Below, in pieces: positions 1 to 64,000 of a stretch of DNA of 64,000 nt. Origin of the DNA: Acidithiobacillus thiooxidans ATCC 19377 (lineage in GTDB: Bacteria; Pseudomonadota; Gammaproteobacteria; Acidithiobacillales; Acidithiobacillaceae). Within the stretch, counting starts at the first letter, position 1. Each line of letters starts with the position of its first letter. The translations under genes were made by a program, and so were the position numbers. The notes under the pieces are model-generated. The model was given only the letters and a program-made list of their open reading frames with translations. It had not been told where the DNA came from and searched no databases. The stretch lies in assembly GCF_009662475.1 (NCBI RefSeq), contig NZ_CP045571.1, positions 1,362,501-1,426,500 of the forward strand, read 5' to 3'.

Positions 1-1
1 C

Positions 2-1258
2 GGCGGGAGGAAGCTGTTTCATGCACAACATCATTTGCAGGAAAATGGTTACCAAAACCACGCGGAATGGCTGGCGGACTGGAAATTGGCGCGGTCTCGC
101 CAGTTTTTCGTGCTGGGATCCAATGATGAAACGGCAGGATGTCAGGGATGTGTCGCCCGAATACAGAGCGACGGGACTTTTCTGCTGGACCTGCGGCTGC
201 CGGGAACAGAAGAAAAGCGGGTGACCATCGGGCCGCTCCAGTTCCCCTACGAAGCAGAAAAACTCCGTAATGTCGTAGCGCTACATGCCCAATTATCCAA
301 AGAGAACCTGCCTCGAATCACGAAACAGTCCAAGGCCGGTAAACCGTATTCCCGTATTGTGTATCCCGAAGCACTCAGCGCGTTGTCCTGGCGTTTTCAG
401 CGGGGCAAGGATCAAAAAGGCTGGCGGGTGATGGTGAGTTTTCAACAACCCTTGCAGGGTGCGAACCCCGCTGCTGCCGTTCAAACCCATATTCAGGCCG
501 GAGCCATTGGTGTTGACCTGAATGCGGACCATTTGGCCTGGGCGGAACTGGACCGTTTTGGTAACCCCCTGGAAACAGGCAATATCCCTTGTGTGACTTA
601 TGGGAAAACCGCAACGCAGGCAGAAGCGCTCATTGAGGCGGCGGCCATCGCGCTCACCCAACGGGCCAAACAGACAGGCAAGCAGCTGGTTTTGGAAAAG
701 CTGGACTTCTCCCAAAAGAAAACGCAACTCAGTGAAGTGGACGGCCCGCGTTACGCACGCATGCTGTCCAGTCTGTCTTATCGAAAGATTCATGATGCCA
801 TTGCTGCACGTGCCGCCAAAGACGGGGTGGAAATAAAAACCGTCAATCCCAAATTCACTTCTGTGTTGGGACGCATCAACTATGCGGCGCGTTATGGACT
901 GACCGTGCATCAGGGCGCAGCCGTGGTCATCGGGCGCAGGGCTTTCGACCGGTTTGCGAAGAACCCGCATACCGGGAAAAATTTCAAGGAATTCGGACTT
1001 CGGGAAATGCCGATAGGTCGAACAGGGCGTGATGGCCGCAAGACCATCACCGCACCGGATGGACGTGGTGCGCAGGTCACCTTCTCTTATCCCGCGTGGA
1101 ATGAGCAGAAGCATGTGTGGACCCTGTTAGGCAAAGTTTCCCGGAAGATGAAAGCGGCGCTTGCAGCGCAGCGTGTGGCGGGGCAATCCGACCATCCGGA
1201 ACGTATGGTGAAGTCCGCAAGGAGGAAGCCAGAGGTCCCGGTTGCGGCGGCGGTTTAG
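2..1258 (+). CDS. TnpB-related protein (IS200/IS605 accessory type), 5'-truncated by window edge
   Basis: The frame is open to the left edge and the residues before the first possible start (a TTG at 35) still read as family sequence, so the gene begins outside the window. The protein resembles the large TnpB-related accessory proteins of IS1341-type elements rather than classical TnpB. A RuvC-like first acid is seen in GVDLNADHLAW and a second in LVLEKLDFS. The segment where TnpB has a four-cysteine zinc ribbon followed by DxNAA instead reads YGLTVHQGAAVVIGRR, with no CxxC pair and no obvious third acid. The function is therefore uncertain: a nuclease with an altered site or a domesticated regulator. 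Two hairpins follow the stop directly. Confidence 0.7.
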   Translation, partial: GGRKLFHAQHHLQENGYQNHAEWLADWKLARSRQFFVLGSNDETAGCQGCVARIQSDGTFLLDLRLPGTEEKRVTIGPLQFPYEAEKLRNVVALHAQLSKENLPRITKQSKAGKPYSRIVYPEALSALSWRFQRGKDQKGWRVMVSFQQPLQGANPAAAVQTHIQAGAIGVDLNADHLAWAELDRFGNPLETGNIPCVTYGKTATQAEALIEAAAIALTQRAKQTGKQLVLEKLDFSQKKTQLSEVDGPRYARMLSSLSYRKIHDAIAARAAKDGVEIKTVNPKFTSVLGRINYAARYGLTVHQGAAVVIGRRAFDRFAKNPHTGKNFKEFGLREMPIGRTGRDGRKTITAPDGRGAQVTFSYPAWNEQKHVWTLLGKVSRKMKAALAAQRVAGQSDHPERMVKSARRKPEVPVAAAV

Positions 1259-1274
1259 GCCGCCCTATACGCTT

Positions 1275-1320
1275 ACCGGTGGGAGTCCGGTACGTGAGCC
1301 GACAACATCGTTCGGTCGGC
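1275..1320 (+). other. Two hairpins just after the TnpB-related gene (possible element end or guide-RNA scaffold)
   Basis: Two inverted repeats lie side by side: ACCGG at 1275-1279 with CCGGT at 1287-1291, and GCCGAC at 1298-1303 with GTCGGC at 1315-1320. TnpB elements keep their right end and the scaffold of their guide RNA at this position, directly after the stop codon. No T-run follows, so an intrinsic terminator is unlikely. The role is inferred from position only. Confidence 0.35.
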
Positions 1321-1425
1321 GGGATTTCGGTCCTTTGGGTCCGTGGAATATTTTTCTATGGATTGAGCAACGGTAATATAGGGACAGGATGTAAGCGGTT
1401 CCATTCACAACGGAGAACAGGCGCA

Positions 1426-1707
1426 ATGTTGCATTGGCTTTTTGGGACGCCGACAGGTTTTGTGTTTTTGCTGGTTGCAGGTATTCTCGTCGGTTTGGCG
1501 ATTTATGCTCTACCGGTGTTACTGGCCTGGAGCCTGGGGAGTCCTTACTTTTTAGGAATAACCTTGCTGTGTTTACTGCTCGGCTGGACGGTCATTGGCT
1601 GGATAGCGGCGTTGGTATGGGCGATGGCGTCGGGCAGAGATGTGGCTTTTGATGAAGAAGCTGATGACGCAGTAAATGCAGACCGGCATTCGCATTCCCG
1701 GTTCTAG
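1426..1707 (+). CDS. Superinfection immunity-type small membrane protein
   Basis: 93-residue protein with two hydrophobic segments (about residues 7-32 and 40-66) and an acidic, His-rich tail. The second segment contains LLLGWTVIGWIAALVWA, the signature of the superinfection immunity family named after phage T4 Imm, which blocks DNA entry of a second phage. The frame stays open upstream to about 1117, but that part has no family resemblance. The start chosen has GGAGAA eight bases upstream. The bacterial members of this family are mostly uncharacterised, so a phage-exclusion role is only a possibility. It sits alone between the TnpB-related gene and an IS1182 element. Confidence 0.65.
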   Translation: MLHWLFGTPTGFVFLLVAGILVGLAIYALPVLLAWSLGSPYFLGITLLCLLLGWTVIGWIAALVWAMASGRDVAFDEEADDAVNADRHSHSRF

Positions 1708-1803
1708 TTTTCTGTTGCTGGCCGCGTATCCGGTGCAAACCATGATTTCGGCGTAATTCATCATTATTCAGGATCCCCTTGCCCGTGTGATGAAAATCTG
1801 ACC

Positions 1804-3361
1804 CTAGCAGCTTGTCGGACTTTCATTTTGCCTAAAATTATCATATAATTACTTATAATTCAATGTGATGAGTGATTTCATGGCCCGCTTCCTCGATGCT
1901 AACCGCAAGACCGATTATCTTCTGCCCCCCTCCATGGACGACTGGCTCCCGGAAGGGCACCTGGCCCGTTTTATTGTGGAAGTCATTGATCAGCTCGATC
2001 TCTCGCTGCTGGTCCAACAATATGCGGGGCGTGGCCATAAGGCCTATCACCCGGCCACCCTCCTGGCGATTCTGGTCTACGGCTATGCCAACGGGGTCTT
2101 TTCCAGCCGCAAACTGGAACAAGCCACCTATGATTCCGTGGCTTTCCGTTACCTCGCGGCCGGCAGCCATCCGGATCACGATACCCTGGCCACCTTCCGT
2201 CGCCGTTTTCTGGGCGAACTGCAAGGATTGTTTGTGCAGGTATTGGAACTGGCGCAGGAGATGAAACTGCTGAAGATCGGCCGGGTGTGTCTGGATGGCA
2301 CCAAGATCCACGCCAACGCTTCCAAACATCAAGCCCTGTCCCATGGGCATATCGAACAGATGGAGCGTCATCTCCAGGCCGAAGTACAGGAACTCTTTGC
2401 ACTGGCAGAACAGGCGGATCAGTCCGGGATTCCCGAAGGCGTGAATCTGCCCGAAGAGATCCAGCGCCGCACAGACCGGCTGGCCGTGATGGCAGCGGCC
2501 AAAGCGAAGATTGCCGAGCGGGCACAGGCCCGTTATGCCAAAGAGAAAGCGCAGTACGACACGCAAATGGCACGCCGTGCAGAACGGGAAGCCCTGGGAC
2601 AAAAGCCCCGAGGCAAAGCCCCCCAGGCACCGGACCCTGCGCCTAAAGCGCAGGACCAGATCAATCTCACCGATGAAGAATCCCGCATCATGCCGGTCTC
2701 AGGCGGTGGCTTTGAACAAACCTATAATGCCCAGGCCGCCGTGGATGACCAGACAATGCTGGTGGTAGCCACCGGAGTCAGTCAGGCCCCCAATGACAAG
2801 GAACAGGTCATCCCCATGCTGGAGATCCTCCAGGCACAAACGGCACAACTGGGACCTATAGAAGCGCTGGTGGCCGATACGGGTTACTGCAGCGAAAAGA
2901 ATGTGGAGGCCTGCGAAGCGCTGGGGATTACCCCATTCATTGCCGTGGCCCGAGAAGAACACCATCCCGACTGGCGACAACGGCATACAGAACCGGAAGA
3001 CCTCCCTGAAAATGCAACCCGCATGCAGGCGATGATACATCGTCTGAAGACGCAGGCAGGCCGAAGCGTTTACCGTCTGCGCAAACAAACGGTAGAACCG
3101 GTCTTCGGGATTATCAAATCCGTGATGGGATTCCGGCAGTTCTCCTTGCGCGGCCTGCGTCAGGTTCAAGGAGAATGGAGTCTGGTCTGCCTGGCGTGGA
3201 ACATAAAACGCATGGCCGTATTGCGTCTGTAGGACAGGAAAATGCAGATAAACCGCAAAAAAAAGGGCAATAATGACCAAAAAAGACTCAAAACGAGCGA
3301 TTTCAAAAAAATCGGGGCGAAATTTGGCAGTAGTCCGAAGTTAAAACCGACGGGCTGCTAG
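1804..3361 (+). mobile_element. IS1182-family insertion sequence
   Basis: The left end reads CTAGCAGCTTGTCGG from 1804 and the right end, read inward on the other strand from 3361, reads CTAGCAGCCCGTCGG. These imperfect inverted repeats bracket one transposase gene. CTAG at both outer edges may be part of the ends or a 4-bp palindromic target duplication. The element is about 1.56 kb and looks complete. Confidence 0.8.
1868..3232 (+). CDS. IS1182-family transposase
   Basis: About 454 residues, full length for the family. The N-terminal domain (DWLPEGHLARFIVEVIDQLD, then HPATLLAILVYGYANG and SRKLEQATYDSVAFRYL) is typical of IS1182/IS1380-like DDE transposases. It is followed by CLDGTKIHANASKH, a coiled-coil charged middle region, VADTGYCSEKN and a C-terminal RLRKQTVEPVFGIIKSVMGFRQF holding the last acid. 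Start codons GTG (1865), ATG (1868) and ATG (1880) are all possible. The frame is intact, so the element may be active. Confidence 0.88.
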   Translation: MSDFMARFLDANRKTDYLLPPSMDDWLPEGHLARFIVEVIDQLDLSLLVQQYAGRGHKAYHPATLLAILVYGYANGVFSSRKLEQATYDSVAFRYLAAGSHPDHDTLATFRRRFLGELQGLFVQVLELAQEMKLLKIGRVCLDGTKIHANASKHQALSHGHIEQMERHLQAEVQELFALAEQADQSGIPEGVNLPEEIQRRTDRLAVMAAAKAKIAERAQARYAKEKAQYDTQMARRAEREALGQKPRGKAPQAPDPAPKAQDQINLTDEESRIMPVSGGGFEQTYNAQAAVDDQTMLVVATGVSQAPNDKEQVIPMLEILQAQTAQLGPIEALVADTGYCSEKNVEACEALGITPFIAVAREEHHPDWRQRHTEPEDLPENATRMQAMIHRLKTQAGRSVYRLRKQTVEPVFGIIKSVMGFRQFSLRGLRQVQGEWSLVCLAWNIKRMAVLRL

Positions 3362-3421
3362 TATCAACCCGCTGAAACTTGCAAAAAACCCCAACCGTGT
3401 TTATCTAAGGAGATGTTCGCT

Positions 3422-3610
3422 ATGGTATCAGAGTACTCATCGCAAACCATTTCTTTTCGCATTGCAGCCGAATTAAAGCTGGAAACAAATGCCCATGTGT
3501 GCCCTTTCTTATTTTATAACGCAACAACGAGTATTCCAACTCACCATGATCATCATGGTTCATCCACCTTGTTTGCTGGAGGTTTTTTATGTTTCCTTCT
3601 ATTTTTGTGA
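3422..3610 (+). CDS. Possible small leader ORF ahead of the MlaC-like gene
   Basis: 62 codons beginning MVSEYSSQTISF, preceded by AAGGAG about ten bases upstream. The ORF ends inside the start of the next gene (22-base overlap), an arrangement that could couple translation. No family is recognised, and the hydrophobic last ten residues may be chance. It lies directly after the IS1182 right end, so it could also be the tail of an older gene. Weak call. Confidence 0.25.
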   Translation: MVSEYSSQTISFRIAAELKLETNAHVCPFLFYNATTSIPTHHDHHGSSTLFAGGFLCFLLFL

Positions 3611-4224
3611 GCAAAACCCGTTTAACGGTAGCTTGCGCCTTCATTTTTCTGTCTGGTGATGGTACTGCATGGGCCGATAAAATCAGTGCGCCAGAAAGGG
3701 TTATTATTCATTTTAATAATACACTCCTTGCCACAATGAAGCTCGGCCCTGATAGCAGTTTTCAAAAACGCCATAGAGAGCTATATGGGACCATTAGTAA
3801 AAGTTTTAATTTTACCGAGATTGCACGCTATAGTCTTGGCAGCTCATGGTATAAACTATCCACACAAGAACGGCATCAATTTTTACACACGTTGAAAGAT
3901 TATACAGTTGCGAATTATGCTGTTCATTTCGATCATTATGCTGGACAACGGTTTACCCTACCCACTGCCAGCAGTACGACTAATCATCAGGCCATCGTTA
4001 AGACGATCTTATTATCACCTGCTTCTGGACAGAAAAACTCTTTTTCGTATCTTCTACGTCACAGCAATGGACATTGGCAGATTGTTAATGTGGTTACGGA
4101 TGGAGTGAGTACCCTGGCGATGCAAAAGGCTGAATTGACCGCCCTCTTAAAACGGGAAGGTTTTAAAGCACTTTTAGATAAGCTAAGCTCTTACTCTGTA
4201 AACGCTTCACATAAGACGCATTAA
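3589..4224 (+). CDS. MlaC/Ttg2D-like periplasmic phospholipid-binding protein
   Basis: 211 residues. The N-terminus has a basic then hydrophobic stretch and a likely signal-peptidase site after GTAWA near residue 29, so export to the periplasm is predicted. The body matches the MlaC/toluene-tolerance Ttg2D family: SFNFTEIARYSLGSSWYKLS, ERHQFLHTLKDYTVANYAVHFDHYAGQ, and NGHWQIVNVVTDGVS with the usual ending VTDGVSLA-like motif. These proteins shuttle phospholipid or hopanoid lipids between membranes. GGAGG precedes the ATG. No MlaABDEF partners are adjacent, but the pqi lipid-transport genes follow, which supports a membrane-lipid role. Confidence 0.8.
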   Translation: MFPSIFVSKTRLTVACAFIFLSGDGTAWADKISAPERVIIHFNNTLLATMKLGPDSSFQKRHRELYGTISKSFNFTEIARYSLGSSWYKLSTQERHQFLHTLKDYTVANYAVHFDHYAGQRFTLPTASSTTNHQAIVKTILLSPASGQKNSFSYLLRHSNGHWQIVNVVTDGVSTLAMQKAELTALLKREGFKALLDKLSSYSVNASHKTH

Positions 4225-4287
4225 CCGCTTGAATTTTAGCCGCATTATTTGACTCTATTGAGATTATCTAATGGACATCTTAATGAT

Positions 4288-5151
4288 ATGAAGTGGACTA
4301 CTACCCTGATTGGGGCACCTGATGCCACTCTGGACCCGCCTCACGGGGTGGAGGTCTGTCCGGATTGTGGACTGATTCAGCGTTTGCAGCCTCTACAAGG
4401 CCGGGGCAAGCTCGTCTGCCCGCGCTGTGGTCATATTCTGGAACGCACCTCCGGTCGCAGTATTAACGCGGCCATGGCCATGACCTTATCGGCCCTGTTC
4501 CTGCTGATCCCAGCCAATTTTCTACCATTGCTGTCCGTTGATATATTTGGCGTGCATCATCAAAGTGTACTTGCGTCAGGCATCTGGGGAGTGGCTGCCC
4601 AAGGTTGGCCCGTGGTGGCGGTGATTCTGGCCCTGGAATTGCTCATCCTCCCCTTTTTACGCTTCAGCACCCTGGCCGTGGTATTGCTCCAACTGGATAC
4701 CGGGCACTACCCGAGCTGGCTGGGCAGGATGTTTCGCTGGTCTGAATGGCTGGACCAATGGGCCATGCTGGATGTTTTTCTGATTGGTTTTGGCATCGGC
4801 TATGAACGGGTCGCGCCCTTTTTACCCATCGAAGTAGGTACCGGAGGCTGGTGCGTGGTGGGGCTGGCCTTTCTCAGCATGCTCACGCGGGCGACTCTGG
4901 AAAGACGGGAAATATGGCGGCGCATTGGTCCTAATGTGGAATCTCTGGATCCGGACCAGGAATATATGGGTTGTAGTCATTGCGGCATGCCCGTCGCCAC
5001 CCATCAGGAAGGGCAAGCCTGCCCACGTTGCGCGGCAAAAGTCTGGCGCTATAAACCACAATCGACCATGCGTACCCTGGCCTTTACCTTGGCGGGTTTT
5101 TTTGTTATCCCTTCGCGTATGCTTACCCTATGGAATATAACTATCAGATAG
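4288..5151 (+). pseudogene. pqiA: pqiA, 5' part (frameshifted, followed by IS1595)
   Basis: Encodes the first PqiA domain and the start of the second. A zinc ribbon (CPDCG...CPRCG) is followed by transmembrane helices with the IPANFLPLLSVD motif, then a second ribbon (CSHCG...CPRCA). The normal second-domain continuation is lost: after IPSRMLTL the frame runs to a TAG at 5149. Shifting one base near 5128 into the frame of the ATG at 5130 gives MEYNYQIGKMEGYSI, which joins in frame with the segment after the IS once the element and one target copy are removed. So there are two lesions, a one-base shift and the IS. A TTG at 4249 is an alternative start. PqiA is the inner-membrane partner of PqiB. 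Confidence 0.8.
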
Positions 5152-5167
5152 GGAAAATGGAAGGTTA

Positions 5168-5175
5168 CTCCATTA
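5168..5175. repeat. 8-bp target duplication of IS1595, left copy
   Basis: CTCCATTA here and again at 6153-6160 directly flank the element. Eight base pairs is the usual duplication size for the IS1595 family. Confidence 0.9.
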
Positions 5176-6152
5176 CATGCCTCTTAACCTTTTTCAGCTA
5201 CCAATCGGACAGGGATATGGTCCATACAGGCATTGAGCAGGCGCAATGGCAACTCAGGCTCCCAAAAGCGTCGGTTGAAGCGATAGACGAACTCATCCAG
5301 GTATTCCTGCAGATATTTGCCGGTGACTCCATGGTAAGTTCCCAGCAAGAACGCTTTAAGGTTGCCAATAGCGATGTGTACCCAGGGCAGCCATTCATCT
5401 ACCTGTTCTGGCGGTGTAACACGGCCTTCATGGTGCTGGGTTTCTCCCAGAACGCGCAATGCCATCAAGCCATCCGTGCGGGTAGTCTGCCAGGGGAGCA
5501 AATGACGCTGAACGAACTGTCGGATATTTCCAGCAGATACCGAAGGGATGGTTTCCATAGCCATGAAACCCGCCTTCTTATCCCGGCTTTCAATAGCTAC
5601 CAGGATCGGTGTTTTCCCTTCTGCACCGCGTCCGCTTTTGCCTCCGGATCGACGTCCGCCCACGAAAGCATCATCCAACTCAACCAATCCACCCAGGCGG
5701 TAGATACTGTCCCGGTCCGCCATGGCGTGGCGCATCTTGCGCAGCATCCGGTGCGCAGTAATCCAGGAGACCCCGATCTGCTTGGAGAGGCGCAGGGCCG
5801 ACAAGCCACCTTTGTCGCAGACCATCAGATAGATGGCCAGAAACCACTGCACCAAGGGCAGATTGGTGGAATGAAAGAGGGTGCCAGCCGTTACAGAGGT
5901 CTGGCGTCGGCAATGATTGCACTGGCAGACCTTGCGAGACACTACCCAGTGGCCTTGATCGTGCCCACAATGTGGGCATTGAAAGCCATTGGGCCAGCGC
6001 TGTTGTTTCAGCGCTTCGGCACATTTCTCTTCCGTACCAAACCGCGCCTGCCATTGCAGCAAATTCATGGCTTCTGCTTTCATCTATGCACCTCCAACCA
6101 TATGACTTATATGGAATTAGGCAATTAATGATGAGAAAGGTTCAGAGGCATG
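5176..6152 (-). mobile_element. IS1595-family insertion sequence inside pqiA
   Basis: 977 bp. The left end CATGCCTCTTAACCTTTTTC and the right end (read inward) CATGCCTCTGAACCTTTCTC are near-perfect terminal inverted repeats. A perfect 8-bp duplication flanks it. It carries one transposase gene on the minus strand, so element and host gene are convergent. The intact duplication suggests a recent insertion. Confidence 0.93.
5184..6083 (-). CDS. IS1595-family transposase
   Basis: 299 residues, full length. An N-terminal zinc ribbon (CPHCG at about 36-40, CNHCRRQTSVTAGTLFHSTN) is followed by a helix-turn-helix (GLSALRLSKQIGVSWITAHRML) and the catalytic domain opening with LVELDDAFVGGRR. The C-terminal YHGVTGKYLQEYLDEFVYRF is the family's YHgv..k.lq.YldEFvfRfNrR block. 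The ATG has GGAGG six bases upstream. The gene looks functional. Confidence 0.92.
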   Translation of the reverse strand: MKAEAMNLLQWQARFGTEEKCAEALKQQRWPNGFQCPHCGHDQGHWVVSRKVCQCNHCRRQTSVTAGTLFHSTNLPLVQWFLAIYLMVCDKGGLSALRLSKQIGVSWITAHRMLRKMRHAMADRDSIYRLGGLVELDDAFVGGRRSGGKSGRGAEGKTPILVAIESRDKKAGFMAMETIPSVSAGNIRQFVQRHLLPWQTTRTDGLMALRVLGETQHHEGRVTPPEQVDEWLPWVHIAIGNLKAFLLGTYHGVTGKYLQEYLDEFVYRFNRRFWEPELPLRLLNACMDHIPVRLVAEKG

Positions 6153-6159
6153 CTCCATT

Positions 6160-6540
6160 ATGACCGGGGTCATGAAACTGATTGATGCGCATTTTTTACT
6201 ATTTGCCGCCATTATTTTCGTCGCCAGCATTTTAATTCCGCTTTTGAAGCTTTTTTCCTTGAGCTGGTTTTTTATATCCGTGCACTTCCACTCTGTTAAG
6301 CGACTAAAATTAAAAACAGAAACCTATCGCTTAATAAAAACCATTGGCCGCTGGTCACATGTAGATGTATTTACCGTTACTGTCTTTCTGCCTTTGATGC
6401 ACTTATCCGGATTACTGGCGGTTTATGTGGGCGATGCACTTCCCGCATTTCTCGCAGTCGTCGTGCTGACTATGATCGCGACAGAAATCTTTGATCCCCG
6501 CGCACTCTGGGCCGCTTATCTAATGGAACCTCATGAATAA
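6160..6540 (+). pseudogene. pqiA: pqiA, 3' part (second membrane domain)
   Basis: MTGVMKLIDAHF then IIFVASILIPLLKLFSLSWFF and a last helix ending WAAYLMEPHE are the C-terminal half of the second PqiA domain. The apparent ATG is created by the last base of the IS target duplication. The stop overlaps the start of pqiB by several bases, as in intact pqiAB operons. It is unlikely to be made as a functional protein unless the IS is lost. Confidence 0.8.
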
Positions 6541-8194
6541 TCCTTTGCCAACTGCAAAAATTCGACGCTCCCGCTGGCCCGGTTTGATCTGGGCCGTGCC
6601 TGTCGCGGCCCTCGCCATTGTGGCCTGGTTGGCCTTACGCACCTACATGGACCAGGGACCTTCTGTAACCGTGCAATTTGCGACTATGGGCGGCATCAAA
6701 GCCGACCATACGGTAGTGAAATATCGTGGTGTTACCGTTGGTCACGTCACCGCTGTCAAGCTGTCGAAATCCCTTGGAGAAATTTCAGTTTCCATGCGTT
6801 TTGATAATTACATGGCGCATCATCTGGGCAAAGGTACACGCTACTGGGTTGCCGGTGAAAAAGTCAGTTTTTCCGACCTCAGCTCCCTCAAATCCATTAT
6901 TGCCGGCCCCTACATAGGCATTGATCCGCATAGTGGCCCCACACTCCATCATGTCATCGGACTGAATGAAGAACCCGTTCTGAAAAGTGAATCCCAAGGC
7001 ATTACCCTGATTTTGCACGCTCCGGAGAAAGGGAATATTTCACGCGGTGCACCCATTCTCTACAGAGGTGAACAAGTCGGTGAAATACGTGGGGAAACCT
7101 TGCAAAAAAATGGCGATGGCTTCGAAATTTACGCTTTCATTCCCGAAAAAAGCTTACACTTGGTCAATAAGCATAGTCGTTTCTGGAGTTCAGGCAATAT
7201 CGCTGTCAGCCTGTTTGGTGAGCACCCTGGCGTTCATATACCCGCTATTTCTGCACTATTAAGCGGCGCCATCAGTTTTTCCACCCCCAAAACTGGCAAC
7301 CCCGTGGTTAATAATGAGCATTTTCGCCTTTATGGCAATGCTGCTGCGGCAAAAAATGCTCCTCTCGAAAATGCTGTGGCCTATCAAATGCAAATGCCTG
7401 GTGGTCCACAGGGATTGAAATCCGGTGCCGCCGTCATGCTGGAAGGGACCCGTGTGGGTAGCGTCACGGCCGTACACATGTTTTTTGATACTCAGCGGCA
7501 GGTGCTCTTGACGGACATCCACATCCAGATCAATCCCGAGGCGATTCCCCTTCGTCATGGACAGCCATGGGACATGGCCCAGCCTTCCGCACAAATGAAC
7601 GGGATTCTTCGCCACCTGATTGCCCAGGGCTTACGGGCGCAACTGGGGAGCACTGTTCCGATGCTGGGTTCCAGGGTCATAGATCTCAGTCTGGTTCCAG
7701 GTGCAAAAGCTGCCCGTTTGTTGCCGGGTCAGCCGCCCATCATTCCCATGGTCCACGAAGCAGGCATTCAAAACAGTGTTCGTCAGCTGAATGGCATACT
7801 GACCAAAATCCATGCGCTTCCTCTCCAGAAAATTGCCGCCAATCTGGATCAACTCAGCCAGAATCTGGCGACCTTAAGCAGCTCTCCACAAACCCGCGAG
7901 ACCTTGCAACATGTGCAACAGATCATGGCCCATCTGGATACGTTGACGCGCACGGCCAACCAGCAATTACCGGCCATCCTGAAATCACTGAAAGGGGCCA
8001 GCCAGGAGGCGCATGCCGCCTTGCAGGCAGGCAATGCCCTGCTCCATAGCCAGGGAAGCGCCGCCAATGCGCCAGAATCCACGACCCTCCCACGCGCTTT
8101 GTATGAATTATCACGAACCGCCCAGTCATTGCGGGAATTGACCGATTATTTGAACAGTCACCCCAATGCCCTGATTTTTGGAAAAAGACCATGA
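6533..8194 (+). CDS. pqiB: PqiB-type MCE protein, intermembrane lipid transport
   Basis: 553 residues. A cytoplasmic basic N-terminus and one transmembrane helix (about residues 17-37) anchor it in the inner membrane. Three MCE domains follow, each opening with a G(I/A)(K/P)...V.YRG(V/E)..G motif: near residue 50 (GGIKADHTVVKYRGVTVG), 170 (ISRGAPILYRGEQVGEI) and 290 (LKSGAAVMLEGTRVGSV). The C-terminal 140 residues are predicted helical. PqiB hexamers form a periplasmic tunnel for lipids to the outer membrane. It overlaps pqiA and pqiC by four to eight bases, so translation is coupled. Since pqiA is broken upstream, expression may be reduced. Confidence 0.92.
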   Translation: MNNPLPTAKIRRSRWPGLIWAVPVAALAIVAWLALRTYMDQGPSVTVQFATMGGIKADHTVVKYRGVTVGHVTAVKLSKSLGEISVSMRFDNYMAHHLGKGTRYWVAGEKVSFSDLSSLKSIIAGPYIGIDPHSGPTLHHVIGLNEEPVLKSESQGITLILHAPEKGNISRGAPILYRGEQVGEIRGETLQKNGDGFEIYAFIPEKSLHLVNKHSRFWSSGNIAVSLFGEHPGVHIPAISALLSGAISFSTPKTGNPVVNNEHFRLYGNAAAAKNAPLENAVAYQMQMPGGPQGLKSGAAVMLEGTRVGSVTAVHMFFDTQRQVLLTDIHIQINPEAIPLRHGQPWDMAQPSAQMNGILRHLIAQGLRAQLGSTVPMLGSRVIDLSLVPGAKAARLLPGQPPIIPMVHEAGIQNSVRQLNGILTKIHALPLQKIAANLDQLSQNLATLSSSPQTRETLQHVQQIMAHLDTLTRTANQQLPAILKSLKGASQEAHAALQAGNALLHSQGSAANAPESTTLPRALYELSRTAQSLRELTDYLNSHPNALIFGKRP

Positions 8195-8769
8195 CATTGC
8201 ACAGAAAACTTTTCTTGTTGGGAATGGCGGCGGCACTCGCTGGCTGCGCTTCCGTACCCACCCAGTACCTGACCCTATCCTCCCCATCTCCTGTTCCGGC
8301 CAGACAATCCTTGCAGGGCCAAGGACTGCCCATAGTCGTTGCGCATGTGCAGATGCCCGCAGATATTGACCGTCTTTACCTCACCACGCTCCAGGGTAAA
8401 CATCGCCTGGACGTTGCCGGTCATGTCCGCTGGGCGGCGCCTCTGGGCGGTATGGCGCAAAAAGTACTGGCCCAGGATCTGGCCAGCGAATTGCCGGATA
8501 AAACCGTGCTCATGCCCGGGGATCCCATACCGAATGGCCCTTATCTTCTGGTCAAAATCAACGTCCAGAGTTTCATCCCCAGTAATGATGGCAAGGTCTT
8601 TTTGCAGGCCGACTGGTTTATCAGCCGCATGCCCGATGGTCATCTCCAAACTCAGGGACGCAGTCATTTTTATCGGGGCAATATCCCTTCCAGCCCCACC
8701 GCGCAAGCTGCTGCCATGAGCCAGTTACTGGAAAGGCTCTCTGGGGAATTGGCGCATCATTTGGGATGA
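8191..8769 (+). CDS. pqiC: PqiC-type outer-membrane lipoprotein
   Basis: 192 residues with a lipoprotein signal ending in the lipobox LAGC (Cys near residue 19), followed by ASVPTQYLTL, the usual start of the PqiC/ABC-type auxiliary family. The ATG overlaps the pqiB stop (ATGA). PqiC is thought to anchor the PqiB tunnel at the outer membrane. Length and position are normal for the pqiABC operon. Confidence 0.88.
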   Translation: MTLHRKLFLLGMAAALAGCASVPTQYLTLSSPSPVPARQSLQGQGLPIVVAHVQMPADIDRLYLTTLQGKHRLDVAGHVRWAAPLGGMAQKVLAQDLASELPDKTVLMPGDPIPNGPYLLVKINVQSFIPSNDGKVFLQADWFISRMPDGHLQTQGRSHFYRGNIPSSPTAQAAAMSQLLERLSGELAHHLG

Positions 8770-10265
8770 ACATCCACAAAAACGGGCATACTTTCACCCA
8801 GCATACATATTTAAATCCCCTTAAACTTGTTGAAGCACTGCTTCAACAGGAAAAAAGCTGGCTGAATGCCATACCCAGACTGCGGGCCATCATTTTGCTG
8901 GCGCTTACTCAGGGCCTCGCCAGTCTCAATCTGGCCGCTCTGGGTACAGTGGCGCCGGCATTGGAAAGCAGCATGCATATCGGCAACATTGATTATGGTC
9001 TGCTATCTACCGCTTCCATACTCACCGGCGCTGCAGCAGCTCTGCCCGTGGGTATTCTCGGTGACCGCCAACGCCGTGTTCCATTACTCATAAAACTGAT
9101 TGTTTTATGGGCAATAGCCATGCTCCTGAGTGGGATCAGTCCCGGCTATAACTGGTTCCTGCTGACGCAAATGCTGGCTGGAGCGGCCGGAGTTTCCGTT
9201 GGTCCCGTCATTGCTTCTCTTTCGGGGGATTTATTTCCACCCTCATGGCGTGGACGAGCCTTCGGGTTGATTGTCGGCGGTGAATTATTGGGAGCAGGTA
9301 TCGGCATGATTCTGGCTGGCACCGTCAACACACTCAGCAACTGGCGCACGGTATTTTTTGTACTGGCCATTATGGCGATCCTCCTTGCCTATTTATTATG
9401 GAAAGGCATGCGCGAACCCCAACGCAACAATATGGATAAACTCGCTTTAGAACTGACCCAAGAAACACCCCAAAAGAACAGGCGCTATTTGCTCGAAGAT
9501 ATTCGCAAAAAATCGATTCAACCGTTCAGCAAAAGGATATTGCCGGAAGACCCCACCCAATGGCACTGGTTTCGGGCCGCAAAAACCATTCTCAGCATTC
9601 CCAGCAATGTGATACTGATTTCCGCGTCCTCCGCCGGGTATTTTTATTTTACCGGACTGCTGGCTTTCGGCATTCTTTATCTCACCCAACGCTTTCACAT
9701 TAATACCATGGCAGCCAGCAGTCTTTTTGTCGGTGCGGGTTTAGGCGGCATTGGCGGGGTGATCGCCAGCGGTTGGATAGCTGACTGGTTACTACGCAAA
9801 GGACTGATTACTGCAAGAGTATGGGTTACTGGAATAGCCTTCCTGCTCACCATTCCGTTTTTTCTGCTGGCCCTGAATACCAACCATCAGGTTCTCGAAT
9901 TTATCTGGTTGTTTGGGGGGTCTGCAGCACTGGGTGCCACCAATCCCACGCTGGATGCCGCGCGACTGGATATTATGCACTCACGGCTCTGGGGGCGTGC
10001 AGAAGGGATTCGAATATCCTTGCGGTATATTCTTGAAGCCGCCGCACCCTTTGCCTTTGGTTGGGTATCCACCCACTTTTCTGAAAGCCATTGCCAACTC
10101 CAACATTGTGGAAATGGCTATGGCCTGCGCATTACTTTTGGAATTTTCACGATTTTGCTATTGGTGGCCACTATTCTCATGCTTTCTGCCGTTTTCACCT
10201 ATCCACGCGATGTGGCAACCGCGCTGTTTTCTCAACAGGCACGGAAAACATCAGAGAATTCCTGA
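8766..10265 (+). CDS. Major facilitator superfamily transporter
   Basis: 499 residues with about twelve hydrophobic helices in two halves split by a charged loop (about residues 220-275). The first half has the MFS motif A variant GILGDRQRRVP after helix 2 and GAAGVSVGPVIASLSGDLFPPSWRGRAFG in helices 4-5, which resembles the Spinster-like/hexuronate group. The substrate cannot be read from sequence. Its ATG overlaps the pqiC stop, so it is the last gene of the pqi operon. A lipid, sulfolipid or organic anion substrate would fit the context but is inference. Confidence 0.85.
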   Translation: MNIHKNGHTFTQHTYLNPLKLVEALLQQEKSWLNAIPRLRAIILLALTQGLASLNLAALGTVAPALESSMHIGNIDYGLLSTASILTGAAAALPVGILGDRQRRVPLLIKLIVLWAIAMLLSGISPGYNWFLLTQMLAGAAGVSVGPVIASLSGDLFPPSWRGRAFGLIVGGELLGAGIGMILAGTVNTLSNWRTVFFVLAIMAILLAYLLWKGMREPQRNNMDKLALELTQETPQKNRRYLLEDIRKKSIQPFSKRILPEDPTQWHWFRAAKTILSIPSNVILISASSAGYFYFTGLLAFGILYLTQRFHINTMAASSLFVGAGLGGIGGVIASGWIADWLLRKGLITARVWVTGIAFLLTIPFFLLALNTNHQVLEFIWLFGGSAALGATNPTLDAARLDIMHSRLWGRAEGIRISLRYILEAAAPFAFGWVSTHFSESHCQLQHCGNGYGLRITFGIFTILLLVATILMLSAVFTYPRDVATALFSQQARKTSENS

Positions 10266-10559
10266 GAATCTTTTGACTCCATCCGCTGGCCGGCCAGGCA
10301 AAGACAACTCTCGACCCTTGGTGCGTATCTCGCTCGCTTCCCAAAGAACCACGACCTTCCCCGTTATAATGGCGAGTCGACTTCTGCAATGATATTTTCA
10401 GGTCTGCCCGGTATTCACTCACATTGCGGCTCGCAGCGTCCACCGACCTCCTGGAGAGGCCTTTTCTCAGAGTGCTTCAGCCCATTTATTATCTCCTGGA
10501 CCGCCCCATGTGCTTCCGACTGGACCGAGAGTTGCCGGGTCGGATTAAATTCCGACGGA

Positions 10560-10813
10560 ATAATCGTGCCTTCGCAAAGCACACATAACATCTTCGTGGA
10601 GCAGCTTTGGCGCAGTGTGAAGTACCAGGATATTTACCTGCGGGGTTATGGCCATGTACCGGAACTGATGGTTGAGCTGGCTGCCTACTTTGAATTTTAC
10701 AATAGTTGCCGCCTCATCAGTCTCTCGGCTATCTGACACCAGATCAGGTATACCTGACAGGGCAAGGGGGCGGCGCCTGCATTGTGGACCGCTATCCGAA
10801 GGTTGCAGCATAA
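10560..10813 (+). pseudogene. IS3-family transposase (OrfB) remnant, frameshifted
   Basis: NIFVEQLWRSVKYQDIYLRGYG and LAAYFEFYNSCR are the C-terminal DDE-domain block of IS3-family OrfB proteins. Near 10712 the frame slips, and HQSLGYLTPDQVY continues in another frame to a stop at 10811. No ends or N-terminal part are recognisable. The 280 bases upstream, back to the MFS stop, hold no gene I can support. Confidence 0.75.
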
Positions 10814-10951
10814 CCATTACTCAGGGACGATTTGGGGCAGCGCCATCCTGCTGCAATGTTAGAAACCAGACTACCTTAAACCTTAAACTCCCGCGCTTTT
10901 TATCTTGATTCATGGGTCCATCATAACCGTCAAACCTACCAGCAACAAAAT

Positions 10952-11007
10952 GGTTCATATCAACCGCTATGGTTTATATAAACCAGCCATTGCGGTTTAT
11001 ATAAACC
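10952..11007. promoter_or_regulatory. Tandem palindromic operators upstream of cydA
   Basis: GGTTTATATAAACC, a perfect 14-bp palindrome, occurs at 10971-10984 and again at 10994-11007, exactly 23 bp apart. A degenerate copy, GGTTCATATCAACC, precedes them at 10952-10965. Regular repeated palindromes of this kind are typical binding sites of dimeric regulators. The regulator is not known. The rest of the 10814-11159 gap is AT-rich and contains no gene. Confidence 0.6.
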
Positions 11008-11054
11008 ATTTTCTTTAAATCGTAAAAACCCACTGAAGAAAAGCATTTTTAGAT

Positions 11055-11080
11055 CAATAGGTTAATATATTAACCTATTG
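11055..11080. promoter_or_regulatory. 26-bp perfect palindrome at the cydA promoter
   Basis: The half-site CAATAGGTTAATA is followed immediately by its exact reverse complement. It ends 16 bases before a TATAGT sequence (11097-11102) that could be a -10 element and 79 bases before the cydA ATG. It would therefore overlap the -35 region, as expected for a repressor or redox regulator of the oxidase genes. Its core (GGTTAATATATTAACC) resembles the GGTTTATATAAACC repeats just upstream. Confidence 0.6.
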
Positions 11081-11159
11081 AGGCATGATTATTGTCTATA
11101 GTTAACCAGAATCTGCATAGATTCGATGTTAGCAAATCAACTATCATGGAGATTTCATT

Positions 11160-11229
11160 ATGCTACTGGAAAACACTTGGCCGGTGCTTTTGAGTCGTTT
11201 GGATTTTGCATGGATCACGTCCCTGCATA
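11160..11229 (+). pseudogene. cydA: cydA, first 23 codons (split by ISL3 element)
   Basis: ATG with GGAG ten bases upstream encodes MLLENTWPVLLSRLDFAWIT followed by SLH, the start of cytochrome bd subunit I. The last His corresponds to the conserved N-terminal heme ligand (His19 in E. coli CydA). The IS begins immediately after. Removing the IS and one target copy joins this in frame to the long 3' part at 12540. Confidence 0.88.
11222..11229. repeat. 8-bp target duplication of ISL3 element, left copy
   Basis: CCTGCATA here and at 12532-12539 directly flank the element. Eight base pairs is the usual ISL3 duplication. Confidence 0.9.
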
Positions 11230-12531
11230 GGCTCTTCGTCAGATTGAGTGGGTAGGGGGTAGAATGCTGTGGAGCGGTCGTGCCCTGAATAGGAGTTAGC
11301 TGATGGTCCCTGAAGAGCTGTTTTCTCTCGCGTTAGGATTGGTTCCGCCGTGGTTGGTGGATCATGTGACTTTCACGGTGGAGGAGAAACGCCTGGATCT
11401 GCACATCAACTTTCCCAAAGGTAGTCGCTTTGCTTGCTCCGTCTGTGGTGAGGAGTGTCCGGTACATGATACCCGTGACCATACCTGGCGGCACATGGAT
11501 TTCTTCCAGCATGAAGCCTATCTCCATGCCCGTGTACCTCGTGTGAAGTGCCAGGAGCATGGAGTGCATCAGATATCTGTTCCCTGGGCGCGGGAAGGCT
11601 CGCGTTTCACCCTGCTCTTTGAAGCGCTGATCATGACCCTGGTGCGGGAGATGCCGGTATTGACGGCAGCTCGCATGGTCGGTGAGACCGACAAGCTCCT
11701 GTGGCGAGTGATTGACCATTATGTGCCCGAAGCTCGTGCTGCGGTGGATATGGCCAATGTCCATGCCGTCGGCGTCGATGAAACCAGCAGTCGGCATGGA
11801 CATGACTACATCACGCTCTTCGTGGATCTGAATGCCCGGCGACTCTTGTTCGCTACTCCCGGCAAGGATGCCAAGACCTTTGAGAAATTCTCCGCAGATC
11901 TACAGGCCCATGGTGGTAGCGCGGAAGCGATCACCGATGTGAGCATGGACCTCTCGCCGGCCTTCCAGAAAGGGGCTGCCGAGCACCTGCCCAATGCGGA
12001 GATCACTTTCGATCGTTTTCACCTCATGAAGCTCGTCAACGAGGCCGTAGACGACGTGCGCAAGGGGGAAGTCCTCACCCAGCCAAATCTCAAAAAGACC
12101 CGCTGGCTTTGGCTCAAGAACGATTGCAACCTCAAAATGAAGCAGAAAGAAAAGCTGCAGGAATTGCTCAAAGACCAGAACCTCAAGACGGCGCAGGCCT
12201 ACCAGTTCCGCCTGACCTTTCAGGACATCTTCACGATCAAGAATCGCCACCAGGGGGCTACCCTCTTGAAAGCCTGGTTGGAAAACGCCAGAACCAGCGA
12301 TCTGCCGCCTATCGTCAGGGTCGCCTACACCATCATGAATCACTGGGATGGCGTGCTCCGATGGTTCGAGAGCCAGATCACCAATGGAATTCTGGAAGGT
12401 TTCAACAGCCTCATTCAATCCGCCAAGGCCAAGGCTCGGGGTTACCGCACGCACAAGAACTTTATCAACATGGCCTACCTGATCCTGGGCAAGCTGGATC
12501 TCAGGCTACCCACTTGAAATGACGAGGAACC
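11230..12531 (+). mobile_element. ISL3-family insertion sequence inside cydA
   Basis: 1302 bp. The left end begins GGCTCTTCGTCA and the right end, read inward, GGTTCCTCGTCA. Both end their repeats with AGTGGGTAG or a close variant. A perfect 8-bp duplication flanks it. It holds one transposase in the same direction as cydA. A decayed relative of its 3' end lies at 20398-20460. Confidence 0.92.
11303..12517 (+). CDS. ISL3-family transposase
   Basis: 404 residues, full length. The N-terminal zinc-binding part (FACSVCGEECPVHDTRDHTWRH...VKCQEHG) is followed by the DDE domain: VGVDETSSRHGHDYITLFVDL, then FDRFHLMKLVNEAVDDVR and SQITNGILEGFNSLIQSAKAKARG with the last acid. This is the ISL3 signature order. 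AGGAG precedes the ATG by seven bases. The frame is intact. Confidence 0.93.
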   Translation: MVPEELFSLALGLVPPWLVDHVTFTVEEKRLDLHINFPKGSRFACSVCGEECPVHDTRDHTWRHMDFFQHEAYLHARVPRVKCQEHGVHQISVPWAREGSRFTLLFEALIMTLVREMPVLTAARMVGETDKLLWRVIDHYVPEARAAVDMANVHAVGVDETSSRHGHDYITLFVDLNARRLLFATPGKDAKTFEKFSADLQAHGGSAEAITDVSMDLSPAFQKGAAEHLPNAEITFDRFHLMKLVNEAVDDVRKGEVLTQPNLKKTRWLWLKNDCNLKMKQKEKLQELLKDQNLKTAQAYQFRLTFQDIFTIKNRHQGATLLKAWLENARTSDLPPIVRVAYTIMNHWDGVLRWFESQITNGILEGFNSLIQSAKAKARGYRTHKNFINMAYLILGKLDLRLPT

Positions 12532-12539
12532 CCTGCATA

Positions 12540-13936
12540 TACTCTACACGCCTCTTACGATCGGAATGGCCTGGATACTCTTCGCTCTTGAGGTAGCGTG
12601 GCTACGAACGGGCAACGAGCGTTGGTATCGTCTGGAACGTTTCTTCGAAAAAATCTTTATCATCAATTTCGGTGCCGGCGTCGCTACCGGCGTCACCATG
12701 GAAATGGCTTTCGGCATTCTTTACGGTCCTTTCTCCCAAGCCGTCGGTCCATTCTTCGGCAATATCCTGGGTTTTGAAACCATCACCGCCTTTATGTATG
12801 AAGCCGGATTCATCGGCCTTATGATCTTTGGCTGGGGCAAGATCGGGAAAGGTATGCATCTCTTTTCCACTTTTAATGTTGGACTTTCATCAACTCTTTC
12901 CGCTTTCTGGATTTTGGTGGCCAATTCGTGGATGCAAACGCCAGACGGCATCTTTCTGAAACATGGGCTATTTGAGGTGAAGAATTGGTGGAGTGCCATT
13001 TTCAACGAGAACTGCATCTGGGGATTTCCCCATATGTGGGTAGCCACGATTGAGTTGGCATTATTTGTTACTGTAGGCGCTAGCGCCTGGTTCATCCTCA
13101 AAAACCGTAATGCCGATCTTTTTACGAAGATTCTCAGGCCTGCTTTATTGGCGCTTTTGATTGTTACTCCCGCGCAAATCTGGTTGGGAGACGGATTGGG
13201 AAGAACTGTAGCCCAAACACAACCAACTTCTTTGGCAGCTATGGAAGGACATTATCGGACTTACCTGCCTGACGGGAAGGTAGATACTGGATGGCATATC
13301 ATCGCCTTCCCGAATGCTCAGAATACGGGCAACGTGTTCGCCATTACTATTCCACATGTTTTGAGTATGCTCGAAACCCACACTATGAACGGCGTCGTTC
13401 CTGGTATGGACCAGTTTCCAGCCAAGGATCGACCGGACGTATGGGTTCCATTTTACTCTTTCCGGATCATGGTAACTATTGGTTTCTTCCTCTTCTTTGT
13501 GGCGCTGTGGGGGAACTGGTTACGTTTGACCGGTAAGCTCAATGCAACAGATCTGCGTAAACGCCCCTGGTTCCTGAGAACGGTTGTGTTTTCCGCGTTT
13601 CTACCCTATCTGGCCGTCTGGTGCGGCTGGTGGACGCGTGAAGTGGGACGGCAGCCATGGTTGGTGAACGGTCTCATGCGCACATACCAAGGCGTCAGTC
13701 ATATGACGGTTGGTCAGGAGGTTTTCTGGTGGGTCGGCTATATCATTTTTGAACTGACCGTTTGGAGCGGCTCTTGGTATTTCTTCAGTCGCGTCATCGC
13801 CAAAGGCACCGACGGTATCCCGCATTCAGATACGCTTTTCCATCAAGACACAGGCGGAAAAGACGGTGGAGAAAAAGCCGGCGGAGGTCTTGTTAAACCG
13901 ACTTTTGCCAAACCTACGTTAGACAAAAACGTATGA
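12540..13936 (+). pseudogene. cydA: cydA, main 3' part (cytochrome bd oxidase subunit I)
   Basis: Reads ILYTPLTIGMAWILFALEVAW onward from the IS junction; the first internal ATG is 12566. With the 5' piece it makes a 488-residue protein, normal for CydA. Conserved features remain: the GRQPW motif of subunit I near residue 395, the Met heme ligand segment in the middle of the protein and eight to nine membrane helices. The C-terminus is glycine-rich. Without the N-terminal helix and its heme-ligand His the fragment should not assemble a working oxidase. Downstream cydB is intact. Confidence 0.88.
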
Positions 13937-13957
13937 GCCCGCTAAAGGAGAAAATCA

Positions 13958-15043
13958 ATGTTTGATCTTGCAAGAATCGCCACCACACTGTCTACTTGGT
14001 GGTGGCTGCTCCTCTGTTTGTCTTTCTTGTTTTATATAGGTCTTGATGGTGCAGATCTTGGTGCTGGCGTGTTTGCCTTGTTTGCTAAAGATGAACAGGA
14101 AAGGGCCGCAATCATGGCCTCTATGGCGGGTGTTTGGGACGCCAACGAAACCTGGCTGGTGGTAGCTGGTGGCGTGATCTTTGGAGCCTTTCCCCTGGTT
14201 TACGGGTCAACGTTCAATTATCTTTTGATTCCCTTGGCTTTCGCCCTATGGGGTATTATATCTCGCGCTATCGCCTTTGAGTTTCATGGGCATGCTACCC
14301 GCTCTAAAAAATCCTGGGGTTTGGCATTCGCGTTGGGCAGTCTATTAGCACCTTTTGGGGCAGGTGTCGCATTGGGAGCGACTTTGCAAGGCTTTCCCAT
14401 GCAACATGGTATTGCGCTTGAGGGGGTTGCTGCTGCGCATGCGTCGGCTTTTGATGCCATACCGCACTTTTCCGGAGGTCCTTTCAGTTTTCTCAGCCCA
14501 TTCAGTATCTGGACAGGCATTGGAGCAGTCATTGCTGGAGGTTTAGCTGGCGGGCTCTATCTTTGCGCGCGCTTTGATCATGAGGATCCCATTTATAAAC
14601 GCGCCGTAAAATGGACCAATCTGTTTTCTTTGCTCGCGTTGGGGGCCATTGTCATCACCTTGATATGGTCATATGCCATCTTCCCTTGGGTAAGTGCCAA
14701 GTGGACGGGTCCCTACTGGTGGGTGTGGCTCATCTGGATTTTATTCATCTTGTTCTTCGCTTATAAGTCCATGATGGCGCATTCCAGTCGTCAGGATTTC
14801 GCGGCGTTGCTCTGGGGTGAAGGTGTAGTCGCCCTGATGTGGTTTGCCATGTGGGCAACGATGTTCCCCTACATCGTACCGGAAACATGGACGATAGCGC
14901 AGGCGGCAAATCCGACCGACTCTATCGCCGTGTTTACTTTGTTCATGACGGGTTTCTTCCCTATCATGATAGGTTACAACGCATACCAAATCTGGGTATT
15001 CCGTGGTCGTACCACAAAAATGGCTGCTTATAGCGGTCATTGA
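13958..15043 (+). CDS. cydB: Cytochrome bd ubiquinol oxidase subunit II
   Basis: 361 residues, about nine helices, starting with the typical LDGADLGAG motif in the first membrane segment and containing DANETWLVVAGGVIFGAFP. This subunit supports the heme-bearing CydA in quinol oxidation to water. Spacing to cydA is 21 bases with AAAGGAG before the ATG. Because cydA is split by an IS, CydB is probably made without its partner unless another cydA exists elsewhere. No cydX-like small subunit is evident immediately after it. Confidence 0.93.
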   Translation: MFDLARIATTLSTWWWLLLCLSFLFYIGLDGADLGAGVFALFAKDEQERAAIMASMAGVWDANETWLVVAGGVIFGAFPLVYGSTFNYLLIPLAFALWGIISRAIAFEFHGHATRSKKSWGLAFALGSLLAPFGAGVALGATLQGFPMQHGIALEGVAAAHASAFDAIPHFSGGPFSFLSPFSIWTGIGAVIAGGLAGGLYLCARFDHEDPIYKRAVKWTNLFSLLALGAIVITLIWSYAIFPWVSAKWTGPYWWVWLIWILFILFFAYKSMMAHSSRQDFAALLWGEGVVALMWFAMWATMFPYIVPETWTIAQAANPTDSIAVFTLFMTGFFPIMIGYNAYQIWVFRGRTTKMAAYSGH

Positions 15044-15049
15044 TTCAAC

Positions 15050-15083
15050 AGTTGGGGATGTTTTTTTAAAAGCATTCCCAACT
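15050..15083 (+). terminator. Hairpin after cydB
   Basis: AGTTGGGGATG pairs with CATTCCCAACT across a T-rich loop (11 bp with one G-T pair). The U-run sits in the loop rather than after the stem, so it may act as an mRNA-stabilising hairpin rather than a standard terminator. Confidence 0.45.
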
Positions 15084-15126
15084 ATCCCGGAAAGATGTCA
15101 CTAGACAAAAGGTCACGGAGGTACAT

Positions 15127-15429
15127 ATGAAACCCAAACAGGTATTATCGGTTAAAGAGGAACCTATGTTCGACGATCAGACAATTTTGGATATTCTGAA
15201 TGTATTGGAATTGCGTCACGATCTAGTTAATGAACAATGGCATGCACTGAGAGTCGAGATTGAGTCGCTCAATGAAGAACGGCCCCCCAATGATACCAAT
15301 CAGAAGCGAATGGCTGATCAGGGTCTGCTTATGGAGCAGGAGCTGTCACGCTATCAACGCTTTTTTCAGATTCTCCGTCAGAGCCTAAAGCATAGCAAAA
15401 ATGCAGGCTATGCCACTGTGGCTTGTTGA
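15127..15429 (+). CDS. Hypothetical small acidic helical protein
   Basis: 100 residues, no signal peptide or membrane segment. Predicted almost fully helical (ILDILNVLELRHDLVNEQWHALRVEIESL...SRYQRFFQILRQSL). GGAGG precedes the ATG by five bases. An internal ATG (codon 14) is a possible alternative. It follows cydAB in the same direction but after a hairpin, so it may be separately expressed. No family recognised. Confidence 0.55.
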   Translation: MKPKQVLSVKEEPMFDDQTILDILNVLELRHDLVNEQWHALRVEIESLNEERPPNDTNQKRMADQGLLMEQELSRYQRFFQILRQSLKHSKNAGYATVAC

Positions 15430-15548
15430 TGAATAAGCGATCTTCAAGGCCGCTAATCACAACAGGGTCTTGGGATCTATGTTTATGCAACATATAATAA
15501 ACACACCGACTTTGATTGGATGCAAATAGACGAGACCTACCTCATGAG

Positions 15549-15650
15549 TGTGGCGGACCCGGCATGATAGAAGCGGCCATTGACCTCCTGCGTTCTCACG
15601 GCGTGCCTCATGCGCACATACATTTTGATTCTTTTGCACCCAACGGTTAG
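15549..15650 (+). pseudogene. C-terminal fragment of an FAD/NAD(P)H oxidoreductase
   Basis: CGGPGMIEAAIDLLRSHGVP followed by IHFDSFAPNG is the C-terminus of ferredoxin-NADP reductase-like or phenol-hydroxylase-reductase-like proteins (the usual 'CGPPxMIEA...GVPxxxIHxDxF' block). The upstream frame is disrupted and nothing else of the gene is seen, so this is a deletion remnant. Confidence 0.65.
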
Positions 15651-15670
15651 CGCGATTGGAGGAGATAAAG

Positions 15671-15916
15671 ATGAAAGTACAAATTCTGGTCTCGAAATGG
15701 TGCCCGGTTTGCCCGCAGGCTGAAGCAGTATGGAAACAAGCTGCGGAAAAGGTGCCGATGGAACTGCAGGTACTGGATGTGGCGGATCGCGAAGGGCGCG
15801 AAATCGTCAGCAATCTGCGCATTAAAACGGTCCCGGCCATTGTCGTGGACGGTGCCCTGAAGACAGTGGGCGCACAGCCCCTGGGCGAAGTGCTGAAAAT
15901 GCTCGGCGCCCAATGA
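15671..15916 (+). CDS. Thioredoxin/glutaredoxin-like small redox protein
   Basis: 81 residues in a minimal thioredoxin fold. MKVQILVSKWCPVCPQAEAVW carries the redox pair CPVC at the N-terminus of the first helix, and KTVPAIVVDG contains the cis-proline. A GGAGGAGAT ribosome site lies just before the ATG. It probably acts in disulfide or persulfide exchange in the cytoplasm. It is followed by hemerythrin and GcvH-like genes, a set consistent with sulfur-transfer chemistry, though that link is inference. Confidence 0.8.
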   Translation: MKVQILVSKWCPVCPQAEAVWKQAAEKVPMELQVLDVADREGREIVSNLRIKTVPAIVVDGALKTVGAQPLGEVLKMLGAQ

Positions 15917-16001
15917 ACACAAACTCCTGAATACGCTTGAATAAAGCTTCGGCCACGTTCAGGTCCCGTAGAAACACACCGCAACCTTTTTGGAGAATGT
16001 C

Positions 16002-16460
16002 ATGACACCCATAGATCAGATCATGCAACAGGACCATGAACGCCTGGATCAACTTTTGGAGCAGAGTGCCCAGGCTGTCGGCAAAGATGCGTGGCAGGAG
16101 GCTGCGCAGTTCCTGGAAGCCTTTCGCCATGGGATTGTCGATGGTCATATGGTCGTGGAGGAAAGCACCCTATTCCCTGCCTTCGAGCTACAGGAAGGTG
16201 GCGAAGATCATCCTCTGACCGCGCTACTTCGCAAGGGGCATCAGGATCTGCGGGTGTTTTTTGAAGAAATGGCGGAAGCCATTGCGGATCAGGATGCCGA
16301 GACCTTTGACGATCTGCTGAGTACCGTCCAAACCATACTCAAGCAACACGATGCCAAGGAAGAAACTGAACTTTATCCCTATCTGGCTGCCGCATTGGCG
16401 GATCAGGGTGAAGCTGCGGGAAAGCGTATTCTCGACTTTGAGGCGGAGGCCACATCATGA
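16002..16460 (+). CDS. Hemerythrin-like (HHE) domain protein
   Basis: 152 residues. Iron-ligand motifs are in order: QDHERLDQLLE, HGIVDGHMVVEESTLFPAFE, LRKGHQDLRVFFEEM and LKQHDAKEETELYPYL. These are the H...HxxxE...H...HxxxE pattern of a di-iron four-helix bundle. GGAG lies six bases before the ATG. Members bind O2 or NO or sense iron/redox. The stop overlaps the next gene by four bases, so the two are co-translated. Confidence 0.85.
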   Translation: MTPIDQIMQQDHERLDQLLEQSAQAVGKDAWQEAAQFLEAFRHGIVDGHMVVEESTLFPAFELQEGGEDHPLTALLRKGHQDLRVFFEEMAEAIADQDAETFDDLLSTVQTILKQHDAKEETELYPYLAAALADQGEAAGKRILDFEAEATS

Positions 16461-16903
16461 GTGAATATAATGGTTGTGAACTGCCTGAAGACCTGTTTTA
16501 TGATCTTGATTATGTCTGGGTGCGTCCGGAAGAAGACGGTACGCTGACGATTGGCGTCACAGACCCTGCGCAGACCATGTCGGGCCGCCTGCAAAAAGCC
16601 CGTATTAAAAAGATCGGTACACATCTGGAGGCCGGACGGCATGTGGCTACGCTGGAAAGTGGCAAATGGGCGGGCGGCGTACCCGTGCCCTTTGCCGGTG
16701 AAGTCATTGCCCGCAACGAGCAATTGTTGGAAGACCCGCACCTGATCAATATTGATCCTTACAAGGACGCCTGGATTGCCCGCATCAAACCGGATGATCC
16801 CCAACATGCCCTGGACAACGTCAAAACCGGTAGTGAAGCTATTGAAGCACTGGAGGCCTGGATCAAACGGTATGGGGTGCAGTGTATGCGCTGTTCGGAA
16901 TGA
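16457..16903 (+). CDS. GcvH-like lipoate-binding protein (possible LbpA)
   Basis: 148 residues with the H-protein fold. TIGVTDPAQTMSGRL and VATLESGKWAGGVPVPFAGEV place the lipoylation lysine in ESGKWAGG. No glycine-cleavage P or T genes are near. Sulfur oxidisers with the sHdr pathway use dedicated GcvH-like proteins (LbpA) as sulfur carriers, and the neighbouring thioredoxin-like gene makes this attractive. An ordinary GcvH paralogue cannot be excluded. The ATG overlaps the hemerythrin stop. The 190 bases after it contain no gene I recognise. Confidence 0.75.
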   Translation: MSEYNGCELPEDLFYDLDYVWVRPEEDGTLTIGVTDPAQTMSGRLQKARIKKIGTHLEAGRHVATLESGKWAGGVPVPFAGEVIARNEQLLEDPHLINIDPYKDAWIARIKPDDPQHALDNVKTGSEAIEALEAWIKRYGVQCMRCSE

Positions 16904-17096
16904 GCCATGAATCAGGCCGCTTTATGCTCAGCCCGCCTGCGTCCTTCTGGACTGGACCTGATTGACTGGGGCGCTCAGGTGGTGGGATGTGTATGCAGAC
17001 GTAGTCGCGAATGATGATAGCGGTCGAATCTCCTCGCGCTACAAACTGACTGACGTTCACTCCGGTGCGGCCGGCCAGATGGATTACGATGAATAG

Positions 17097-18818
17097 CTAT
17101 TTACAGATTACCGAAGATGACCTGACAACACCTATATATCGTTTGCTGACACAATCAATCACTGGCATCTCGGAAAAATAAGGTTGATCAATAAGATCGA
17201 TGACCTCTTTACGGCTTTGATCGGATCGAATAGCGGTAATTGGTGTTTTCAAATCATCGGCCGCTGCAACATTCAAGGTACGCGTTAGCAAGTCCGCAGT
17301 TCTTAGATTTTTCGAAAAAATCATACCGGCGAGTTGACCGCTGTGATCCACCACATAGAAATTGTGCGGGGGATCGTCAGTACCCATCAACTTTACAAGG
17401 TGGCTGTAGCTGGCAGAGATCGGCACGATATTCTGAAATGACGGCGTGATCAGGTCATCAAATGCAGTATGTACTGGGTGCGTAGAGACTTGCTCAATGA
17501 ATGGCTCAATACCGGCAGGGCCAGAATAAATAGACCGCTTATCTAACAGGCGAGCAGTGAAAACAGCGGATACTATGGCTAACAGAACAGGAATCATAAT
17601 GCCCATAGTATTGTGCGTGAGCTCCAGCAGCAAAACTATGGCGGCCAGAGGCGCTTGCATCGTGGCAGCGAGTAAAGCACCTGCGCCAATTACGGCGTAA
17701 CTTCCAATAGCCGCTCCAGGCCAGATCAAAGACCACAAATCACCCATTGATCCTCCTAACACCGCTCCATAGGTAATACTGGGTGTGAAAAGGCCACCCG
17801 GGGCACCACTTCCAAGACACCCTGCCGTCACCAAGGGTTTTAACACAACAAGAGTAAGCATTAGAAGTAAAGGAAGTTGACTATTAAAAGCAAACTCAGT
17901 GACATCCTTTCCATTTCCTAAAAGTTGTGGATAAGGAATGGCTAATATCCCAAGCAGGGTAAACATAAGCAGGGGCGCCCACATAGACCATCCCGACTGA
18001 GGCTTATGGATATCCACCCATATGATGAGACGAACAAACAAAACAGACATAACGCCGGCTAATGGTCCAAATAGGAGCGACCAGCACAGTTCTCCGATAT
18101 GAAACGTATAAATTGGAAGTGTGTACGTGGGCTGGTCAGGAAGAGTGATCCAGGATACTGCAGTAGCAATCAATGCCGTGGTAATGGCGGGCAACAGAAG
18201 AGGTAAAGTCACTGAACCCAGCAGGACTTCCAGCGCAAAAAGCGCGCCACCGAGTGGAACATTATAAACCGCTCCCATCCCTGCGCCGGCTCCACAGGCG
18301 GCGAGGAAACGCGTCTCTGTCGATGAGAGCCTTCCCCACCGTGAAAGCAGGCTAGCGATTGCCATTCCTACCTGTTTGGGTGCTCCTTCCCTCCCCAGGG
18401 AAGCGCCCATGCCGACGATGGTCATAGAAAGTATCGCCTGAGCGATGGTATGCCAAAAATTCACGCTTCCAGATTGAAACCATATAGCGTGAACTACATC
18501 GCTATTGGCCCCATGCGACAATCTGCGTAACAGCCAGACTGCAAAGGTAGCTAATACTCCGGCAGAAATTAATACGCCCAAGCGATGTAAGCCGGAGACA
18601 TGCTCTGCCGCCACCTGAAAATATCCATGTGCGTAGTGGTAGCTGAGATGTTGAACCGTGGAGAGTAGGAACATCAAAAAATCCGCACCCAACCCAGCAC
18701 CGATACCGGTAAAAACAATAAGCAGCCAAAATTTTGGACTGAAACTAAGGCCGGTTGAATCGAGGGTGTGAACGTGCGGATAAAAAAGTTGCCGCAACAT
18801 ACGAACAAGTTTATTCAT
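17097..18818 (-). CDS. CLC-family chloride channel or H+/Cl- antiporter
   Basis: 573 residues. Ten or more membrane helices carry the ion-pathway motifs GMGASLGREGAPKQ (near 135-150) and GSGAPGGLFTPS (near 345), with VYNVPLGGALFALEVLLG between. The final 130 residues resemble a pair of CBS domains. The first selectivity motif GSGIP is replaced here by GANSDVVHA, as in several bacterial CLCs. In acidophiles CLC proteins are proposed to help charge balance during acid stress. Transcribed toward the GcvH-like gene. Confidence 0.9.
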   Translation of the reverse strand: MNKLVRMLRQLFYPHVHTLDSTGLSFSPKFWLLIVFTGIGAGLGADFLMFLLSTVQHLSYHYAHGYFQVAAEHVSGLHRLGVLISAGVLATFAVWLLRRLSHGANSDVVHAIWFQSGSVNFWHTIAQAILSMTIVGMGASLGREGAPKQVGMAIASLLSRWGRLSSTETRFLAACGAGAGMGAVYNVPLGGALFALEVLLGSVTLPLLLPAITTALIATAVSWITLPDQPTYTLPIYTFHIGELCWSLLFGPLAGVMSVLFVRLIIWVDIHKPQSGWSMWAPLLMFTLLGILAIPYPQLLGNGKDVTEFAFNSQLPLLLMLTLVVLKPLVTAGCLGSGAPGGLFTPSITYGAVLGGSMGDLWSLIWPGAAIGSYAVIGAGALLAATMQAPLAAIVLLLELTHNTMGIMIPVLLAIVSAVFTARLLDKRSIYSGPAGIEPFIEQVSTHPVHTAFDDLITPSFQNIVPISASYSHLVKLMGTDDPPHNFYVVDHSGQLAGMIFSKNLRTADLLTRTLNVAAADDLKTPITAIRSDQSRKEVIDLIDQPYFSEMPVIDCVSKRYIGVVRSSSVICK

Positions 18819-18849
18819 TGGCCCAGATGCAACAATGGTTGGTTATTCT

Positions 18850-19410
18850 TCAGGACTTCGTTAGTCCGATGATACCATTGCGCACTATTATCAAGATTAT
18901 TCCATCAAAAATAAGGTTCACCCCGACAAAAATACCGACCAGTATCAGTGAACCTTGCGGCCAGGTGACGATAAAAAGCAACGCAATCAACACATCGATA
19001 ATACCGCTGAAAAAAAACCAGCCACGTCCGACTCCACTCAACACCTTGGGCCGCGTAAAATTACGGTAAGCGTCAATAAAGAAATACAGAATAAAAAGCA
19101 AGCCAATGCTGGCGATGCCAGCGGCCGGAAGGGCTACCATAATAGCTCCGGTTATCAGCAAAAGAAGCGGCCTGAGCCAATCCCCAAGCCCATGCGCATG
19201 CAGTTGGTAGCTATGAGCTATCCATACTGCGCCACCAAGAATAAGAATCCCCGCCAGGATGCCATCAGTTGCTGCGGAAAGAATCACGGGACTGAGCAAG
19301 CCGAAAATGCCGATTACAATCAAGATTAAACCTACCACTAAAGTATATTTTCCGAGATAATGTTGTTCTGACTTGATAATCGTCGTTAAATCTGGTGGTG
19401 TTGTGTTCAT
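18850..19410 (-). CDS. HdeD-family acid-resistance membrane protein
   Basis: 186 residues and six hydrophobic helices in three tandem pairs (VGLILIVIGIFGLLSP, ILGGAVWIAHSYQ, LLLLITGAIMVALP, YRNF, GRGWFFFSGIIDVLIALLF, FVGVNLIFDGIILI), the HdeD/DUF308 pattern. The ATG chosen has AAAAGGAT eight bases upstream; an earlier in-frame start at 19440 exists without a ribosome site. It is 31 bases upstream of the CLC gene on the same strand, so the two are likely an operon related to proton stress. Confidence 0.82.
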   Translation of the reverse strand: MNTTPPDLTTIIKSEQHYLGKYTLVVGLILIVIGIFGLLSPVILSAATDGILAGILILGGAVWIAHSYQLHAHGLGDWLRPLLLLITGAIMVALPAAGIASIGLLFILYFFIDAYRNFTRPKVLSGVGRGWFFFSGIIDVLIALLFIVTWPQGSLILVGIFVGVNLIFDGIILIIVRNGIIGLTKS

Positions 19411-19573
19411 GATGCCATCCTTTTCTAAATTAATGAACAATTCCTAAATAAGGAGCAACTAGTGTATGTAAGCAACCGAAATTATGATGCTTAAATTTGA
19501 TATTCAACCATCTCGAAAAATTTTTCTATTTCCTGTACTATTTACAAATGAATCCTACTACCTATGTGATGAT

Positions 19574-19993
19574 ATGTCTACGATGAAAAGCCTTATATAC
19601 GAGGCACATGAAGCAATCCATGGGATGATGCCCAACGAGCTGCATCACCTGATCCGCTGCAACGCCATAATCGTGGTAGATGTCAGAGAAGCGGATGAAC
19701 TATCTCATGGGAGTATTCCGGGTGCTATAGCAATTCCCCGAGGTATCCTAGAGATGGCCGCTGATCTAAAATTCAGAGGTCACCACAAATTGCTTGCATC
19801 TGCACGGCAGATGAAAATCGGTTGCATCTGTGACTGTCCATCTGCAGGTAGATCTTCATTGGCAGCGTTGGCGCTCAAAGAAATGGAATTTGTCGATGTC
19901 AGCTATTTAAAGGGAGGGATTCCTCTTTGGGTGGCAGACGGATATAACCTAAATAAAATCCAGACTGATATTTTTAGCGTTAAAAGGAGATGA
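19574..19993 (+). CDS. Rhodanese-domain protein
   Basis: About 139 residues from the chosen ATG; the frame is open back to 19484. The domain shows VVDVREADELSHGSIPGAIAIPRGILE and a catalytic-loop region CICDCPSAGRSSLAALALKE, where the active cysteine would be the one in CPSAGRS. LKGGIPLWVADGY is the usual C-terminal block. It would transfer sulfane sulfur or act as a carrier in the cytoplasm. No clear ribosome site precedes either start. It is divergent from the HdeD gene. Confidence 0.78.
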   Translation: MSTMKSLIYEAHEAIHGMMPNELHHLIRCNAIIVVDVREADELSHGSIPGAIAIPRGILEMAADLKFRGHHKLLASARQMKIGCICDCPSAGRSSLAALALKEMEFVDVSYLKGGIPLWVADGYNLNKIQTDIFSVKRR

Positions 19994-20397
19994 TTATTTT
20001 AATTGATGAATTATAAGCCAACTATCAGCTTCAGTTCTGCTACACCATGTCGTGGAATAAAGAAATTTAAATTACTGGTAGATTAAAAAGACAATATTAT
20101 TGATGCAGTCAAAGGTGGAGAGTTCTGATGCTGGCTTCTACGGAATTGGGACCAACCATAGCCGCTGTTTGACAGGCATGATATTGAAGAATAATAACGA
20201 TTATATGATTCTTAAAGAGTTTGCTATTGAGGCGTAGTCGGGAAATGTTTTTGATTTTGCACGGCTAGGGATCAGCAATTGTGAATTGCAGCCGCTGATT
20301 GATTGGGGTTAGACAGATGATTAGGAAGCATGGACATGCGGTAATTAAAACCATAAACTTCAAATATATGGGAGACATGGTCAACGCTCCACTATGT

Positions 20398-20460
20398 ATG
20401 GCTTACCTGATTCTGCTCAAGCTTATTCTCAGATCCATCGCCTAAGATGACGAGGGAGCT
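20398..20460 (+). pseudogene. Remnant of an ISL3-type element 3' end
   Basis: MAYLILLKLILRSIA followed by GATGACGAGGGA aligns with the last codons and right end of the intact ISL3 copy at 12470-12531 (MAYLILGKLDLRLPT, ATGACGAGGAACC). The rest of 19994-20513 is AT-rich and frame-broken and holds no supportable gene, so it is probably decayed IS sequence. Confidence 0.55.
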
Positions 20461-20513
20461 CTACTTTCTATTAGAAAAAAAAGTTATTCAATTGTTAACC
20501 ATGGTGAAACTTT

Positions 20514-21296
20514 ATGATTGCATTGACATTAGGCCAAAATCTTGATTGCATCCTGGCTGGTGTGATCGTAGGGTTTTCCTTGGGACTGATAGGTGGCGGT
20601 GGCTCCATTCTGGCGGTTCCGTTGTTGCTCTATTGGGTCGGTGTACACAATCCTCATCTGGTTATCGGTACCACGGCACTGGCTGTGGGTATCAATGCTT
20701 TCATCAATCTGATTCCACATGCGCGTGCTGGTAATGTTCGCTGGGCAATCGCTATTCGTTTTACTATCGCGGGTGTTATTGGAGCTTTTGCCGGTGCTGA
20801 ACTAGGGAAGGCTATCAATGGAAAATATCTATTGATTCTCTTTGCGCTGCTCATGCTTTGGATTGCCTTAACTATGTATCGAACACGAGATAAGCAGCCT
20901 GTTGCGCATAAAACATGCGAGCGGCATGCTTGTGTTTATTTTTACGGTGGTGGTACTGGCATTTTGTCTGGATTTTTTGGCATTGGCGGTGGTTTCCTTA
21001 TTGTTCCTGCACTGATGCGTTCTGGGCGGTTGCCTATTTTGAATGCCGTCGCTTCATCATTGTTAGCTGTGGGGGCCCTTGGTACAGCGACTGCCATCAG
21101 TTATTCGCTGAACGGCCTCGTAGACTGGCGTATTGCTGCAGAATACATAGCTGGTGGAATCTTGGGAGGATGGTTGGGGGCACTGAGTGCCAACAAACTG
21201 GGACGGCGTAAAGCTGCGTTGAATGATATTTTTATTGGGGTCATAGTTTTGGTCGCTATTTATATGTTATATAAAGAAATAGGATATTTTCAATGA
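20514..21296 (+). CDS. TauE/SafE (TSUP) family anion exporter
   Basis: 260 residues with about eight helices in two repeats. The first repeat has GVIVGFSLGLIGGGGSILAVPLLLY and the second GTGILSGFFGIGGGFLIVPALM, the twin GGGG/GIGGG signatures of this family. Members export sulfite, sulfoacetate or related sulfur anions. Proximity to a rhodanese gene and an soe cluster makes a sulfur anion likely but unproven. The 245 bases after it contain no supportable gene. Confidence 0.88.
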   Translation: MIALTLGQNLDCILAGVIVGFSLGLIGGGGSILAVPLLLYWVGVHNPHLVIGTTALAVGINAFINLIPHARAGNVRWAIAIRFTIAGVIGAFAGAELGKAINGKYLLILFALLMLWIALTMYRTRDKQPVAHKTCERHACVYFYGGGTGILSGFFGIGGGFLIVPALMRSGRLPILNAVASSLLAVGALGTATAISYSLNGLVDWRIAAEYIAGGILGGWLGALSANKLGRRKAALNDIFIGVIVLVAIYMLYKEIGYFQ

Positions 21297-21541
21297 GGCT
21301 TATTAATCAACGGGCATCTCGATGTCAATTGGCGCTTGCGATTGGTCAGTTTTCAGCAGGGATCAGCGTCAATATTGTTCATCCAAGACCAGATCAATAT
21401 TCTGGCATTTCTTGTTATTATTCGAAGAGTTATAGAGCAGCCTTTCACGACATAGTGCGGTAAAATCCTGACGCTGACGGGTGGTTAACCAATAACGCTG
21501 GTTAACATTTATGATTCCTAAGTCGGCTGACTGCTCCATTG

Positions 21542-22459
21542 CTACCCTGATTCTTTATTAGACTTCCCCAAAGATTGCCGAAGTACATCCAGGAGTGCCC
21601 GGGTACTGTGACTGCTTTCCTTGCGATACAAAACAGAGAGGTGGTGTGGAATTCGGGGCACCGTTTTCAAAGTCACCAGACCTGGCCGCAGATCACCACC
21701 ATCACTGAGCGCAGAAACAAAACTGACCCCTAATCCGCAACGCACGGCAGCCCGGATAGCCGCAAGACCGCTGAGCTCATAACGAATTTCCGGGTGAACG
21801 CCCGCCGCTTTCAAGGCCTGTAAAGCCTGTTCACGAATGCCTGAACCTTCTTCCCGCCACACCAACACCTCTGTTTCTAATGACAGCAGAGGCACGAGTT
21901 TTGGGGCTAACTGAAGCCAGCGTGGCGTTTCGGGAGCCAGCAGGATAATAGTGCTGTCCACCAGCATTTCTTCTTTCCATCCGGAACCTGTGGACAATGC
22001 CGGGCTATCTTCCACGAACACCAGATCAGCCTGATCGCGCATTTCCCGGGCCGCCCGGCTATTGGTCGCCACCAGACGCAGGAATACACCCGGATAACGC
22101 TGCCGGAATCGCGCGATCACCTGCGGGAGGAGCGTTTCAGCGTTGCTATGACTGGCAAGAATCGACAAAGAACCCCGCAGCAGGTCTTTTCTGTCCTGGC
22201 AAAGGACGCGAGCACTTTCCAGCGCGCTTTCAATTTGCTCGGAGATACGCAATAAAGCCATGCCAGTGCTGGTCGGCGTAATGCCCTGCGGATTGCGTTG
22301 ATAGAGCGGCTCGCCAACAACGTCCTGTAATTGCCGGAGTCGCTGGGAAACGGCAGGCTGGGTCATGAAGAGCGCTTGCGCTGCCGCATGCAGATTCTTG
22401 TGGCGCGCAGCCTGCGCCCAGACCAGTAATAACGCGGGATCCAATCGTTCATGCAACAT
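21542..22459 (-). CDS. LysR-family transcriptional regulator 1
   Basis: 305 residues. The N-terminal winged helix-turn-helix (NLHAAAQALFMTQPAVSQRLRQLQDVVGEPLYQRN) is followed by the periplasmic-binding-like effector domain. It is a paralogue of the LysR at 23205-24095: both share DLLRG.L...ASH.NAE.LLP and VWREEGSGIRE. GGAGGAAC precedes the ATG. It lies at the end of a minus-strand run after the PagL-like gene. Effector unknown; the CysB/CbbR-like SGIREQ motif is general to the family. Confidence 0.88.
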   Translation of the reverse strand: MLHERLDPALLLVWAQAARHKNLHAAAQALFMTQPAVSQRLRQLQDVVGEPLYQRNPQGITPTSTGMALLRISEQIESALESARVLCQDRKDLLRGSLSILASHSNAETLLPQVIARFRQRYPGVFLRLVATNSRAAREMRDQADLVFVEDSPALSTGSGWKEEMLVDSTIILLAPETPRWLQLAPKLVPLLSLETEVLVWREEGSGIREQALQALKAAGVHPEIRYELSGLAAIRAAVRCGLGVSFVSALSDGGDLRPGLVTLKTVPRIPHHLSVLYRKESSHSTRALLDVLRQSLGKSNKESG

Positions 22460-22488
22460 CACCCGTTCCTCCTACGCACCAGGAGCAA

Positions 22489-23067
22489 TCAACCCCCCTG
22501 CTGGTGTTCTCCCCAAGAAATCGGCATGGAGTAATTCAGGAGGATTTCATCCTCACCCGGGTCCTGTTTTTTGATAAAGGCGTTGGAAATATGCGCAATT
22601 TTCAGGCCGAAACGGGATTGATTGGCAAACTGATAGTCCAGGCTGAGCTCCAGGCGAAACTGGAAGGTCCCATACAACTGCTTCCCACGCCCCTGATGGT
22701 ATCCCCCCATTGCCAGTACCGGGGTCAGTATCCAGTGATGCCAGGCAATATCCGTGTAAAACCCGGTATAACCCATGAAACCGCCATCGGTGTTGGCAAC
22801 TATCCCGTAAACAGATCCTATCCCAAATAACTTGGCGCCGGATTGGTATTCCAGATCCATTTCCGGAAGCGTCGCGTTATTTTTGCCGACACCGGGACTG
22901 ACCCCTGCCGCATTAAACGCACCGAGCCCCATATTGAAGTACGCAGGGCCACCCTGAATAACCCGTATCCCCGCATCCTCAGCCTGGGCCTGAGCAGGCA
23001 GTGCGATGAACCCGCCCAGCACCATGCCCGTTACCATTCCTTTACAAACACCTTGCCAATCTTTCAT
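22489..23067 (-). CDS. PagL-like lipid A 3-O-deacylase (acyloxyacyl hydrolase)
   Basis: 192 residues with a signal peptide ending in PAQAQA near residue 29. The C-terminal part FGLKIAHISNAFIKKQDPGED holds the PagL catalytic His-x-Ser-Asn and the (N/D)PG motif, and the last strand region is aromatic-poor. It is expected to be an outer-membrane beta-barrel that removes an acyl chain from lipid A. Its place between two LysR paralogues suggests regulated envelope remodelling. Confidence 0.75.
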   Translation of the reverse strand: MKDWQGVCKGMVTGMVLGGFIALPAQAQAEDAGIRVIQGGPAYFNMGLGAFNAAGVSPGVGKNNATLPEMDLEYQSGAKLFGIGSVYGIVANTDGGFMGYTGFYTDIAWHHWILTPVLAMGGYHQGRGKQLYGTFQFRLELSLDYQFANQSRFGLKIAHISNAFIKKQDPGEDEILLNYSMPISWGEHQQGG

Positions 23068-23204
23068 GAATACTCCTTCGTAATCTTAGTTGCCACCGAC
23101 ATCGTGCCCTGACGGATAAACCCTCTCCACAGGCCTGTGCATGAGCGCGCTTGTTGCTTGAAGAAACGGGTCCTACAGGAGCATCCGTCGGAATCCGGGT
23201 CCTT

Positions 23205-24095
23205 TCAATGCTCAAATACCGATAACCGGATAACTTCCAGAAAGGACGCCACCAGATGCCCGTAATGCGTGCGATGCAACACACTTAATGTATGGGGAAT
23301 ACTGGGAACCACCGGAATGAGGCGCACACCGACCAGCTGCTCGGGCGACAGTAATGTCGAGGAGAAACCGATACCAATCCCGTTTCTGACAGCGCTGCGC
23401 ACCGCCGCCAATCCGCTGAATTCATAATGGATATACGGATAGATTCCCGCTTGTCGAAAGGCGTGGATCACATCCTCCCGGATGCCGGAACCCTCCTCAC
23501 GCCAGATCAACTTTTCCGATGCCAGATCTTCAAGGGGGATGGCGGTCAACGCCGCCAGCGGATGGGAGACCGGAACCAGTGCCGAAATCTCGGTTTCTAT
23601 CAAGGTCGTCCGTGTCCACTCAACCGGCTCCCGCACCAGGTCTTCTGCGCTTTCAATCAATATCAGATCCACCTCATCGCGGTGGAGCCAGGCCTGTTGA
23701 CTGTTCATGGTCGCGGTTCGCACATTGACTGCGGGATACTTCCGGCAGTATTCGCCCACCAAGAGGGGTAACAGATACTCGGCATTCGTGTGACTGGCAG
23801 ATAAGCGTAAGGTCCCGCGCAACAAATCTTTGGTTTTGTCACGTACGGCCTGGGCTTCCTGCAGGACCGCTTCCATATTCTCCCCTGTTCTCTGGAGAAT
23901 CCGGCCTATCTCGGTGGGTTCAATACCCCGGGCCGTCCGGTGGTACAGGGGTTCTCCCAACCAGTCTTGCAGCCGTTTGAGCTGGTGGGAGATGGCCGGC
24001 TGACTCAAAAACAGGCTCTTGCCTGCGGCCTGCAGATTTCTCAGCTGCGCTACACGCGCCCAAACCAGCAACAACGATGGCTCTATTTTTTGCAT
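23205..24095 (-). CDS. LysR-family transcriptional regulator 2
   Basis: 296 residues. The helix-turn-helix NLQAAGKSLFLSQPAISHQLKRL opens it; the effector domain carries LRLSASHTNAEYLLP and LIWREEGSGIREDV. It is paralogous to the LysR at 21542. It sits directly downstream of moaA and the soe operon on the same strand, so it may control sulfite oxidation genes; that is inference from position. Confidence 0.88.
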   Translation of the reverse strand: MQKIEPSLLLVWARVAQLRNLQAAGKSLFLSQPAISHQLKRLQDWLGEPLYHRTARGIEPTEIGRILQRTGENMEAVLQEAQAVRDKTKDLLRGTLRLSASHTNAEYLLPLLVGEYCRKYPAVNVRTATMNSQQAWLHRDEVDLILIESAEDLVREPVEWTRTTLIETEISALVPVSHPLAALTAIPLEDLASEKLIWREEGSGIREDVIHAFRQAGIYPYIHYEFSGLAAVRSAVRNGIGIGFSSTLLSPEQLVGVRLIPVVPSIPHTLSVLHRTHYGHLVASFLEVIRLSVFEH

Positions 24096-24122
24096 AAAAC
24101 GGTATAACCACGCACTGAGACG

Positions 24123-25130
24123 TTATCCCCCCACCCGCATCATAAAAACCGGTGCGGAGCGGTCGGGCACGTCCTCAAAATAATGGCGTTCCGGCTTGTC
24201 ATGCCAGACACCCTGCTGAATCTTCTGCGCAATGTGACGGTCCGCAAGGCCTTCCCGTAATGCCTCACGCAGTTCGAGCCCGGCTTCCTGCCCAAGACAA
24301 TAGAGTAATCGTCCCGCAGCGTTCACGCGCACCCGATTGCAGGCCGCGCAAAAATTGTGACTCCAGGGCGTAATGAATCCGACCCGCGATGCAAAGCCCG
24401 GTACGCGATAGAGACTCGCCGGACCGTCCGTGGGGGAATCCTGCTCGGGCTGTAGCGGACCAAATACGGTTTCTATCAGCGCCTTCGCCTTTTGGGCGGA
24501 ATAAAAATCACGCTGATAAAGCGTGCTTCCAGCAGAACCCAGGGGCATCAACTCAATGAAACGGATGTCGAGATTCCCGACCAGGGCAAACTCTGCAAGA
24601 CGCAGCAAATCTTCGCGGGTGCTAGATTGATGCAGGACGACATTGAGCGCGATTTGCGGCACGCCTATTTGTCTGGCCACCTCGATCCCTTCCAGCACGG
24701 CGTCCAAATCCCCACCCCGGGTAATGGCTGAGAAGCGTTCCTTGTTGAGGGAGTCCAGGCTGATATTCACTTTACTGAGTCCTGCACGCAGCAAGGATGC
24801 ACCCTTCCGGGCCAGGAGAACGCCATTGGTGCTGACACTTCTTTTCGCCACACCCGCCGCTTTGGCTTCGGCAATGAGCTCCGGCAACGCCGGAAACAAC
24901 AAGGGTTCTCCCCCGGTAAATCGGATATGGGAAACACCCAACCCGGCAAAAATACGGATGAGCCGTTTATATTCATTTGCCGTCAGCTGTTCCGGTTTCG
25001 GAAACCAGGGTGCACCGCTTTCCGGCGTACAATACTGGCATCGGAAATTACAGTGGTCGGTCACCGAAATACGCACATAGCGAATGCTTCGTTGCCAGGA
25101 ATCCTCCAGTGTCTGGGGCTTATCCTGCAT
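24123..25130 (-). CDS. moaA: GTP 3',8-cyclase MoaA (molybdenum cofactor synthesis)
   Basis: 335 residues, normal length. The radical-SAM cluster motif is VTDHCNFRCQYCTPE near residue 26, with FTGGEPLLFP after it. The second, C-terminal cluster ligands are in HNFCAACNRVRVNAAGRLLYCLG, and the chain ends in the essential GG. It makes the first intermediate of molybdopterin from GTP. Its place in the same minus-strand run as soeABC points to supply of cofactor for SoeA. Confidence 0.93.
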   Translation of the reverse strand: MQDKPQTLEDSWQRSIRYVRISVTDHCNFRCQYCTPESGAPWFPKPEQLTANEYKRLIRIFAGLGVSHIRFTGGEPLLFPALPELIAEAKAAGVAKRSVSTNGVLLARKGASLLRAGLSKVNISLDSLNKERFSAITRGGDLDAVLEGIEVARQIGVPQIALNVVLHQSSTREDLLRLAEFALVGNLDIRFIELMPLGSAGSTLYQRDFYSAQKAKALIETVFGPLQPEQDSPTDGPASLYRVPGFASRVGFITPWSHNFCAACNRVRVNAAGRLLYCLGQEAGLELREALREGLADRHIAQKIQQGVWHDKPERHYFEDVPDRSAPVFMMRVGG

Positions 25131-25281
25131 GGTTTAGCCCCTCCCGATATCCCGCATCTGCAGGCACTTTTTCAGAAATGGACTGCATACCAACAGCTGG
25201 CCTTGTCGTGATCCACGCTCCCGTGCACAGATAACTGGCAGGTTCTTTTAATCCTTTCACTATGCGGCTACCACCGTCATT

Positions 25282-25626
25282 TTACGAACGGGGATGCATT
25301 TGCGCATCCACTTCCGCAGCCACCTGGGCAATGCTACGGGCCAGACACGCTTCGGATTCCGTCAATTCCCATTCGCGTTCACTCTCCAGCGACACAGGAT
25401 GCTCTGCGCAGGAGCCTGATAAATTTTGCCGGGTCTGGCTTTGGTATAAAAAGGCGGCATAATCCAATACCTGATCGTTATCAATGACTTTTACTGCGTC
25501 ATCCAGAGTAACGGAATCGCATCCGCACAGCTGCTCTGACACCGCCAGGAAAGCCGCATCCAAGGCGCTGTGTAAACGCAACGCCAAGGCCCGTTGTATG
25601 GCTTGCTGATGATCAATTTTCTTCAT
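25282..25626 (-). CDS. Hypothetical protein in the soe cluster
   Basis: 114 residues, cytoplasmic, helical, with an acidic second half (HPVSLESEREWELTESEACLARSIAQVAAEVD). AGGAGA precedes the ATG. Same strand and run as soe and moaA genes. No family recognised; a small assembly factor or regulator would fit but nothing in the sequence shows it. Confidence 0.55.
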   Translation of the reverse strand: MKKIDHQQAIQRALALRLHSALDAAFLAVSEQLCGCDSVTLDDAVKVIDNDQVLDYAAFLYQSQTRQNLSGSCAEHPVSLESEREWELTESEACLARSIAQVAAEVDAQMHPRS

Positions 25627-25662
25627 AGTGTCTTCTCCTGTTCAAGATATATCCCATCCAGA

Positions 25663-26049
25663 CTATCTCTCGACCCGCGTCAGCGCCGAAGGTTTGAAAT
25701 TTTCCGAGGCCAACAGAAACTGCCGGTAATGTTGTCGGACCGACATGAACCGATACAGCGCATAGCCACCGGTGAACCCGGAAATCAGGATAAACAGGGC
25801 ACCAATAGCGATGACCCATGAATACCCAAAGAACCGAATCAACACCAGTCCCGAAATATTAAAATCCAGCGTCGTCCGTAAAAAAGAATAGAAAGTCCGG
25901 CGATTCGCTGCCGCTGTCCGGTCCAACGCGAGCCAATCCCTCAACACCAGCTTACTTTTCGGATAGCGATGAAAATGATGACGATGCGCATCCAGAAACC
26001 GGAAATGCCAGCGCTTTGCAGAGGTGGCACGGGGCTGCCCTTTAATCAT
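25663..26049 (-). CDS. DUF202 (YidH-like) membrane protein, copy 1
   Basis: 128 residues. LVLRDWLALDRTAAANRRTFYSFLRTTL is the DUF202 signature (RdxLAxeRTxlAweRTxls), followed by two helices ending near VRQHYRQF. The chosen ATG overlaps the stop of the next DUF202 gene upstream, suggesting coupling; earlier starts (26055, 26067) are possible. Function of the family unknown. Confidence 0.75.
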   Translation of the reverse strand: MIKGQPRATSAKRWHFRFLDAHRHHFHRYPKSKLVLRDWLALDRTAAANRRTFYSFLRTTLDFNISGLVLIRFFGYSWVIAIGALFILISGFTGGYALYRFMSVRQHYRQFLLASENFKPSALTRVER

Positions 26050-26356
26050 GCGCATCCCATTTGGCACAGCGTTCTATGTGATCCAAATCCCGACGATGCT
26101 GGCGGATGCGCATGAACTGCAGCACCCCCGTTACCAACAGGACAAACGCTACCATAAAACCCAAATAGAGCAGCGTGTCCCAAACACGCCCTCTGAAAAC
26201 CGCCAGAAAGACAATCGTCGCAATCACCAGCGTCATGAAAGTCTTTATGTAGTCCATGAAGGTGCGTGACCCGGCAAAAAGGGTTCGGTCCATCGCCAAC
26301 CAATCCCGAAGAATCATTTCTTTTCGGGAATAATCATCATAGGGGAGTTGCCGCAA
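26042..26356 (-). CDS. DUF202 (YidH-like) membrane protein, copy 2
   Basis: 104 residues with MILRDWLAMDRTLFAGSRTFMDYIKTFMTL, then two helices and MRIRQHRRDLDHIE. Closely follows the NAD-binding gene and overlaps copy 1. Three such proteins in one run with a membrane molybdoenzyme is unusual and suggests a role in assembling or organising that complex (inference). Confidence 0.78.
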   Translation of the reverse strand: MRQLPYDDYSRKEMILRDWLAMDRTLFAGSRTFMDYIKTFMTLVIATIVFLAVFRGRVWDTLLYLGFMVAFVLLVTGVLQFMRIRQHRRDLDHIERCAKWDAHD

Positions 26357-26365
26357 AATGCCCCC

Positions 26366-27067
26366 TTACGCGTAGATCTTGCCGGGATAGATGGTGACCC
26401 GCGCCTTGTCCGTCCAGGCCTCCTGAATCTTGCCGATACTCTCGTGATCGTCCAGCGTTTCGATGATAATTCGTGCCCAGTGATCCAGATCGGCACTGCG
26501 CAGCTTGGGCAGCCGAAGAACGGTCGATGCGAGCCTGGAACCCCATCCAAACTTGGGGCCATTGAGATAAGTGAAGTAGCCCTGAGCGGCACTGTCCTCG
26601 CTGGCTTCGCGGACAATGATTTCCCCCAGGCCTTTGCTGCGCAGACGCGCATCGGAGGACAAGGGACTGGCTCCATAACAACTGACGTGAACGATTCGGC
26701 ACCCGCCGATTTTCACCGCGCTGTGGATCATGCGCCGGGGGATTTCAATATGCACTTCCTCAAAGTCCCCCCGCCTGGCGGGGGGCAGATCGATGCGGCT
26801 GCGTCGCTCCTCATGATGAATGCTCACCAGGTTGATGACCGCATCCGCCTGCGACAGCAGGGTGTCCAGCGTGTTGGCATCATATTCCCTGATCTGATGG
26901 ACATGGACATCGTTGAGTGCCGCAAATGCGGGTTTCAGTGCCCCGGCTTTCCGCGTACTCACCAGTACCCGGCGTTCTTTTTTTGCCAGCTGCTGGACCA
27001 GCTTTTGCCCGAGAAAACCGCTCCCGCCCATGACCAGCACATCGTAGGGTCTCACTTCCTGTGTCAT
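26366..27067 (-). CDS. NAD(P)-binding Rossmann (NmrA/NDUFA9-like) protein
   Basis: About 233 residues. VLVMGGSGFLGQKLVQQLAKK is the glycine-rich nucleotide site; DAVINLVSI and GCRIVHVSCYGAS follow as in atypical short-chain dehydrogenases related to the complex I subunit NDUFA9. The usual YxxxK pair is replaced by RLRSKGLGE. AAGGAG precedes the chosen ATG; an upstream ATG exists at 27087. It lies just after soeC, so a structural or redox role in the complex is possible. Confidence 0.78.
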   Translation of the reverse strand: MTQEVRPYDVLVMGGSGFLGQKLVQQLAKKERRVLVSTRKAGALKPAFAALNDVHVHQIREYDANTLDTLLSQADAVINLVSIHHEERRSRIDLPPARRGDFEEVHIEIPRRMIHSAVKIGGCRIVHVSCYGASPLSSDARLRSKGLGEIIVREASEDSAAQGYFTYLNGPKFGWGSRLASTVLRLPKLRSADLDHWARIIIETLDDHESIGKIQEAWTDKARVTIYPGKIYA

Positions 27068-27081
27068 CTGCGTAAGCTCCT

Positions 27082-28023
27082 TCAACATTGCTGCCGACCG
27101 TGATAGAGGTTCACCACATGCTGCGCCTCAATAAAGAACAGCCAGCGCTCGACACCAAATCCGGTCAGTACCAATAAAGCCGCCAGTACCGCGAGGGTGG
27201 CCACCTGCCCCCAGAGCGCGATGGCCAGCAAAGCCAGCGGCAGGATGATGGCAATGAGATACATCAGTATCTTGATGCTTTTGGCTTTGGCGGGCGGCAG
27301 CCGATGTCCAAATTCTTCCGTCAGGAAGGTACCAAAAGTGTGTCCCTGATCCAGAATCCGCACGGAAAAACGATTGAACCCGGTAGCCGTGCGAATGGTC
27401 GGTCCGCCAGGGCGACTGATCCAGAAGTAATAAATCCCCTTGAGCACGCCCGTAGCCACGAGTAGGGCCGCCGCAATACCGATCAGCACGGGGTCCGGCT
27501 GGCCCGTCGTGATCTGCTGAATCGCGGCTAACCAGGTGGCCCCTATGGCCAGTCCCATCGCGTAAAAGTTAGCGGGAACCAGTGGCGTATTCCATTGCCG
27601 CATCGTCCTGAGCACCGCATAAATCATGCCCTGACAGAAAATCGTGATCAAACCGATAAGCGCCGCCAGGTTGGCGAGAATCAATCCGATGGCGTCGTGG
27701 GTACCGCCCGTGAAGAAGACCCAGACCAGGTATAAAAAAGCAAAGGGATAGTACATCACCGCGAAAACGCCCTCGCGCGCCAGCCACGAGGTTCTCCATC
27801 GGGTAAACGCTCTCCAGGCATTTTTCGGATTCGCCAGATGGGCGGTGGATGACAGCAGCCCGATGGAAACAAAGGCCATGGAAATAATCAGCGCTATCAT
27901 GGTCTGCAGTGGATTGAGTCCACCGTCAATCTGGAAATCATTGACCAGCGCCGTCAAGGCCATGAGGCCAAAACCACCCCCTGAAAAAAGGGTCAGAAAT
28001 ATCACTGCTAATGCGGGATGCAT
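27082..28023 (-). CDS. soeC: DmsC/SoeC-type membrane anchor subunit
   Basis: 313 residues with eight hydrophobic helices. FSGGGFGLMALTAL and STAHLANPKNAWRAFTRWRTSWLAREG are the DmsC-family landmarks, and the C-terminal WLFFIEAQHVVNLYHG is typical. It should bind quinone and anchor SoeAB at the cytoplasmic face. The start lies 12 bases after the soeB stop. Confidence 0.82.
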   Translation of the reverse strand: MHPALAVIFLTLFSGGGFGLMALTALVNDFQIDGGLNPLQTMIALIISMAFVSIGLLSSTAHLANPKNAWRAFTRWRTSWLAREGVFAVMYYPFAFLYLVWVFFTGGTHDAIGLILANLAALIGLITIFCQGMIYAVLRTMRQWNTPLVPANFYAMGLAIGATWLAAIQQITTGQPDPVLIGIAAALLVATGVLKGIYYFWISRPGGPTIRTATGFNRFSVRILDQGHTFGTFLTEEFGHRLPPAKAKSIKILMYLIAIILPLALLAIALWGQVATLAVLAALLVLTGFGVERWLFFIEAQHVVNLYHGRQQC

Positions 28024-28035
28024 ATGGCTTCTCCT

Positions 28036-28728
28036 TTACCGGGTAACGGCCTGATGAATCCAGTCTTTGACCTGACGGATTCCCCGTTTTTTGAGATTTT
28101 CTATGGGAATGGGCCGGGTTGGACGGGGCGGCAGATACTTGTTACTCGGCTGATAATTCAGCTCCGGCATCAGCTCATACCCGCCTCTTTCCCGGACAGC
28201 GCGACTGACCGGGCTCTCCGGATCATCAAAATCACCAAACATGCGTGCGTGGGCCGGACAGGTCAAAACACAGGCCGGTTGTCGCTCTTCTTCCGGAATT
28301 TCCATGTCATAGATGCGATCCACGCAAAGCGTGCATTTCTTCATGGTTCCAGAGGCCCTATCCAGTTCCCGGGCTCCGTAAGGACAGGCCCAGGAACAGT
28401 AATTGCAGCCCATGCATTTATTTTGATCCACCAGGACAATCCCGTCTTCCGCTCTTTTATAGGAGGCGCCGGTCGGACAAACCGTCACACACTCCGCATT
28501 TTCACAATGCATGCAGGACATGGGAAAATTGATGGTTTTGTTGTGCGGATAATCCCCCAGCTCAAAATGCCGTATGCGGTTGAACCACACCCCGGAAGGT
28601 TCCGCGCCATAGGGGTGATAGTCGGTCAAAGCGCCCGTGGTCCCACTGGTGTTCCATTCCTTACAGGCAACCGCGCAGGCATGGCAACCTACGCATGTGT
28701 CCAAATCGATAACCAATCCTAGTCTCAT
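28036..28728 (-). CDS. soeB: Four [4Fe-4S] ferredoxin subunit (SoeB/DmsB-type)
   Basis: 230 residues with four cysteine groups: CVGCHACAVACKEWN, CMHCENAECVTVCPTGA, CMGCNYCSWACPYGA and KKCTLCVDRI...ACVLTCPAHARMFGD. This is the full set for a DmsB/NarH-type electron-transfer subunit between the molybdenum centre and the membrane anchor. GGAGG precedes the ATG, 11 bases after the soeA stop. Confidence 0.87.
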   Translation of the reverse strand: MRLGLVIDLDTCVGCHACAVACKEWNTSGTTGALTDYHPYGAEPSGVWFNRIRHFELGDYPHNKTINFPMSCMHCENAECVTVCPTGASYKRAEDGIVLVDQNKCMGCNYCSWACPYGARELDRASGTMKKCTLCVDRIYDMEIPEEERQPACVLTCPAHARMFGDFDDPESPVSRAVRERGGYELMPELNYQPSNKYLPPRPTRPIPIENLKKRGIRQVKDWIHQAVTR

Positions 28729-28739
28729 CCGAGGCCTCC

Positions 28740-31613
28740 TTAAGATTTCAGGTTGACGGGCGGGTGCGTGTGATAGCGCAAGCGATCCACCGGTCGCGGT
28801 TCATCCGCTAACGGCTTGATGGTGGGGAAGGTCGGCCAGGTGCCTTCTTCACCAGGGGCGGCCGGATAAATGCGCACCCGTAAATCATACCAGGCCGCCT
28901 GACCGGTGATCGGATCGGAGTTGGTCAAACGCCTTTCACCCGTCTTCTCCGGCAAGAGCTCTGAGATCAGATGGTTCATCAAAAATCCGCGCGTGGCTTC
29001 CGGGGCATCGGGCGAGAGTGCCCAGGCCCCGGACTGTTTGCCAATGGCATTCCAGGTCCACACCGTGTCTTCCTGACAGCCTTCGATCAGTTTGACCTGA
29101 ACCCGAATTTTACCATTATGGCTCTCCACCCATACCCAACTCTGATCGGCAATGCCGAGATGCTCGCCACGCTGGCGATTCATATACAGAAAATTCTGCG
29201 CAATGATTTGCCGCAACCAGGCATTCTGGCTATCCCAGGAATGGTACATCATCATGGGCCGTTGATTGACCGCGAAGAAGGGATATTCTTCCGCACTGAC
29301 CCGTTGTTGTTCCAGGGGTTCGTACCAGAAAGGCAGCGGATCAAAATATTTGGCCAGCCGCTCCCGGTCTGCGGGCTGTGAGGGCCGAGGCCCGTCATAG
29401 ACCCCTTCTCCGGCCAGGCGGAAACGTTGCAAGGGTTCCGAATAAATCTCGATAAACATCGGCTCGGCCTTCGGAATGTAGGCCGCTTCCACCGCAAAAT
29501 CCAGGTAGGCCTGATTGACGAACCGGAAATACCGGATATTCAGGGGCAGATGGTGTTGAAAAAAGCTTTGGTGATCGATGTAAGCTTCCCACTGACGCGG
29601 GTTGGGTTCACCGCGCAGATGCTGATCCCCATTTTTGCCCCGCCAGCCGGAAAGAAAGCCTATGCCGGGCTCTTTCTGGTAATTGACAATGAAATCCTTG
29701 TAATCCTGGTAGCGCTTATCGCCGTTTTCGTGCACAAAGGCGGGAAACTGGAGTCTTCCCGCAAGATCCACCAGCACTTCCTGCCAGGCGCGCACATCAC
29801 GATTCGTTTTGAGGATGGGGTGGCGAATCGAATCGCATACGGCATCTGTCTCAGAAATCGGACGATCCAGCATGGACAAGGTATCGTAACGCTCCAGATA
29901 GGTGGTATCGGGCAAAATCAGATCGGCAAAATTGACCATTTCCGAATGATAGGCGTCCGACACCACGATAAACGGGATGCGATACTCGCCATCCTCTGAA
30001 TCCTTTGCCACTAACATCTTCTGAATTTCTGCAGTGTTCATGCTGCTGTTCCAGGCCATATTGGCCATAAACAAAATCAGCGTATCAATGCGGTAAGGAT
30101 CATAGTTGTGGGCATTGGTAATCACCATATGCAGCAAGCCCTGAATGGAAAGGGGCGTTTCCCAGGAGAATGCCTTGTCAATCCGTTTGGGATTCCCTTG
30201 CTCATCAATCACCAGATCTTCAGGACCGGTCGGGTAGCCCAGGGGAGATGAGGAAAGCGGCTGGTTGGGCGCGCTGTGTTGCGCCGGCTTGACGGGCGGT
30301 GGCACCGGCTTCGGATAGGGCGGCTTCGCGCAAAAACCGCCGGGACAATCAATGGTGCCGAGCAGAATTTGCAGCAGATGAATGGCACGGGCCGACTGAA
30401 ACCCGTTGGAATGCGCAGAAACTCCGCGCATTGCATACATGGAGACCGGACGGCCGATGAACTTGTCGTGTTTCCGCCCCGTCCAATCCGTCCATTCACA
30501 GTCTATTTCAATGGTTTCTTCAAAAGCCACCTGGGCCATCTCCAGGGCGAGACGTTCAATGGTTTCCGCCGGCACACCGGTGATTTTGCTCACCTGTTCC
30601 GGAGCATAGGCCTCATCCAGATATTTTTCGATCAGCAAAGACATCACGGTACGAACGGTACGTCCGGCCGGGGTGACCTGTTTATCCAGCAACAATAGGG
30701 AAGGATTGGAGCCTGCTTCCATGCCATCCGCGAAATTCTGGGTACACATATCCCACACTTGTGGATGACCGGCGGCATTGCGCCAAAACAGGCCATGATC
30801 ACTACTTCCCGGTGCATCAATAATCAGAAAAGGCGCATTGGTGTAGCGGATCAGAAAATCCCAGTCGAAGAGTTCTCTTTCCAGCAGGACATGCACCATG
30901 GATAAGGCCAATAGTCCATCGGTTCCCGGTTTGATGGCTACCCACTCGTCGGCAATCGCCTGATAGCCCGTGCGTGCGGGATTGATAGCCACAAACTTGG
31001 CCCCTCTGCGTTTCAGCTTCTCCAATGCAATTTTAATGGGATTGGATGCATGATCCTCGGCGACACCCCAGAGCATGAAATACTTGGTACGATCCCAGTC
31101 GGGATCGCCAAACTCCCAAAAGGCGAAGGGCATCATGTAAAGCCCGCCGGCGGCCATATTGACTGAACAAAACCCACCATGCGCAGCCCAGTTCAACGTG
31201 CCAAACTGCTGCGCCCACATGCCTGTCAGCGCCTGCATTTGATCGCGACCGGTAAAAAAAGCCAACTTGTCCGGATTGGTGGAGCGGATATTCTGAAGAC
31301 GCGCCGTCAACATATCCAAGGCTTTTTCCCAGGAGATGGGGACGAACTCCCCCGCGCCCCGGGCCGTTCCCGGCTTGCGCAGCAACGGCTGACGAAGTTT
31401 CGCCGGGGAATTCTGCTTCATGATGCCGGCGGAACCCTTGGCACAGAGCACCCCCTGATTGGTGGGATGATTACGATTCCCCTGAATGAAGCGGACGTTG
31501 TCATTTTCAACGGTCACTTTAATGCCACAACGACAGGCACACATATAGCAGGTAGAATACTCGATCCGCTGATTTTTATGGTCTTCAAAGACCGTCACTT
31601 GATCCGTCATCAT
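28740..31613 (-). CDS. soeA: Molybdopterin oxidoreductase, SoeA-type sulfite-oxidising subunit
   Basis: 957 residues. The chain starts at MMTDQVTVFEDHKNQ with no twin-arginine signal, so the enzyme is cytoplasmic; TCYMCACRCGIKV and GVLCAKGSAGI give the N-terminal [4Fe-4S] site. Three molybdopterin domains and a C-terminal MPT-binding domain follow. In Allochromatium vinosum the cytoplasmic SoeABC of this architecture oxidises sulfite to sulfate and passes electrons to quinone. Polysulfide or thiosulfate reductases of the same superfamily are alternatives but are normally exported. Operon order soeA-soeB-soeC is complete. Confidence 0.75.
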   Translation of the reverse strand: MMTDQVTVFEDHKNQRIEYSTCYMCACRCGIKVTVENDNVRFIQGNRNHPTNQGVLCAKGSAGIMKQNSPAKLRQPLLRKPGTARGAGEFVPISWEKALDMLTARLQNIRSTNPDKLAFFTGRDQMQALTGMWAQQFGTLNWAAHGGFCSVNMAAGGLYMMPFAFWEFGDPDWDRTKYFMLWGVAEDHASNPIKIALEKLKRRGAKFVAINPARTGYQAIADEWVAIKPGTDGLLALSMVHVLLERELFDWDFLIRYTNAPFLIIDAPGSSDHGLFWRNAAGHPQVWDMCTQNFADGMEAGSNPSLLLLDKQVTPAGRTVRTVMSLLIEKYLDEAYAPEQVSKITGVPAETIERLALEMAQVAFEETIEIDCEWTDWTGRKHDKFIGRPVSMYAMRGVSAHSNGFQSARAIHLLQILLGTIDCPGGFCAKPPYPKPVPPPVKPAQHSAPNQPLSSSPLGYPTGPEDLVIDEQGNPKRIDKAFSWETPLSIQGLLHMVITNAHNYDPYRIDTLILFMANMAWNSSMNTAEIQKMLVAKDSEDGEYRIPFIVVSDAYHSEMVNFADLILPDTTYLERYDTLSMLDRPISETDAVCDSIRHPILKTNRDVRAWQEVLVDLAGRLQFPAFVHENGDKRYQDYKDFIVNYQKEPGIGFLSGWRGKNGDQHLRGEPNPRQWEAYIDHQSFFQHHLPLNIRYFRFVNQAYLDFAVEAAYIPKAEPMFIEIYSEPLQRFRLAGEGVYDGPRPSQPADRERLAKYFDPLPFWYEPLEQQRVSAEEYPFFAVNQRPMMMYHSWDSQNAWLRQIIAQNFLYMNRQRGEHLGIADQSWVWVESHNGKIRVQVKLIEGCQEDTVWTWNAIGKQSGAWALSPDAPEATRGFLMNHLISELLPEKTGERRLTNSDPITGQAAWYDLRVRIYPAAPGEEGTWPTFPTIKPLADEPRPVDRLRYHTHPPVNLKS

Positions 31614-31660
31614 CCTTTACCTCTCGCCATCATTGAAGTTCACCATAAAAGAATCCTGCC

Positions 31661-31710
31661 GCCTTTACCAATGCAGGTTTTGGATATTGATATTCATGCA
31701 GAGAATATCA
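31661..31710. repeat. 50-bp direct repeat, copy next to soeA
   Basis: Starts GCCTTTACCAATGCAG and ends GAATATCA. It aligns without gaps with 32208-32257 at about 38 of 50 positions. It contains GATATTC and GAATATC as an inverted pair and lies in the soeA leader. The two copies flank the third DUF202 gene. Confidence 0.6.
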
Positions 31711-32025
31711 GTGCGTTTGCACCTTCTGTTCCGAGCGCTCGCCGCGTTCTTCATGCACATAAGCCTGATAATGCTGAAGCTTGCCCAGATAGCGTTGCAA
31801 TCCGATTCCCCAAATTATCAAACCGGTGGCCAGGCTGACGTATCCCAGTGCCGCCCACAGTTGCGGTCCAAAAAAGCGGATAAAGGTCAGACCCGCCAGA
31901 ATCAGCGTCAAAGCCGTGCGGGTGTAGGACAAAAGAGTCCGTTCATTCGCCAGAATCGTCCGATCCACGGCAAGCCAGTCCCGTAGAATGAAATCCCGCG
32001 ATAAAAATTTCTCATAAGGTAACAA
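31708..32025 (-). CDS. DUF202 (YidH-like) membrane protein, copy 3
   Basis: 105 residues with FILRDWLAVDRTILANERTLLSYTRTALTLILAGLTF, the best match of the three to the family signature, then two helices and a charged tail (HEERGERSEQK). First gene of the minus-strand soe run. It is bracketed by the two copies of a 50-bp repeat, as if inserted or duplicated into the leader. Confidence 0.8.
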   Translation of the reverse strand: MLPYEKFLSRDFILRDWLAVDRTILANERTLLSYTRTALTLILAGLTFIRFFGPQLWAALGYVSLATGLIIWGIGLQRYLGKLQHYQAYVHEERGERSEQKVQTH

Positions 32026-32207
32026 TGCTTCTCCTTTTGCCGAATCCTATCCAATCATGCGCAAGCCATCTAAGCCCGCCCAATTAAGCCTGTCAAAGTA
32101 TCCAGTCGATTTTAAGCGTTGGAGCACTTATTCCCGTCCGTCCGGATAATTTTACTGCCCATTGGAAACGTCGGAATACCAATAACTCATTGTAGACAAA
32201 CCCATCA

Positions 32208-32257
32208 GCCTTTACCCATGCAGATTTTAGATGTCATTATTCGCTTATAGAATATCA
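32208..32257. repeat. 50-bp direct repeat, distal copy in the soe leader
   Basis: Starts GCCTTTACCCATGCAG and ends GAATATCA; see the partner at 31661. The surrounding 32026-32369 gap has no gene and is the likely promoter region of the soe run. Confidence 0.55.
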
Positions 32258-32369
32258 CAAAGACGTTCTATTCTTTGGCCATCTCTCGATAGGTACCTCA
32301 CATAACGGCTTCCAGATATTTCAAAGCGCTTCGCAGTCCGCCTCGGAATGGCCGCACTCAGTGAACATA

Positions 32370-32636
32370 TCAAGACGCTTTGTGGTGCGGATTTATTGTT
32401 GTATCGCTCTCCTTTGAAGATTTCGATGCTTTTGAGCCCGCATCTTTCGGAGTCACCGATTTCTTTTCAATCGATCTGCCCTTTTTGTATGGCTGAACCG
32501 GTTGACAATACCCGCAGTCATTCTGCTTTTGATAAGCAGTCGGAAAAGGAACACCCGTATGGGTAATAATATCTGCGTACGAGAAATTACCAAAAAGAAT
32601 AGTAATAACAGCTAACGCTACCGAACTTTTTTTCAT
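32370..32636 (-). CDS. Small exported protein, Lys/Ser-rich
   Basis: 88 residues. MKKSSVALAVITILFGNFSYA is a clean signal peptide. The mature part carries DCGYCQPVQPYKKGR, with a CGYC pair, and a lysine/serine-rich tail. GGGAG precedes the ATG by about eight bases. An open frame continues upstream but has no sense. No family recognised; the CxxC could bind metal or a redox partner. Confidence 0.6.
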   Translation of the reverse strand: MKKSSVALAVITILFGNFSYADIITHTGVPFPTAYQKQNDCGYCQPVQPYKKGRSIEKKSVTPKDAGSKASKSSKESDTTINPHHKAS

Positions 32637-32719
32637 GATTAACTCCCTCATCGTCGACATAACAAGCGCCGCACATCTGACTTTCACGTCCAACAGACGC
32701 TTATACAACCATTTACAAA

Positions 32720-33028
32720 CTAAATATTCTGCGTCAGAGCGTGGGTTAACACGCCAATAACCGCAACAACAAACAGGCCTATGAGAACGACGCCTACACC
32801 GGCAATGGGTGCCGCGTAGAAATGTAGACCAATCCAGACCCAGGAATGGGCATACCGCAAAACCAATGCACCCAATATACCCAGAATCAATAAGATGAAA
32901 AGCACATGATACCAGACACACCAACATAAAAACCCACGCCATCCGGCATGAGACATATCGCGCTGCACCGATACCGATTCTTCCCGCGCCCCCTGAATGG
33001 TTTTATGTGGTTTTTGTCCGGCACACAT
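32720..33028 (-). CDS. Small membrane protein
   Basis: 102 residues: a basic N-terminus, then two or three helices (WCVWYHVLFILLILGILGALVL, IGLHFYAAPIAGVGVVLIGLFVVAVIGVL). GAGGAAACGC precedes the ATG. It lies 83 bases upstream of the small exported protein on the same strand. No family recognised. Confidence 0.55.
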   Translation of the reverse strand: MCAGQKPHKTIQGAREESVSVQRDMSHAGWRGFLCWCVWYHVLFILLILGILGALVLRYAHSWVWIGLHFYAAPIAGVGVVLIGLFVVAVIGVLTHALTQNI

Positions 33029-33520
33029 TGCGTTTCCTCACATCTCCCTTTACTTCGTACGTTTATAAGCCCTGTCAGCGCAACGGGCCAATGATAAGAT
33101 CGAATCCTGTTATTCACATCAAGAATAATGCGGTATCACGATTTTGTGTGCGCATCGATCAACGCCAATAATACCGGCATCAGTAACGTAAAAGATGCAG
33201 TCGGATCGTTTGGGTGAAAACAGGCTACAAAGAAGAATAGGTTACCCTGAGATCTACGAGAGCAGACAAAATATTCTTCCCATGAATAAGCTGATTAGAT
33301 AATAGAATTGGCGTTCGTCTTTACAGGTTTTTATTATCCGTTGTGCGTAATAAATAGGTTTTACTCACGACACAACGAGCGGAAACATCATGAAGATATA
33401 TATGCGATATTTTCCATTTGACGCATATGGTGCGGTCTATTCTATGGCAGTGTTTTGTTACCAAAAGCGCCGTGGTGTTCGTTGAATCCTGTTCATGATC
33501 TTGGTGCGGAGGAGTACGAA
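33029..33520. other. Intergenic region, no gene seen
   Basis: AT-rich 490 bases between the divergent small membrane protein and the porin gene. It should hold both promoters. I see no ORF with a ribosome site, no RNA gene and no IS fragment in it. Confidence 0.5.
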
Positions 33521-34804
33521 ATGATGAGAAAAAATGTAATCATGCTGGCAGTTGCGGCGGCTTTTATTCTTCCCGGTGCGGCGTTCGCGTCTACGAACAA
33601 CGTGTTCGCACCGGCAAACAATAAAAACGACAGTGGCCCCATCTTATACGGATATGCCCAAATCACCGGCGGCCAGCAGTGGGGAACATCGACCAATGGA
33701 TCGCCTACAGGCCCCAATGGTTGGATTGTTGGTGCCAACCGTATTCGCCTGGGTGTCAAGGGCCAGGCTGTTCCAGGTGTCACGTACAACATTGAGGCAG
33801 GTTGGGACAATGCTGCACTCAGTGGTATCAGTGGAAATCCGTCCACGCCCAAGGGAAATCTGTTGAACAACGGCCTTGGCAATAACGGAAACGCTTCCAT
33901 CATTAATGCCTGGATGAACTATGCACCTGTGCCTTTTGCTCAGCTGAAGGTTGGCAAGTTCAAGTTACCGGTGGGTAATGAGTATGTGAGTAAGGCTGGC
34001 AACACGTTGCCTTTTGTCTTCCGAAGCATGGCTCAGTCCCTGCTTCCAGGCCGTTCTTTGGGCGCAATGATTCATGCCGATGACGTGATGGGAACGGGAG
34101 CGAGTTATGCCGTAGGTTTTGCCGATGACACTTCCCTGGACCCTTACAATGCCTATTACTCCGGCAATAATGCCGCATATTACACCGGAGGTGGTCAGGG
34201 TGGGTTCCTTAACGGCAGCGGCAACTACATAGCCTTTGCTCGTCTGGGGTACGACTTCATGGGACCCCTGCTCAAGGCTGAAGTGAGCGGATCCCGAATG
34301 AGTCTGGGCGCTGTACCGTCTGCAGGGCTTTCCAAAACTGCTGTATACACCTGGAATGCCGGGATACATGGCGGACTGATGGGAGTTCACTATGCAGCCT
34401 CCTACACTAACATGACCTCTGGACGTAGCTTTGGCGTGGGCGGTTACAGCAATAAGGGCATGCTGGCTACTGACTGGAACGTGGGCTTAGGCGTCAATCT
34501 GCATCAGATGACCTTGACGCCTTCCTGGTTGGACATTGAGCCTGCGGTACGTTTCGACTCTTTCAGTATCAACGACCACAACGGTTATGACGTCAAGATC
34601 GATAACACGACAGTGGGCCTGAACTACTTTGTCAATCCCAACAATCCACACGCTGCAGAGGTGCAGTTGAACTACATCATTCCTACGGCTCGTCAGGGCA
34701 ATTTTGGTGCCGGAACCATGGGCGGCGTGTTTGGAGCAAATGACGCGCCCATCAACGGTGCGGCCTACAACACCTTAATGTTGCAGTTCCAGGCGGGTTT
34801 CTGA
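33521..34804 (+). CDS. Outer-membrane porin
   Basis: 427 residues from the ATG preceded by GCGGAGGAG. The signal peptide ends at GAAFA near residue 23. The mature protein opens with ILYGYAQITGGQQWG, alternates short polar and aromatic strands (NRIRLGVKGQ, AWMNYAPVPFAQLKVGKFKLPVGNEY) and ends in the outer-membrane signature MLQFQAGF with C-terminal Phe. It resembles phosphate-selective-like porins. Substrate unknown. A strong terminator follows at 34908. Confidence 0.82.
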   Translation: MMRKNVIMLAVAAAFILPGAAFASTNNVFAPANNKNDSGPILYGYAQITGGQQWGTSTNGSPTGPNGWIVGANRIRLGVKGQAVPGVTYNIEAGWDNAALSGISGNPSTPKGNLLNNGLGNNGNASIINAWMNYAPVPFAQLKVGKFKLPVGNEYVSKAGNTLPFVFRSMAQSLLPGRSLGAMIHADDVMGTGASYAVGFADDTSLDPYNAYYSGNNAAYYTGGGQGGFLNGSGNYIAFARLGYDFMGPLLKAEVSGSRMSLGAVPSAGLSKTAVYTWNAGIHGGLMGVHYAASYTNMTSGRSFGVGGYSNKGMLATDWNVGLGVNLHQMTLTPSWLDIEPAVRFDSFSINDHNGYDVKIDNTTVGLNYFVNPNNPHAAEVQLNYIIPTARQGNFGAGTMGGVFGANDAPINGAAYNTLMLQFQAGF

Positions 34805-34825
34805 TCTCCTCCGCAAAAGGATGTA

Positions 34826-34934
34826 GAGGCCGGCCTGTGCGCCGGTCTCATTAATGCTATTGGCTGATAATTTCTGGTGACTTTCTCCTCCTCGTCCATG
34901 AGGGCTTAGCTCTATTTTATATAGAGCTTTTTTT
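34826..34934 (+). terminator. Porin terminator region
   Basis: Two hairpins: GAGGCCGGC (34826) pairing with GCCGGTCTC, without T-run; and AGCTCTAT (34908-34915) pairing with ATAGAGCT (34921-34928) and followed by seven T, a textbook intrinsic terminator. The rest of the 34805-35129 gap is non-coding as far as I can see. Confidence 0.8.
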
Positions 34935-35129
34935 CAGCCCATCATGGTGAATAGTTTTTTACTATTTTTAGGGGCTTCAGGAAATACATATCATACCTGG
35001 TTATGTTCCCCCAGCGGGGCCGCAAGTGGACTTTCATGAAGCCGAGATAGGTAATCGGTGCCACATTCCCGGTTCGGAAGTCATGGATAGACTTCTCCGC
35101 TTTGCAGCGCAAGGGTTTTTTCGTGGCTT

Positions 35130-35450
35130 TCATACCCTAAGAAGGGCCAAGGCAATTCCCAACAACCCTACACTCATGAATAGCCATCGCGCCCACCAGC
35201 GGATATCCAGAATAGCTGCCGATGCAACGCCCAGGAGGCCGGGCCAGTATGAAAGCCAGATACCTGAGTGACTCATCGCTTTTATCGCGGTAACCGAAAA
35301 CACCTGTGACCATTGCTGCGCTGCCATGAGGATAAGTGCCACAACCAGTAGCCATGCAGCGAGACTATGACGATGTCCATCGAGAAGAAACAAAGAGAGT
35401 CCGGCCATTGTACTGAACAGGAATGTCAAAAATAAAACCCCAAAAAACAT
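35130..35450 (-). CDS. Hypothetical four-helix membrane protein
   Basis: 106 residues from the ATG with GGAG five bases upstream; starts at 35453, 35483 and 35513 are alternatives. Four hydrophobic helices (FFGVLFLTFLFSTMAGLSLFLL, AAWLLVVALILMAAQQW, LSYWPGLLGVASAAILDI, WARWLFMSVGLLGIALALL). No family recognised. Confidence 0.5.
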   Translation of the reverse strand: MFFGVLFLTFLFSTMAGLSLFLLDGHRHSLAAWLLVVALILMAAQQWSQVFSVTAIKAMSHSGIWLSYWPGLLGVASAAILDIRWWARWLFMSVGLLGIALALLRV

Positions 35451-35584
35451 CATTTCTCCGTGAACAACCTCAACCCGAGTCATAAGCTCTATCCAATAAT
35501 AGGCCCTATCCATCTGATACTACCCGCTGTTTCGAGTGCGTCCAATAGTCGATCGTTCTTGCATTATTTCCGGAGTATCCTGTA

Positions 35585-35632
35585 CATTGCCCATGAGCGT
35601 TTTTTAGATAAACGTGGGCAATGCTTTTTTTT
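35585..35632 (+). terminator. Hairpin plus T-run upstream of a charged-protein gene
   Basis: CATTGCCCA (35585-35593) pairs perfectly with TGGGCAATG (35615-35623), followed by CTTTTTTTT. There is no plus-strand gene directly upstream, so this could end a small RNA or act as an attenuator for the gene at 35707. Confidence 0.6.
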
Positions 35633-35706
35633 GCAAAGAGGTTTCCAAAGAGGCAAAGAAGGCCAAATTATTTGAGGTATTTCACAATTTCAGGAGGCAT
35701 AAAAAC

Positions 35707-36060
35707 ATGGCCGAAGTCAAAAAGCGTATTCGTCGTACTGCTGAACAACGTCTGGCAGATCTTGAAAAGAAGCAGGCGGAGATCCTGGAGCGTCAACGGA
35801 CGGCAATAGCAAAGATAGAGGAGGCAAAGAAAAGGCTGTTGCAGTCGCCGGCGAGCCATAAAGAGGCCTTGGAAAGAGAAAAGCGCTTCAAACGGGCTGC
35901 AGCGGTGATGGCACCGGATTGGGATGTACGGCATTATATAGCGGCCCTAGAAAAGGCTTTGCATGAAGATGCTGAAGGGTTGAAAAAACGCGGTGAGGTT
36001 TTATTGGAAGAACATGGCAAGGGTCGGCCTGGGCGGCGTCCGAGAAAGGCGAAGAGGTAA
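35707..36060 (+). CDS. Highly charged coiled-coil protein
   Basis: 117 residues, about half of them charged. A helical heptad-like region (TAEQRLADLEKKQAEILERQ) is followed by a second helix and an Arg/Lys-rich tail ending RPGRRPRKAKR, which suggests nucleic-acid binding. CAGGAGG precedes the ATG. A terminator follows. The type resembles small plasmid or ICE-borne mobilisation or H-NS-like accessory proteins, but no family is certain. Confidence 0.6.
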   Translation: MAEVKKRIRRTAEQRLADLEKKQAEILERQRTAIAKIEEAKKRLLQSPASHKEALEREKRFKRAAAVMAPDWDVRHYIAALEKALHEDAEGLKKRGEVLLEEHGKGRPGRRPRKAKR

Positions 36061-36073
36061 TAGGAAAAATAGG

Positions 36074-36105
36074 AAAAGCGCCTTTCTGTTTATAGGCGCT
36101 TTTTT
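36074..36105 (+). terminator. Intrinsic terminator
   Basis: AAAAGCGCC (36074-36082) pairs with GGCGCTTTT (36095-36103) and runs into six T, directly after the charged-protein gene. Confidence 0.85.
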
Positions 36106-36131
36106 GTGTGGATAGCTTAACTACTTGCGGA

Positions 36132-36428
36132 CTAACTTTTTTGAGCTTCAGCATGCAGGGCAGCCCAGGCCGCTTTGCATTTTTGCGAGTACTGATTATT
36201 CACGCAGGAAGGTGCGTACTGGCTCATGGTTTCACCGAGAGTGGGTTTTGCTAATTTTGGATGTGTAGGCGCAGCCGTTGGTGCCTTCGTCGATACATGC
36301 GTATGCGCTTTTGTCACCACCTTGGCCGGTGTCGGCACACTTGTATCCGCCATCGCGGGTACGCTTATGGCACAAAAAGCGAGAGAAGCAAAAGCAAAAG
36401 TAAGAACAATATTGCTGGTATTCGACAT
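36132..36428 (-). CDS. Small exported Thr/Pro/Ala-rich protein
   Basis: 98 residues. Signal peptide MSNTSNIVLTFAFASLAFCA...PAMA, then a Thr/Ala/His/Pro-rich linker and a C-terminal block GETMSQYAPSCVNNQYSQKC with two cysteines that could pair. AAGGAGAG precedes the ATG. Convergent with the terminator at 36074. No family recognised. Confidence 0.6.
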   Translation of the reverse strand: MSNTSNIVLTFAFASLAFCAISVPAMADTSVPTPAKVVTKAHTHVSTKAPTAAPTHPKLAKPTLGETMSQYAPSCVNNQYSQKCKAAWAALHAEAQKS

Positions 36429-36541
36429 AGAACTCTCCTTGATGTTTGCATTTGTAGCCATACAAGGCTGCCATTTTGTTCAGGGGTACGTCAACGATAA
36501 ACCCAATCTAAACAAAGACTGTAACAAAATTAGTGGTCCTG

Positions 36542-37183
36542 TTAAAAAGCATTTCCAGAGAACATCACTATTCTCTCGGCAAGGTCCGCATAGTGCAAAC
36601 ACACCTGTGAGTAACCAGACAACGGTTCTTCTGGAAAAAACAATGCCCAGGCATCTGAAGCCCAGCTTTCTGCAGTAGCATGTCTGGCTTTGCCTTGGAT
36701 CAACTCGCTGAGAACCTCCGACAAGTTCACGGGCAAAAATAACGGCTCATCATTTTCTTCGGTGAATTGAGGGTTTTTCTGAAATCCGTGTTCCTTTAAC
36801 CAGAAATCGTATTCCTCACCCAAATCACGACAAACGCAACCGCCCATGTCCAGTAATAGGGAAGCGAGCTTTGATTCTTCCAGTTCACACAAAGCGTTCA
36901 GGAAGCGACGTTCCCCGGAAAGAATGATTTTGGGGGTTTGTGTGTCCTGAGTTATGGAGTAATTTTGTTCAACATCCTGCAGTTCCTTGGTTCTTTTCTG
37001 TCGCTCTGAACGTGAACCGTTCTGGCTTTCCCGCCTTACGGCACGGCATAGTGCCCCCGTATTACCAAAAAACTTGGGGTGCTGCGGAGAGAGATAATGG
37101 CGTACAGCAAAATCAGTCGAGCGCCACAATATCCCCAACTTTAGCCAAGCCAAATCATTAAATTCTTCCGCCTGTTCCAACAT
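36542..37183 (-). CDS. Hypothetical protein
   Basis: 213 residues, soluble, acidic in the second half (LCELEESKLASLLLDMGGCVCRDLGEEYDFWLKEHGFQ). No signal peptide, membrane segment or known motif. Start ATG lacks a strong ribosome site. Its place beside MazEF and near the tRNA array suggests accessory DNA. Confidence 0.45.
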   Translation of the reverse strand: MLEQAEEFNDLAWLKLGILWRSTDFAVRHYLSPQHPKFFGNTGALCRAVRRESQNGSRSERQKRTKELQDVEQNYSITQDTQTPKIILSGERRFLNALCELEESKLASLLLDMGGCVCRDLGEEYDFWLKEHGFQKNPQFTEENDEPLFLPVNLSEVLSELIQGKARHATAESWASDAWALFFPEEPLSGYSQVCLHYADLAERIVMFSGNAF

Positions 37184-37292
37184 TTCACCCTCTCGCCTAA
37201 CGTCGCAACCTGATCCGAGCGAACCGCCAGAATACTTCCATGAAGAGATTTTCGATGGTCTCTGATATGATCAGATCTTTTTGCTTGCTTGC

Positions 37293-37601
37293 TTAAGTGA
37301 GCATTTCGATAAGAATGGGGTGCCACACTGCCATCGGTATTTCCCCGATTTTTCCGGATAGCCGACGCTTATCGACCGTCCTGATCTGATCCAGCAATAC
37401 CCTGGCCTGCTTGCCCGCAAATTCCAACTCTGGGCGACATCCCAACCGCAGCCCACCACTGGTGAGGGGCGCAACAATAACACGAGGCAAAGCGGCGTTG
37501 AGATCGTCTGGTGAGACAATGAGCGCCGGGCGTGTCTTTTTAATTTCCGTGCCGACAGTGGGATCAAGGTTCACCCAATACACCTCGCCACGCTTTACCA
37601 T
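37293..37601 (-). CDS. mazF: MazF/PemK-type endoribonuclease toxin
   Basis: 102 residues. VKRGEVYWVNLDPTVGTEIKKTRPALIVS is the family start with the catalytic Arg in KTRPALI; VIVAPLTS and LLDQIRTVDKRRL complete it, with the Thr/Ser at the active site. Cleaves mRNA at short motifs. It overlaps its antitoxin gene by seven bases. Confidence 0.9.
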   Translation of the reverse strand: MVKRGEVYWVNLDPTVGTEIKKTRPALIVSPDDLNAALPRVIVAPLTSGGLRLGCRPELEFAGKQARVLLDQIRTVDKRRLSGKIGEIPMAVWHPILIEMLT

Positions 37602-37831
37602 GTCCAGTCTTGGGCGTCGTCATCCACGGGCAAGTCGCCCAATGGATCCACTTCCACGCTCGAATCATAACCCTCAAACCATCCAGCACGCAGATCTTGC
37701 ACTGGTCTTATGAGCAGGGCGTTGCCCTCCATCAGAATGTCAACTTGATCGCCAATTCCGCTGTCGGTTAGAAACACAGATGGAATGAGGATACCTCGTG
37801 AATTACCAATTTTCCGAATACTGGTTCGCAT
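37595..37831 (-). CDS. mazE: MazE-type antitoxin (AbrB/SpoVT fold)
   Basis: 78 residues. IRKIGNSRGILIPSVFL is the swapped-hairpin DNA-binding motif, and the acidic tail VEVDPLGDLPVDDDAQDWTW would bind and block MazF. Upstream, TTGTTATAACAA-like symmetry near 37859-37873 may be its operator. Confidence 0.88.
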   Translation of the reverse strand: MRTSIRKIGNSRGILIPSVFLTDSGIGDQVDILMEGNALLIRPVQDLRAGWFEGYDSSVEVDPLGDLPVDDDAQDWTW

Positions 37832-37916
37832 GTGTTTTACTCCTAATGAAGTATTGCAACAATGTTATAACAAGGTATTGTGATGGGGCAAGTGTAATCG
37901 TTGCCAGCACCACCGA

Positions 37917-39221
37917 TTAAGCCTGAGCGGACACCATTTCTTGAGAAAACAGAGCGCGGAACAGCGGATAAATATCTTCCCGTACCCGGGCCTTGGCGGC
38001 AACCATCTCGGGATGATTTTCCGCAATATCTTTGTAGGCCTGGAAAAGATGGGTTTCGTATTCGCGGTTCACCTCCAGATAAAAGAAACGGCGCAGACGC
38101 GGGAGTAGCTGGTGCAGGTGTTCCGCCACTACCGCGTTATCCGCGTAGTAATTATCCCCGTCTGAGGCCTGGGCGACGTAGACATTCCAACGGTCGGGCG
38201 GAAAACGTTGCTGGATGATATCTTCCACCAGAATAATTGCCGGAGAAACCAGGGTACCGCCGCCCTCCCCTGCCCCAAAAAAAGCTTCTTCCGTACATTC
38301 TGTAGCGATGCTGTGATGTTTGATGAACACGATGTGTACGGCCTGATAATGGCGCTGCAGAAAAAGGTAGAGCAGCAGGAAAAACCGCTTGGCCAAGTCT
38401 TTTTCCGTTTCGCCCATGCTGCCCGAAACATCCATGACACAAAACATGACCGCCTGGGTGATAGGATGGGGTTGCTGATCGATATGGGCAAAGCGCAGGT
38501 CGGTTTCATCAATAAAGGGGACGGCCTTGATTTTGCGCGCCAGGATGGAAATCTGTTCCTCCAGTTTTTTTAGACGTTCCTGTTCCCGTGAAACGCCTTT
38601 CTTGCGGGCAATGCGTGTGCTGATTTCCGCCTGCAGTTGGCTGCGGGCTTCTTCAAGCTCTTGAAGCTCGCGGCGTTTGCCGGCCCGTAGCGCCAGACGG
38701 CGGGCTCGGGCAGCACGCATGGTGCGGCCGACATGCATGCGAGAGGGGCTGCCGTCCTTGATGAATCCGGCGCGCCGCCATTGTTCCGCCTGGACATCGC
38801 CCTGGGCGGTTTTGCGCAAGCGCGGCAAGGCCAATCCGTCAAAAAGCACGTCCAGGAACTCATCGGCGGACAGGACGACGGCGATTTCGTCATTGCCCAG
38901 ACCATCGGGAGAACCTTCGCGCCCGCCCTCACCCTGTCCGCTTTGTGGCTTCTGGATAGCGTCTCCGCGCTGATATTCCTTGTTACCCGGCAAGACTCTT
39001 TCCCAGGAGGTGTTAGTCATATCCGGACGGAAGCTGTGTTCCTGCAAATCGCGGGTCGGCACAGGAATGGTATGCTGGCCTTTGGCCAGGTCTTCTATGG
39101 AGCCGGAGCGCGCCATATTTTCCACGGTTTCTTTCAGACGGGCACGCACTCTTCTTTTGAGGCGCTCCTGATTCGCGGTGGACCGGGTTCCGGCGCTGCT
39201 ACGGTCGATAATGGTGCTCAT
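37917..39221 (-). CDS. yeaH: YeaH/YhbH-family (DUF444) von Willebrand-like protein
   Basis: 434 residues. The N-terminus MSTIIDRSSAGTRSTANQERLKRRVRARLK and AVMFCVMDVSGSMGETEKDLAKRFF (the MIDAS-type DxSGS) define DUF444. In other bacteria the gene travels with the serine kinase prkA/yeaG and spoVR. Neither is next to it here; the upstream genes are small and unrelated. Role is linked to starvation and stress adaptation in E. coli. Confidence 0.87.
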   Translation of the reverse strand: MSTIIDRSSAGTRSTANQERLKRRVRARLKETVENMARSGSIEDLAKGQHTIPVPTRDLQEHSFRPDMTNTSWERVLPGNKEYQRGDAIQKPQSGQGEGGREGSPDGLGNDEIAVVLSADEFLDVLFDGLALPRLRKTAQGDVQAEQWRRAGFIKDGSPSRMHVGRTMRAARARRLALRAGKRRELQELEEARSQLQAEISTRIARKKGVSREQERLKKLEEQISILARKIKAVPFIDETDLRFAHIDQQPHPITQAVMFCVMDVSGSMGETEKDLAKRFFLLLYLFLQRHYQAVHIVFIKHHSIATECTEEAFFGAGEGGGTLVSPAIILVEDIIQQRFPPDRWNVYVAQASDGDNYYADNAVVAEHLHQLLPRLRRFFYLEVNREYETHLFQAYKDIAENHPEMVAAKARVREDIYPLFRALFSQEMVSAQA

Positions 39222-39246
39222 GATAAACCTCCCTGTGAATGAAGCC

Positions 39247-39483
39247 TCATGGAGATGGTTTGATTACTTCAGGTGTCGGCGGATTGCATTCAGTCGCCAG
39301 CCTGCGAAAACTCGCCCGCGACAACATAAACGCGCCAATCGTTGGCATATCTGGCCCATCTTTTTGGTCAAAAAACACCGATTTTCGGTCAAGGCCAGTA
39401 ACGATCACTTTTCGGTCATAATCCCGATTATCGGGATGCAGGGTATGGGCCAACAGATAACAGTGATTAATCTGAATGCGCAT
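39247..39483 (-). CDS. Hypothetical small protein downstream of DUF6900-like gene
   Basis: 78 residues, soluble. Its ATG lies inside the last codons of the upstream gene (17-base overlap), which argues for coupling. YDRKVIVTGLDRKSVFFDQKDGPDMPTIGAFMLSRA has no recognised motif. Could be spurious. Confidence 0.35.
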   Translation of the reverse strand: MRIQINHCYLLAHTLHPDNRDYDRKVIVTGLDRKSVFFDQKDGPDMPTIGAFMLSRASFRRLATECNPPTPEVIKPSP

Positions 39484-39742
39484 TTAATCGATCTGTTTCA
39501 GTGGCGACAAAATTATCCATGTGTGCGGTAACGGAGGCCCCGAGTTGGGTACCTGCCTGGAAAGCCGCCTCCAGCGCTGCCCGAAGCTCCCACACCGACA
39601 CGTTATGGAAATCAGCACTATCGGAATGCTGCGTTTGCAAGGTTTCGACCCGCAGATATTTTTGGGCAATGGTGGTCAGCAGAGGTTCAATCTGCGGATG
39701 CTTTTTGATCTGTGTAATCACTTTTTCGGCAATCTGTTCCAT
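39467..39742 (-). CDS. DUF6900-like protein
   Basis: 91 residues from the ATG preceded by AGGATGG. TIAQKYLRVETLQTQHSDSADFHNVSVWELRAALEAAFQAG matches the pattern of DUF6900 proteins (tia...l.ietLetr.sDslDFhdvaV..l..ALeaAyeaG), small proteins common on conjugative elements and phages. Function unknown. Confidence 0.6.
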   Translation of the reverse strand: MEQIAEKVITQIKKHPQIEPLLTTIAQKYLRVETLQTQHSDSADFHNVSVWELRAALEAAFQAGTQLGASVTAHMDNFVATETDRLNAHSD

Positions 39743-39916
39743 AAGTCCATCCTGAAAAGAACATGAGAAAATACACACTCTATGAGGATACCATACGCAA
39801 AATCCGACACGTTTAAATGCGCTCGTTAAGGTTCAGTAAAAAACAGGCGCAAAAACCATTGACAGGATGAAAAAGCATTCTTAGACTACGGAGCATCACT
39901 TTTTTGAGGTTTTTCG

Positions 39917-40090
39917 ATGAACGGACAGCAAAGCGGTTTCATAGCAGGACAACAGGCTTGCAGCCGGCAGGCTTGCAGCCAGCAGACATGCAGCCATACG
40001 GGATACTGCGTGGAAAGCTGTGCAGGCTATTGGCTATTGTCTGTGACATCGAAAAATCCATCCACCATGCAATCAGGCTTTAACAGATAA
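39917..40090 (+). CDS. Possible small cysteine-rich protein with a 15-bp repeat
   Basis: 57 codons, MNGQQSGFIAGQQACSRQAC then SQQTCSHTGYCVESCAGY, six cysteines. Three 15-bp units sharing NNCAG..(T)TGCAGCC at 39951-39995 encode the repeated QxC(S) motif. GAGG lies seven bases before the ATG, and the strong terminator at 40146 follows. It may be a small metal-binding peptide or a chance ORF in a small RNA. The gap 39743-39916 shows nothing else. Confidence 0.35.
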   Translation: MNGQQSGFIAGQQACSRQACSQQTCSHTGYCVESCAGYWLLSVTSKNPSTMQSGFNR

Positions 40091-40145
40091 CCGGGACCTC
40101 ATAACGGAGTCCCACGAACAAAGGGGCTCCACCGGAAGCAACAAG

Positions 40146-40186
40146 AACCGGCAGCCTCGTGGAAAACAGGCTGCCGGTTTTGTTTT
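40146..40186 (+). terminator. Strong intrinsic terminator before the tRNA array
   Basis: AACCGGCAGCCT pairs over 12 perfect base pairs with AGGCTGCCGGTT and continues into TTGTTTT. It isolates upstream transcripts from the tRNA array, which starts 144 bases later. Confidence 0.92.
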
Positions 40187-40329
40187 AAGTCAGCCACGCT
40201 CTTTGAAAATTGAAGACATACTTGTGTGTCCGTCTGTGTTCAGGCGGATGCACACCATAACCCTGTGGAGAGAACCTGCAGGGCTATGGTGTGCAGATAT
40301 CGCACAGATTTTTGTGTGCGATACACTTT

Positions 40330-40405
40330 GCCGGTATAGCTCAATCTGGTAGAGCGCTGGTCTCCAAAACCAGATATCGGGGTTCAAATCCCTGTGCCGG
40401 TGCCA
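40330..40405 (+). tRNA. tRNA-Trp (CCA)
   Basis: Acceptor GCCGGTA/TGCCGGT with two G-U pairs, anticodon loop CTCCAAA reading CCA, T-loop TTCAAAT, encoded 3' CCA. First gene of the array. Confidence 0.92.
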
Positions 40406-40419
40406 TTTTTTTATTTTTG

Positions 40420-40500
40420 AGCGGGAAAATAGACTGGTCTTACGCTTAGCTTGGCTTCATACGCCAGGAGACGCCGTTCGAGCCGGAATTCCGCTACCCA
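40420..40500 (+). tRNA. Degenerate tRNA-Met-like (CAT)
   Basis: AGCGGGA at 40420 can pair with TTCCGCT at 40489, and TGGC-TTCATAC-GCCA forms an anticodon arm reading CAT. A TTCGAGC T-loop is present but its stem is only three pairs and the D-arm is poor; the 3' end reads ACCCA. Looks like a decayed or strongly diverged initiator/elongator tRNA-Met. Confidence 0.35.
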
Positions 40501-40670
40501 TTCAATGCCGTTGCCCCGACTGGTAGGGCCTTCTAAAAAATCGTCCATCCACGGAATTCTGCAACGGCGCCCATTCTGGATACACGCGAACGGACCATAT
40601 TGCCGGGCGGTATTCGAATATCGGTGGTCCCGCCGTGGTGTTTTTCATGGAAAACACCTACCGGGCATTT

Positions 40671-40745
40671 TGGGGTGTAATTCAGCGGTAGAATGACCGA
40701 CTGTTAATCGGTTCGTCGCAGGTTCGAGCCCTGCTGCCCCAGCCA
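40671..40745 (+). tRNA. tRNA-Asn (GTT)
   Basis: Acceptor TGGGGTG/TGCCCCA, anticodon loop CTGTTAA reading GTT, T-loop TTCGAGC, discriminator G, encoded CCA. Confidence 0.93.
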
Positions 40746-40903
40746 ATCGCTTGAGGTTGCCATCAGGGTAGATGGGTTCATTTCGGCCAGTCCCGCCGAA
40801 CCCCTCAGCCAAACCAGAGACATGCGGGAGGAAGGTCTTTGGGGGAGTACCGCCCGCGCTTAAACCTTGCGTTTTGCCGGTTTCGCCCGAAAAACCGGCA
40901 CTT

Positions 40904-40980
40904 CGGAATATAGCCTAGTCTGGTAAGGCGCTTGGTTTGGGGCCATGAGATCGCAGGTTCGAATCCTGCTATTCCGACCA
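40904..40980 (+). tRNA. tRNA-Pro (TGG)
   Basis: Acceptor CGGAATA/TATTCCG, anticodon loop TTTGGGG reading TGG with one T-T mismatch in the stem, T-loop TTCGAAT, ACCA end. A GCCGGTTT...AAACCGGC hairpin lies just upstream. Confidence 0.9.
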
Positions 40981-40986
40981 TTTTTT

Positions 40987-41076
40987 GGAAGATTGACCGA
41001 ATTGGTAAGGAACCGGACTGCTAATCCGGCGATCCCGAAAGGGGTTTTGCAGGTTCGAGTCCTGCATCTTCCGCCA
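40987..41076 (+). tRNA. tRNA-Ser (GCT)
   Basis: Class II. Acceptor GGAAGAT/ATCTTCC, anticodon loop CTGCTAA reading GCT, variable arm GATCCCGAAAGGGGTTT, G73 and CCA. Confidence 0.93.
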
Positions 41077-41084
41077 TTTTCTAT

Positions 41085-41122
41085 GGAGTTGTGGGTGAGT
41101 GGCCGAAACCATCCGACTTTGA
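41085..41122 (+). pseudogene. 5' half of a class II tRNA split by a TnpB element
   Basis: GGAGTTG and a Ser/Leu-like D-arm lead into CCGACTTTGA, the 5' side of an anticodon arm, where the element's end hairpin begins. The matching 3' half lies at 42531-42590; GGAGTTG pairs perfectly with its CAACTCC. Confidence 0.8.
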
Positions 41123-42530
41123 CTTCCTCCTCGCCCTGAAGGACGAGGATTCCTTCCTGCCAGCAGCGGCCCTACATCAGCCGCTTCTCTCCGCTACTTT
41201 GGAGAACAGGCTACCCCGGCGTGCCCCGCCGTTGACTGCAATCCTCTTGCGAGGATGTTCTGTGCCGCATTTACGTCGGCATGTGCTTCATGCCCACAGT
41301 GCAGGCAATGGAATACCGCCTGATGGGGGCGATTCCCGGCATCCACCACCCCGCAAACCGAACAGGTTTGCGAGGTATAGGCCGGATTCACCAAAAATAG
41401 CATGCCACCGGCCCATTGGAGCTTGTAGTCCAGTATCCGTTTGAGTAGGCCCCATCCCTGATCAAGGATGGATTTGTTCAATCCTGATTTCTGCCGGATA
41501 TTGCGTCCGGGTTTATCCACGGTACCCTTTGCGGATGCCGTCATGTTCCGCACTTTCAGGTCTTCCAGCACCACGACCGCGTGGTTTTTGCTGATGGTGG
41601 TGCTGACCTGATGGAGCACGTTTTTCCGCATTTCCGCGATACGCTGGTGCAATCGCGTGATTTTGGCCTTCTGTTTCTTCCAGTTGGCCGAATACTTCAC
41701 TTTGTGCGCGAGCTTTCTTTGCTCCCGCGCTAGTTTCTTCTGCAAATCCCGATAGGCGGTTACTGGCAGAAACATGGTGCCATCGGACAATGTAAGCAGG
41801 TTTGCTACTCCCCGGTCGCCACCGACCGCTGTAGTGGAGGGATGCACGGGGTCCGGCACTTCTTTCTCGGTCTGTATGGCGACATACCAGTGACCACCAG
41901 CCCTGCTGACGGTGACATTGCGGATTTCGCCGCCAATGATGCAGGATTTGCGAAATTTCACCCAGCCAATACATGGCAGGAAGATTTTGGGGAGCACCTT
42001 GCGGCCATCCCGATCAACGGGATTCAGATCAAAGTGAATATGGCCCGGTTCCGGGTAGCGCATGCTGTCGTGGACGAACTTCTTTTTGAAATTTGGGAAG
42101 TTTTTAGCTGAGTTCTTATTGAATGCCTCTTTCAACGCCTGCGTCAGATATCTGAGCGTCTGCTGTTGCGGCATCGACGGGGATTCTGCGAGAAACCCAA
42201 AGGCTTCCGAATTGCGCCAAGACGTGAGTAGTTCGCACAGGCCGGCATAATTCAGGGTGCCGCAATGATGATCGAGATAGCTCTTCTGCACGGCCAGCGC
42301 TCGGTTCCAGACGAAGCGCACGCAGCCGACCGCACGGGCCAGAAGATTTTCCTGCTCCGGAGTGGTTTCGAGACGGTAGCGCACGGCTTTGCGAATCAGC
42401 ATGGTGTATAATTATACAGTGATAGTCATTGACTGGCAAAATTTATCGGTAGGCAGACGGCTTCAACGGCGTTGAGCCGTCTCGCCGCCGCGCTATCCAT
42501 CCCCGGCCTGAACGCCGGGGCTTTTCGCGC
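41123..42530 (-). mobile_element. IS200/IS605-type element with tnpB only (IS1341-like)
   Basis: One tnpB gene on the minus strand, no tnpA. Both ends are hairpins: TCCTCG...CGAGGA near 41127-41152 (right end, after the tnpB stop) and CCCCGGC...GCCGGGG at 42501-42520 (left end). Boundaries are approximate because such elements make no duplication. On the minus strand the sequence flanking the left end reads ATTTACC, containing TTAC, the tetranucleotide target used by IS608-type elements. Confidence 0.8.
41194..42402 (-). CDS. tnpB: TnpB RNA-guided nuclease
   Basis: 402 residues, full length and intact. RuvC acids are Asp196 (GGDRGVANL), Glu280 (VVVLEDLKVRNM) and Asp376 (HADVNAAQNI); the zinc ribbon is C347/C350 and C366/C369. 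TnpB proteins cut double-stranded DNA next to a transposon-associated motif, guided by an RNA made from the element's right end, which here would overlap the 3' end of the gene and read out toward the tRNA 5' half. A TATAAT lies about 12 bases before the ATG. Confidence 0.92.
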   Translation of the reverse strand: MLIRKAVRYRLETTPEQENLLARAVGCVRFVWNRALAVQKSYLDHHCGTLNYAGLCELLTSWRNSEAFGFLAESPSMPQQQTLRYLTQALKEAFNKNSAKNFPNFKKKFVHDSMRYPEPGHIHFDLNPVDRDGRKVLPKIFLPCIGWVKFRKSCIIGGEIRNVTVSRAGGHWYVAIQTEKEVPDPVHPSTTAVGGDRGVANLLTLSDGTMFLPVTAYRDLQKKLAREQRKLAHKVKYSANWKKQKAKITRLHQRIAEMRKNVLHQVSTTISKNHAVVVLEDLKVRNMTASAKGTVDKPGRNIRQKSGLNKSILDQGWGLLKRILDYKLQWAGGMLFLVNPAYTSQTCSVCGVVDAGNRPHQAVFHCLHCGHEAHADVNAAQNILARGLQSTAGHAGVACSPK

Positions 42531-42590
42531 TTTTTGGTAAATCGGATTTCCTCTGGAACACGCAGGTTCAAATCCTTGCCAACTCCACCA
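42531..42590 (+). pseudogene. 3' half of the split class II tRNA
   Basis: GGTAAATCGG (3' side of the anticodon arm), a long variable arm ATTTCCTCTGGAACACGC, T-loop TTCAAAT, acceptor CAACTCC, A73 and CCA. The T-stem is slightly imperfect. A73 and a long variable arm favour Leu; the D-arm favours Ser. The anticodon cannot be restored with certainty. Confidence 0.8.
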
Positions 42591-42594
42591 TTTA

Positions 42595-42687
42595 AGGGGC
42601 GTAGCGCAGCCTGGTAGCGTACTCGGTTCGGAACCGAGTTGTCGCGGGTTGCGCACTGCAAGGGTTCAAATCCCGCCGTCCCGACCA
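42595..42687 (+). tRNA. tRNA-Pro (CGG) with a 16-nt hairpin insertion in the T-arm
   Basis: Anticodon arm CTCGG-TTCGGAA-CCGAG reads CGG. The acceptor pairs except A1-G72. The T-stem GCGGG/CCCGC is interrupted: between the two strands lies TTGC-GCACT-GCAA, an extra hairpin flanked by a direct repeat GGGTT. Without 16 bases the gene is a normal 77-base tRNA-Pro. Confidence 0.8.
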
Positions 42688-42715
42688 ATTTCACTTTTCT
42701 TGAGAGGAGATTATC

Positions 42716-42862
42716 GTGAAGATCAACCGTGTTTTTCCGTCCCGTTCCTATACAGATCAAGAATTGCGCGAGACTTTAAGCGCCATGCGAGCATTGATTC
42801 GCCAGGCGAGAAGCGTAGCTGAACCCATATTGAAACAATGGGACAAACAGCTTCATCGATAA
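42716..42862 (+). CDS. Small ORF inside the tRNA array (48 aa)
   Basis: GTG start with GAGAGGAGA six bases upstream. The product is basic and helical (YTDQELRETLSAMRALIRQA...EPILKQWDKQLHR). No family. The strong ribosome site between two tRNA genes suggests real translation. Confidence 0.5.
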   Translation: MKINRVFPSRSYTDQELRETLSAMRALIRQARSVAEPILKQWDKQLHR

Positions 42863-42873
42863 TTGACCACTAC

Positions 42874-42947
42874 GCGGGATTGGCACATTGGTTGCGCACT
42901 GGCTTCCCAAGCCAGCCAAACGAGTTCGATTCTCGTATTCCGCTCCA
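42874..42947 (+). tRNA. tRNA-Gly (CCC)
   Basis: Acceptor GCGGGAT/ATTCCGC, anticodon arm CTGGC-TTCCCAA-GCCAG, T-loop TTCGATT, T73, CCA. Confidence 0.93.
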
Positions 42948-42967
42948 CTTAAAAAAGAATGTTTTGT

Positions 42968-43044
42968 GGTGGTTGTAGCTCAGTTGGCAGAGCCCTGGAT
43001 TGTGATTCCAGTTGTCGCGAGTTCGAGCCTCGTCAGCCACCCCA
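42968..43044 (+). tRNA. tRNA-His (GTG)
   Basis: Anticodon arm CTGGA-TTGTGAT-TCCAG. Acceptor GTGGTTG/CAGCCAC plus the His-specific extra G-1 (42968) opposite C73, then CCA. Confidence 0.95.
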
Positions 43045-43061
43045 AAGCCTTTTTAATTTCA

Positions 43062-43138
43062 GGTCCATGAGCTCAGTTGATCAGACCTCCCGCCTGTCAC
43101 GCGGGAGGTCGCCGGTTCAAGCCCGGCATGGATCGCCA
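43062..43138 (+). tRNA. tRNA-Asp (GTC)
   Basis: Acceptor GGTCCAT/ATGGATC, anticodon arm CCCGC-CTGTCAC-GCGGG, T-loop TTCAAGC, G73, CCA. Confidence 0.94.
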
Positions 43139-43142
43139 ATTT

Positions 43143-43218
43143 GCCGGTTTAGCTCAGAGGTCAGAGCGTCCGCTTTGTAAGCGGAGGGTCGTCGGTTCGA
43201 CTCCGACAATCGGCTCCA
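43143..43218 (+). tRNA. tRNA-Thr (TGT)
   Basis: Acceptor GCCGGTT/AATCGGC, anticodon arm TCCGC-TTTGTAA-GCGGA, T-loop TTCGACT, CCA. Only one base from the next tRNA. Confidence 0.94.
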
Positions 43219-43219
43219 A

Positions 43220-43308
43220 CCCCCACTGGTGGAAGTGGTAGACACACCTGGTTAAGAACCAGGCGCCGCATAATTGGCATATAGGTTCGAGCCCTATGAG
43301 GGGGACCA
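43220..43308 (+). tRNA. tRNA-Leu (AAG)
   Basis: Class II. Anticodon arm CCTGG-TTAAGAA-CCAGG, so the anticodon is AAG with A at position 34. Acceptor CCCCCAC/GAGGGGG has one A-A mismatch; A73, CCA. Bacterial Leu(CUU) decoding normally uses GAG or TAG, so A34 here is unusual. Confidence 0.9.
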
Positions 43309-43351
43309 TTTCAGTTGATGCACAATCAGCAAGCACTCAAGGAGATTCACC

Positions 43352-43579
43352 ATGAAAAAGGAAACGCTGGTCATTCGACCGGAAAAGCACAAGCGGCGAA
43401 TAGGGGTAATGCCGACCTACGCGCAGCGGGACCGCACGAAGTACACGCGCAAGGTGAAACATCGCGGTCGTGAAACCCATACTGGAGAGCGACACGGAAA
43501 GAATTTTGCGGATCTTTTTCCGAGTCGCTTTTGTAGTCAAGGCCGGATTAGCTCAGACGGAAGAGCAGACGCCCCGTAA
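43352..43579 (+). CDS. Small basic protein in the tRNA array, 3' end overlaps a tRNA
   Basis: 75 codons starting MKKETLVIRPEKHKRRIGVMP, with AAGGAGATT before the ATG. Very basic (Lys/Arg/His about 35 percent), so RNA or DNA binding is plausible. The last 13 codons and stop lie inside tRNA-Thr(CGT), so either translation reads into the tRNA gene or the natural stop has been lost. Confidence 0.5.
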   Translation: MKKETLVIRPEKHKRRIGVMPTYAQRDRTKYTRKVKHRGRETHTGERHGKNFADLFPSRFCSQGRISSDGRADAP

Positions 43580-43617
43580 GCGTCAGGTCCGCAGTTCGAT
43601 TCTGCGATCCGGCACCA
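43542..43617 (+). tRNA. tRNA-Thr (CGT)
   Basis: Acceptor GCCGGAT/ATCCGGC, anticodon arm GACGC-CCCGTAA-GCGTC, T-loop TTCGATT, A73, CCA. Confidence 0.94.
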
Positions 43618-43642
43618 AAATTTGAGAGATTTTTTTGATTAT

Positions 43643-43716
43643 TCAGGGTTCGTCTAATGGTAGGACAGCGGCCTTTGACGCCGCGAACCGTGGTTCGAGT
43701 CCACGACCCTGAACCA
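43643..43716 (+). tRNA. tRNA-Gln (TTG)
   Basis: Acceptor TCAGGGT/ACCCTGA, anticodon arm GCGGC-CTTTGAC-GCCGC, T-loop TTCGAGT, A73, CCA. Confidence 0.94.
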
Positions 43717-43731
43717 ATTTTGAAAGGCTTC

Positions 43732-43821
43732 GGAAAAGTGGCAGAGTGGTTTAATGCGTCCGGCCTGAACCCGGAAGGTCGTCTTAACGGTCCGTGAGTT
43801 CGAATCTCACCTTTTCCGCCA
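43732..43821 (+). tRNA. tRNA-Ser (TGA)
   Basis: Class II. Acceptor GGAAAAG/CTTTTCC, anticodon arm TCCGG-CCTGAAC-CCGGA, long variable arm, G73, CCA. Confidence 0.94.
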
Positions 43822-43827
43822 ATTTTT

Positions 43828-43902
43828 GCACGATAGTCTGATGTGGTGAGGTGGTAGGTTAAAAACCTGCTTAGGTCGGTTCGATTCCGGCATCGTGCTC
43901 CA
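43828..43902 (+). tRNA. tRNA with anticodon AAA (Phe-type, atypical)
   Basis: Acceptor GCACGAT/ATCGTGC is perfect. The anticodon arm GTAGG-TTAAAAA-CCTGC puts AAA at 34-36, which would read UUU/UUC if A34 is modified. T-loop TTCGATT with stem GTCGG/CCGGC. The D-arm (TCTGATGTGGTGAGG) pairs poorly and the discriminator is T, not the A normal for Phe. A regular tRNA-Phe(GAA) is present at 44665. Confidence 0.65.
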
Positions 43903-43906
43903 TTTT

Positions 43907-43982
43907 GGAACTGTAGCTCAGAGTGTAGAGCGTCTGGCTCATAACCAGGTGGTCGAAGGTTCGAGTCCTTCCGGTTCCACCA
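43907..43982 (+). tRNA. tRNA-Met (CAT)
   Basis: Acceptor GGAACTG/CGGTTCC, anticodon loop CTCATAA, T-loop TTCGAGT, A73, CCA. Could be elongator Met or Ile2. Confidence 0.9.
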
Positions 43983-44016
43983 TAATTTAGGTAACGATAA
44001 TAAGGCCATTTTTAAC

Positions 44017-44091
44017 GCATCGTTAGCTCAGCGGTAGAGCATTCGACCGATAATCGAAAGGTCGGTGGTTCGATTCCACCCCGATGCACCA
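44017..44091 (+). tRNA. tRNA-Ile (GAT)
   Basis: Anticodon arm TTCGA-CCGATAA-TCGAA. Acceptor GCATCGT/CCGATGC with one mismatch at 7-66; A73, CCA. Confidence 0.92.
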
Positions 44092-44092
44092 A

Positions 44093-44165
44093 GGACAATT
44101 AGCTCAGTTGGGAGAGCGGCGGGGTCATAATCCGCAGGTCGCCAGTTCGATTCTGGCATTGTCCT
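44093..44165 (+). tRNA. tRNA with anticodon CAT (Met or Ile2), no encoded CCA
   Basis: Acceptor GGACAAT/ATTGTCC, anticodon arm GCGGG-GTCATAA-TCCGC, T-loop TTCGATT, T73. The 3' bases are CCG, shared with the 5' end of the next tRNA, so CCA must be added by the nucleotidyltransferase. Confidence 0.85.
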
Positions 44166-44167
44166 CC

Positions 44168-44242
44168 GCGTTCTTAGCTCAGCGGTAGAGCGTCGTCTTT
44201 ACACGGCGAATGTCGTAGGTTCGATCCCTACAGAACGCACCA
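44168..44242 (+). tRNA. tRNA-Val (TAC)
   Basis: Acceptor GCGTTCT/AGAACGC, anticodon arm TCGTC-TTTACAC-GGCGA, T-loop TTCGATC, A73, CCA. Confidence 0.93.
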
Positions 44243-44247
44243 TTTTT

Positions 44248-44322
44248 GCGGGAATAGCTCAGTGGTAGAGCACAACCTTGCCAAGGTTGGGGTCGCGAGT
44301 TCGAGCCTCGTTTCCCGCTCCA
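44248..44322 (+). tRNA. tRNA-Gly (GCC)
   Basis: Acceptor GCGGGAA/TTCCCGC, anticodon arm CAACC-TTGCCAA-GGTTG, T-loop TTCGAGC, T73, CCA. Confidence 0.95.
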
Positions 44323-44323
44323 C

Positions 44324-44400
44324 GCCCATATAGCTCAGTTGGACAGAGCGCACGGCTACGAACTGTGAGGTCGCGGGTTCGACTCCTGCTATGGGCACCA
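44324..44400 (+). tRNA. tRNA-Arg (ACG)
   Basis: Acceptor GCCCATA/TATGGGC, anticodon arm CACGG-CTACGAA-CTGTG (A34 would become inosine), A73, CCA. Confidence 0.94.
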
Positions 44401-44404
44401 ACAC

Positions 44405-44479
44405 GCTTCTATCGGCTATCGGTCAGGCCCCAAGGTTCTCAACCTTGTGAGGCGGGTTCGACTCCCGCTGGGAGCACCA
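44405..44479 (+). tRNA. tRNA-Glu (CTC)
   Basis: Acceptor GCTTCTA/TGGGAGC with G-T pairs, anticodon arm CAAGG-TTCTCAA-CCTTG, T-loop TTCGACT, A73, CCA. Confidence 0.9.
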
Positions 44480-44485
44480 AACCAT

Positions 44486-44562
44486 GCTCTCATCCAGCTA
44501 GCGGTCTAGGCGGCCGGCCTTTCAAGCCGGAAACGCGGGTTCAAATCCCGCTGGGAGCACCA
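44486..44562 (+). tRNA. tRNA-Glu (TTC)
   Basis: Acceptor GCTCTCA/TGGGAGC, anticodon arm CCGGC-CTTTCAA-GCCGG, T-loop TTCAAAT, A73, CCA. Shares its 3' third with the neighbouring Glu(CTC) gene, pointing to duplication. Confidence 0.9.
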
Positions 44563-44574
44563 ATTCTGTATATA

Positions 44575-44658
44575 GCCCTGATGGTGGAATGGCAGACACA
44601 CCTGGTTCAGAACCAGATGCCGAAAGGTGTGCCGGTTCAAATCCGGCCCAGGGTACCA
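44575..44658 (+). tRNA. tRNA-Leu (CAG)
   Basis: Class II. Anticodon arm CCTGG-TTCAGAA-CCAGA, T-loop TTCAAAT, A73, CCA; acceptor GCCCTGA/CCAGGGT with one mismatch. Confidence 0.9.
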
Positions 44659-44664
44659 AATCAT

Positions 44665-44740
44665 GCAGCGATAGCTCAGTTGGTAGAGCACCGGTCTGAA
44701 GAGCCGGGTGTCGCAAGTTCGATTCTTGCTCGCTGCGCCA
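44665..44740 (+). tRNA. tRNA-Phe (GAA)
   Basis: Acceptor GCAGCGA/TCGCTGC, anticodon arm CCGGT-CTGAAGA-GCCGG, T-loop TTCGATT, G73, CCA. Confidence 0.92.
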
Positions 44741-44790
44741 ATTTTTTTCTATGCGTACTCCATGAAAGCCCGTGGGAGTTGCTGGCGGCC

Positions 44791-44863
44791 TTGGGTGTCG
44801 CCGCGTGCGAAGCCGCAAGACCCAGGCCTGGGCCAGGATGGTTCAAGTCCACGGCCCAACCCA
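44791..44863 (+). other. tRNA-like sequence of 73 bases, not a standard cloverleaf
   Basis: TTGGGTG at the 5' end can pair with GGCCCAA near the 3' end, a TTCAAGT T-loop sits at the right distance and the end reads CCCA. The D-arm lacks GG and no clean anticodon arm forms; CCCAGG/CCTGGG is a palindrome instead. Probably a decayed tRNA of the array. Confidence 0.25.
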
Positions 44864-44864
44864 A

Positions 44865-45086
44865 TCATGCAGGACCAATATCGGGATCCATGTCCAGGGG
44901 ATCACCCCACTCATGCCGCAGTTCACCACGACGTGCAGCCGGTACAGAAATGCCATCAAACAGGTCTTTAAGTGGTGCAAGTTCTTTCGGCAGGGAGGCA
45001 ATACTGGAGAGTGATTCGATGATTTTTCCAGCTTCCCGTTCCGTCATCGTCGCCACAACGGTTTGATCTTTGACGTTAACCTGCAT
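44865..45086 (-). CDS. Small hypothetical protein (73 aa) in the array
   Basis: AAGGAGCATCCC precedes the ATG. MQVNVKDQTVVATMTEREAGKIIESL then an acidic tail DPLDMDPDIG. Overlaps the upstream minus-strand gene by 11 bases, so they form a two-gene unit running against the tRNAs. No family; phage or ICE-type. Confidence 0.55.
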   Translation of the reverse strand: MQVNVKDQTVVATMTEREAGKIIESLSSIASLPKELAPLKDLFDGISVPAARRGELRHEWGDPLDMDPDIGPA

Positions 45087-45288
45087 GGGATGCTCCTTGA
45101 TAAAAGGACTTCGGTTGGCGGAATGTATTCTCCATGGAAAGCACCGCTTCCGCAGTGAGATAGGCTAAATCCAGTGTGGAGCGATTCAACTCCCCCGCTT
45201 TTTTGAGTAAGACATCTGAAACCTTATCAGCCTCAGATTTGCTCATAATGAGCCGAAAACCACCGTTGGACTGTTTTTCCAATTTCAT
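45076..45288 (-). CDS. Small hypothetical protein (70 aa) in the array
   Basis: GGAGG lies five bases before the ATG. MKLEKQSNGGFRLIMSKSEADKVSDVL then LDLAYLTAEAVLSMENTF; one predicted helix-rich domain. First gene of the minus-strand pair. Function unknown. Confidence 0.55.
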   Translation of the reverse strand: MKLEKQSNGGFRLIMSKSEADKVSDVLLKKAGELNRSTLDLAYLTAEAVLSMENTFRQPKSFYQGASHAG

Positions 45289-45415
45289 CAGAACCTCCAG
45301 AATCGAATACACATTGATGTAGACCACAAAACCTGAATGGCGTTCTGACCGGTTGAGGCCCAATGCCATTGTCCGCATCTTGGTTGTGTGCGAATCCGTT
45401 TTGAATTTTTTCATG

Positions 45416-45490
45416 ACCCGCATGGTGGAATGGGAAGACACGATGTTTGCGTAAGCAGTTGCTGGTTCGAGTCCGGCTGCGGGTCCCCAT
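45416..45490 (+). other. Degenerate Leu-type tRNA
   Basis: GACCCGCA pairs over eight bases with TGCGGGTC. The D-arm TGGTGGAATGGGAAGACAC is Leu-like and the T-arm GCTGG-TTCGAGT-CCGGC is good, but the anticodon arm does not form (GATGTTTGCGTAAGCAG) and the variable arm is missing. Likely deleted or decayed. Confidence 0.4.
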
Positions 45491-45504
45491 CATTGACCAG
45501 TTTT

Positions 45505-45607
45505 GCAGGAATAGCTTACGGAAAGCGTCCGGGCGTGAAAGCTCGGGAGAGGTGTTGGGTGATGGCGCATAAGCCCGATCAGCGTTCGACTCGCACGTCC
45601 TGCTCCA
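45505..45607 (+). other. Aberrant tRNA of 103 bases with an extra hairpin in the T-arm
   Basis: Acceptor GCAGGAA/GTCCTGC, D-arm GCTT-ACGGA-AAGC, an anticodon arm with a six-base loop GTGAAA, and T-loop TTCGACT with CGCAC after it. Between GTG and CG of the expected T-stem (GTGCG/CGCAC) lie about 28 extra bases that fold as TTGGG...CCCGA. T73 and CCA are present. Confidence 0.45.
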
Positions 45608-45675
45608 TCATACTGAAATACCGCGAGGGGCCAACATGCAACACGTTGATTGCGATATGAATTACAGAAAATAAT

Positions 45676-45697
45676 GCCCCAAAACGGGGCTTTAGGG
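45676..45697 (+). terminator. Possible terminator between tRNA groups
   Basis: GCCCC-AAAAC-GGGGC followed by TTTAGG; short, GC-rich stem with a weak T-run. Confidence 0.35.
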
Positions 45698-45774
45698 GCC
45701 AATGCTAGGTAATCGATTGTTTATTAAACCATTTAAATCTAAAATGCTTGCAAATGACACATCAATCTCCCCTT

Positions 45775-45851
45775 GCCCCTTTAGCTCAGTGGACCAGAGC
45801 ATCCGGCTTCGAACCGGATGGTCGGGAGTTCGAACCTTCCAAGAGGCACCA
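45775..45851 (+). tRNA. tRNA-Arg (TCG)
   Basis: Anticodon arm TCCGG-CTTCGAA-CCGGA, T-loop TTCGAAC, A73, CCA; acceptor GCCCCTT/AAGAGGC with one C-A mismatch. Confidence 0.92.
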
Positions 45852-45852
45852 T

Positions 45853-45929
45853 GCGGTTGTAGCTCAGCTGGATAGAGCATTCGCCTTCTAAGCGAAGTGT
45901 CGCAGGTTCGAGTCCTGCCCACCGCGCCA
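45853..45929 (+). tRNA. tRNA-Arg (TCT)
   Basis: Anticodon arm TTCGC-CTTCTAA-GCGAA, T-loop TTCGAGT, G73, CCA; acceptor GCGGTTG/CCACCGC with one mismatch. Confidence 0.92.
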
Positions 45930-45933
45930 ATTC

Positions 45934-46010
45934 GCCCCTGTAGCTCAACGGGATAGAGCGTTCGCCTCCTATGCGAAGGGTTGTCGGTTCGACTCCGGCC
46001 AAGGGCACCA
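45934..46010 (+). tRNA. tRNA-Arg (CCT)
   Basis: Anticodon arm TTCGC-CTCCTAT-GCGAA, T-loop TTCGACT, A73, CCA; acceptor GCCCCTG/CAAGGGC with one mismatch. Last gene of the array; three Arg genes stand together. Confidence 0.92.
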
Positions 46011-46101
46011 ATTTTCATTTTTCATCAGGTTACTCAAAGGAATTACACAACGGGATGCCCGCCTGTCACGACGGCATCCCCTCTTGCTAAGGAGGTGAAA
46101 C

Positions 46102-46656
46102 GTGGCAGCCATACTTCGATTGGACAGCGCTGGTAACCCTCTGCATTGGATTCACCACGAAGAAGCGGCCTGTTATTACGCCAAGGGCATGGTGGCCTGG
46201 ACCATCGGTGAACCATTCCGAATTTTGCATGGTGGCCGCAACCGCCTCACTGGGTTGCTTTCGTACATGGATATCCATCCCGTCATTGCTATTCATGGCG
46301 TACAGCATGCCACACGCAATCAGTGGCGAGCCCCATCGCTCACCAATCCGTCCCTGTTCCGGCGCGATGGGCACCTGTGCCTGTACTGCGGCAAACCTTT
46401 CAGCGACCATCACCTGACCCGTGACCACGTTATCCCATCGTCCAGAGGGGGCAAGGACACCTGGACCAATGTCGTATCCGCCTGCAAGCGTTGCAACAAT
46501 CACAAGGGAGCCAGAACTCCCGAGCAGGCCGGGATGAAGTTGCTGGCAGTGCCCTACACGCCCAATCCGTACGAATATCTGTATCTGACAGGTCGAAACA
46601 TTCTGGCCGATCAAATGGATTTTTTACGGTCTGGATTCAACAAGCTGCAGGCTTAA
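46102..46656 (+). CDS. HNH endonuclease
   Basis: 184 residues. GTG start with AAGGAGG six bases upstream. The ββα-metal domain is CLYCGKPF...LTRDHVIPSSRGGKDTWTNVVSACKRCNNHKG, with both zinc CxxC pairs, the catalytic His in DHVIP and the Asn. The N-terminal half has no recognised domain. Such stand-alone HNH nucleases accompany tRNA arrays of phages and mobile elements. A GGGATGCC/GGCATCCC hairpin at 46050-46079 lies in its leader. Confidence 0.88.
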   Translation: MAAILRLDSAGNPLHWIHHEEAACYYAKGMVAWTIGEPFRILHGGRNRLTGLLSYMDIHPVIAIHGVQHATRNQWRAPSLTNPSLFRRDGHLCLYCGKPFSDHHLTRDHVIPSSRGGKDTWTNVVSACKRCNNHKGARTPEQAGMKLLAVPYTPNPYEYLYLTGRNILADQMDFLRSGFNKLQA

Positions 46657-46661
46657 AAAAG

Positions 46662-46727
46662 TGTAGGATGCAAATAAAGTTGGTAACAACGAAATAAAGT
46701 TGGTAACTTACAAATAAAGATGGTAAC
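46662..46727. repeat. Tn7-like transposon end (tnsA side) with three TnsB-type sites
   Basis: The end starts TGTAGGATGC at 46662, six bases after the HNH stop. AAATAAAGTTGGTAAC occurs at 46672-46687 and 46692-46707 and, with one change (AAATAAAGATGGTAAC), at 46712-46727, exactly 20 bp apart. The AATAAAG core recalls TnsB sites of Tn7. tnsA begins 42 bases later, as at the right end of Tn7. The other end is not recognised in the window. Confidence 0.82.
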
Positions 46728-46768
46728 TTTCCTCCGTATACTTATGTTCAGAGTTGGAGGTACGGATC

Positions 46769-47587
46769 TTGACCTGCTTACCCCTTGACCACCGTTCGCA
46801 GAAATGGATTAAACAAGGTCGGGGAAGGGGCTCAGGAAAAGATTACCAACCCTGGTTGACTGTCAGAGACCTGCCTTCTGCAGGACGGTCTCATAGAATC
46901 TGGGGAGTCCAGACTCAACGGACCCACCATCTGCTGTCGGATCTCGAACTGGCGGCTTTTTTTCTATTTGACTGGAATCCATCTGTCGCTGATATCCGCG
47001 AGCAATATCCTCTCCGCTTAGAGGATACCAGTGAGCTTGCCACGCAAGCACAGATTCGCCATCCGGAAGTACGAGGACAAGTTCAGATCATGTCCACGGA
47101 TTTTCTAGTGGATACCAATAAACCAGAACTTCCAAGAATGGCTATTCAGGTAAAAACCTCTTCAGATCTTTGCAACCCTAGAACCATAGAAAAACTGGAA
47201 CTTGAACGACAATATTGGGAATTAAAGGGAGTTCCGTGGTATCTGCTGACGGAAAAACAAATACCCAAGACCGTCACCAAGAACATTGCCTGGCTGTATC
47301 CCGCCCAACTGGTTCTGGATGAGATCGAAAATACTCTGAATATGACACCAATTTATTTAGGCTTCTTTACAAAGCATCCGATGTTACAGATTTCTCAGGC
47401 TGCAATGATGCTTGATCAAGCTTATGCACTGTCTCCAGGAGAGTCCTTGCAAAGGATCCGCTCGCTTTTAGCTCTGAGAGTTTTCTTGTTCGACCTCAGA
47501 AAACCTTGGTCAAAGCTGGCTGTTGGAGATCTACAAGCATCTTCAGATCTCGATTCACTGAGGAACTCTTATGTTGCGAATCAATGA
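46769..47587 (+). CDS. tnsA: TnsA endonuclease of a Tn7-like transposon
   Basis: About 272 residues from a TTG start that has GGAGG eight bases upstream (another TTG lies at 46754). Restriction-enzyme-like active-site residues are seen in LSDLELAAFFLFDWNP (Glu), IMSTDFLVDT (Asp) and AIQVKTSSDL (Gln-x-Lys). TnsA cuts the 5' ends of the element so that it moves by cut-and-paste. It overlaps tnsB by 17 bases. Confidence 0.92.
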   Translation: MTCLPLDHRSQKWIKQGRGRGSGKDYQPWLTVRDLPSAGRSHRIWGVQTQRTHHLLSDLELAAFFLFDWNPSVADIREQYPLRLEDTSELATQAQIRHPEVRGQVQIMSTDFLVDTNKPELPRMAIQVKTSSDLCNPRTIEKLELERQYWELKGVPWYLLTEKQIPKTVTKNIAWLYPAQLVLDEIENTLNMTPIYLGFFTKHPMLQISQAAMMLDQAYALSPGESLQRIRSLLALRVFLFDLRKPWSKLAVGDLQASSDLDSLRNSYVANQ

Positions 47588-49646
47588 TGTCGTAACATTC
47601 GAAGGAACCCGGTATCGCATTCTTGATGTATCGAAAATTCGATACACTTGGATTAAGATCGACTCCGATAAGTCTTTGCCGGAACGGATTTCACTGGCGG
47701 AAGTAGATGAGCTTATCCATGCTGAGGCACTAAAAAAAATTGACGATCCCTTTTCGCATCTTGCAGTTCAGCTTCCGGAGCATGGCTCGGGAGCACAGCA
47801 AACCCGCGACAAACGTTTCGCGATTATCGAGCCTTTAATACATCAGCCGGACATCTGTTTTCGAAGTGGCCGAGGCGCACTGGTTCAGCAGATCGCAAAT
47901 GACTCCGGGACGGCTAAAAAAACAATATATGCCTATCTTCGCCAATATTGGCAGCGAGGTTGCATACCAAACGCACTCTTGCCAGATTATTATAAGTCAG
48001 GTGGGCGCGGAAAAAAAAGAACAGCCACGAAGAAAAAATTAGGGCGTCCGAGACGTATAGCGCACGGTACGGGGGCAATAATAGATGACAGCATTGAACG
48101 CATGTTTCGCATTGTGCTTGATCGGCATTATCTGACTGAAAAAAGCCATTCTCTGCCTTATGCTCATCGGCGCTTCGAGGATATGTTCGAAACAGCTCAC
48201 CCGGATATATCGAAAGAGAATTTCCCGACCGTCGCCCAACTGCGATATTTCTATGAACGTGAATATGTCCAGCCTGAACGTATCCGTCTGAGGGTCAATA
48301 AGATCGAGTATCAGAAGGACATCAGGCCGTTACAGGGAACAGCTACAGCCGAAGTTCACGGTCCTGGTGCGCGATACGAAATCGACGCTACTATTGCAGA
48401 TATTTATCTGCTCTCCGCTGACCGACAAAAGATCATTGGCCGACCAACCTTGTATGTAGTTGTCGATGTTTACAGCAGATTGATCGCCGGTTTTTATGTG
48501 GGGCTTGAAAATCCCTCTTATGTTACCGCCATGTTGGCACTGGTGACGGCCATGACTGATAAGTCTCAGCTATGCCATTCTTTCGGCTATGACATAGAAC
48601 CAGAAGATTGGCCATCCATGGGGCTACCGGACGCCATTTTGGCAGATCGTGGAGAACTGCTTGGTCATCAGATTGAATACCTGGAGCAGTCCTTTGGAGT
48701 CCGAATTGAGAATACGCCGCCGTATCGTGGGGATGCGAAGGGTATCGTTGAACGGCACTTCCGGACCATTCAAGCGGACTTCAAACCATTTGCGCCAGGA
48801 GTAGTTGCGGGCACCATCATTAAGAAGCGGGGCGGGAAAGATTATCGATTGGACGCAACACTCACCTTGGCAGATTTCACTAAAATCATTATCGGCTCCA
48901 TTCTGCATCGCAACCAGAGTTCGGTATTGGTCAAATATGATCGCGATCCGGATATGCCCGACACCCTCGCTCCGGTGCCCCTCAATATCTGGCGCTGGGG
49001 TATTCAAAATCGCAGTGGACGACTGCGTAACACGTCTGAGGCGGCGTTGAGGCTGGCAATGCTGCCGCGTCAAAAGGCGACGCTTTCCGATTTTGGTATT
49101 CGGTGCTTTGGTGCCTATTACACCTGTAATGAGTTGCTGGCATCCGGTTGGTTACATAGAAGCGGGCGACAGCGGCCCGGCTCATTTGTGGCCGCTTACG
49201 ATCCTTCAGTAGCCGATATCATTTATGTCTTCCCTGATGTATCCAAATCGGATTATTGGGAATGCTCGCTCACCGATCGCTCAAGGGAATTCAGGGGGCG
49301 AACGATGTGGGAGCTCTGGGATAGTCAGCAGCAACAACGAAAATCAACAGCGACAGCTAAATTAGAGGAGGCAGAAAGTAAAAGAGTGCTGGAAAACGTG
49401 ATTCAGGAAACGATCCAACGAGCGGAAAAATTACGTCCTTCTTCCTTTGGCGAATCGAAAACAGAAACTTTGGCTGGCATCAACCAAAACCGCCGGGATG
49501 CCCGTGAGCAGGAACGCCAGCAACGACGTGTGGATAGCCAATCAACAAAGCCGAAACCCAAAGCAGAGGTCAGGTATTTGACTGAACAACCCGAAAATGT
49601 TGCTTTCCCAGATTTTCTGGATGATCTGTTTGGAGATGATATATGA
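47571..49646 (+). CDS. tnsB: TnsB DDE transposase of a Tn7-like transposon
   Basis: 691 residues, close to Tn7 TnsB. N-terminal DNA-binding domains (GRPRR segment near 158) are followed by the integrase core with Asp272 (YEIDATIAD), Asp359 (DAILADRGELLG) and Glu394 (GIVERHFRTI). The C-terminal tail is charged and ends EQPENVAFPDFLDDLFGDDI, a likely TnsC-contact hook. It binds the end repeats and joins 3' ends to the target. Overlaps tnsC by four bases. Confidence 0.94.
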   Translation: MLRINDVVTFEGTRYRILDVSKIRYTWIKIDSDKSLPERISLAEVDELIHAEALKKIDDPFSHLAVQLPEHGSGAQQTRDKRFAIIEPLIHQPDICFRSGRGALVQQIANDSGTAKKTIYAYLRQYWQRGCIPNALLPDYYKSGGRGKKRTATKKKLGRPRRIAHGTGAIIDDSIERMFRIVLDRHYLTEKSHSLPYAHRRFEDMFETAHPDISKENFPTVAQLRYFYEREYVQPERIRLRVNKIEYQKDIRPLQGTATAEVHGPGARYEIDATIADIYLLSADRQKIIGRPTLYVVVDVYSRLIAGFYVGLENPSYVTAMLALVTAMTDKSQLCHSFGYDIEPEDWPSMGLPDAILADRGELLGHQIEYLEQSFGVRIENTPPYRGDAKGIVERHFRTIQADFKPFAPGVVAGTIIKKRGGKDYRLDATLTLADFTKIIIGSILHRNQSSVLVKYDRDPDMPDTLAPVPLNIWRWGIQNRSGRLRNTSEAALRLAMLPRQKATLSDFGIRCFGAYYTCNELLASGWLHRSGRQRPGSFVAAYDPSVADIIYVFPDVSKSDYWECSLTDRSREFRGRTMWELWDSQQQQRKSTATAKLEEAESKRVLENVIQETIQRAEKLRPSSFGESKTETLAGINQNRRDAREQERQQRRVDSQSTKPKPKAEVRYLTEQPENVAFPDFLDDLFGDDI

Positions 49647-51298
49647 CACTACCCAAAGGTATGGTTCAGGCGATTTACAAGGATACCGGGATCAGTCAAT
49701 ACCAAGGAAATCCACTCATTGAAGCGCTGCCGCCGATCTTGGACAGGCGTCAGTTAAAGGAGGGGTTATCAGGCCAAATTGCGTTTCGACCAACGGATAT
49801 TTATCTTGATGGTCCGACCCGCATTCATGTTATCTCCCAATTACTCGATAATTTTTTCCAGCCGCTATCCCGTCACATCGAGCTGGAGTCGAAATTATCG
49901 GTCATGCTTCGGCAAGGGTATGTTGGCAGAAATCTGGCGACTGGCGAGCTGAATGCTCACATCCAGAATGGTTATGAGCGTGTCATGCAGGGTGATTTAG
50001 CCGTTTTCCGGTTCGAGCATGTGGAGTCCACGGCTAAGAGCCTGGCTTTCATTGGCTGTTCCGGGTCAGGCAAGACAAGTTCGTTGAATCGTATTTTGGC
50101 CACCTATCCGCAATTGATCTATCACGAAACGTACAACTTCACTCAGATTGTTTTCCTCAAAATTGACTGCCCGCATGACGGTTCCCTGAAAAGCCTTTGT
50201 CATAATTTTTTTCGTGAAATCGACGCGGTGCTCGCCACCAATTACGTACGCCGCTATGTAGAAAAACGGCACAGTGTGGAAACCCTGATTGCGGTAATGG
50301 CGCATATTGCTAATACGCACGCGATTGGCCTGTTGGTGATTGATGAAATCCAGCATTTGAGTGTTAAGCATTCCGGTGGTGCAGAGCGTATGCTCAATTT
50401 TTTCGTCACTCTGGTGAATGAAATTTCAGTCCCGGTTGTCATGGTGGGGACACCAAAAGCCAGATCTGTCTTTGAGCTGGACCTGCGATCCGCGCGTCGC
50501 GGTGCAGGTTTTGGTGCAATTCTGTGGGAGCCATTGAGCAAGCCTTCAGGCGATCAGGTAATATCACGGACCGAATGGGGAGCCTTCACCAACCGTTTGT
50601 GGAAATATCAGTGGCTGACCAAAGCATCACCCGATGTGACCGATGAAATTCGTGATACCTGGTATGATCTTTCTCAAGGCATTATGGATGTCGTCATCAA
50701 GCTATTTGTTCTGTCACAAATCCGGGCTGTTGTCACAGGCGTTGAACGCATTACCCAGAGCTTGATGAGAAAAGTTTATCAGGATGAGCTAAAGCCCATC
50801 CATCCTATGATTGATGCATTGCGGTCCGGTGATGTCACAAAAATAGCCCGTTACTCCGACCTGACCATTCCCGACGTGGATAGAAAAATACTCGAACTGG
50901 GCCATCTGCTGCGTTCCAATCAGGAACGCATTGATACTGCCGTCAAGTATGGGGGAAATGAACAAGCCATTCGATTACACAATATGCTGGTCGATATGGG
51001 GTATGTCTCTGAGTTGCTTGAACCTCTGATCAATAGGGCTTTTGAAAATCACCCGGGACTTGTGATGAAGGATCTTATGCCGCTGATTCTCTCTTGGTAT
51101 CAGAGCGCAGAGATAGAAAAGACAGCATCATCAAAGCCGAAAATGAAGGCGATGAAAAAAGCTGATTGGCATACCCTGGACTCAAACGATTTGCGTTTTT
51201 TATTTTCGCAGTCCGCCAATGAGGAAGCCTTCCTAGAATCACTGAGTCGCGAAGGTTTGCTTTTCGATGCCGAGAACTGGATCAATTCCTTTGGGTGA
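49643..51298 (+). CDS. tnsC: TnsC AAA+ target-selection ATPase
   Basis: 551 residues. Walker A is GCSGSGKTS at 138-146 and Walker B LLVIDE at 230-235, followed by VMVGTPKA (sensor-1 region). The length is that of Tn7 TnsC rather than the short Tn5053/CAST type. TnsC links TnsD or TnsE target recognition to TnsAB. ATGA overlap with tnsB, TGATG overlap with tnsD. Confidence 0.93.
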   Translation: MTLPKGMVQAIYKDTGISQYQGNPLIEALPPILDRRQLKEGLSGQIAFRPTDIYLDGPTRIHVISQLLDNFFQPLSRHIELESKLSVMLRQGYVGRNLATGELNAHIQNGYERVMQGDLAVFRFEHVESTAKSLAFIGCSGSGKTSSLNRILATYPQLIYHETYNFTQIVFLKIDCPHDGSLKSLCHNFFREIDAVLATNYVRRYVEKRHSVETLIAVMAHIANTHAIGLLVIDEIQHLSVKHSGGAERMLNFFVTLVNEISVPVVMVGTPKARSVFELDLRSARRGAGFGAILWEPLSKPSGDQVISRTEWGAFTNRLWKYQWLTKASPDVTDEIRDTWYDLSQGIMDVVIKLFVLSQIRAVVTGVERITQSLMRKVYQDELKPIHPMIDALRSGDVTKIARYSDLTIPDVDRKILELGHLLRSNQERIDTAVKYGGNEQAIRLHNMLVDMGYVSELLEPLINRAFENHPGLVMKDLMPLILSWYQSAEIEKTASSKPKMKAMKKADWHTLDSNDLRFLFSQSANEEAFLESLSREGLLFDAENWINSFG

Positions 51299-51556
51299 TG
51301 GTTGTGTTGAATTTTCCTATACCTTATGCAGAGGAATTGCTGTATAGCACCGTCGCAAGAGCGGGTGTTCGGCTAGGTCATACTAGCCCCAAGCAACTGT
51401 TGGATGAAGTCTTCGAATCTCGTAGTGTTATTGCAACGATAGACTTACCGAGCCATCTCGCAACGGTCTCACGCTGGCTTCCTGGTGAATATACGCCTGA
51501 GAAACTCATCTATAGCCATACCTTATTTCCGCTTTATGCCCCTTTTATTTCAGAGG
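51298..51556 (+). pseudogene. tnsD: tnsD (TniQ family), 5' part
   Basis: MVVLNFPIPYAEELLYSTVARAG and LIYSHTLFPLYAPFISE are the N-terminal TniQ landmarks (p.e.El.yS.laR.g, sHTLfP.YaPF). The IS256 element follows at codon 87. Removing the element and one 9-bp target copy joins this in frame to 52981, giving a 517-residue TnsD, the usual length. As it stands the frame stops inside the IS. Confidence 0.88.
51548..51556. repeat. 9-bp target duplication of IS256 element, left copy
   Basis: TTTCAGAGG here and at 52972-52980 flank the IS exactly. IS256 elements make 8-9 bp duplications. Confidence 0.88.
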
Positions 51557-52971
51557 GAGCTATGCTCGAAAGTGGTGTACGGGCGCATTACAACTGGCTT
51601 GAATGAGGTGGCGTACTGTTGCTACAAAGGGTTTCCGACTCAAAGAGCAACATAAGGAGTACGCCGTGGAAAAGAATACCGTAATAGCAGGTGGGATGGG
51701 AGAGTTGGGTCTGGGCATTGAAGGGATACTTCGACGCGCGGCACGCGCTCTGATTGAGCAGGCCATAGAGGCAGAGGTGGCGGTATTGCTGGAAGAATTT
51801 GCGACGGTGCGGATGGTTGATGGGCGTCAGGCGGTCGTGCGTAATGGGCATCTGCCGGAGCGCGAGATCATGACCGCTCTGGGTCCGGTACCCGTCAAAG
51901 TACCCAAGGTGCGGGACCGCTCAGGATCGGGGATCAAATTCAATTCGGTACTGGCGCCTCCGTATGTACGCAAATCACGAACGGTAGCCGCTACAGTACC
52001 TTGGCTCTATCTGCATGGGGTGTCTTCCGGCCACATGCAGGAAGCCCTTTCCATTTTGCTGGGTGATGAGGCCAAGGGACTTTCACCTGCGGTGTTGGGA
52101 CGTCTCAAGGCGGAGTGGGCGCAAGAGTATGCCCATTGGCAACACCGCTCCCTACAGGGAAAGCGCTATGCTTACTGGTGGGTAGACGGTATTTATACGA
52201 ACCTCCGTGCGGAGGAGGATCCGCGTATCTGCCTGCTGGTGATTATCGGCGTGACGGCAGAGGGCAAGAAAGAGCTGGTCAGTGTCAGTGACGGCCTGCG
52301 CGAATCCAAAGCTTCCTGGCTGGAGATCCTGCGTGACCTGCAGGCGCGCGGTCTGGAGACGGCCCCTTTGCTCGCCATTGGGGATGGTGCCATGGGGTTT
52401 TGGGCCGCACTGGATGAAGCCTATCCCGAAACGGGTCAGCAACGCTGCTGGGTGCATAAGACCGCCAACATTCTCAACGAACTTCCCAAAGCCCAACAGA
52501 GCAAAGCCAAGGCAGCGTTGCAGGAAATCTGGATGGCCGCCAATCGCCAGGCTGCGGAAAAAGCACTGGACGTGTTTGTGCGCAATTACCAGGCAAAGTA
52601 TCCCAAGGCTGTGGCTAAACTGGAAAAAGATCGGGCTGAATTACTCGCTTTCTATGATTTTCCGGCCGAACACTGGCGGCATATCCGGACCACCAATGCC
52701 ATTGAGTCCACCTTCGCTACGGTACGCCACCGGACTACCCGGACGAAGAACTGTGTATCACGCAGCAGCTTTCTGGGATTGGGTTTCAAGATGCTGCAGC
52801 AGGCTGAAAAACGCTGGATTGGGATTTATGCTCCAGAGAAAGTCCTGCAGCTTTTTGCAGGGGTGAAATTTATCGATGGCATACCGGCTAACCTAACCCT
52901 GCCGGATGATCAACAGACCGCCGCCTGATCTATGTCAGAAAATGCTTATACACCAGATTTGACTATAGCTC
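51557..52971 (+). mobile_element. IS256-family insertion sequence inside tnsD
   Basis: 1415 bp with ends GAGCTATGCTCGAAAGTGGTGTA (23 bases, 51557 on) and an imperfect inverted partner reading GAGCTATAGTCAAATCTGG at the right. A perfect 9-bp duplication flanks it. One transposase, same direction as the tns genes. Confidence 0.9.
51666..52928 (+). CDS. IS256-family transposase
   Basis: 420 residues from a GTG with AAGGAG six bases upstream. LPEREIMTALGPVPVKVPKVRDRSG, YWWVDGIYTNLR, LLAIGDGAMGFWAAL and RTTNAIESTFATVRHRTTRTKNC hold the DDE residues and the family signature near the C-terminus. Intact. Confidence 0.94.
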   Translation: MEKNTVIAGGMGELGLGIEGILRRAARALIEQAIEAEVAVLLEEFATVRMVDGRQAVVRNGHLPEREIMTALGPVPVKVPKVRDRSGSGIKFNSVLAPPYVRKSRTVAATVPWLYLHGVSSGHMQEALSILLGDEAKGLSPAVLGRLKAEWAQEYAHWQHRSLQGKRYAYWWVDGIYTNLRAEEDPRICLLVIIGVTAEGKKELVSVSDGLRESKASWLEILRDLQARGLETAPLLAIGDGAMGFWAALDEAYPETGQQRCWVHKTANILNELPKAQQSKAKAALQEIWMAANRQAAEKALDVFVRNYQAKYPKAVAKLEKDRAELLAFYDFPAEHWRHIRTTNAIESTFATVRHRTTRTKNCVSRSSFLGLGFKMLQQAEKRWIGIYAPEKVLQLFAGVKFIDGIPANLTLPDDQQTAA

Positions 52972-52980
52972 TTTCAGAGG

Positions 52981-54275
52981 ATCGACGGCGTCAGTGCATG
53001 AGGAGGTTGCATCAAGGAACTCAGGGAGCCGTACATCTGGTATTGGGGGTTGTTGCCTCTCGCATTAAGTCACCACGTTTTATCCGATACTGTCCAGGTT
53101 GCGTAACCGCTCAGCGTGAACAATATGGTGAGTATTTTTGGCTGAGAGAATGGCAGGTCGCCGGTGTGGAATCGTGCCCCGAACATGGCATGTTGAAGGA
53201 TACGCAGATAGCTCGCCCACTGATTGAAAGGCATCGTTTTATCGCTGCCGCACCTGAATATTGTCATTTTATTAAACAGCAAAAGGGAATGAGGAATTCT
53301 GACTGGGTAGCAACTCAGGTGCGTCAGTTGTTGGCCCGACCTACCCAAGTGTCCCCAAGTTTAGAGCAATGGGCAGCGTACTACCGTAACCTTGCTTGCC
53401 GTCTGTGCCTCTCCCGAGGAAAAGCGCAAATTGACCACGCGTCGATAAGAGATAGGGTACTAATGGCTTGGCCCGCTACTTGGTTAACCAGAAATCGTCT
53501 GATGCCACGTTCTTCGTTTGCCGATGAATCAGACTGGCTGAAAGCAATCTTCCGCAAGCATCGGAAAAGTTTCAATTATCTTCAGCATATTGTGGTTCAC
53601 CAGGCGCTGTTGGGTCGTCACTGGCGGATAGATGACGTGCTCAATGAGGTAAGCAGGACGCCAATCTGCGAAAAGTCCTCGCAAGTTCAGGTGGCTATAC
53701 AAAAGTCCAGCAGCCAAACGCCAGATCAGGAGGTCTGGCGCGAATTGTTGTCCTCCCATCCACCCCAGAAAGCCAGAAAAACTGCATCAGCCCTGTATGC
53801 CCGGCTTTATCGAAATCATCGTGACTGGCTATTGGACATAAATTATCGTCATGCAGAAGGTAAGACAAATACTAACGTACCACGCATCGATTGGGACAAA
53901 CGGGACCGGGAATATCTGCAAGCACTTCGACAACTGGCTACCTTTTTGAAGGCAAACGAACAAGGGCCCAGACGCTCAAAAACCTGCTATCTTCGGCTTC
54001 TCGGCAATTTTTCGACTCTTGAAAAGAACCTTCATCAAATGCCACGTACTTCGGCGTTTCTGGCAGTTAATTCGGAAAGCATCTCGCAGTACCAGATCCG
54101 ACGTTTGCAAAATGCCTATGCGGAGTTGCGAAATCTGTTTGAGTCACCACCGAGGTGGCGATTGCTGCGAAACGCGGGATTAAGTGAAGAACGAATGACA
54201 GGACCTGCCAGACAATATTTGGAAGTTTTAGTGTGTCGGAGTACAGAATATGAAGTTAAAAGGGGTAGAAAATAA
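52981..54275 (+). pseudogene. tnsD: tnsD (TniQ family), 3' part
   Basis: Continues the interrupted gene with DRRRQCMRRLHQGTQGAVHL. The CCCH zinc finger is FIRYCPGCV...GVESCPEHG, followed by the long C-terminal region that in Tn7 binds the attachment site. The open frame extends back to 52932 only because the IS end is read through. The end overlaps tnsE by 26 bases. Probably not made as functional protein. Confidence 0.85.
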
Positions 54276-55842
54276 TAGCGTTATTCGGGAGATTGGTTCT
54301 TTATTCCGCCGTCATGACGATTCTGGTTGGCATATCAATGTTAAACTGGAGCCTGGGCAGAAGAAACAACATGTGGGTGTTTCTCAAATTCCGACTTTAG
54401 CTAGACGCAGAGTGGTGAATGCAACCGAACAACCACTGCCTGCCGGATTCCTGAAACGTGTAGTGATAGAAAATACGCGCCTTTGGCTTACGGAACCTAT
54501 CGATGCCTGTCCGATTCCCGTGGTGAGTCGGCAGGGGGATGGGCGGCAATGGTGTTTTAATTTTGAATTTGGCGGAACACGGTATTATCTTCCCCAGCTT
54601 GAATTGGCGCGAGCATTGTTTTTTCATCATGCCTATATAACACGTTTAGCATTAATTCCCGGCGGACTCTCGCATGAGTTCGATGTTCAGCGCATCGATA
54701 ACTTGAGCAGAGCGCTTATCAATATTTTGCCAAACTGCACTCTGCCACTGTATGTCAGAGGAGACCATGAGTTAAGGCGGGCGTTAGCCTGGATATTGCT
54801 GGATGATGATGCACGGCAATCATTTGAAAGTATTGCCCGTTACCAACTGCAGAACGGATACGATACAGACAAGTATCGTCTGTGGAAATTTCAGTTTGAA
54901 CCGCCGCCACTCGCCGGTGTTGCACTGACACTTCGAGGTCACTACCGTCAGGAACTGGAATCTTTTTTTGTGTATGAAATTCATGGTGTTTCCAATTTAA
55001 CTTGTCATTGCCCCGCCAGCGTCGATTTTGTTGATCCCCGATTTGCCGTGAAGCGACCAGGCCAGGGCCGAGCTGTTCTATCCGGCCTACAATCAGGCCC
55101 GGAATTGGAAATCGATGACGAACAAGAACCCAAAACGGATAAAACTGAATTCCGGATTGAAACACCCGCTGTTACATTTGAGTTTGTTAATCCCATTCAG
55201 ACCACGCGTATAGCCAAGGGTAAAGGTCAGGCCACTGGCCGAGGACAAGGAGGAACTCAGTCAGCCTTTCCAGAAAATAAGAGATTACAGGTGAGCACTG
55301 ACGAAGCCAGTACACAAGGTATTCTACCGTCAGCAGACTATGATGGTCTCAGGGATAGGAGCGATGACACGGGTTTCTACGTAGGCAAGTTTAAAGCCTT
55401 TAATACAATGATATTGCAACTGGTTAGTAAGTCAAATTGCCACCATATCCATAGGGAGACCAGAAAACTTCCCGCTATTGACGGATACTCGAAACACATG
55501 CTTGCGGATGGTAATCCGCGTTATCTTACCTTCCATATAATCAGAAAAGATGACCAGGTGTACGCATTGATGGAGGTTGATACTTCCGATAATAAAAACA
55601 GTTTATCAACGCTGCTCTTGAGGCAGCAGGATATGCAGTTTGACTGGGAGCGGACTATTCGAGAATTAGAAATACGATTAATAAAGGGTTCTTTAGTCTG
55701 GCCAAGCAAATTTATAAAAAAAATCTTTGGTAATGGAGGAAAGCGCGTTACTCATCCAATATCCTCGGCTGAAAACAAATCGCTTTTGGATCAAGACGCC
55801 ATACTGCGTTGGGCAGAGAGAGTTTACTTGGATATGGAATAA
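54250..55842 (+). CDS. tnsE: TnsE of a Tn7-like transposon
   Basis: 530 residues, close to Tn7 TnsE in length. RQWCFNFEFGGTRYYLPQLELARALFFHHAYITRLAL and the C-terminal DGYSKHMLADGNPRYLTFHIIRKDDQVYALMEVDTSDNKN are characteristic. TnsE, with the sliding clamp, directs insertion to lagging-strand DNA and conjugating plasmids. It is intact, unlike tnsD, so this element should depend on the TnsE route. Confidence 0.9.
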   Translation: MKLKGVENNSVIREIGSLFRRHDDSGWHINVKLEPGQKKQHVGVSQIPTLARRRVVNATEQPLPAGFLKRVVIENTRLWLTEPIDACPIPVVSRQGDGRQWCFNFEFGGTRYYLPQLELARALFFHHAYITRLALIPGGLSHEFDVQRIDNLSRALINILPNCTLPLYVRGDHELRRALAWILLDDDARQSFESIARYQLQNGYDTDKYRLWKFQFEPPPLAGVALTLRGHYRQELESFFVYEIHGVSNLTCHCPASVDFVDPRFAVKRPGQGRAVLSGLQSGPELEIDDEQEPKTDKTEFRIETPAVTFEFVNPIQTTRIAKGKGQATGRGQGGTQSAFPENKRLQVSTDEASTQGILPSADYDGLRDRSDDTGFYVGKFKAFNTMILQLVSKSNCHHIHRETRKLPAIDGYSKHMLADGNPRYLTFHIIRKDDQVYALMEVDTSDNKNSLSTLLLRQQDMQFDWERTIRELEIRLIKGSLVWPSKFIKKIFGNGGKRVTHPISSAENKSLLDQDAILRWAERVYLDME

Positions 55843-55967
55843 TCTGAAGTCTCAATGCCGTTTTTCCGGGGTAAAAGTCTGTATGAGTAAAAAATTATGA
55901 TAATATTCAGTTTATAGAAAAGACTTGTTGCCCCGCTATTTTTGTGGGAAGAGAAAGTGTTTCAGGG

Positions 55968-56170
55968 TCAGACAGCCAAAGATTGAATATATACTTGCAG
56001 TTGCCGTAGGCAGCGTTGGTAAGCGTCGACTGATTGGGTATTTTTTCCCAGTCCGACACAACCCTCAATGGAAGCGACAAGATAAAGTGCAATATCTTCG
56101 GGAGTCATGTCCGAGCGGACCTGCCCTTCGGATTGACCTTTTTTGAGTGCCTTTGCAATCCGTCGGTAAC
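55968..56170 (-). pseudogene. C-terminal remnant of a TetR-family regulator
   Basis: On the minus strand ALKKGQSEGQVRSDMTPEDI then IEGCVGLGKNTQSVDAYQRC and LRQLQVYIQSLAV match the C-terminus of TetR/AcrR-type regulators. The N-terminal DNA-binding part is absent. The rest of the 55843-56282 gap is AT-rich with no other gene. Confidence 0.65.
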
Positions 56171-56282
56171 CTCAACGTAATAGATTGCCCTATCAATAAC
56201 TATCGTTATGTCTTTGCAGGCAGTAACATTACAATCACATACAGCACTAGGGTTTTTGATTGCCACCACGAGGAGGACACCC

Positions 56283-56543
56283 GTGAATTTGCAAAGTCAC
56301 AAAACAACCGGTAGGTCCTTTTCAACATACGTTGAGCCATCGCTTCAAAGTAGTCAGGTGTTGCTCGACTTTGGGATCAGCGAAACAGACTGGAAGAATC
56401 TCATTGATCATAGGGGTAACAAAACGAAGGCATTCGCCTGGATAGAGTCTCGATTGCAAGAAGTGTGCACTTTAAGTCGTGAAGCACAAAGAAGTTATTT
56501 GCGCGTGATGCTCAACAATTTGATGTATAGCGATAAGCAATAA
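56283..56543 (+). CDS. Hypothetical small protein
   Basis: 86 residues from a GTG preceded by AGGAGG at six bases; the frame is open to 56208. [37 protein letters not shown] has no recognised motif. 58 bases upstream of the sigma-factor gene, same strand. Confidence 0.5.
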
Positions 56544-56619
56544 GTTAGCCTCTTCTGGATCTGGAAGGAAATCAGAAAGTAGTGACAAAGAAAAACTATC
56601 TGTGAACTCAACAGGAAAG

Positions 56620-57477
56620 ATGAAAGAATATATCGAAGAATCATCCAATACAGATTCAATCCACTGCTACCTGAGAGAAATCCGTCAGCAAGGGTTAATG
56701 ACTGCAGAAGAAGAGGTTGCTCTTGGCCGGCAGGTCCAGGCCGGAGACATGGACGCAAGAAACACGATGATCGTCAGTAATCTCCGTCTGGTGATCAATT
56801 TGGCCAAGCGTTATCTCCGCCATGATCTCCCTCTTCTGGATTTGATTGAAGAAGGCAATCTGGGGCTGATGCGTGCGGTTGAAAAATTTGATCCCGAAAA
56901 AGGCTTTCGTTTCTCGACCTACGCTACCTGGTGGATTCGTCAGAGTATCGAGAGAGCCATAATGGATCAGGCACGCACGATCCGTATCCCTGTTCACGTT
57001 ATGAAAAAAATCAGCGCGATCTTACGCACTACTCGGGAATTAGAGACTATTTTACAGCGTACACCTACGCCTGAAGAAATAGCAGAATCTATAAAATGGC
57101 CGGTAAGTGAAATTCACGAGTACCTCAAAAAAGACGTGCTAGTGACGTCCCTCGATACGCCGATTAGTCATGACGACAGGGGCAGTTCTCTGGCCGACAT
57201 CATCCCTGACCCTAGTAGCAGTACAGAAGTGGCTTTAACTGCGCGTGATTTGTCATCACACGTTCATCAATGGGTCGGTCTCATGCCAGAAAAGCATCGG
57301 CAAGTGATTTTCTGGCGTTTTGGTCTTGATGGGACAGACGAAAACAGCCTCCAAGAAATTGGGGACCGCATGGGCGTTTCGCGAGATCGCGTTCGCCAGA
57401 TCCAATCAGAAGCTTTGGAAATATTACGAGTCCGCATCAAAGCGGAGGGGCTGACTACAGAGATGCTGTTCGAATGA
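56620..57477 (+). CDS. Sigma-70 family factor, RpoS-like group 2
   Basis: About 285 residues. Region 1.2-2 is [21 protein letters not shown], then region 2 with the core [45 protein letters not shown], region 3 ([12 protein letters not shown]) and region 4.2 [27 protein letters not shown]. It resembles RpoS but is shorter at the N-terminus. An alternative GTG start lies at 56602. A sigma factor as possible transposon cargo could switch host genes. The 57478-57754 gap is non-coding as far as I see. Confidence 0.85.
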
Positions 57478-57754
57478 GTTTTGGGAGATGCAGAATCCCC
57501 TAGGCTTGAACAACGGTATCTTATGTCTTGGAGCCAGTCAGTATGTACTGGTACCCTTCGGCTGATCCCCGGAGTGAGGCAGATCAGATTGTTTACACGC
57601 TTGGGGCATGACTCCGTTAAACAGATTAATCGACTGCCTCAACTTTGCCACCCAGTTCGGACGGTATCCGAGGCCTGCATTGCGCATGAGCCTGCACAGA
57701 TAAGGATGAACCGGCATGGTCCGTAGATCGCCATGATGCTAGTCAAGGAGGTTT

Positions 57755-58723
57755 ATGATGAATCCAGTTTCCTGTGTTGGTATTGACGTAGCGAAAGCCA
57801 AATTCGATGTTGCCCTGCTGAAACCCGATGGTAAATATCGCAGCAAGGTCTTTTCCAATAATCCTGAGGGGTTCCGGCAATTCCTGGATTGGTTGGAAAA
57901 GCAGGAGGCCCTCAAGGCTCACCTCTGCATGGAAACCACTGGCGCCTATGGCCGAAGCCTGGCGCGCTTTCTGGCGCAACAACAGTTACTGATCAGTGTG
58001 ATGAATCCTGCCTTGATTCACGCCTTTGGTAAAACCGAGCTTTCCCGGGCTAAAACAGACAAAGCGGATGCCCGGCTCATTGCCCGCTATTGCCAGATGC
58101 ACCAACCTGCCCCTTGGGTGCCACCGGCAGAAGCCATTGTGACTCTCCAGGCTTTGGTACAGCGTCTGGATGACCTTCTGGGTATGCAGAATATGGAAAA
58201 CAATCGCCTCGAAATGGCAGAGCCTGCCGCTCGCGCGTCCATTGAAGCCCTTTTGCTTACCATCCATCAGCAAATTGACGTCGTCCGCCGACAAATCCAG
58301 GATCATATGGATGATCACCCGGACCTGAAATCCCAAAAGGCGCTCCTGCTGAGTATTCCCGGCATCGGCGAGGCTACCGCAGCTATGCTGCTGGCTTTCC
58401 TCAGTCCACTCACGCGCTTTCATTCCGCCAAACAGGTCGTCGCCTATGCGGGACTCAACCCGCGTATTCGTGAGTCGGGCCAGTGGGCCGGTAAAAGCCA
58501 TATTGCCAAGGCAGGCAATGTTCTTCTACGCAAAGCGCTGTACCTGCCAGCCGTAGTGGCCAAGCGTTACAATCCAGCGATCGCCGCCTTTTGCGATCGG
58601 TTACTGTCACGGGGTAAATGCCCTATGCAGGTGATCATTGCCGCCATGCGCAAGCTCCTGCATATCGCCTATGGCGTCCTCAAATCCGGTCAGCCGTTCG
58701 ACCCTGAAAAAGCTCTTGCATAG
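57755..58723 (+). CDS. IS110-family transposase
   Basis: 322 residues. The DEDD domain opens with CVGIDVAKAKFDVALL and METTGAYGRSLARFL; the C-terminal Tnp20 domain has LLSIPGIGEATAAMLLAFL and KQVVAYAGLNPRIRESGQWAGKSHIAKAGN with the catalytic Ser region. AAGGAGG precedes the ATG. IS110 elements lack terminal repeats, and ends were not resolved; modern work shows their non-coding ends make a bridge RNA. Confidence 0.93.
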   Translation: MMNPVSCVGIDVAKAKFDVALLKPDGKYRSKVFSNNPEGFRQFLDWLEKQEALKAHLCMETTGAYGRSLARFLAQQQLLISVMNPALIHAFGKTELSRAKTDKADARLIARYCQMHQPAPWVPPAEAIVTLQALVQRLDDLLGMQNMENNRLEMAEPAARASIEALLLTIHQQIDVVRRQIQDHMDDHPDLKSQKALLLSIPGIGEATAAMLLAFLSPLTRFHSAKQVVAYAGLNPRIRESGQWAGKSHIAKAGNVLLRKALYLPAVVAKRYNPAIAAFCDRLLSRGKCPMQVIIAAMRKLLHIAYGVLKSGQPFDPEKALA

Positions 58724-58751
58724 ACGTCATCAAGACGGTATCTGTTTAACA

Positions 58752-59296
58752 CCCTGGACCGGACCCAACCGGGACTTCCCCTCAAAAAGGGCCGCGCAGA
58801 AACGATGACCCACGACTACAAACGTAATGGCACTACGACCTTGTTTGCCGCCCTCAACGTGCTGGATGGTCAGGTCATCGGGCAGTGTCAACAGCGCCAT
58901 ACCCATGTGGAATGGCTGAAGTTCCTGAAGAAAATTGATCGGCAGACGCCCAGGGACAAGGCTCTGCATCTGATCGCCGACAACTATGCGACTCATAAAC
59001 ACCCAGTAGTACAGGCGTGGCTCGACAAGCACCCGCGTATTCACATGCACTTCACGCCCACTTCGGCATCCTGGCTCAATATGGTCGAGCGTTTCTTTCG
59101 GGATATCACGACCCAGCGGTTACGTCGTGGGGTGTTCACCAGTGTGCCTGAACTCATCCAGGCCATTGAGGGGTACATCGACCACCACAACACCCATCCC
59201 AAACCCTTCATCTGGACCAAAACCGCCCGCGACATCCTGCAAAAGGTCATTCGCGCCAACAGCCACTTAAGCAGCAAACAGAATGCAACACTACAC
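58752..59296 (+). pseudogene. IS630-family element, 5'-truncated copy
   Basis: 545 bp nearly identical to 59919-60463, from CCCTGGACCGG to the right end ...AATGCAACACTACAC. Its left part is missing at the IS110 side. The C-terminal transposase half (ATG at 58805) is open. It is joined to the intact copy through one TA. Confidence 0.88.
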
Positions 59297-59298
59297 TA

Positions 59299-60463
59299 GT
59301 GTAGTGTTGCATTCTTGGTGAACCTTAAGGTTAATGATGATAAAATAGCTCCATGTTGAGGGTATGAATGGAGTCGAGCCTTGCGAGTTGCGCCCACAGT
59401 CACTTTAACCAGCGAAGAGCGGTCCGAGTTGTCCCGTATAGTCGCCTCCCGATTAAGCAGTGTCCGCTTGTCATTACGGGCACGGATGATATTGCTGGCG
59501 GCAGAGGGCTTGCAGAACAAAGAAATTGCGGAGCGCCTGGGGGTGGATCGCCTGCAAGTCGCACGTTGGCGCAAGCGTTATCTGGAACACCGCTTGTCGG
59601 GCATTGAACGCGATTTACCGCGCGGCGCCCCTCCGGTGAAAGTGGATGTGGCCCGTCTGGTAGAATTGACCACGCAGAGTAAGCCGGAAGCGATGACGCA
59701 TTGGAGTACGCGTAGGATGGCGGCAGAACTGGGTGTCAGTGCCGCCAGTGTGTCACGGCATTGGCGCAAGCATGGCCTCAAGCCTCATCTGCTGCGTGGT
59801 TTCAAGGTGTCACGTGACCCGCATTTTGTGGAAAAGCTGGAAGATATTGTGGGGTTGTATATGTCTCCCCCGGAGCATGCCTTGGTGCTCTGCGTGGATG
59901 AAAAAAGTCAGGTACAGGCCCTGGACCGGACCCAACCGGGACTCCCCCTCAAAAAGGGCCGCGCAGAAACGATGACCCACGACTACAAACGTAATGGCAC
60001 TACGACCTTGTTTGCCGCCCTCAACGTGCTGGATGGTCAGGTCATCGGACAGTGTCAACAGCGCCATACCCATGTGGAATGGCTGAAGTTCCTGAAGAAA
60101 ATTGATCGGCAGACGCCCAGGGACAAGGCTCTGCATCTGATTGCCGACAACTATGCGACCCATAAACACCCGGTAGTACAGGCGTGGCTCGACAAGCACC
60201 CGCGTATTCACATGCACTTCACGCCCACTTCGGCATCCTGGCTCAACATGGTCGAGCGTTTCTTTCGGGATATCACGACCCAGCGGTTACGTCGTGGGGT
60301 GTTCACCAGTGTGCCTGAACTCATCCAGGCCATTGAGGGGTACATCGACCACCACAACACCCATCCCAAACCTTTCATCTGGACCAAAACCGCCCGCGAC
60401 ATCCTGCAAAAAGTCATTCGCGCCAACAGCCATTTAAGCAGCAAACAGAATGCAACACTACAC
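59299..60463 (+). mobile_element. IS630-family insertion sequence, intact copy
   Basis: 1165 bp with inverted ends GTGTAGTGTTGCATTCT flanked by the TA target dinucleotide at 59297-59298 and 60464-60465, as expected for IS630. It abuts the truncated copy head to tail. Confidence 0.92.
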
Positions 60464-60466
60464 TAG
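59381..60466 (+). CDS. IS630-family transposase
   Basis: 361 residues in one frame. N-terminal helix-turn-helix (LQNKEIAERLGVDRLQVARWRKRYL), winged region (HWSTRRMAAELGVSAASVSRHWRKHGL) and DDE domain: [53 protein letters not shown] start with GGAG seven bases upstream. The stop TAG is formed by the flanking TA plus the next genomic base. Confidence 0.92.
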   Translation: MRVAPTVTLTSEERSELSRIVASRLSSVRLSLRARMILLAAEGLQNKEIAERLGVDRLQVARWRKRYLEHRLSGIERDLPRGAPPVKVDVARLVELTTQSKPEAMTHWSTRRMAAELGVSAASVSRHWRKHGLKPHLLRGFKVSRDPHFVEKLEDIVGLYMSPPEHALVLCVDEKSQVQALDRTQPGLPLKKGRAETMTHDYKRNGTTTLFAALNVLDGQVIGQCQQRHTHVEWLKFLKKIDRQTPRDKALHLIADNYATHKHPVVQAWLDKHPRIHMHFTPTSASWLNMVERFFRDITTQRLRRGVFTSVPELIQAIEGYIDHHNTHPKPFIWTKTARDILQKVIRANSHLSSKQNATLH

Positions 60467-60762
60467 ATGGCCGGAAGCTCATATTTGACGATCACATAAC
60501 TACCAGAAGATGAGCTAGATGGTAACTTTTTTGGGACCCCGATGAAGTTTTTGTTCTGGCGTCGGGTCCTTCATGCCTGAACTGGAGGCTTCAATGATCG
60601 TGGCAGAAACGTTGTCGGCATCGAAGTAAAGGAGCGGATTTCGGCCCAATCTTCAACTCCGCGCCGGGCAAACTCAATCTCTAAACCCCACACCATAACA
60701 AAACTTTGCTATAATCTGGGGTGTTTAGTGGTTTTTGACGTCCACCTAAAGATATAAGGTCT
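60467..60762. other. Non-coding gap with a degraded minus-strand ORF
   Basis: On the minus strand, WAEIRSF and, in another frame, YFDADNVSATIIEASSSGMK and PTPEQKLHRGPKKVTI can be read, as if one small gene had been frameshifted. The plus strand holds the promoter described next. AGATGGTAACTTT at 60517 matches part of the transposon end repeat but in direct orientation. Confidence 0.35.
60707..60715 (+). promoter_or_regulatory. Extended -10 promoter
   Basis: TGCTATAAT is a perfect extended -10 box 48 bases before the ATG of the small protein at 60763. No good -35 is evident, which fits an extended -10 promoter. Confidence 0.55.
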
Positions 60763-61071
60763 ATGATTATCAAAGCAATATGCTGCGCCTGTGGCGCCGA
60801 AGCGGTTTCTTTACCAGAATTAACTCAAATTCAAGTAGAGACTTTGTGTATTCAGCCTCTGCATTGGTCTGAATGCGCAACATGCTCATTCTTTGGGCTG
60901 CTCTCATGCTGGCGGTCTGTAACTCTGCGTTATTGCGAGGGAGAATCAATGCTACATGCTCAGTTGGTGTCTACAGGAAAATTATCTAAGGAACAGGTTT
61001 CGACTACCGAAAAGAATAAAAAACATTCAAAGCAGACTCAGACGTGGTCAGAAAGCATGTTGTGCGCATGA
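60763..61071 (+). CDS. Hypothetical small Cys-containing protein upstream of narG
   Basis: 102 residues. The first half has CCACGAEAVSLPE and WSECATCSFFGLLSCW, with CxxC-type pairs that could bind metal; the second half is Lys/Ser/Thr-rich. TAAGGT is a weak ribosome site. 62 bases before narG and on the same strand, so it may be co-transcribed. No family recognised. Confidence 0.45.
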   Translation: MIIKAICCACGAEAVSLPELTQIQVETLCIQPLHWSECATCSFFGLLSCWRSVTLRYCEGESMLHAQLVSTGKLSKEQVSTTEKNKKHSKQTQTWSESMLCA

Positions 61072-61133
61072 ATTAAGTTTATAAGCCTATCCTACAGGCT
61101 GAGGCGGCTGAAACATTATCGAAGGAGTTCTTT

Positions 61134-64000
61134 ATGAGTCATTTGCTGGATCGCCTGAAGTACTTAGTTCGTTACCACGAATCCTTCTCGGATGGACATG
61201 GTGTCAAATTGCAGGATGATCGCCTCTGGGAAGACGCATATCGGCATCGCTGGCGGTATGACAAGGTAGTACGCACGACTCATGGTGTAAACTGTACAGG
61301 CGGTTGCAGTTGGAATGTCCATGTCAAAAACGGGCTGGTTGTTTTTGAGATGCAGGCGCATGATTACCCGCAAACGCGCCCAGACCTACCCAACCACGAA
61401 CCTCGCGGTTGTCAACGAGGTGCCAGTTTTTCCTGGTATTTATATAGTCCTCATCGTATCAAATACCCCATGATCCGTGGACGGTTGCTGGAACTATATC
61501 GCCATGAAAGAGCCACGGGGAAAGATCCAGTAGAAGCTTGGAGAGCCATTCAGGAAGACCCAAAAAAACGCAGTAGTTACATCGCAGTGCGTGGATTGGG
61601 TGGTTTCGTCCGCAGTGGCTGGGATGAAATCAACGAAATCATTGCGGCTGCGAATATTTATACCATATTACGTTACGGACCTGATCGTATCGCTGGATTC
61701 TCTGTCATTCCTGCAATGTCGATGATCAGCTACGCTGCTGGAACACGGTATCTTTCATTGATTGGGGGCGTACCACTGAGTTTCTATGATTGGTATTGCG
61801 ACCTCCCACCATCTTCACCTCAAGTCTGGGGAGAGCAGACCGACGTACCAGAATCAGCCGATTGGTATAATTCTACCTATATCATCGTAGCTGGAACCAA
61901 TATTCCGGCGACACGTACCCCTGATGCCCATTTTTATTCTGAGGTCAGATATAAAGGTACCAAAGTCGTCGCGATAGCCCCAGATTATGCGGAATACGTA
62001 AAATTTGCCGATGAGTGGTTACCTGTACGAGCGGGCACCGATGCTGCGTTATTTCTAGCAATGGGTCATGTGGTATTACAGGAATTCTTTTTGCAAAAAA
62101 GGACATCCTATTTTCAAGATTATGCAAGACAATTCACTGACCTGCCGATGCAAATACTATTAAGACCGTTGGATGATACCCGATACACCAGCGATCGTTT
62201 TTTACGGGCCTCTGATTTTGATAATCAGCTGGGTCAAAATGAAAATCCCGAATGGAAAACTATCGTTTATGATACGAAAAGCGAGAGTTATCGATGCCCC
62301 AAAGGATCCATAGGTTTTCGGTGGAGTCAAACTGAGGGTAACTGGAACCTGCTACAAGAAGATGCGACAACGAACGAATACATTGAGGCAGAATTATCCT
62401 GCTTAGGTTTACAAGATATCGTGCTCCAAGTGGTTTTTCCTGATTATGGCAATAGTGACGGCCAAGCAAAGCTGGTTGAACGCAAGATCCCGGCGCGCCG
62501 TTTACAAACTACGCATGGTGAACAATTTGTTTGTTCCGTCTTTGATCTGTTGCTTGCACAATATGGCGTCAACCGTGCCGAAATCGAAGGCACGACCGAT
62601 GCAAACTATACAGATAGCAATCAGCTTTTCACTCCAGCTTGGCAGCAAGGCATTACCGGTATTCCACAAGAGAATTGCATAAGAATCGCGCAAGAGTTTG
62701 CGGAAAACGCCGTGCTTACACAAGGGAAGTCCATGGTGATTGTCGGTGCCGGAACCAATCATTGGTACCATAACGATATGAATTATCGGTCAATTATTAA
62801 TCTTGTGCATCTTTGTGGATGTGTTGGTCAAAGTGGCGGAGGCTGGGCACATTATGTTGGTCAGGAAGCACTTCGACCCCAGGCTGGGTGGTTACCTTTG
62901 GCTTTTGCTGGCGACTGGCATCTACACTCGCGCCAAGCAGCGGGGACTAGTTACTGGTATTTACATACGGACCAATGGCGCTATGAGCGCGTCACCGCTG
63001 ATAGCCTCATGCATCCTGCCGCAAAAGCCAGCTACAAAGGCCACACATTGGCAGATTACAATATTGTGGCCGAGCGTTTGGGATGGCTTCCCGCCGCACC
63101 CCACTTTCAAAGTAACCCATTAGATATCGCCGAAGCCGCCAGCCAGGATTCAAAAGGTGTTGCGGATTATGTTGCTCATGAACTTCATAACGGACACCTC
63201 ACTTTTGCCAGTGAAGATATTGACCACCAAGAGAATTGGCCGCGCAATCTGTTCGTCTGGCGCAGTAACCTGATCGGTACCAACGCGAAAGGTCATGAAT
63301 ACTTTCTCAAGCATCTTCTCGGGGCCGAAAATGCCGTGCTGGGAGAAGATGGCTCGGGCAGAGCTTCGCAAGAAATCCAGTGGCACGAGAAAGCCCCCGT
63401 TGGCAAGCTGGACTTAATGATAGATATCAACTTTAGGTTAAATAGCACTGGGGCCTATGCGGATATTATCCTGCCAACGGCTACATGGTACGAAAAGGAC
63501 GACCTGAACACCACAGACATGCATCCCTTCATCCACCCTCTTGGTGCTGCAGTGGATCCAGGTTGGGAAAGTCGCAGCGATTGGCAGATTTTTCGGCATT
63601 TAGCCAAAAGCTTTTCAACACTTGCTGAAAAACATCTCGGGAAAAGAAAGGATTTGCTTGCTATTTCACTACTTCACGATACCCCTAATGAGCTGGGACA
63701 AGCTGTGGGAGTCAGCGATTGGAAACGTGAAGGAAAAATTCCAGAGCCTGGACGTACTTGTCCAAATTTTGAAATTGTGGAACGTGATTATCCGCATATT
63801 TATGAACAGTACAGCAGCATTGGACCGCTGCTGGCCACTCACGGCAATGGTGCAAAGGGCGAGCATTGGGAGACCGGGCAAGAAATTTCGGAATTGCTGG
63901 CGATTAACGGAACATTCCCTTCTTCAGGAAAGGGTAAAGAAGACGCTCGTCCCTCCCTTGAGAGTGATATCAACGCATGCAATATGGTTCTTCATCTCTC
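61134..64000 (+). CDS. narG: Respiratory nitrate reductase alpha subunit, 3'-truncated by window edge
   Basis: 955 codons in the window, open to the right edge (NarG is about 1,240 residues). THGVNCTGGCSWNVHVKNG with RGCQRGASFSW gives the His/Cys ligands of cluster FS0. WGEQTDVPESADWYNSTYI holds the Asp Mo ligand, and THGNGAKGEHWETG is near the C-terminal half. GAAGGAG precedes the ATG. It reduces nitrate to nitrite at the cytoplasmic face and works with NarHI, expected just outside the window. Confidence 0.92.
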   Translation, partial: MSHLLDRLKYLVRYHESFSDGHGVKLQDDRLWEDAYRHRWRYDKVVRTTHGVNCTGGCSWNVHVKNGLVVFEMQAHDYPQTRPDLPNHEPRGCQRGASFSWYLYSPHRIKYPMIRGRLLELYRHERATGKDPVEAWRAIQEDPKKRSSYIAVRGLGGFVRSGWDEINEIIAAANIYTILRYGPDRIAGFSVIPAMSMISYAAGTRYLSLIGGVPLSFYDWYCDLPPSSPQVWGEQTDVPESADWYNSTYIIVAGTNIPATRTPDAHFYSEVRYKGTKVVAIAPDYAEYVKFADEWLPVRAGTDAALFLAMGHVVLQEFFLQKRTSYFQDYARQFTDLPMQILLRPLDDTRYTSDRFLRASDFDNQLGQNENPEWKTIVYDTKSESYRCPKGSIGFRWSQTEGNWNLLQEDATTNEYIEAELSCLGLQDIVLQVVFPDYGNSDGQAKLVERKIPARRLQTTHGEQFVCSVFDLLLAQYGVNRAEIEGTTDANYTDSNQLFTPAWQQGITGIPQENCIRIAQEFAENAVLTQGKSMVIVGAGTNHWYHNDMNYRSIINLVHLCGCVGQSGGGWAHYVGQEALRPQAGWLPLAFAGDWHLHSRQAAGTSYWYLHTDQWRYERVTADSLMHPAAKASYKGHTLADYNIVAERLGWLPAAPHFQSNPLDIAEAASQDSKGVADYVAHELHNGHLTFASEDIDHQENWPRNLFVWRSNLIGTNAKGHEYFLKHLLGAENAVLGEDGSGRASQEIQWHEKAPVGKLDLMIDINFRLNSTGAYADIILPTATWYEKDDLNTTDMHPFIHPLGAAVDPGWESRSDWQIFRHLAKSFSTLAEKHLGKRKDLLAISLLHDTPNELGQAVGVSDWKREGKIPEPGRTCPNFEIVERDYPHIYEQYSSIGPLLATHGNGAKGEHWETGQEISELLAINGTFPSSGKGKEDARPSLESDINACNMVLHL

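Follow-up and report, generated by a model that had tools for sequence, protein, structure and literature searches.

The tRNA-Pro(CGG) gene at 42595-42687 (plus strand) of the window, the whole 64,000-nucleotide stretch of Acidithiobacillus thiooxidans ATCC 19377 DNA that was analyzed, carries 16 extra bases in its T-arm. We think it fairly likely that this is a redundant array tRNA gene which a small, complex, templated insertion has broken or severely impaired.

Structure of the interrupted gene

ARAGORN calls the gene at 93 nt, or 77 without the insert, with an encoded CCA end. The Rfam tRNA model (RF00005) scores it at 42.5 bits and gives it a T-loop of 21 bases as against five in the model. 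The T-arm reads GC GGGTT GCGCACTGCAA GGGTT CAAATCCCGC, the two copies of GGGTT lying at 42646-42650 and 42662-42666 (plus strand). An earlier note, made from the sequence alone, had described 16 extra bases with TTGC-GCACT-GCAA between GGGTT repeats; ARAGORN, Rfam, and the sequence itself confirm this, and place TTGC-GCACT-GCAA at 42649-42661. Because GGGTT is repeated at the ends of the insert, six breakpoints are equivalent (tRNA positions 50/51 to 55/56). A split of the T-stem after its third base pair, as that note had it, is therefore a valid placement but only one of the six; the border of stem and loop (53/54) is another, and in this placement the insertion reads TTGCGCACTGCAAGGG (42649-42664, plus strand).

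The D-stem, the anticodon arm with its CGG anticodon, the T-loop, and the CCA end are intact, which counts against decay and is what a recent event or a gene in use would show. The 16 nt interrupt what would be a 5-bp T-stem closing a 7-base T-loop. The description of the remaining gene as an otherwise good tRNA-Pro applies to all but its acceptor end, where A at position 1 creates an A1·G72 mismatch. All eight other tRNA-Pro compared have C1, and the array gene lacks the C1-G72 pair, with A73 present. G72 and A73 are part of the identity set of ProRS.

Copies of the gene in relatives

Related arrays of partly similar gene order are found in three genomes, G010 (L053), G013 (L054), and G014 (L055). 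Alignment with the tRNA-Pro(CGG) of similar arrays, a check proposed in the earlier note, yielded a syntenic gene in G014 (L055, 11087-11164) that follows a tRNA-Tyr and has no insert; the same Tyr-then-Pro order holds in the window provided that tRNA-Tyr is what was split at 41085-42590. ARAGORN called no tRNA-Pro(CGG) in the array stretches of G010 (12,000 of 17,128 contig bases) and G013 (14,001 of 32,033 contig bases). The chromosomal tRNA-Pro genes with CGG (in L094), GGG, and TGG anticodons are intact and none has the insert. A search of 96 genomes with the 93-base gene produced some match in 76, and among the matches listed the full-span ones from G034, G076, and G060 must lack the insert because they are 76 bases long. 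In a comparison covering one strain of the source species, the insertion would be explained most simply as having arisen in this lineage, in an expendable copy of the gene.

The earlier note had named intact copies in relatives, as a sign of a recent slippage mutation, among the things that would count against its reading. In part the comparison does count against it, the insert being absent from the syntenic G014 gene and from the chromosomal tRNA-Pro(CGG). Simple slippage does not account for the insert, since 8 of the 16 bases are unexplained by duplication and match a neighboring tRNA gene. The insertion is best read as a recent, templated micro-insertion.

Origin of the insertion

All 16 bases can be described as an 8-base tandem duplication of GGGTTCAA (second copy at 42662-42669, plus strand) and an 8-base patch, GCGCACTG (42651-42658, plus strand), inside the first copy. 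The patch is identical to part of tRNA-Gly(CCC) (42874-42947), and together with the adjoining GGTT it makes up 12 bases matching that gene, 243 bases downstream in the same array. This 12-mer, GGTTGCGCACTG, starts at 42647 and has one other occurrence on either strand of the window, at 42890-42901 in tRNA-Gly(CCC), on the same (plus) strand; the proposed donor segment spans D-arm sequence and the start of the anticodon stem. The site thus combines a GGTT microhomology with 8 nt identical to a nearby donor, as expected of a template switch.

The insertion is most likely the product of a replication template switch between tRNA genes, the event, donor, and direction all being deduced from the sequence. 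During copying of the Pro gene, the DNA strand would have switched at GGGTT to the GGTT of the downstream tRNA-Gly(CCC) and copied GCGCACTG from it. Having rejoined the Pro gene at CAA, it would have slipped back 8 bases and copied GGGTTCAA a second time. The short patch, local duplication, 4-base microhomology, and nearby donor are those of microhomology-mediated template switching and templated insertions; unlike in those systems, the process is here reconstructed from one end product in a bacterium.

Random 11-nt novel segments were covered equally well by array tRNAs in 0.125% of cases when matched for composition, 0.14% under a Markov model, and 0.077% when drawn from the non-array window. 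Among random pieces of related-array tRNAs, 9.3% match equally well, which is not significant, and for this reason a tRNA origin of the patch is better supported than tRNA-Gly(CCC) as its exact donor, the latter being less certain. The full two-part account, in a test devised after the sequence had been seen, fitted 19 of 300,000 composition-matched segments. We also compared 306 tRNAs pairwise (4003 pairs) within 13 sets, the chromosomal one and those of 12 arrays or loci. Two pairs had out-of-register matches of at least 12 nt, namely the Pro and Gly genes here and a pair in G013 that shares an 18-mer; matches of 11 nt occurred in four pairs, and a 12-mer is only just longer than these. A further 12-mer of the gene, TTGTCGCGGGTT, also has an out-of-place match, on the minus strand at 47801, to which no meaning could be attached; chance does therefore produce 12-base matches in the window.

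The 5-base repeat at the ends of the insert also invites reading it as the footprint of a mobile element, in which GGGTT would be a target duplication of 5 bp and the other 11 bp a remnant. Tn7-like elements make 5-bp duplications, and homologues of tnsA, tnsC, tnsD, and tnsE with a Mu-type transposase in the tnsB position lie downstream of the array (46754-55842). We nevertheless regard a footprint as distinctly improbable, given that the would-be remnant GCGCACTGCAA agrees with a tRNA gene more closely than expected under the non-tRNA nulls, that no exact match of 10 bp or more overlapping it was found in the Tn7-like region, and that the 8-base duplication explains the 5-bp repeat equally well. 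A sequencing or assembly error, to which the short repeat might lend itself, is barely credible in a single-contig genome (3,415,726 bases), and sequencing errors do not usually add 16 nt of which 8 are new.

The insert as an exact 20-mer has one match in the genome contigs, in Pontibacter DNA that is not tRNA-like, which is consistent with chance. This 20-mer and a 22-mer from the D/anticodon region of the gene both have no match in the viral contigs, and no plasmid or phage record covers 80% of the array query, with many partial matches of tRNA genes.

Predicted folding and fate of the gene

With the insert, the lowest-energy fold (-43.5 kcal/mol) is not a cloverleaf. It pairs a segment of the D-arm (42604-42613, plus strand) over 10 bp with 42645-42654, part of the insert included. 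The best constrained cloverleaf stands at -34.6 kcal/mol, a gap of 8.9 kcal/mol; once the insert is removed, the cloverleaf becomes the lowest-energy fold (-32.3 kcal/mol). A gap of 8.9 was reached by 11 of 500 shuffled inserts (mean 1.6) and by 5 of 500 window 16-mers put in its place (mean 1.1). On these energies, which leave out modifications and proteins, the insert probably makes the tRNA misfold: a transcript, if made, could pair its D-arm with the T-stem and insert and abandon the cloverleaf. The TTGC/GCAA hairpin of the earlier note is available as a 4-bp stem, seen in a constrained fold at -30.2 kcal/mol and, when the T-arm is folded by itself, in a suboptimal structure. It lies outside the lowest-energy fold of the whole gene, and that predicted fold speaks against a tidy extra arm.

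The gene might still specify a functional tRNA, the enlarged T-arm being tolerated and the 93-nt tRNA decoding CCG, or the product might have taken on a new role as a tRNA-like RNA. Alamos et al. reportedly described such a tRNA-like RNA in 2018 in the array cluster of A. ferrooxidans. The intact remaining arms, anticodon, T-loop, and CCA fit this possibility, as do six tRNA genes of G013 with a 17-nt D-loop insert, which keep 7 of 7 acceptor pairs in five of the six genes and 5 of 5 T-stem pairs in all six (acceptor and T stems being those counted). These G013 genes are not all sound, however, since by eye one has TGC for TTC at the start of its T-loop and one a scrambled-looking anticodon region. 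Against a working extra arm there are further the cloverleaf 8.9 kcal/mol less stable than the optimum, the loss of C1-G72, and the chromosomal tRNA-Pro(CGG), the presence of which makes the array gene unnecessary. According to an extract of one published account (PMC7609411), the 7/5 layout of acceptor and T-stem is moreover closely conserved, tRNA-Sec and mitochondrial tRNAs being among the exceptions. We think a functional product unlikely.

Removal of the 16 bases would leave a standard cloverleaf, A1·G72 aside, and the insert could on that ground be a miniature intron excised during maturation. As in genes with tRNA introns (archaeal bulge-helix-bulge or bacterial group I), extra bases interrupt a complete tRNA gene; here, by contrast, no archaeal-type splicing enzymes and no ribozyme were found, and the size is wrong. 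The families of EndA (PF01974) and RtcB (PF01139) have no match in the source genome or in G013, with positive controls in 4 and 9, respectively, of 14 named genomes, and splicing is unlikely because neither RtcB nor an archaeal-type tRNA endonuclease was found. Rfam at the gathering threshold detects only the tRNA at the site and no group I or II family, and a ribozyme would need far more than 16 nt. An intron is very improbable. By eye, the predicted folds show no bulge-helix-bulge. Of the three fates that the earlier note had offered (processed, tolerated, or dead), a dead or decaying gene is thus favored.

We infer that the gene has probably lost its function; most likely it is decaying, and either crippled or no longer functional, within a tRNA array of ICE type. 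It resembles the tRNA pseudogenes and tRNA-like genes of mobile elements in being redundant and structurally damaged yet otherwise recognizable, and differs in that the damage is not confined to point decay or truncation but includes a short insertion that matches another tRNA gene of the array. Such a fate is ordinary for genes of this kind. The case would offer a tidy, readable example of copying between tRNA genes in the decay of an accessory array, in which neighboring tRNA genes can serve as templates for damaging one another. Because automatic annotation calls the damaged gene a tRNA-Pro, array counts may overstate the number of working tRNA genes.

The tRNA array and its setting

ARAGORN finds 27 tRNA genes, the tRNA-Pro(CGG) gene included, in the 5.7 kb at 40330-46010 (plus strand), as against 45 chromosomal tRNA genes, a density and setting that qualify the region as a tRNA array unit. 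The array is of a kind held to be horizontally acquired. Its genes have a median RF00005 score of 60.7 bits (27 genes, two of the scores being taken from the separate Rfam search of the window) versus 65.7 bits for the 45 chromosomal genes (one-sided P 0.0035), and acceptor-stem mismatches number seven in the 27 array genes versus two in the 45 chromosomal ones. Like the array units of A. ferrooxidans (ICEAfe1) and A. ferrivorans CF27, it is a dense accessory array beside a full chromosomal set, the T-arm insertion distinguishing it from the array of G014. An extract of the CF27 genome description counts 73 tRNA genes on the chromosome, places 26 of these in an array inside an island-rich segment of about 325 kb, and, citing Tran et al., describes that array as horizontally acquired and subject to rearrangements, deletions, insertions, and duplications (PMC5468388).

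A probable tRNA-Tyr(GTA), its halves read by eye, is split by an OrfB/TnpB (IS605-type) element at 41085-42590, with the TnpB gene at 41194-42402 (minus strand), which gives the array two broken tRNA genes. The end of this element contains a stretch of 142 bases that recurs at no fewer than three further sites of the genome. An open reading frame of 48 amino acids (42716-42862) lies between the Pro and Gly tRNA genes; it is preceded by GAGAGGAG and has no Pfam match. A tRNA-Phe with an AAA anticodon (43828-43902) scores only 32.2 bits; a gene resembling it, with the Cys anticodon GCA, occupies the matching place in G010 (L053, 6475-6548). Directly downstream of the array is an HNH endonuclease gene (46102-46656), followed by the Tn7-like genes at 46754-55842, with TnsA, TnsC, TnsD/TniQ, and TnsE domains; the homologues of tnsC and tnsD are separated by a gene for a mutator-family transposase.

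D-loop inserts and other oddities of related arrays

The main interest of the tRNA-Pro(CGG) feature lies in the oddities of the related arrays. An insert of 17 bases recurs in six array tRNA genes of G013 (Trp, Phe, and four Leu). It always occupies one and the same D-loop position, immediately following G18G19 (AG in one Leu gene), and comes in three sequence variants (L054, G013:C77; genes at 1853, 9642, 9752, 10025, 10128, and 10236). The predicted folds of these genes are mixed. With up to two mismatches, the 17-mer is found at seven places in its genome, four in the array contig and three elsewhere, with four matches for the control; the assembly is fragmented, with 880 contigs and 7% contamination. 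It also occurs exactly in four viral contigs. A pattern for these inserts hit 1 of 29 genomes of the taxonomic family, and a D-loop insert pattern for Leu genes hit 6 of 274 genomes of the class, compared with 4 for reversed-pattern controls, one of the six being a normal tRNA-Leu start by eye.

We do not claim the window insert as a member of this family, the resemblance being weak: the best local score is 9, reached by 44 of 5000 shuffles, as against 12 for tRNA-Gly(CCC), reached by none of 5000. The notion that a piece of the G013 tRNA-Trp had been copied into tRNA-Leu was likewise rejected, since the Trp call was truncated by ARAGORN and both genes carry the same 17-base insert.

A base other than U at position 33, which is normally invariant (positions as assigned by ARAGORN), is present in 15 of 111 array tRNAs versus none of 45 chromosomal ones, being C in 14 and G in one. 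The window array has three among 27 tRNAs (43542-43617, 43732-43821, and 44017-44091), and the arrays of the relatives have 5 of 28, 3 of 22, and 4 of 34. Thr, Ser(TGA), Ile, Gln, and Ala tRNAs lack U33 in more than one array, often in two or three. We considered C33 in the array tRNA-Thr as lineage-specific decay and dropped this explanation, as C33 recurs in the same tRNA types of related arrays. Some array oddities, then, are not decay.

A broader reading would hold that arm-sized inserts are recurrent and partly selected in mobile arrays, altered tRNAs being kept as decoys or for resistance to tRNA-cleaving defenses and the inserts spreading by short-homology copying. Its instances would be the T-arm insert of the window, the D-loop family of G013, and the non-U33 tRNAs of all four arrays. 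We consider this quite unlikely; the D-loop inserts and the non-U33 excess would matter if those tRNAs were functional. The titles and openings of abstracts listed in the literature hold no report of the T-arm insertion or of the D-loop family, and a prior description is possible.

Several other unusual genes were seen by eye in the related arrays. In G014, the variable region of a tRNA-like gene of 99 nt (L055, 6493-6591) forms a large hairpin; this gene lies beside tRNA-Arg(ACG), at a place where the window has a normal tRNA-Gly(GCC). G010 contains a Ser-type gene of 125 nt (L053, 5569-5693) and an apparent fusion of the 5' part of a tRNA-Arg(TCT) with the 3' end of another tRNA-Arg (L053, 8503-8634). 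In G013, the anticodon arm of a 90-nt tRNA-Ile (L054, 2268-2357) seems to be tandemly doubled.
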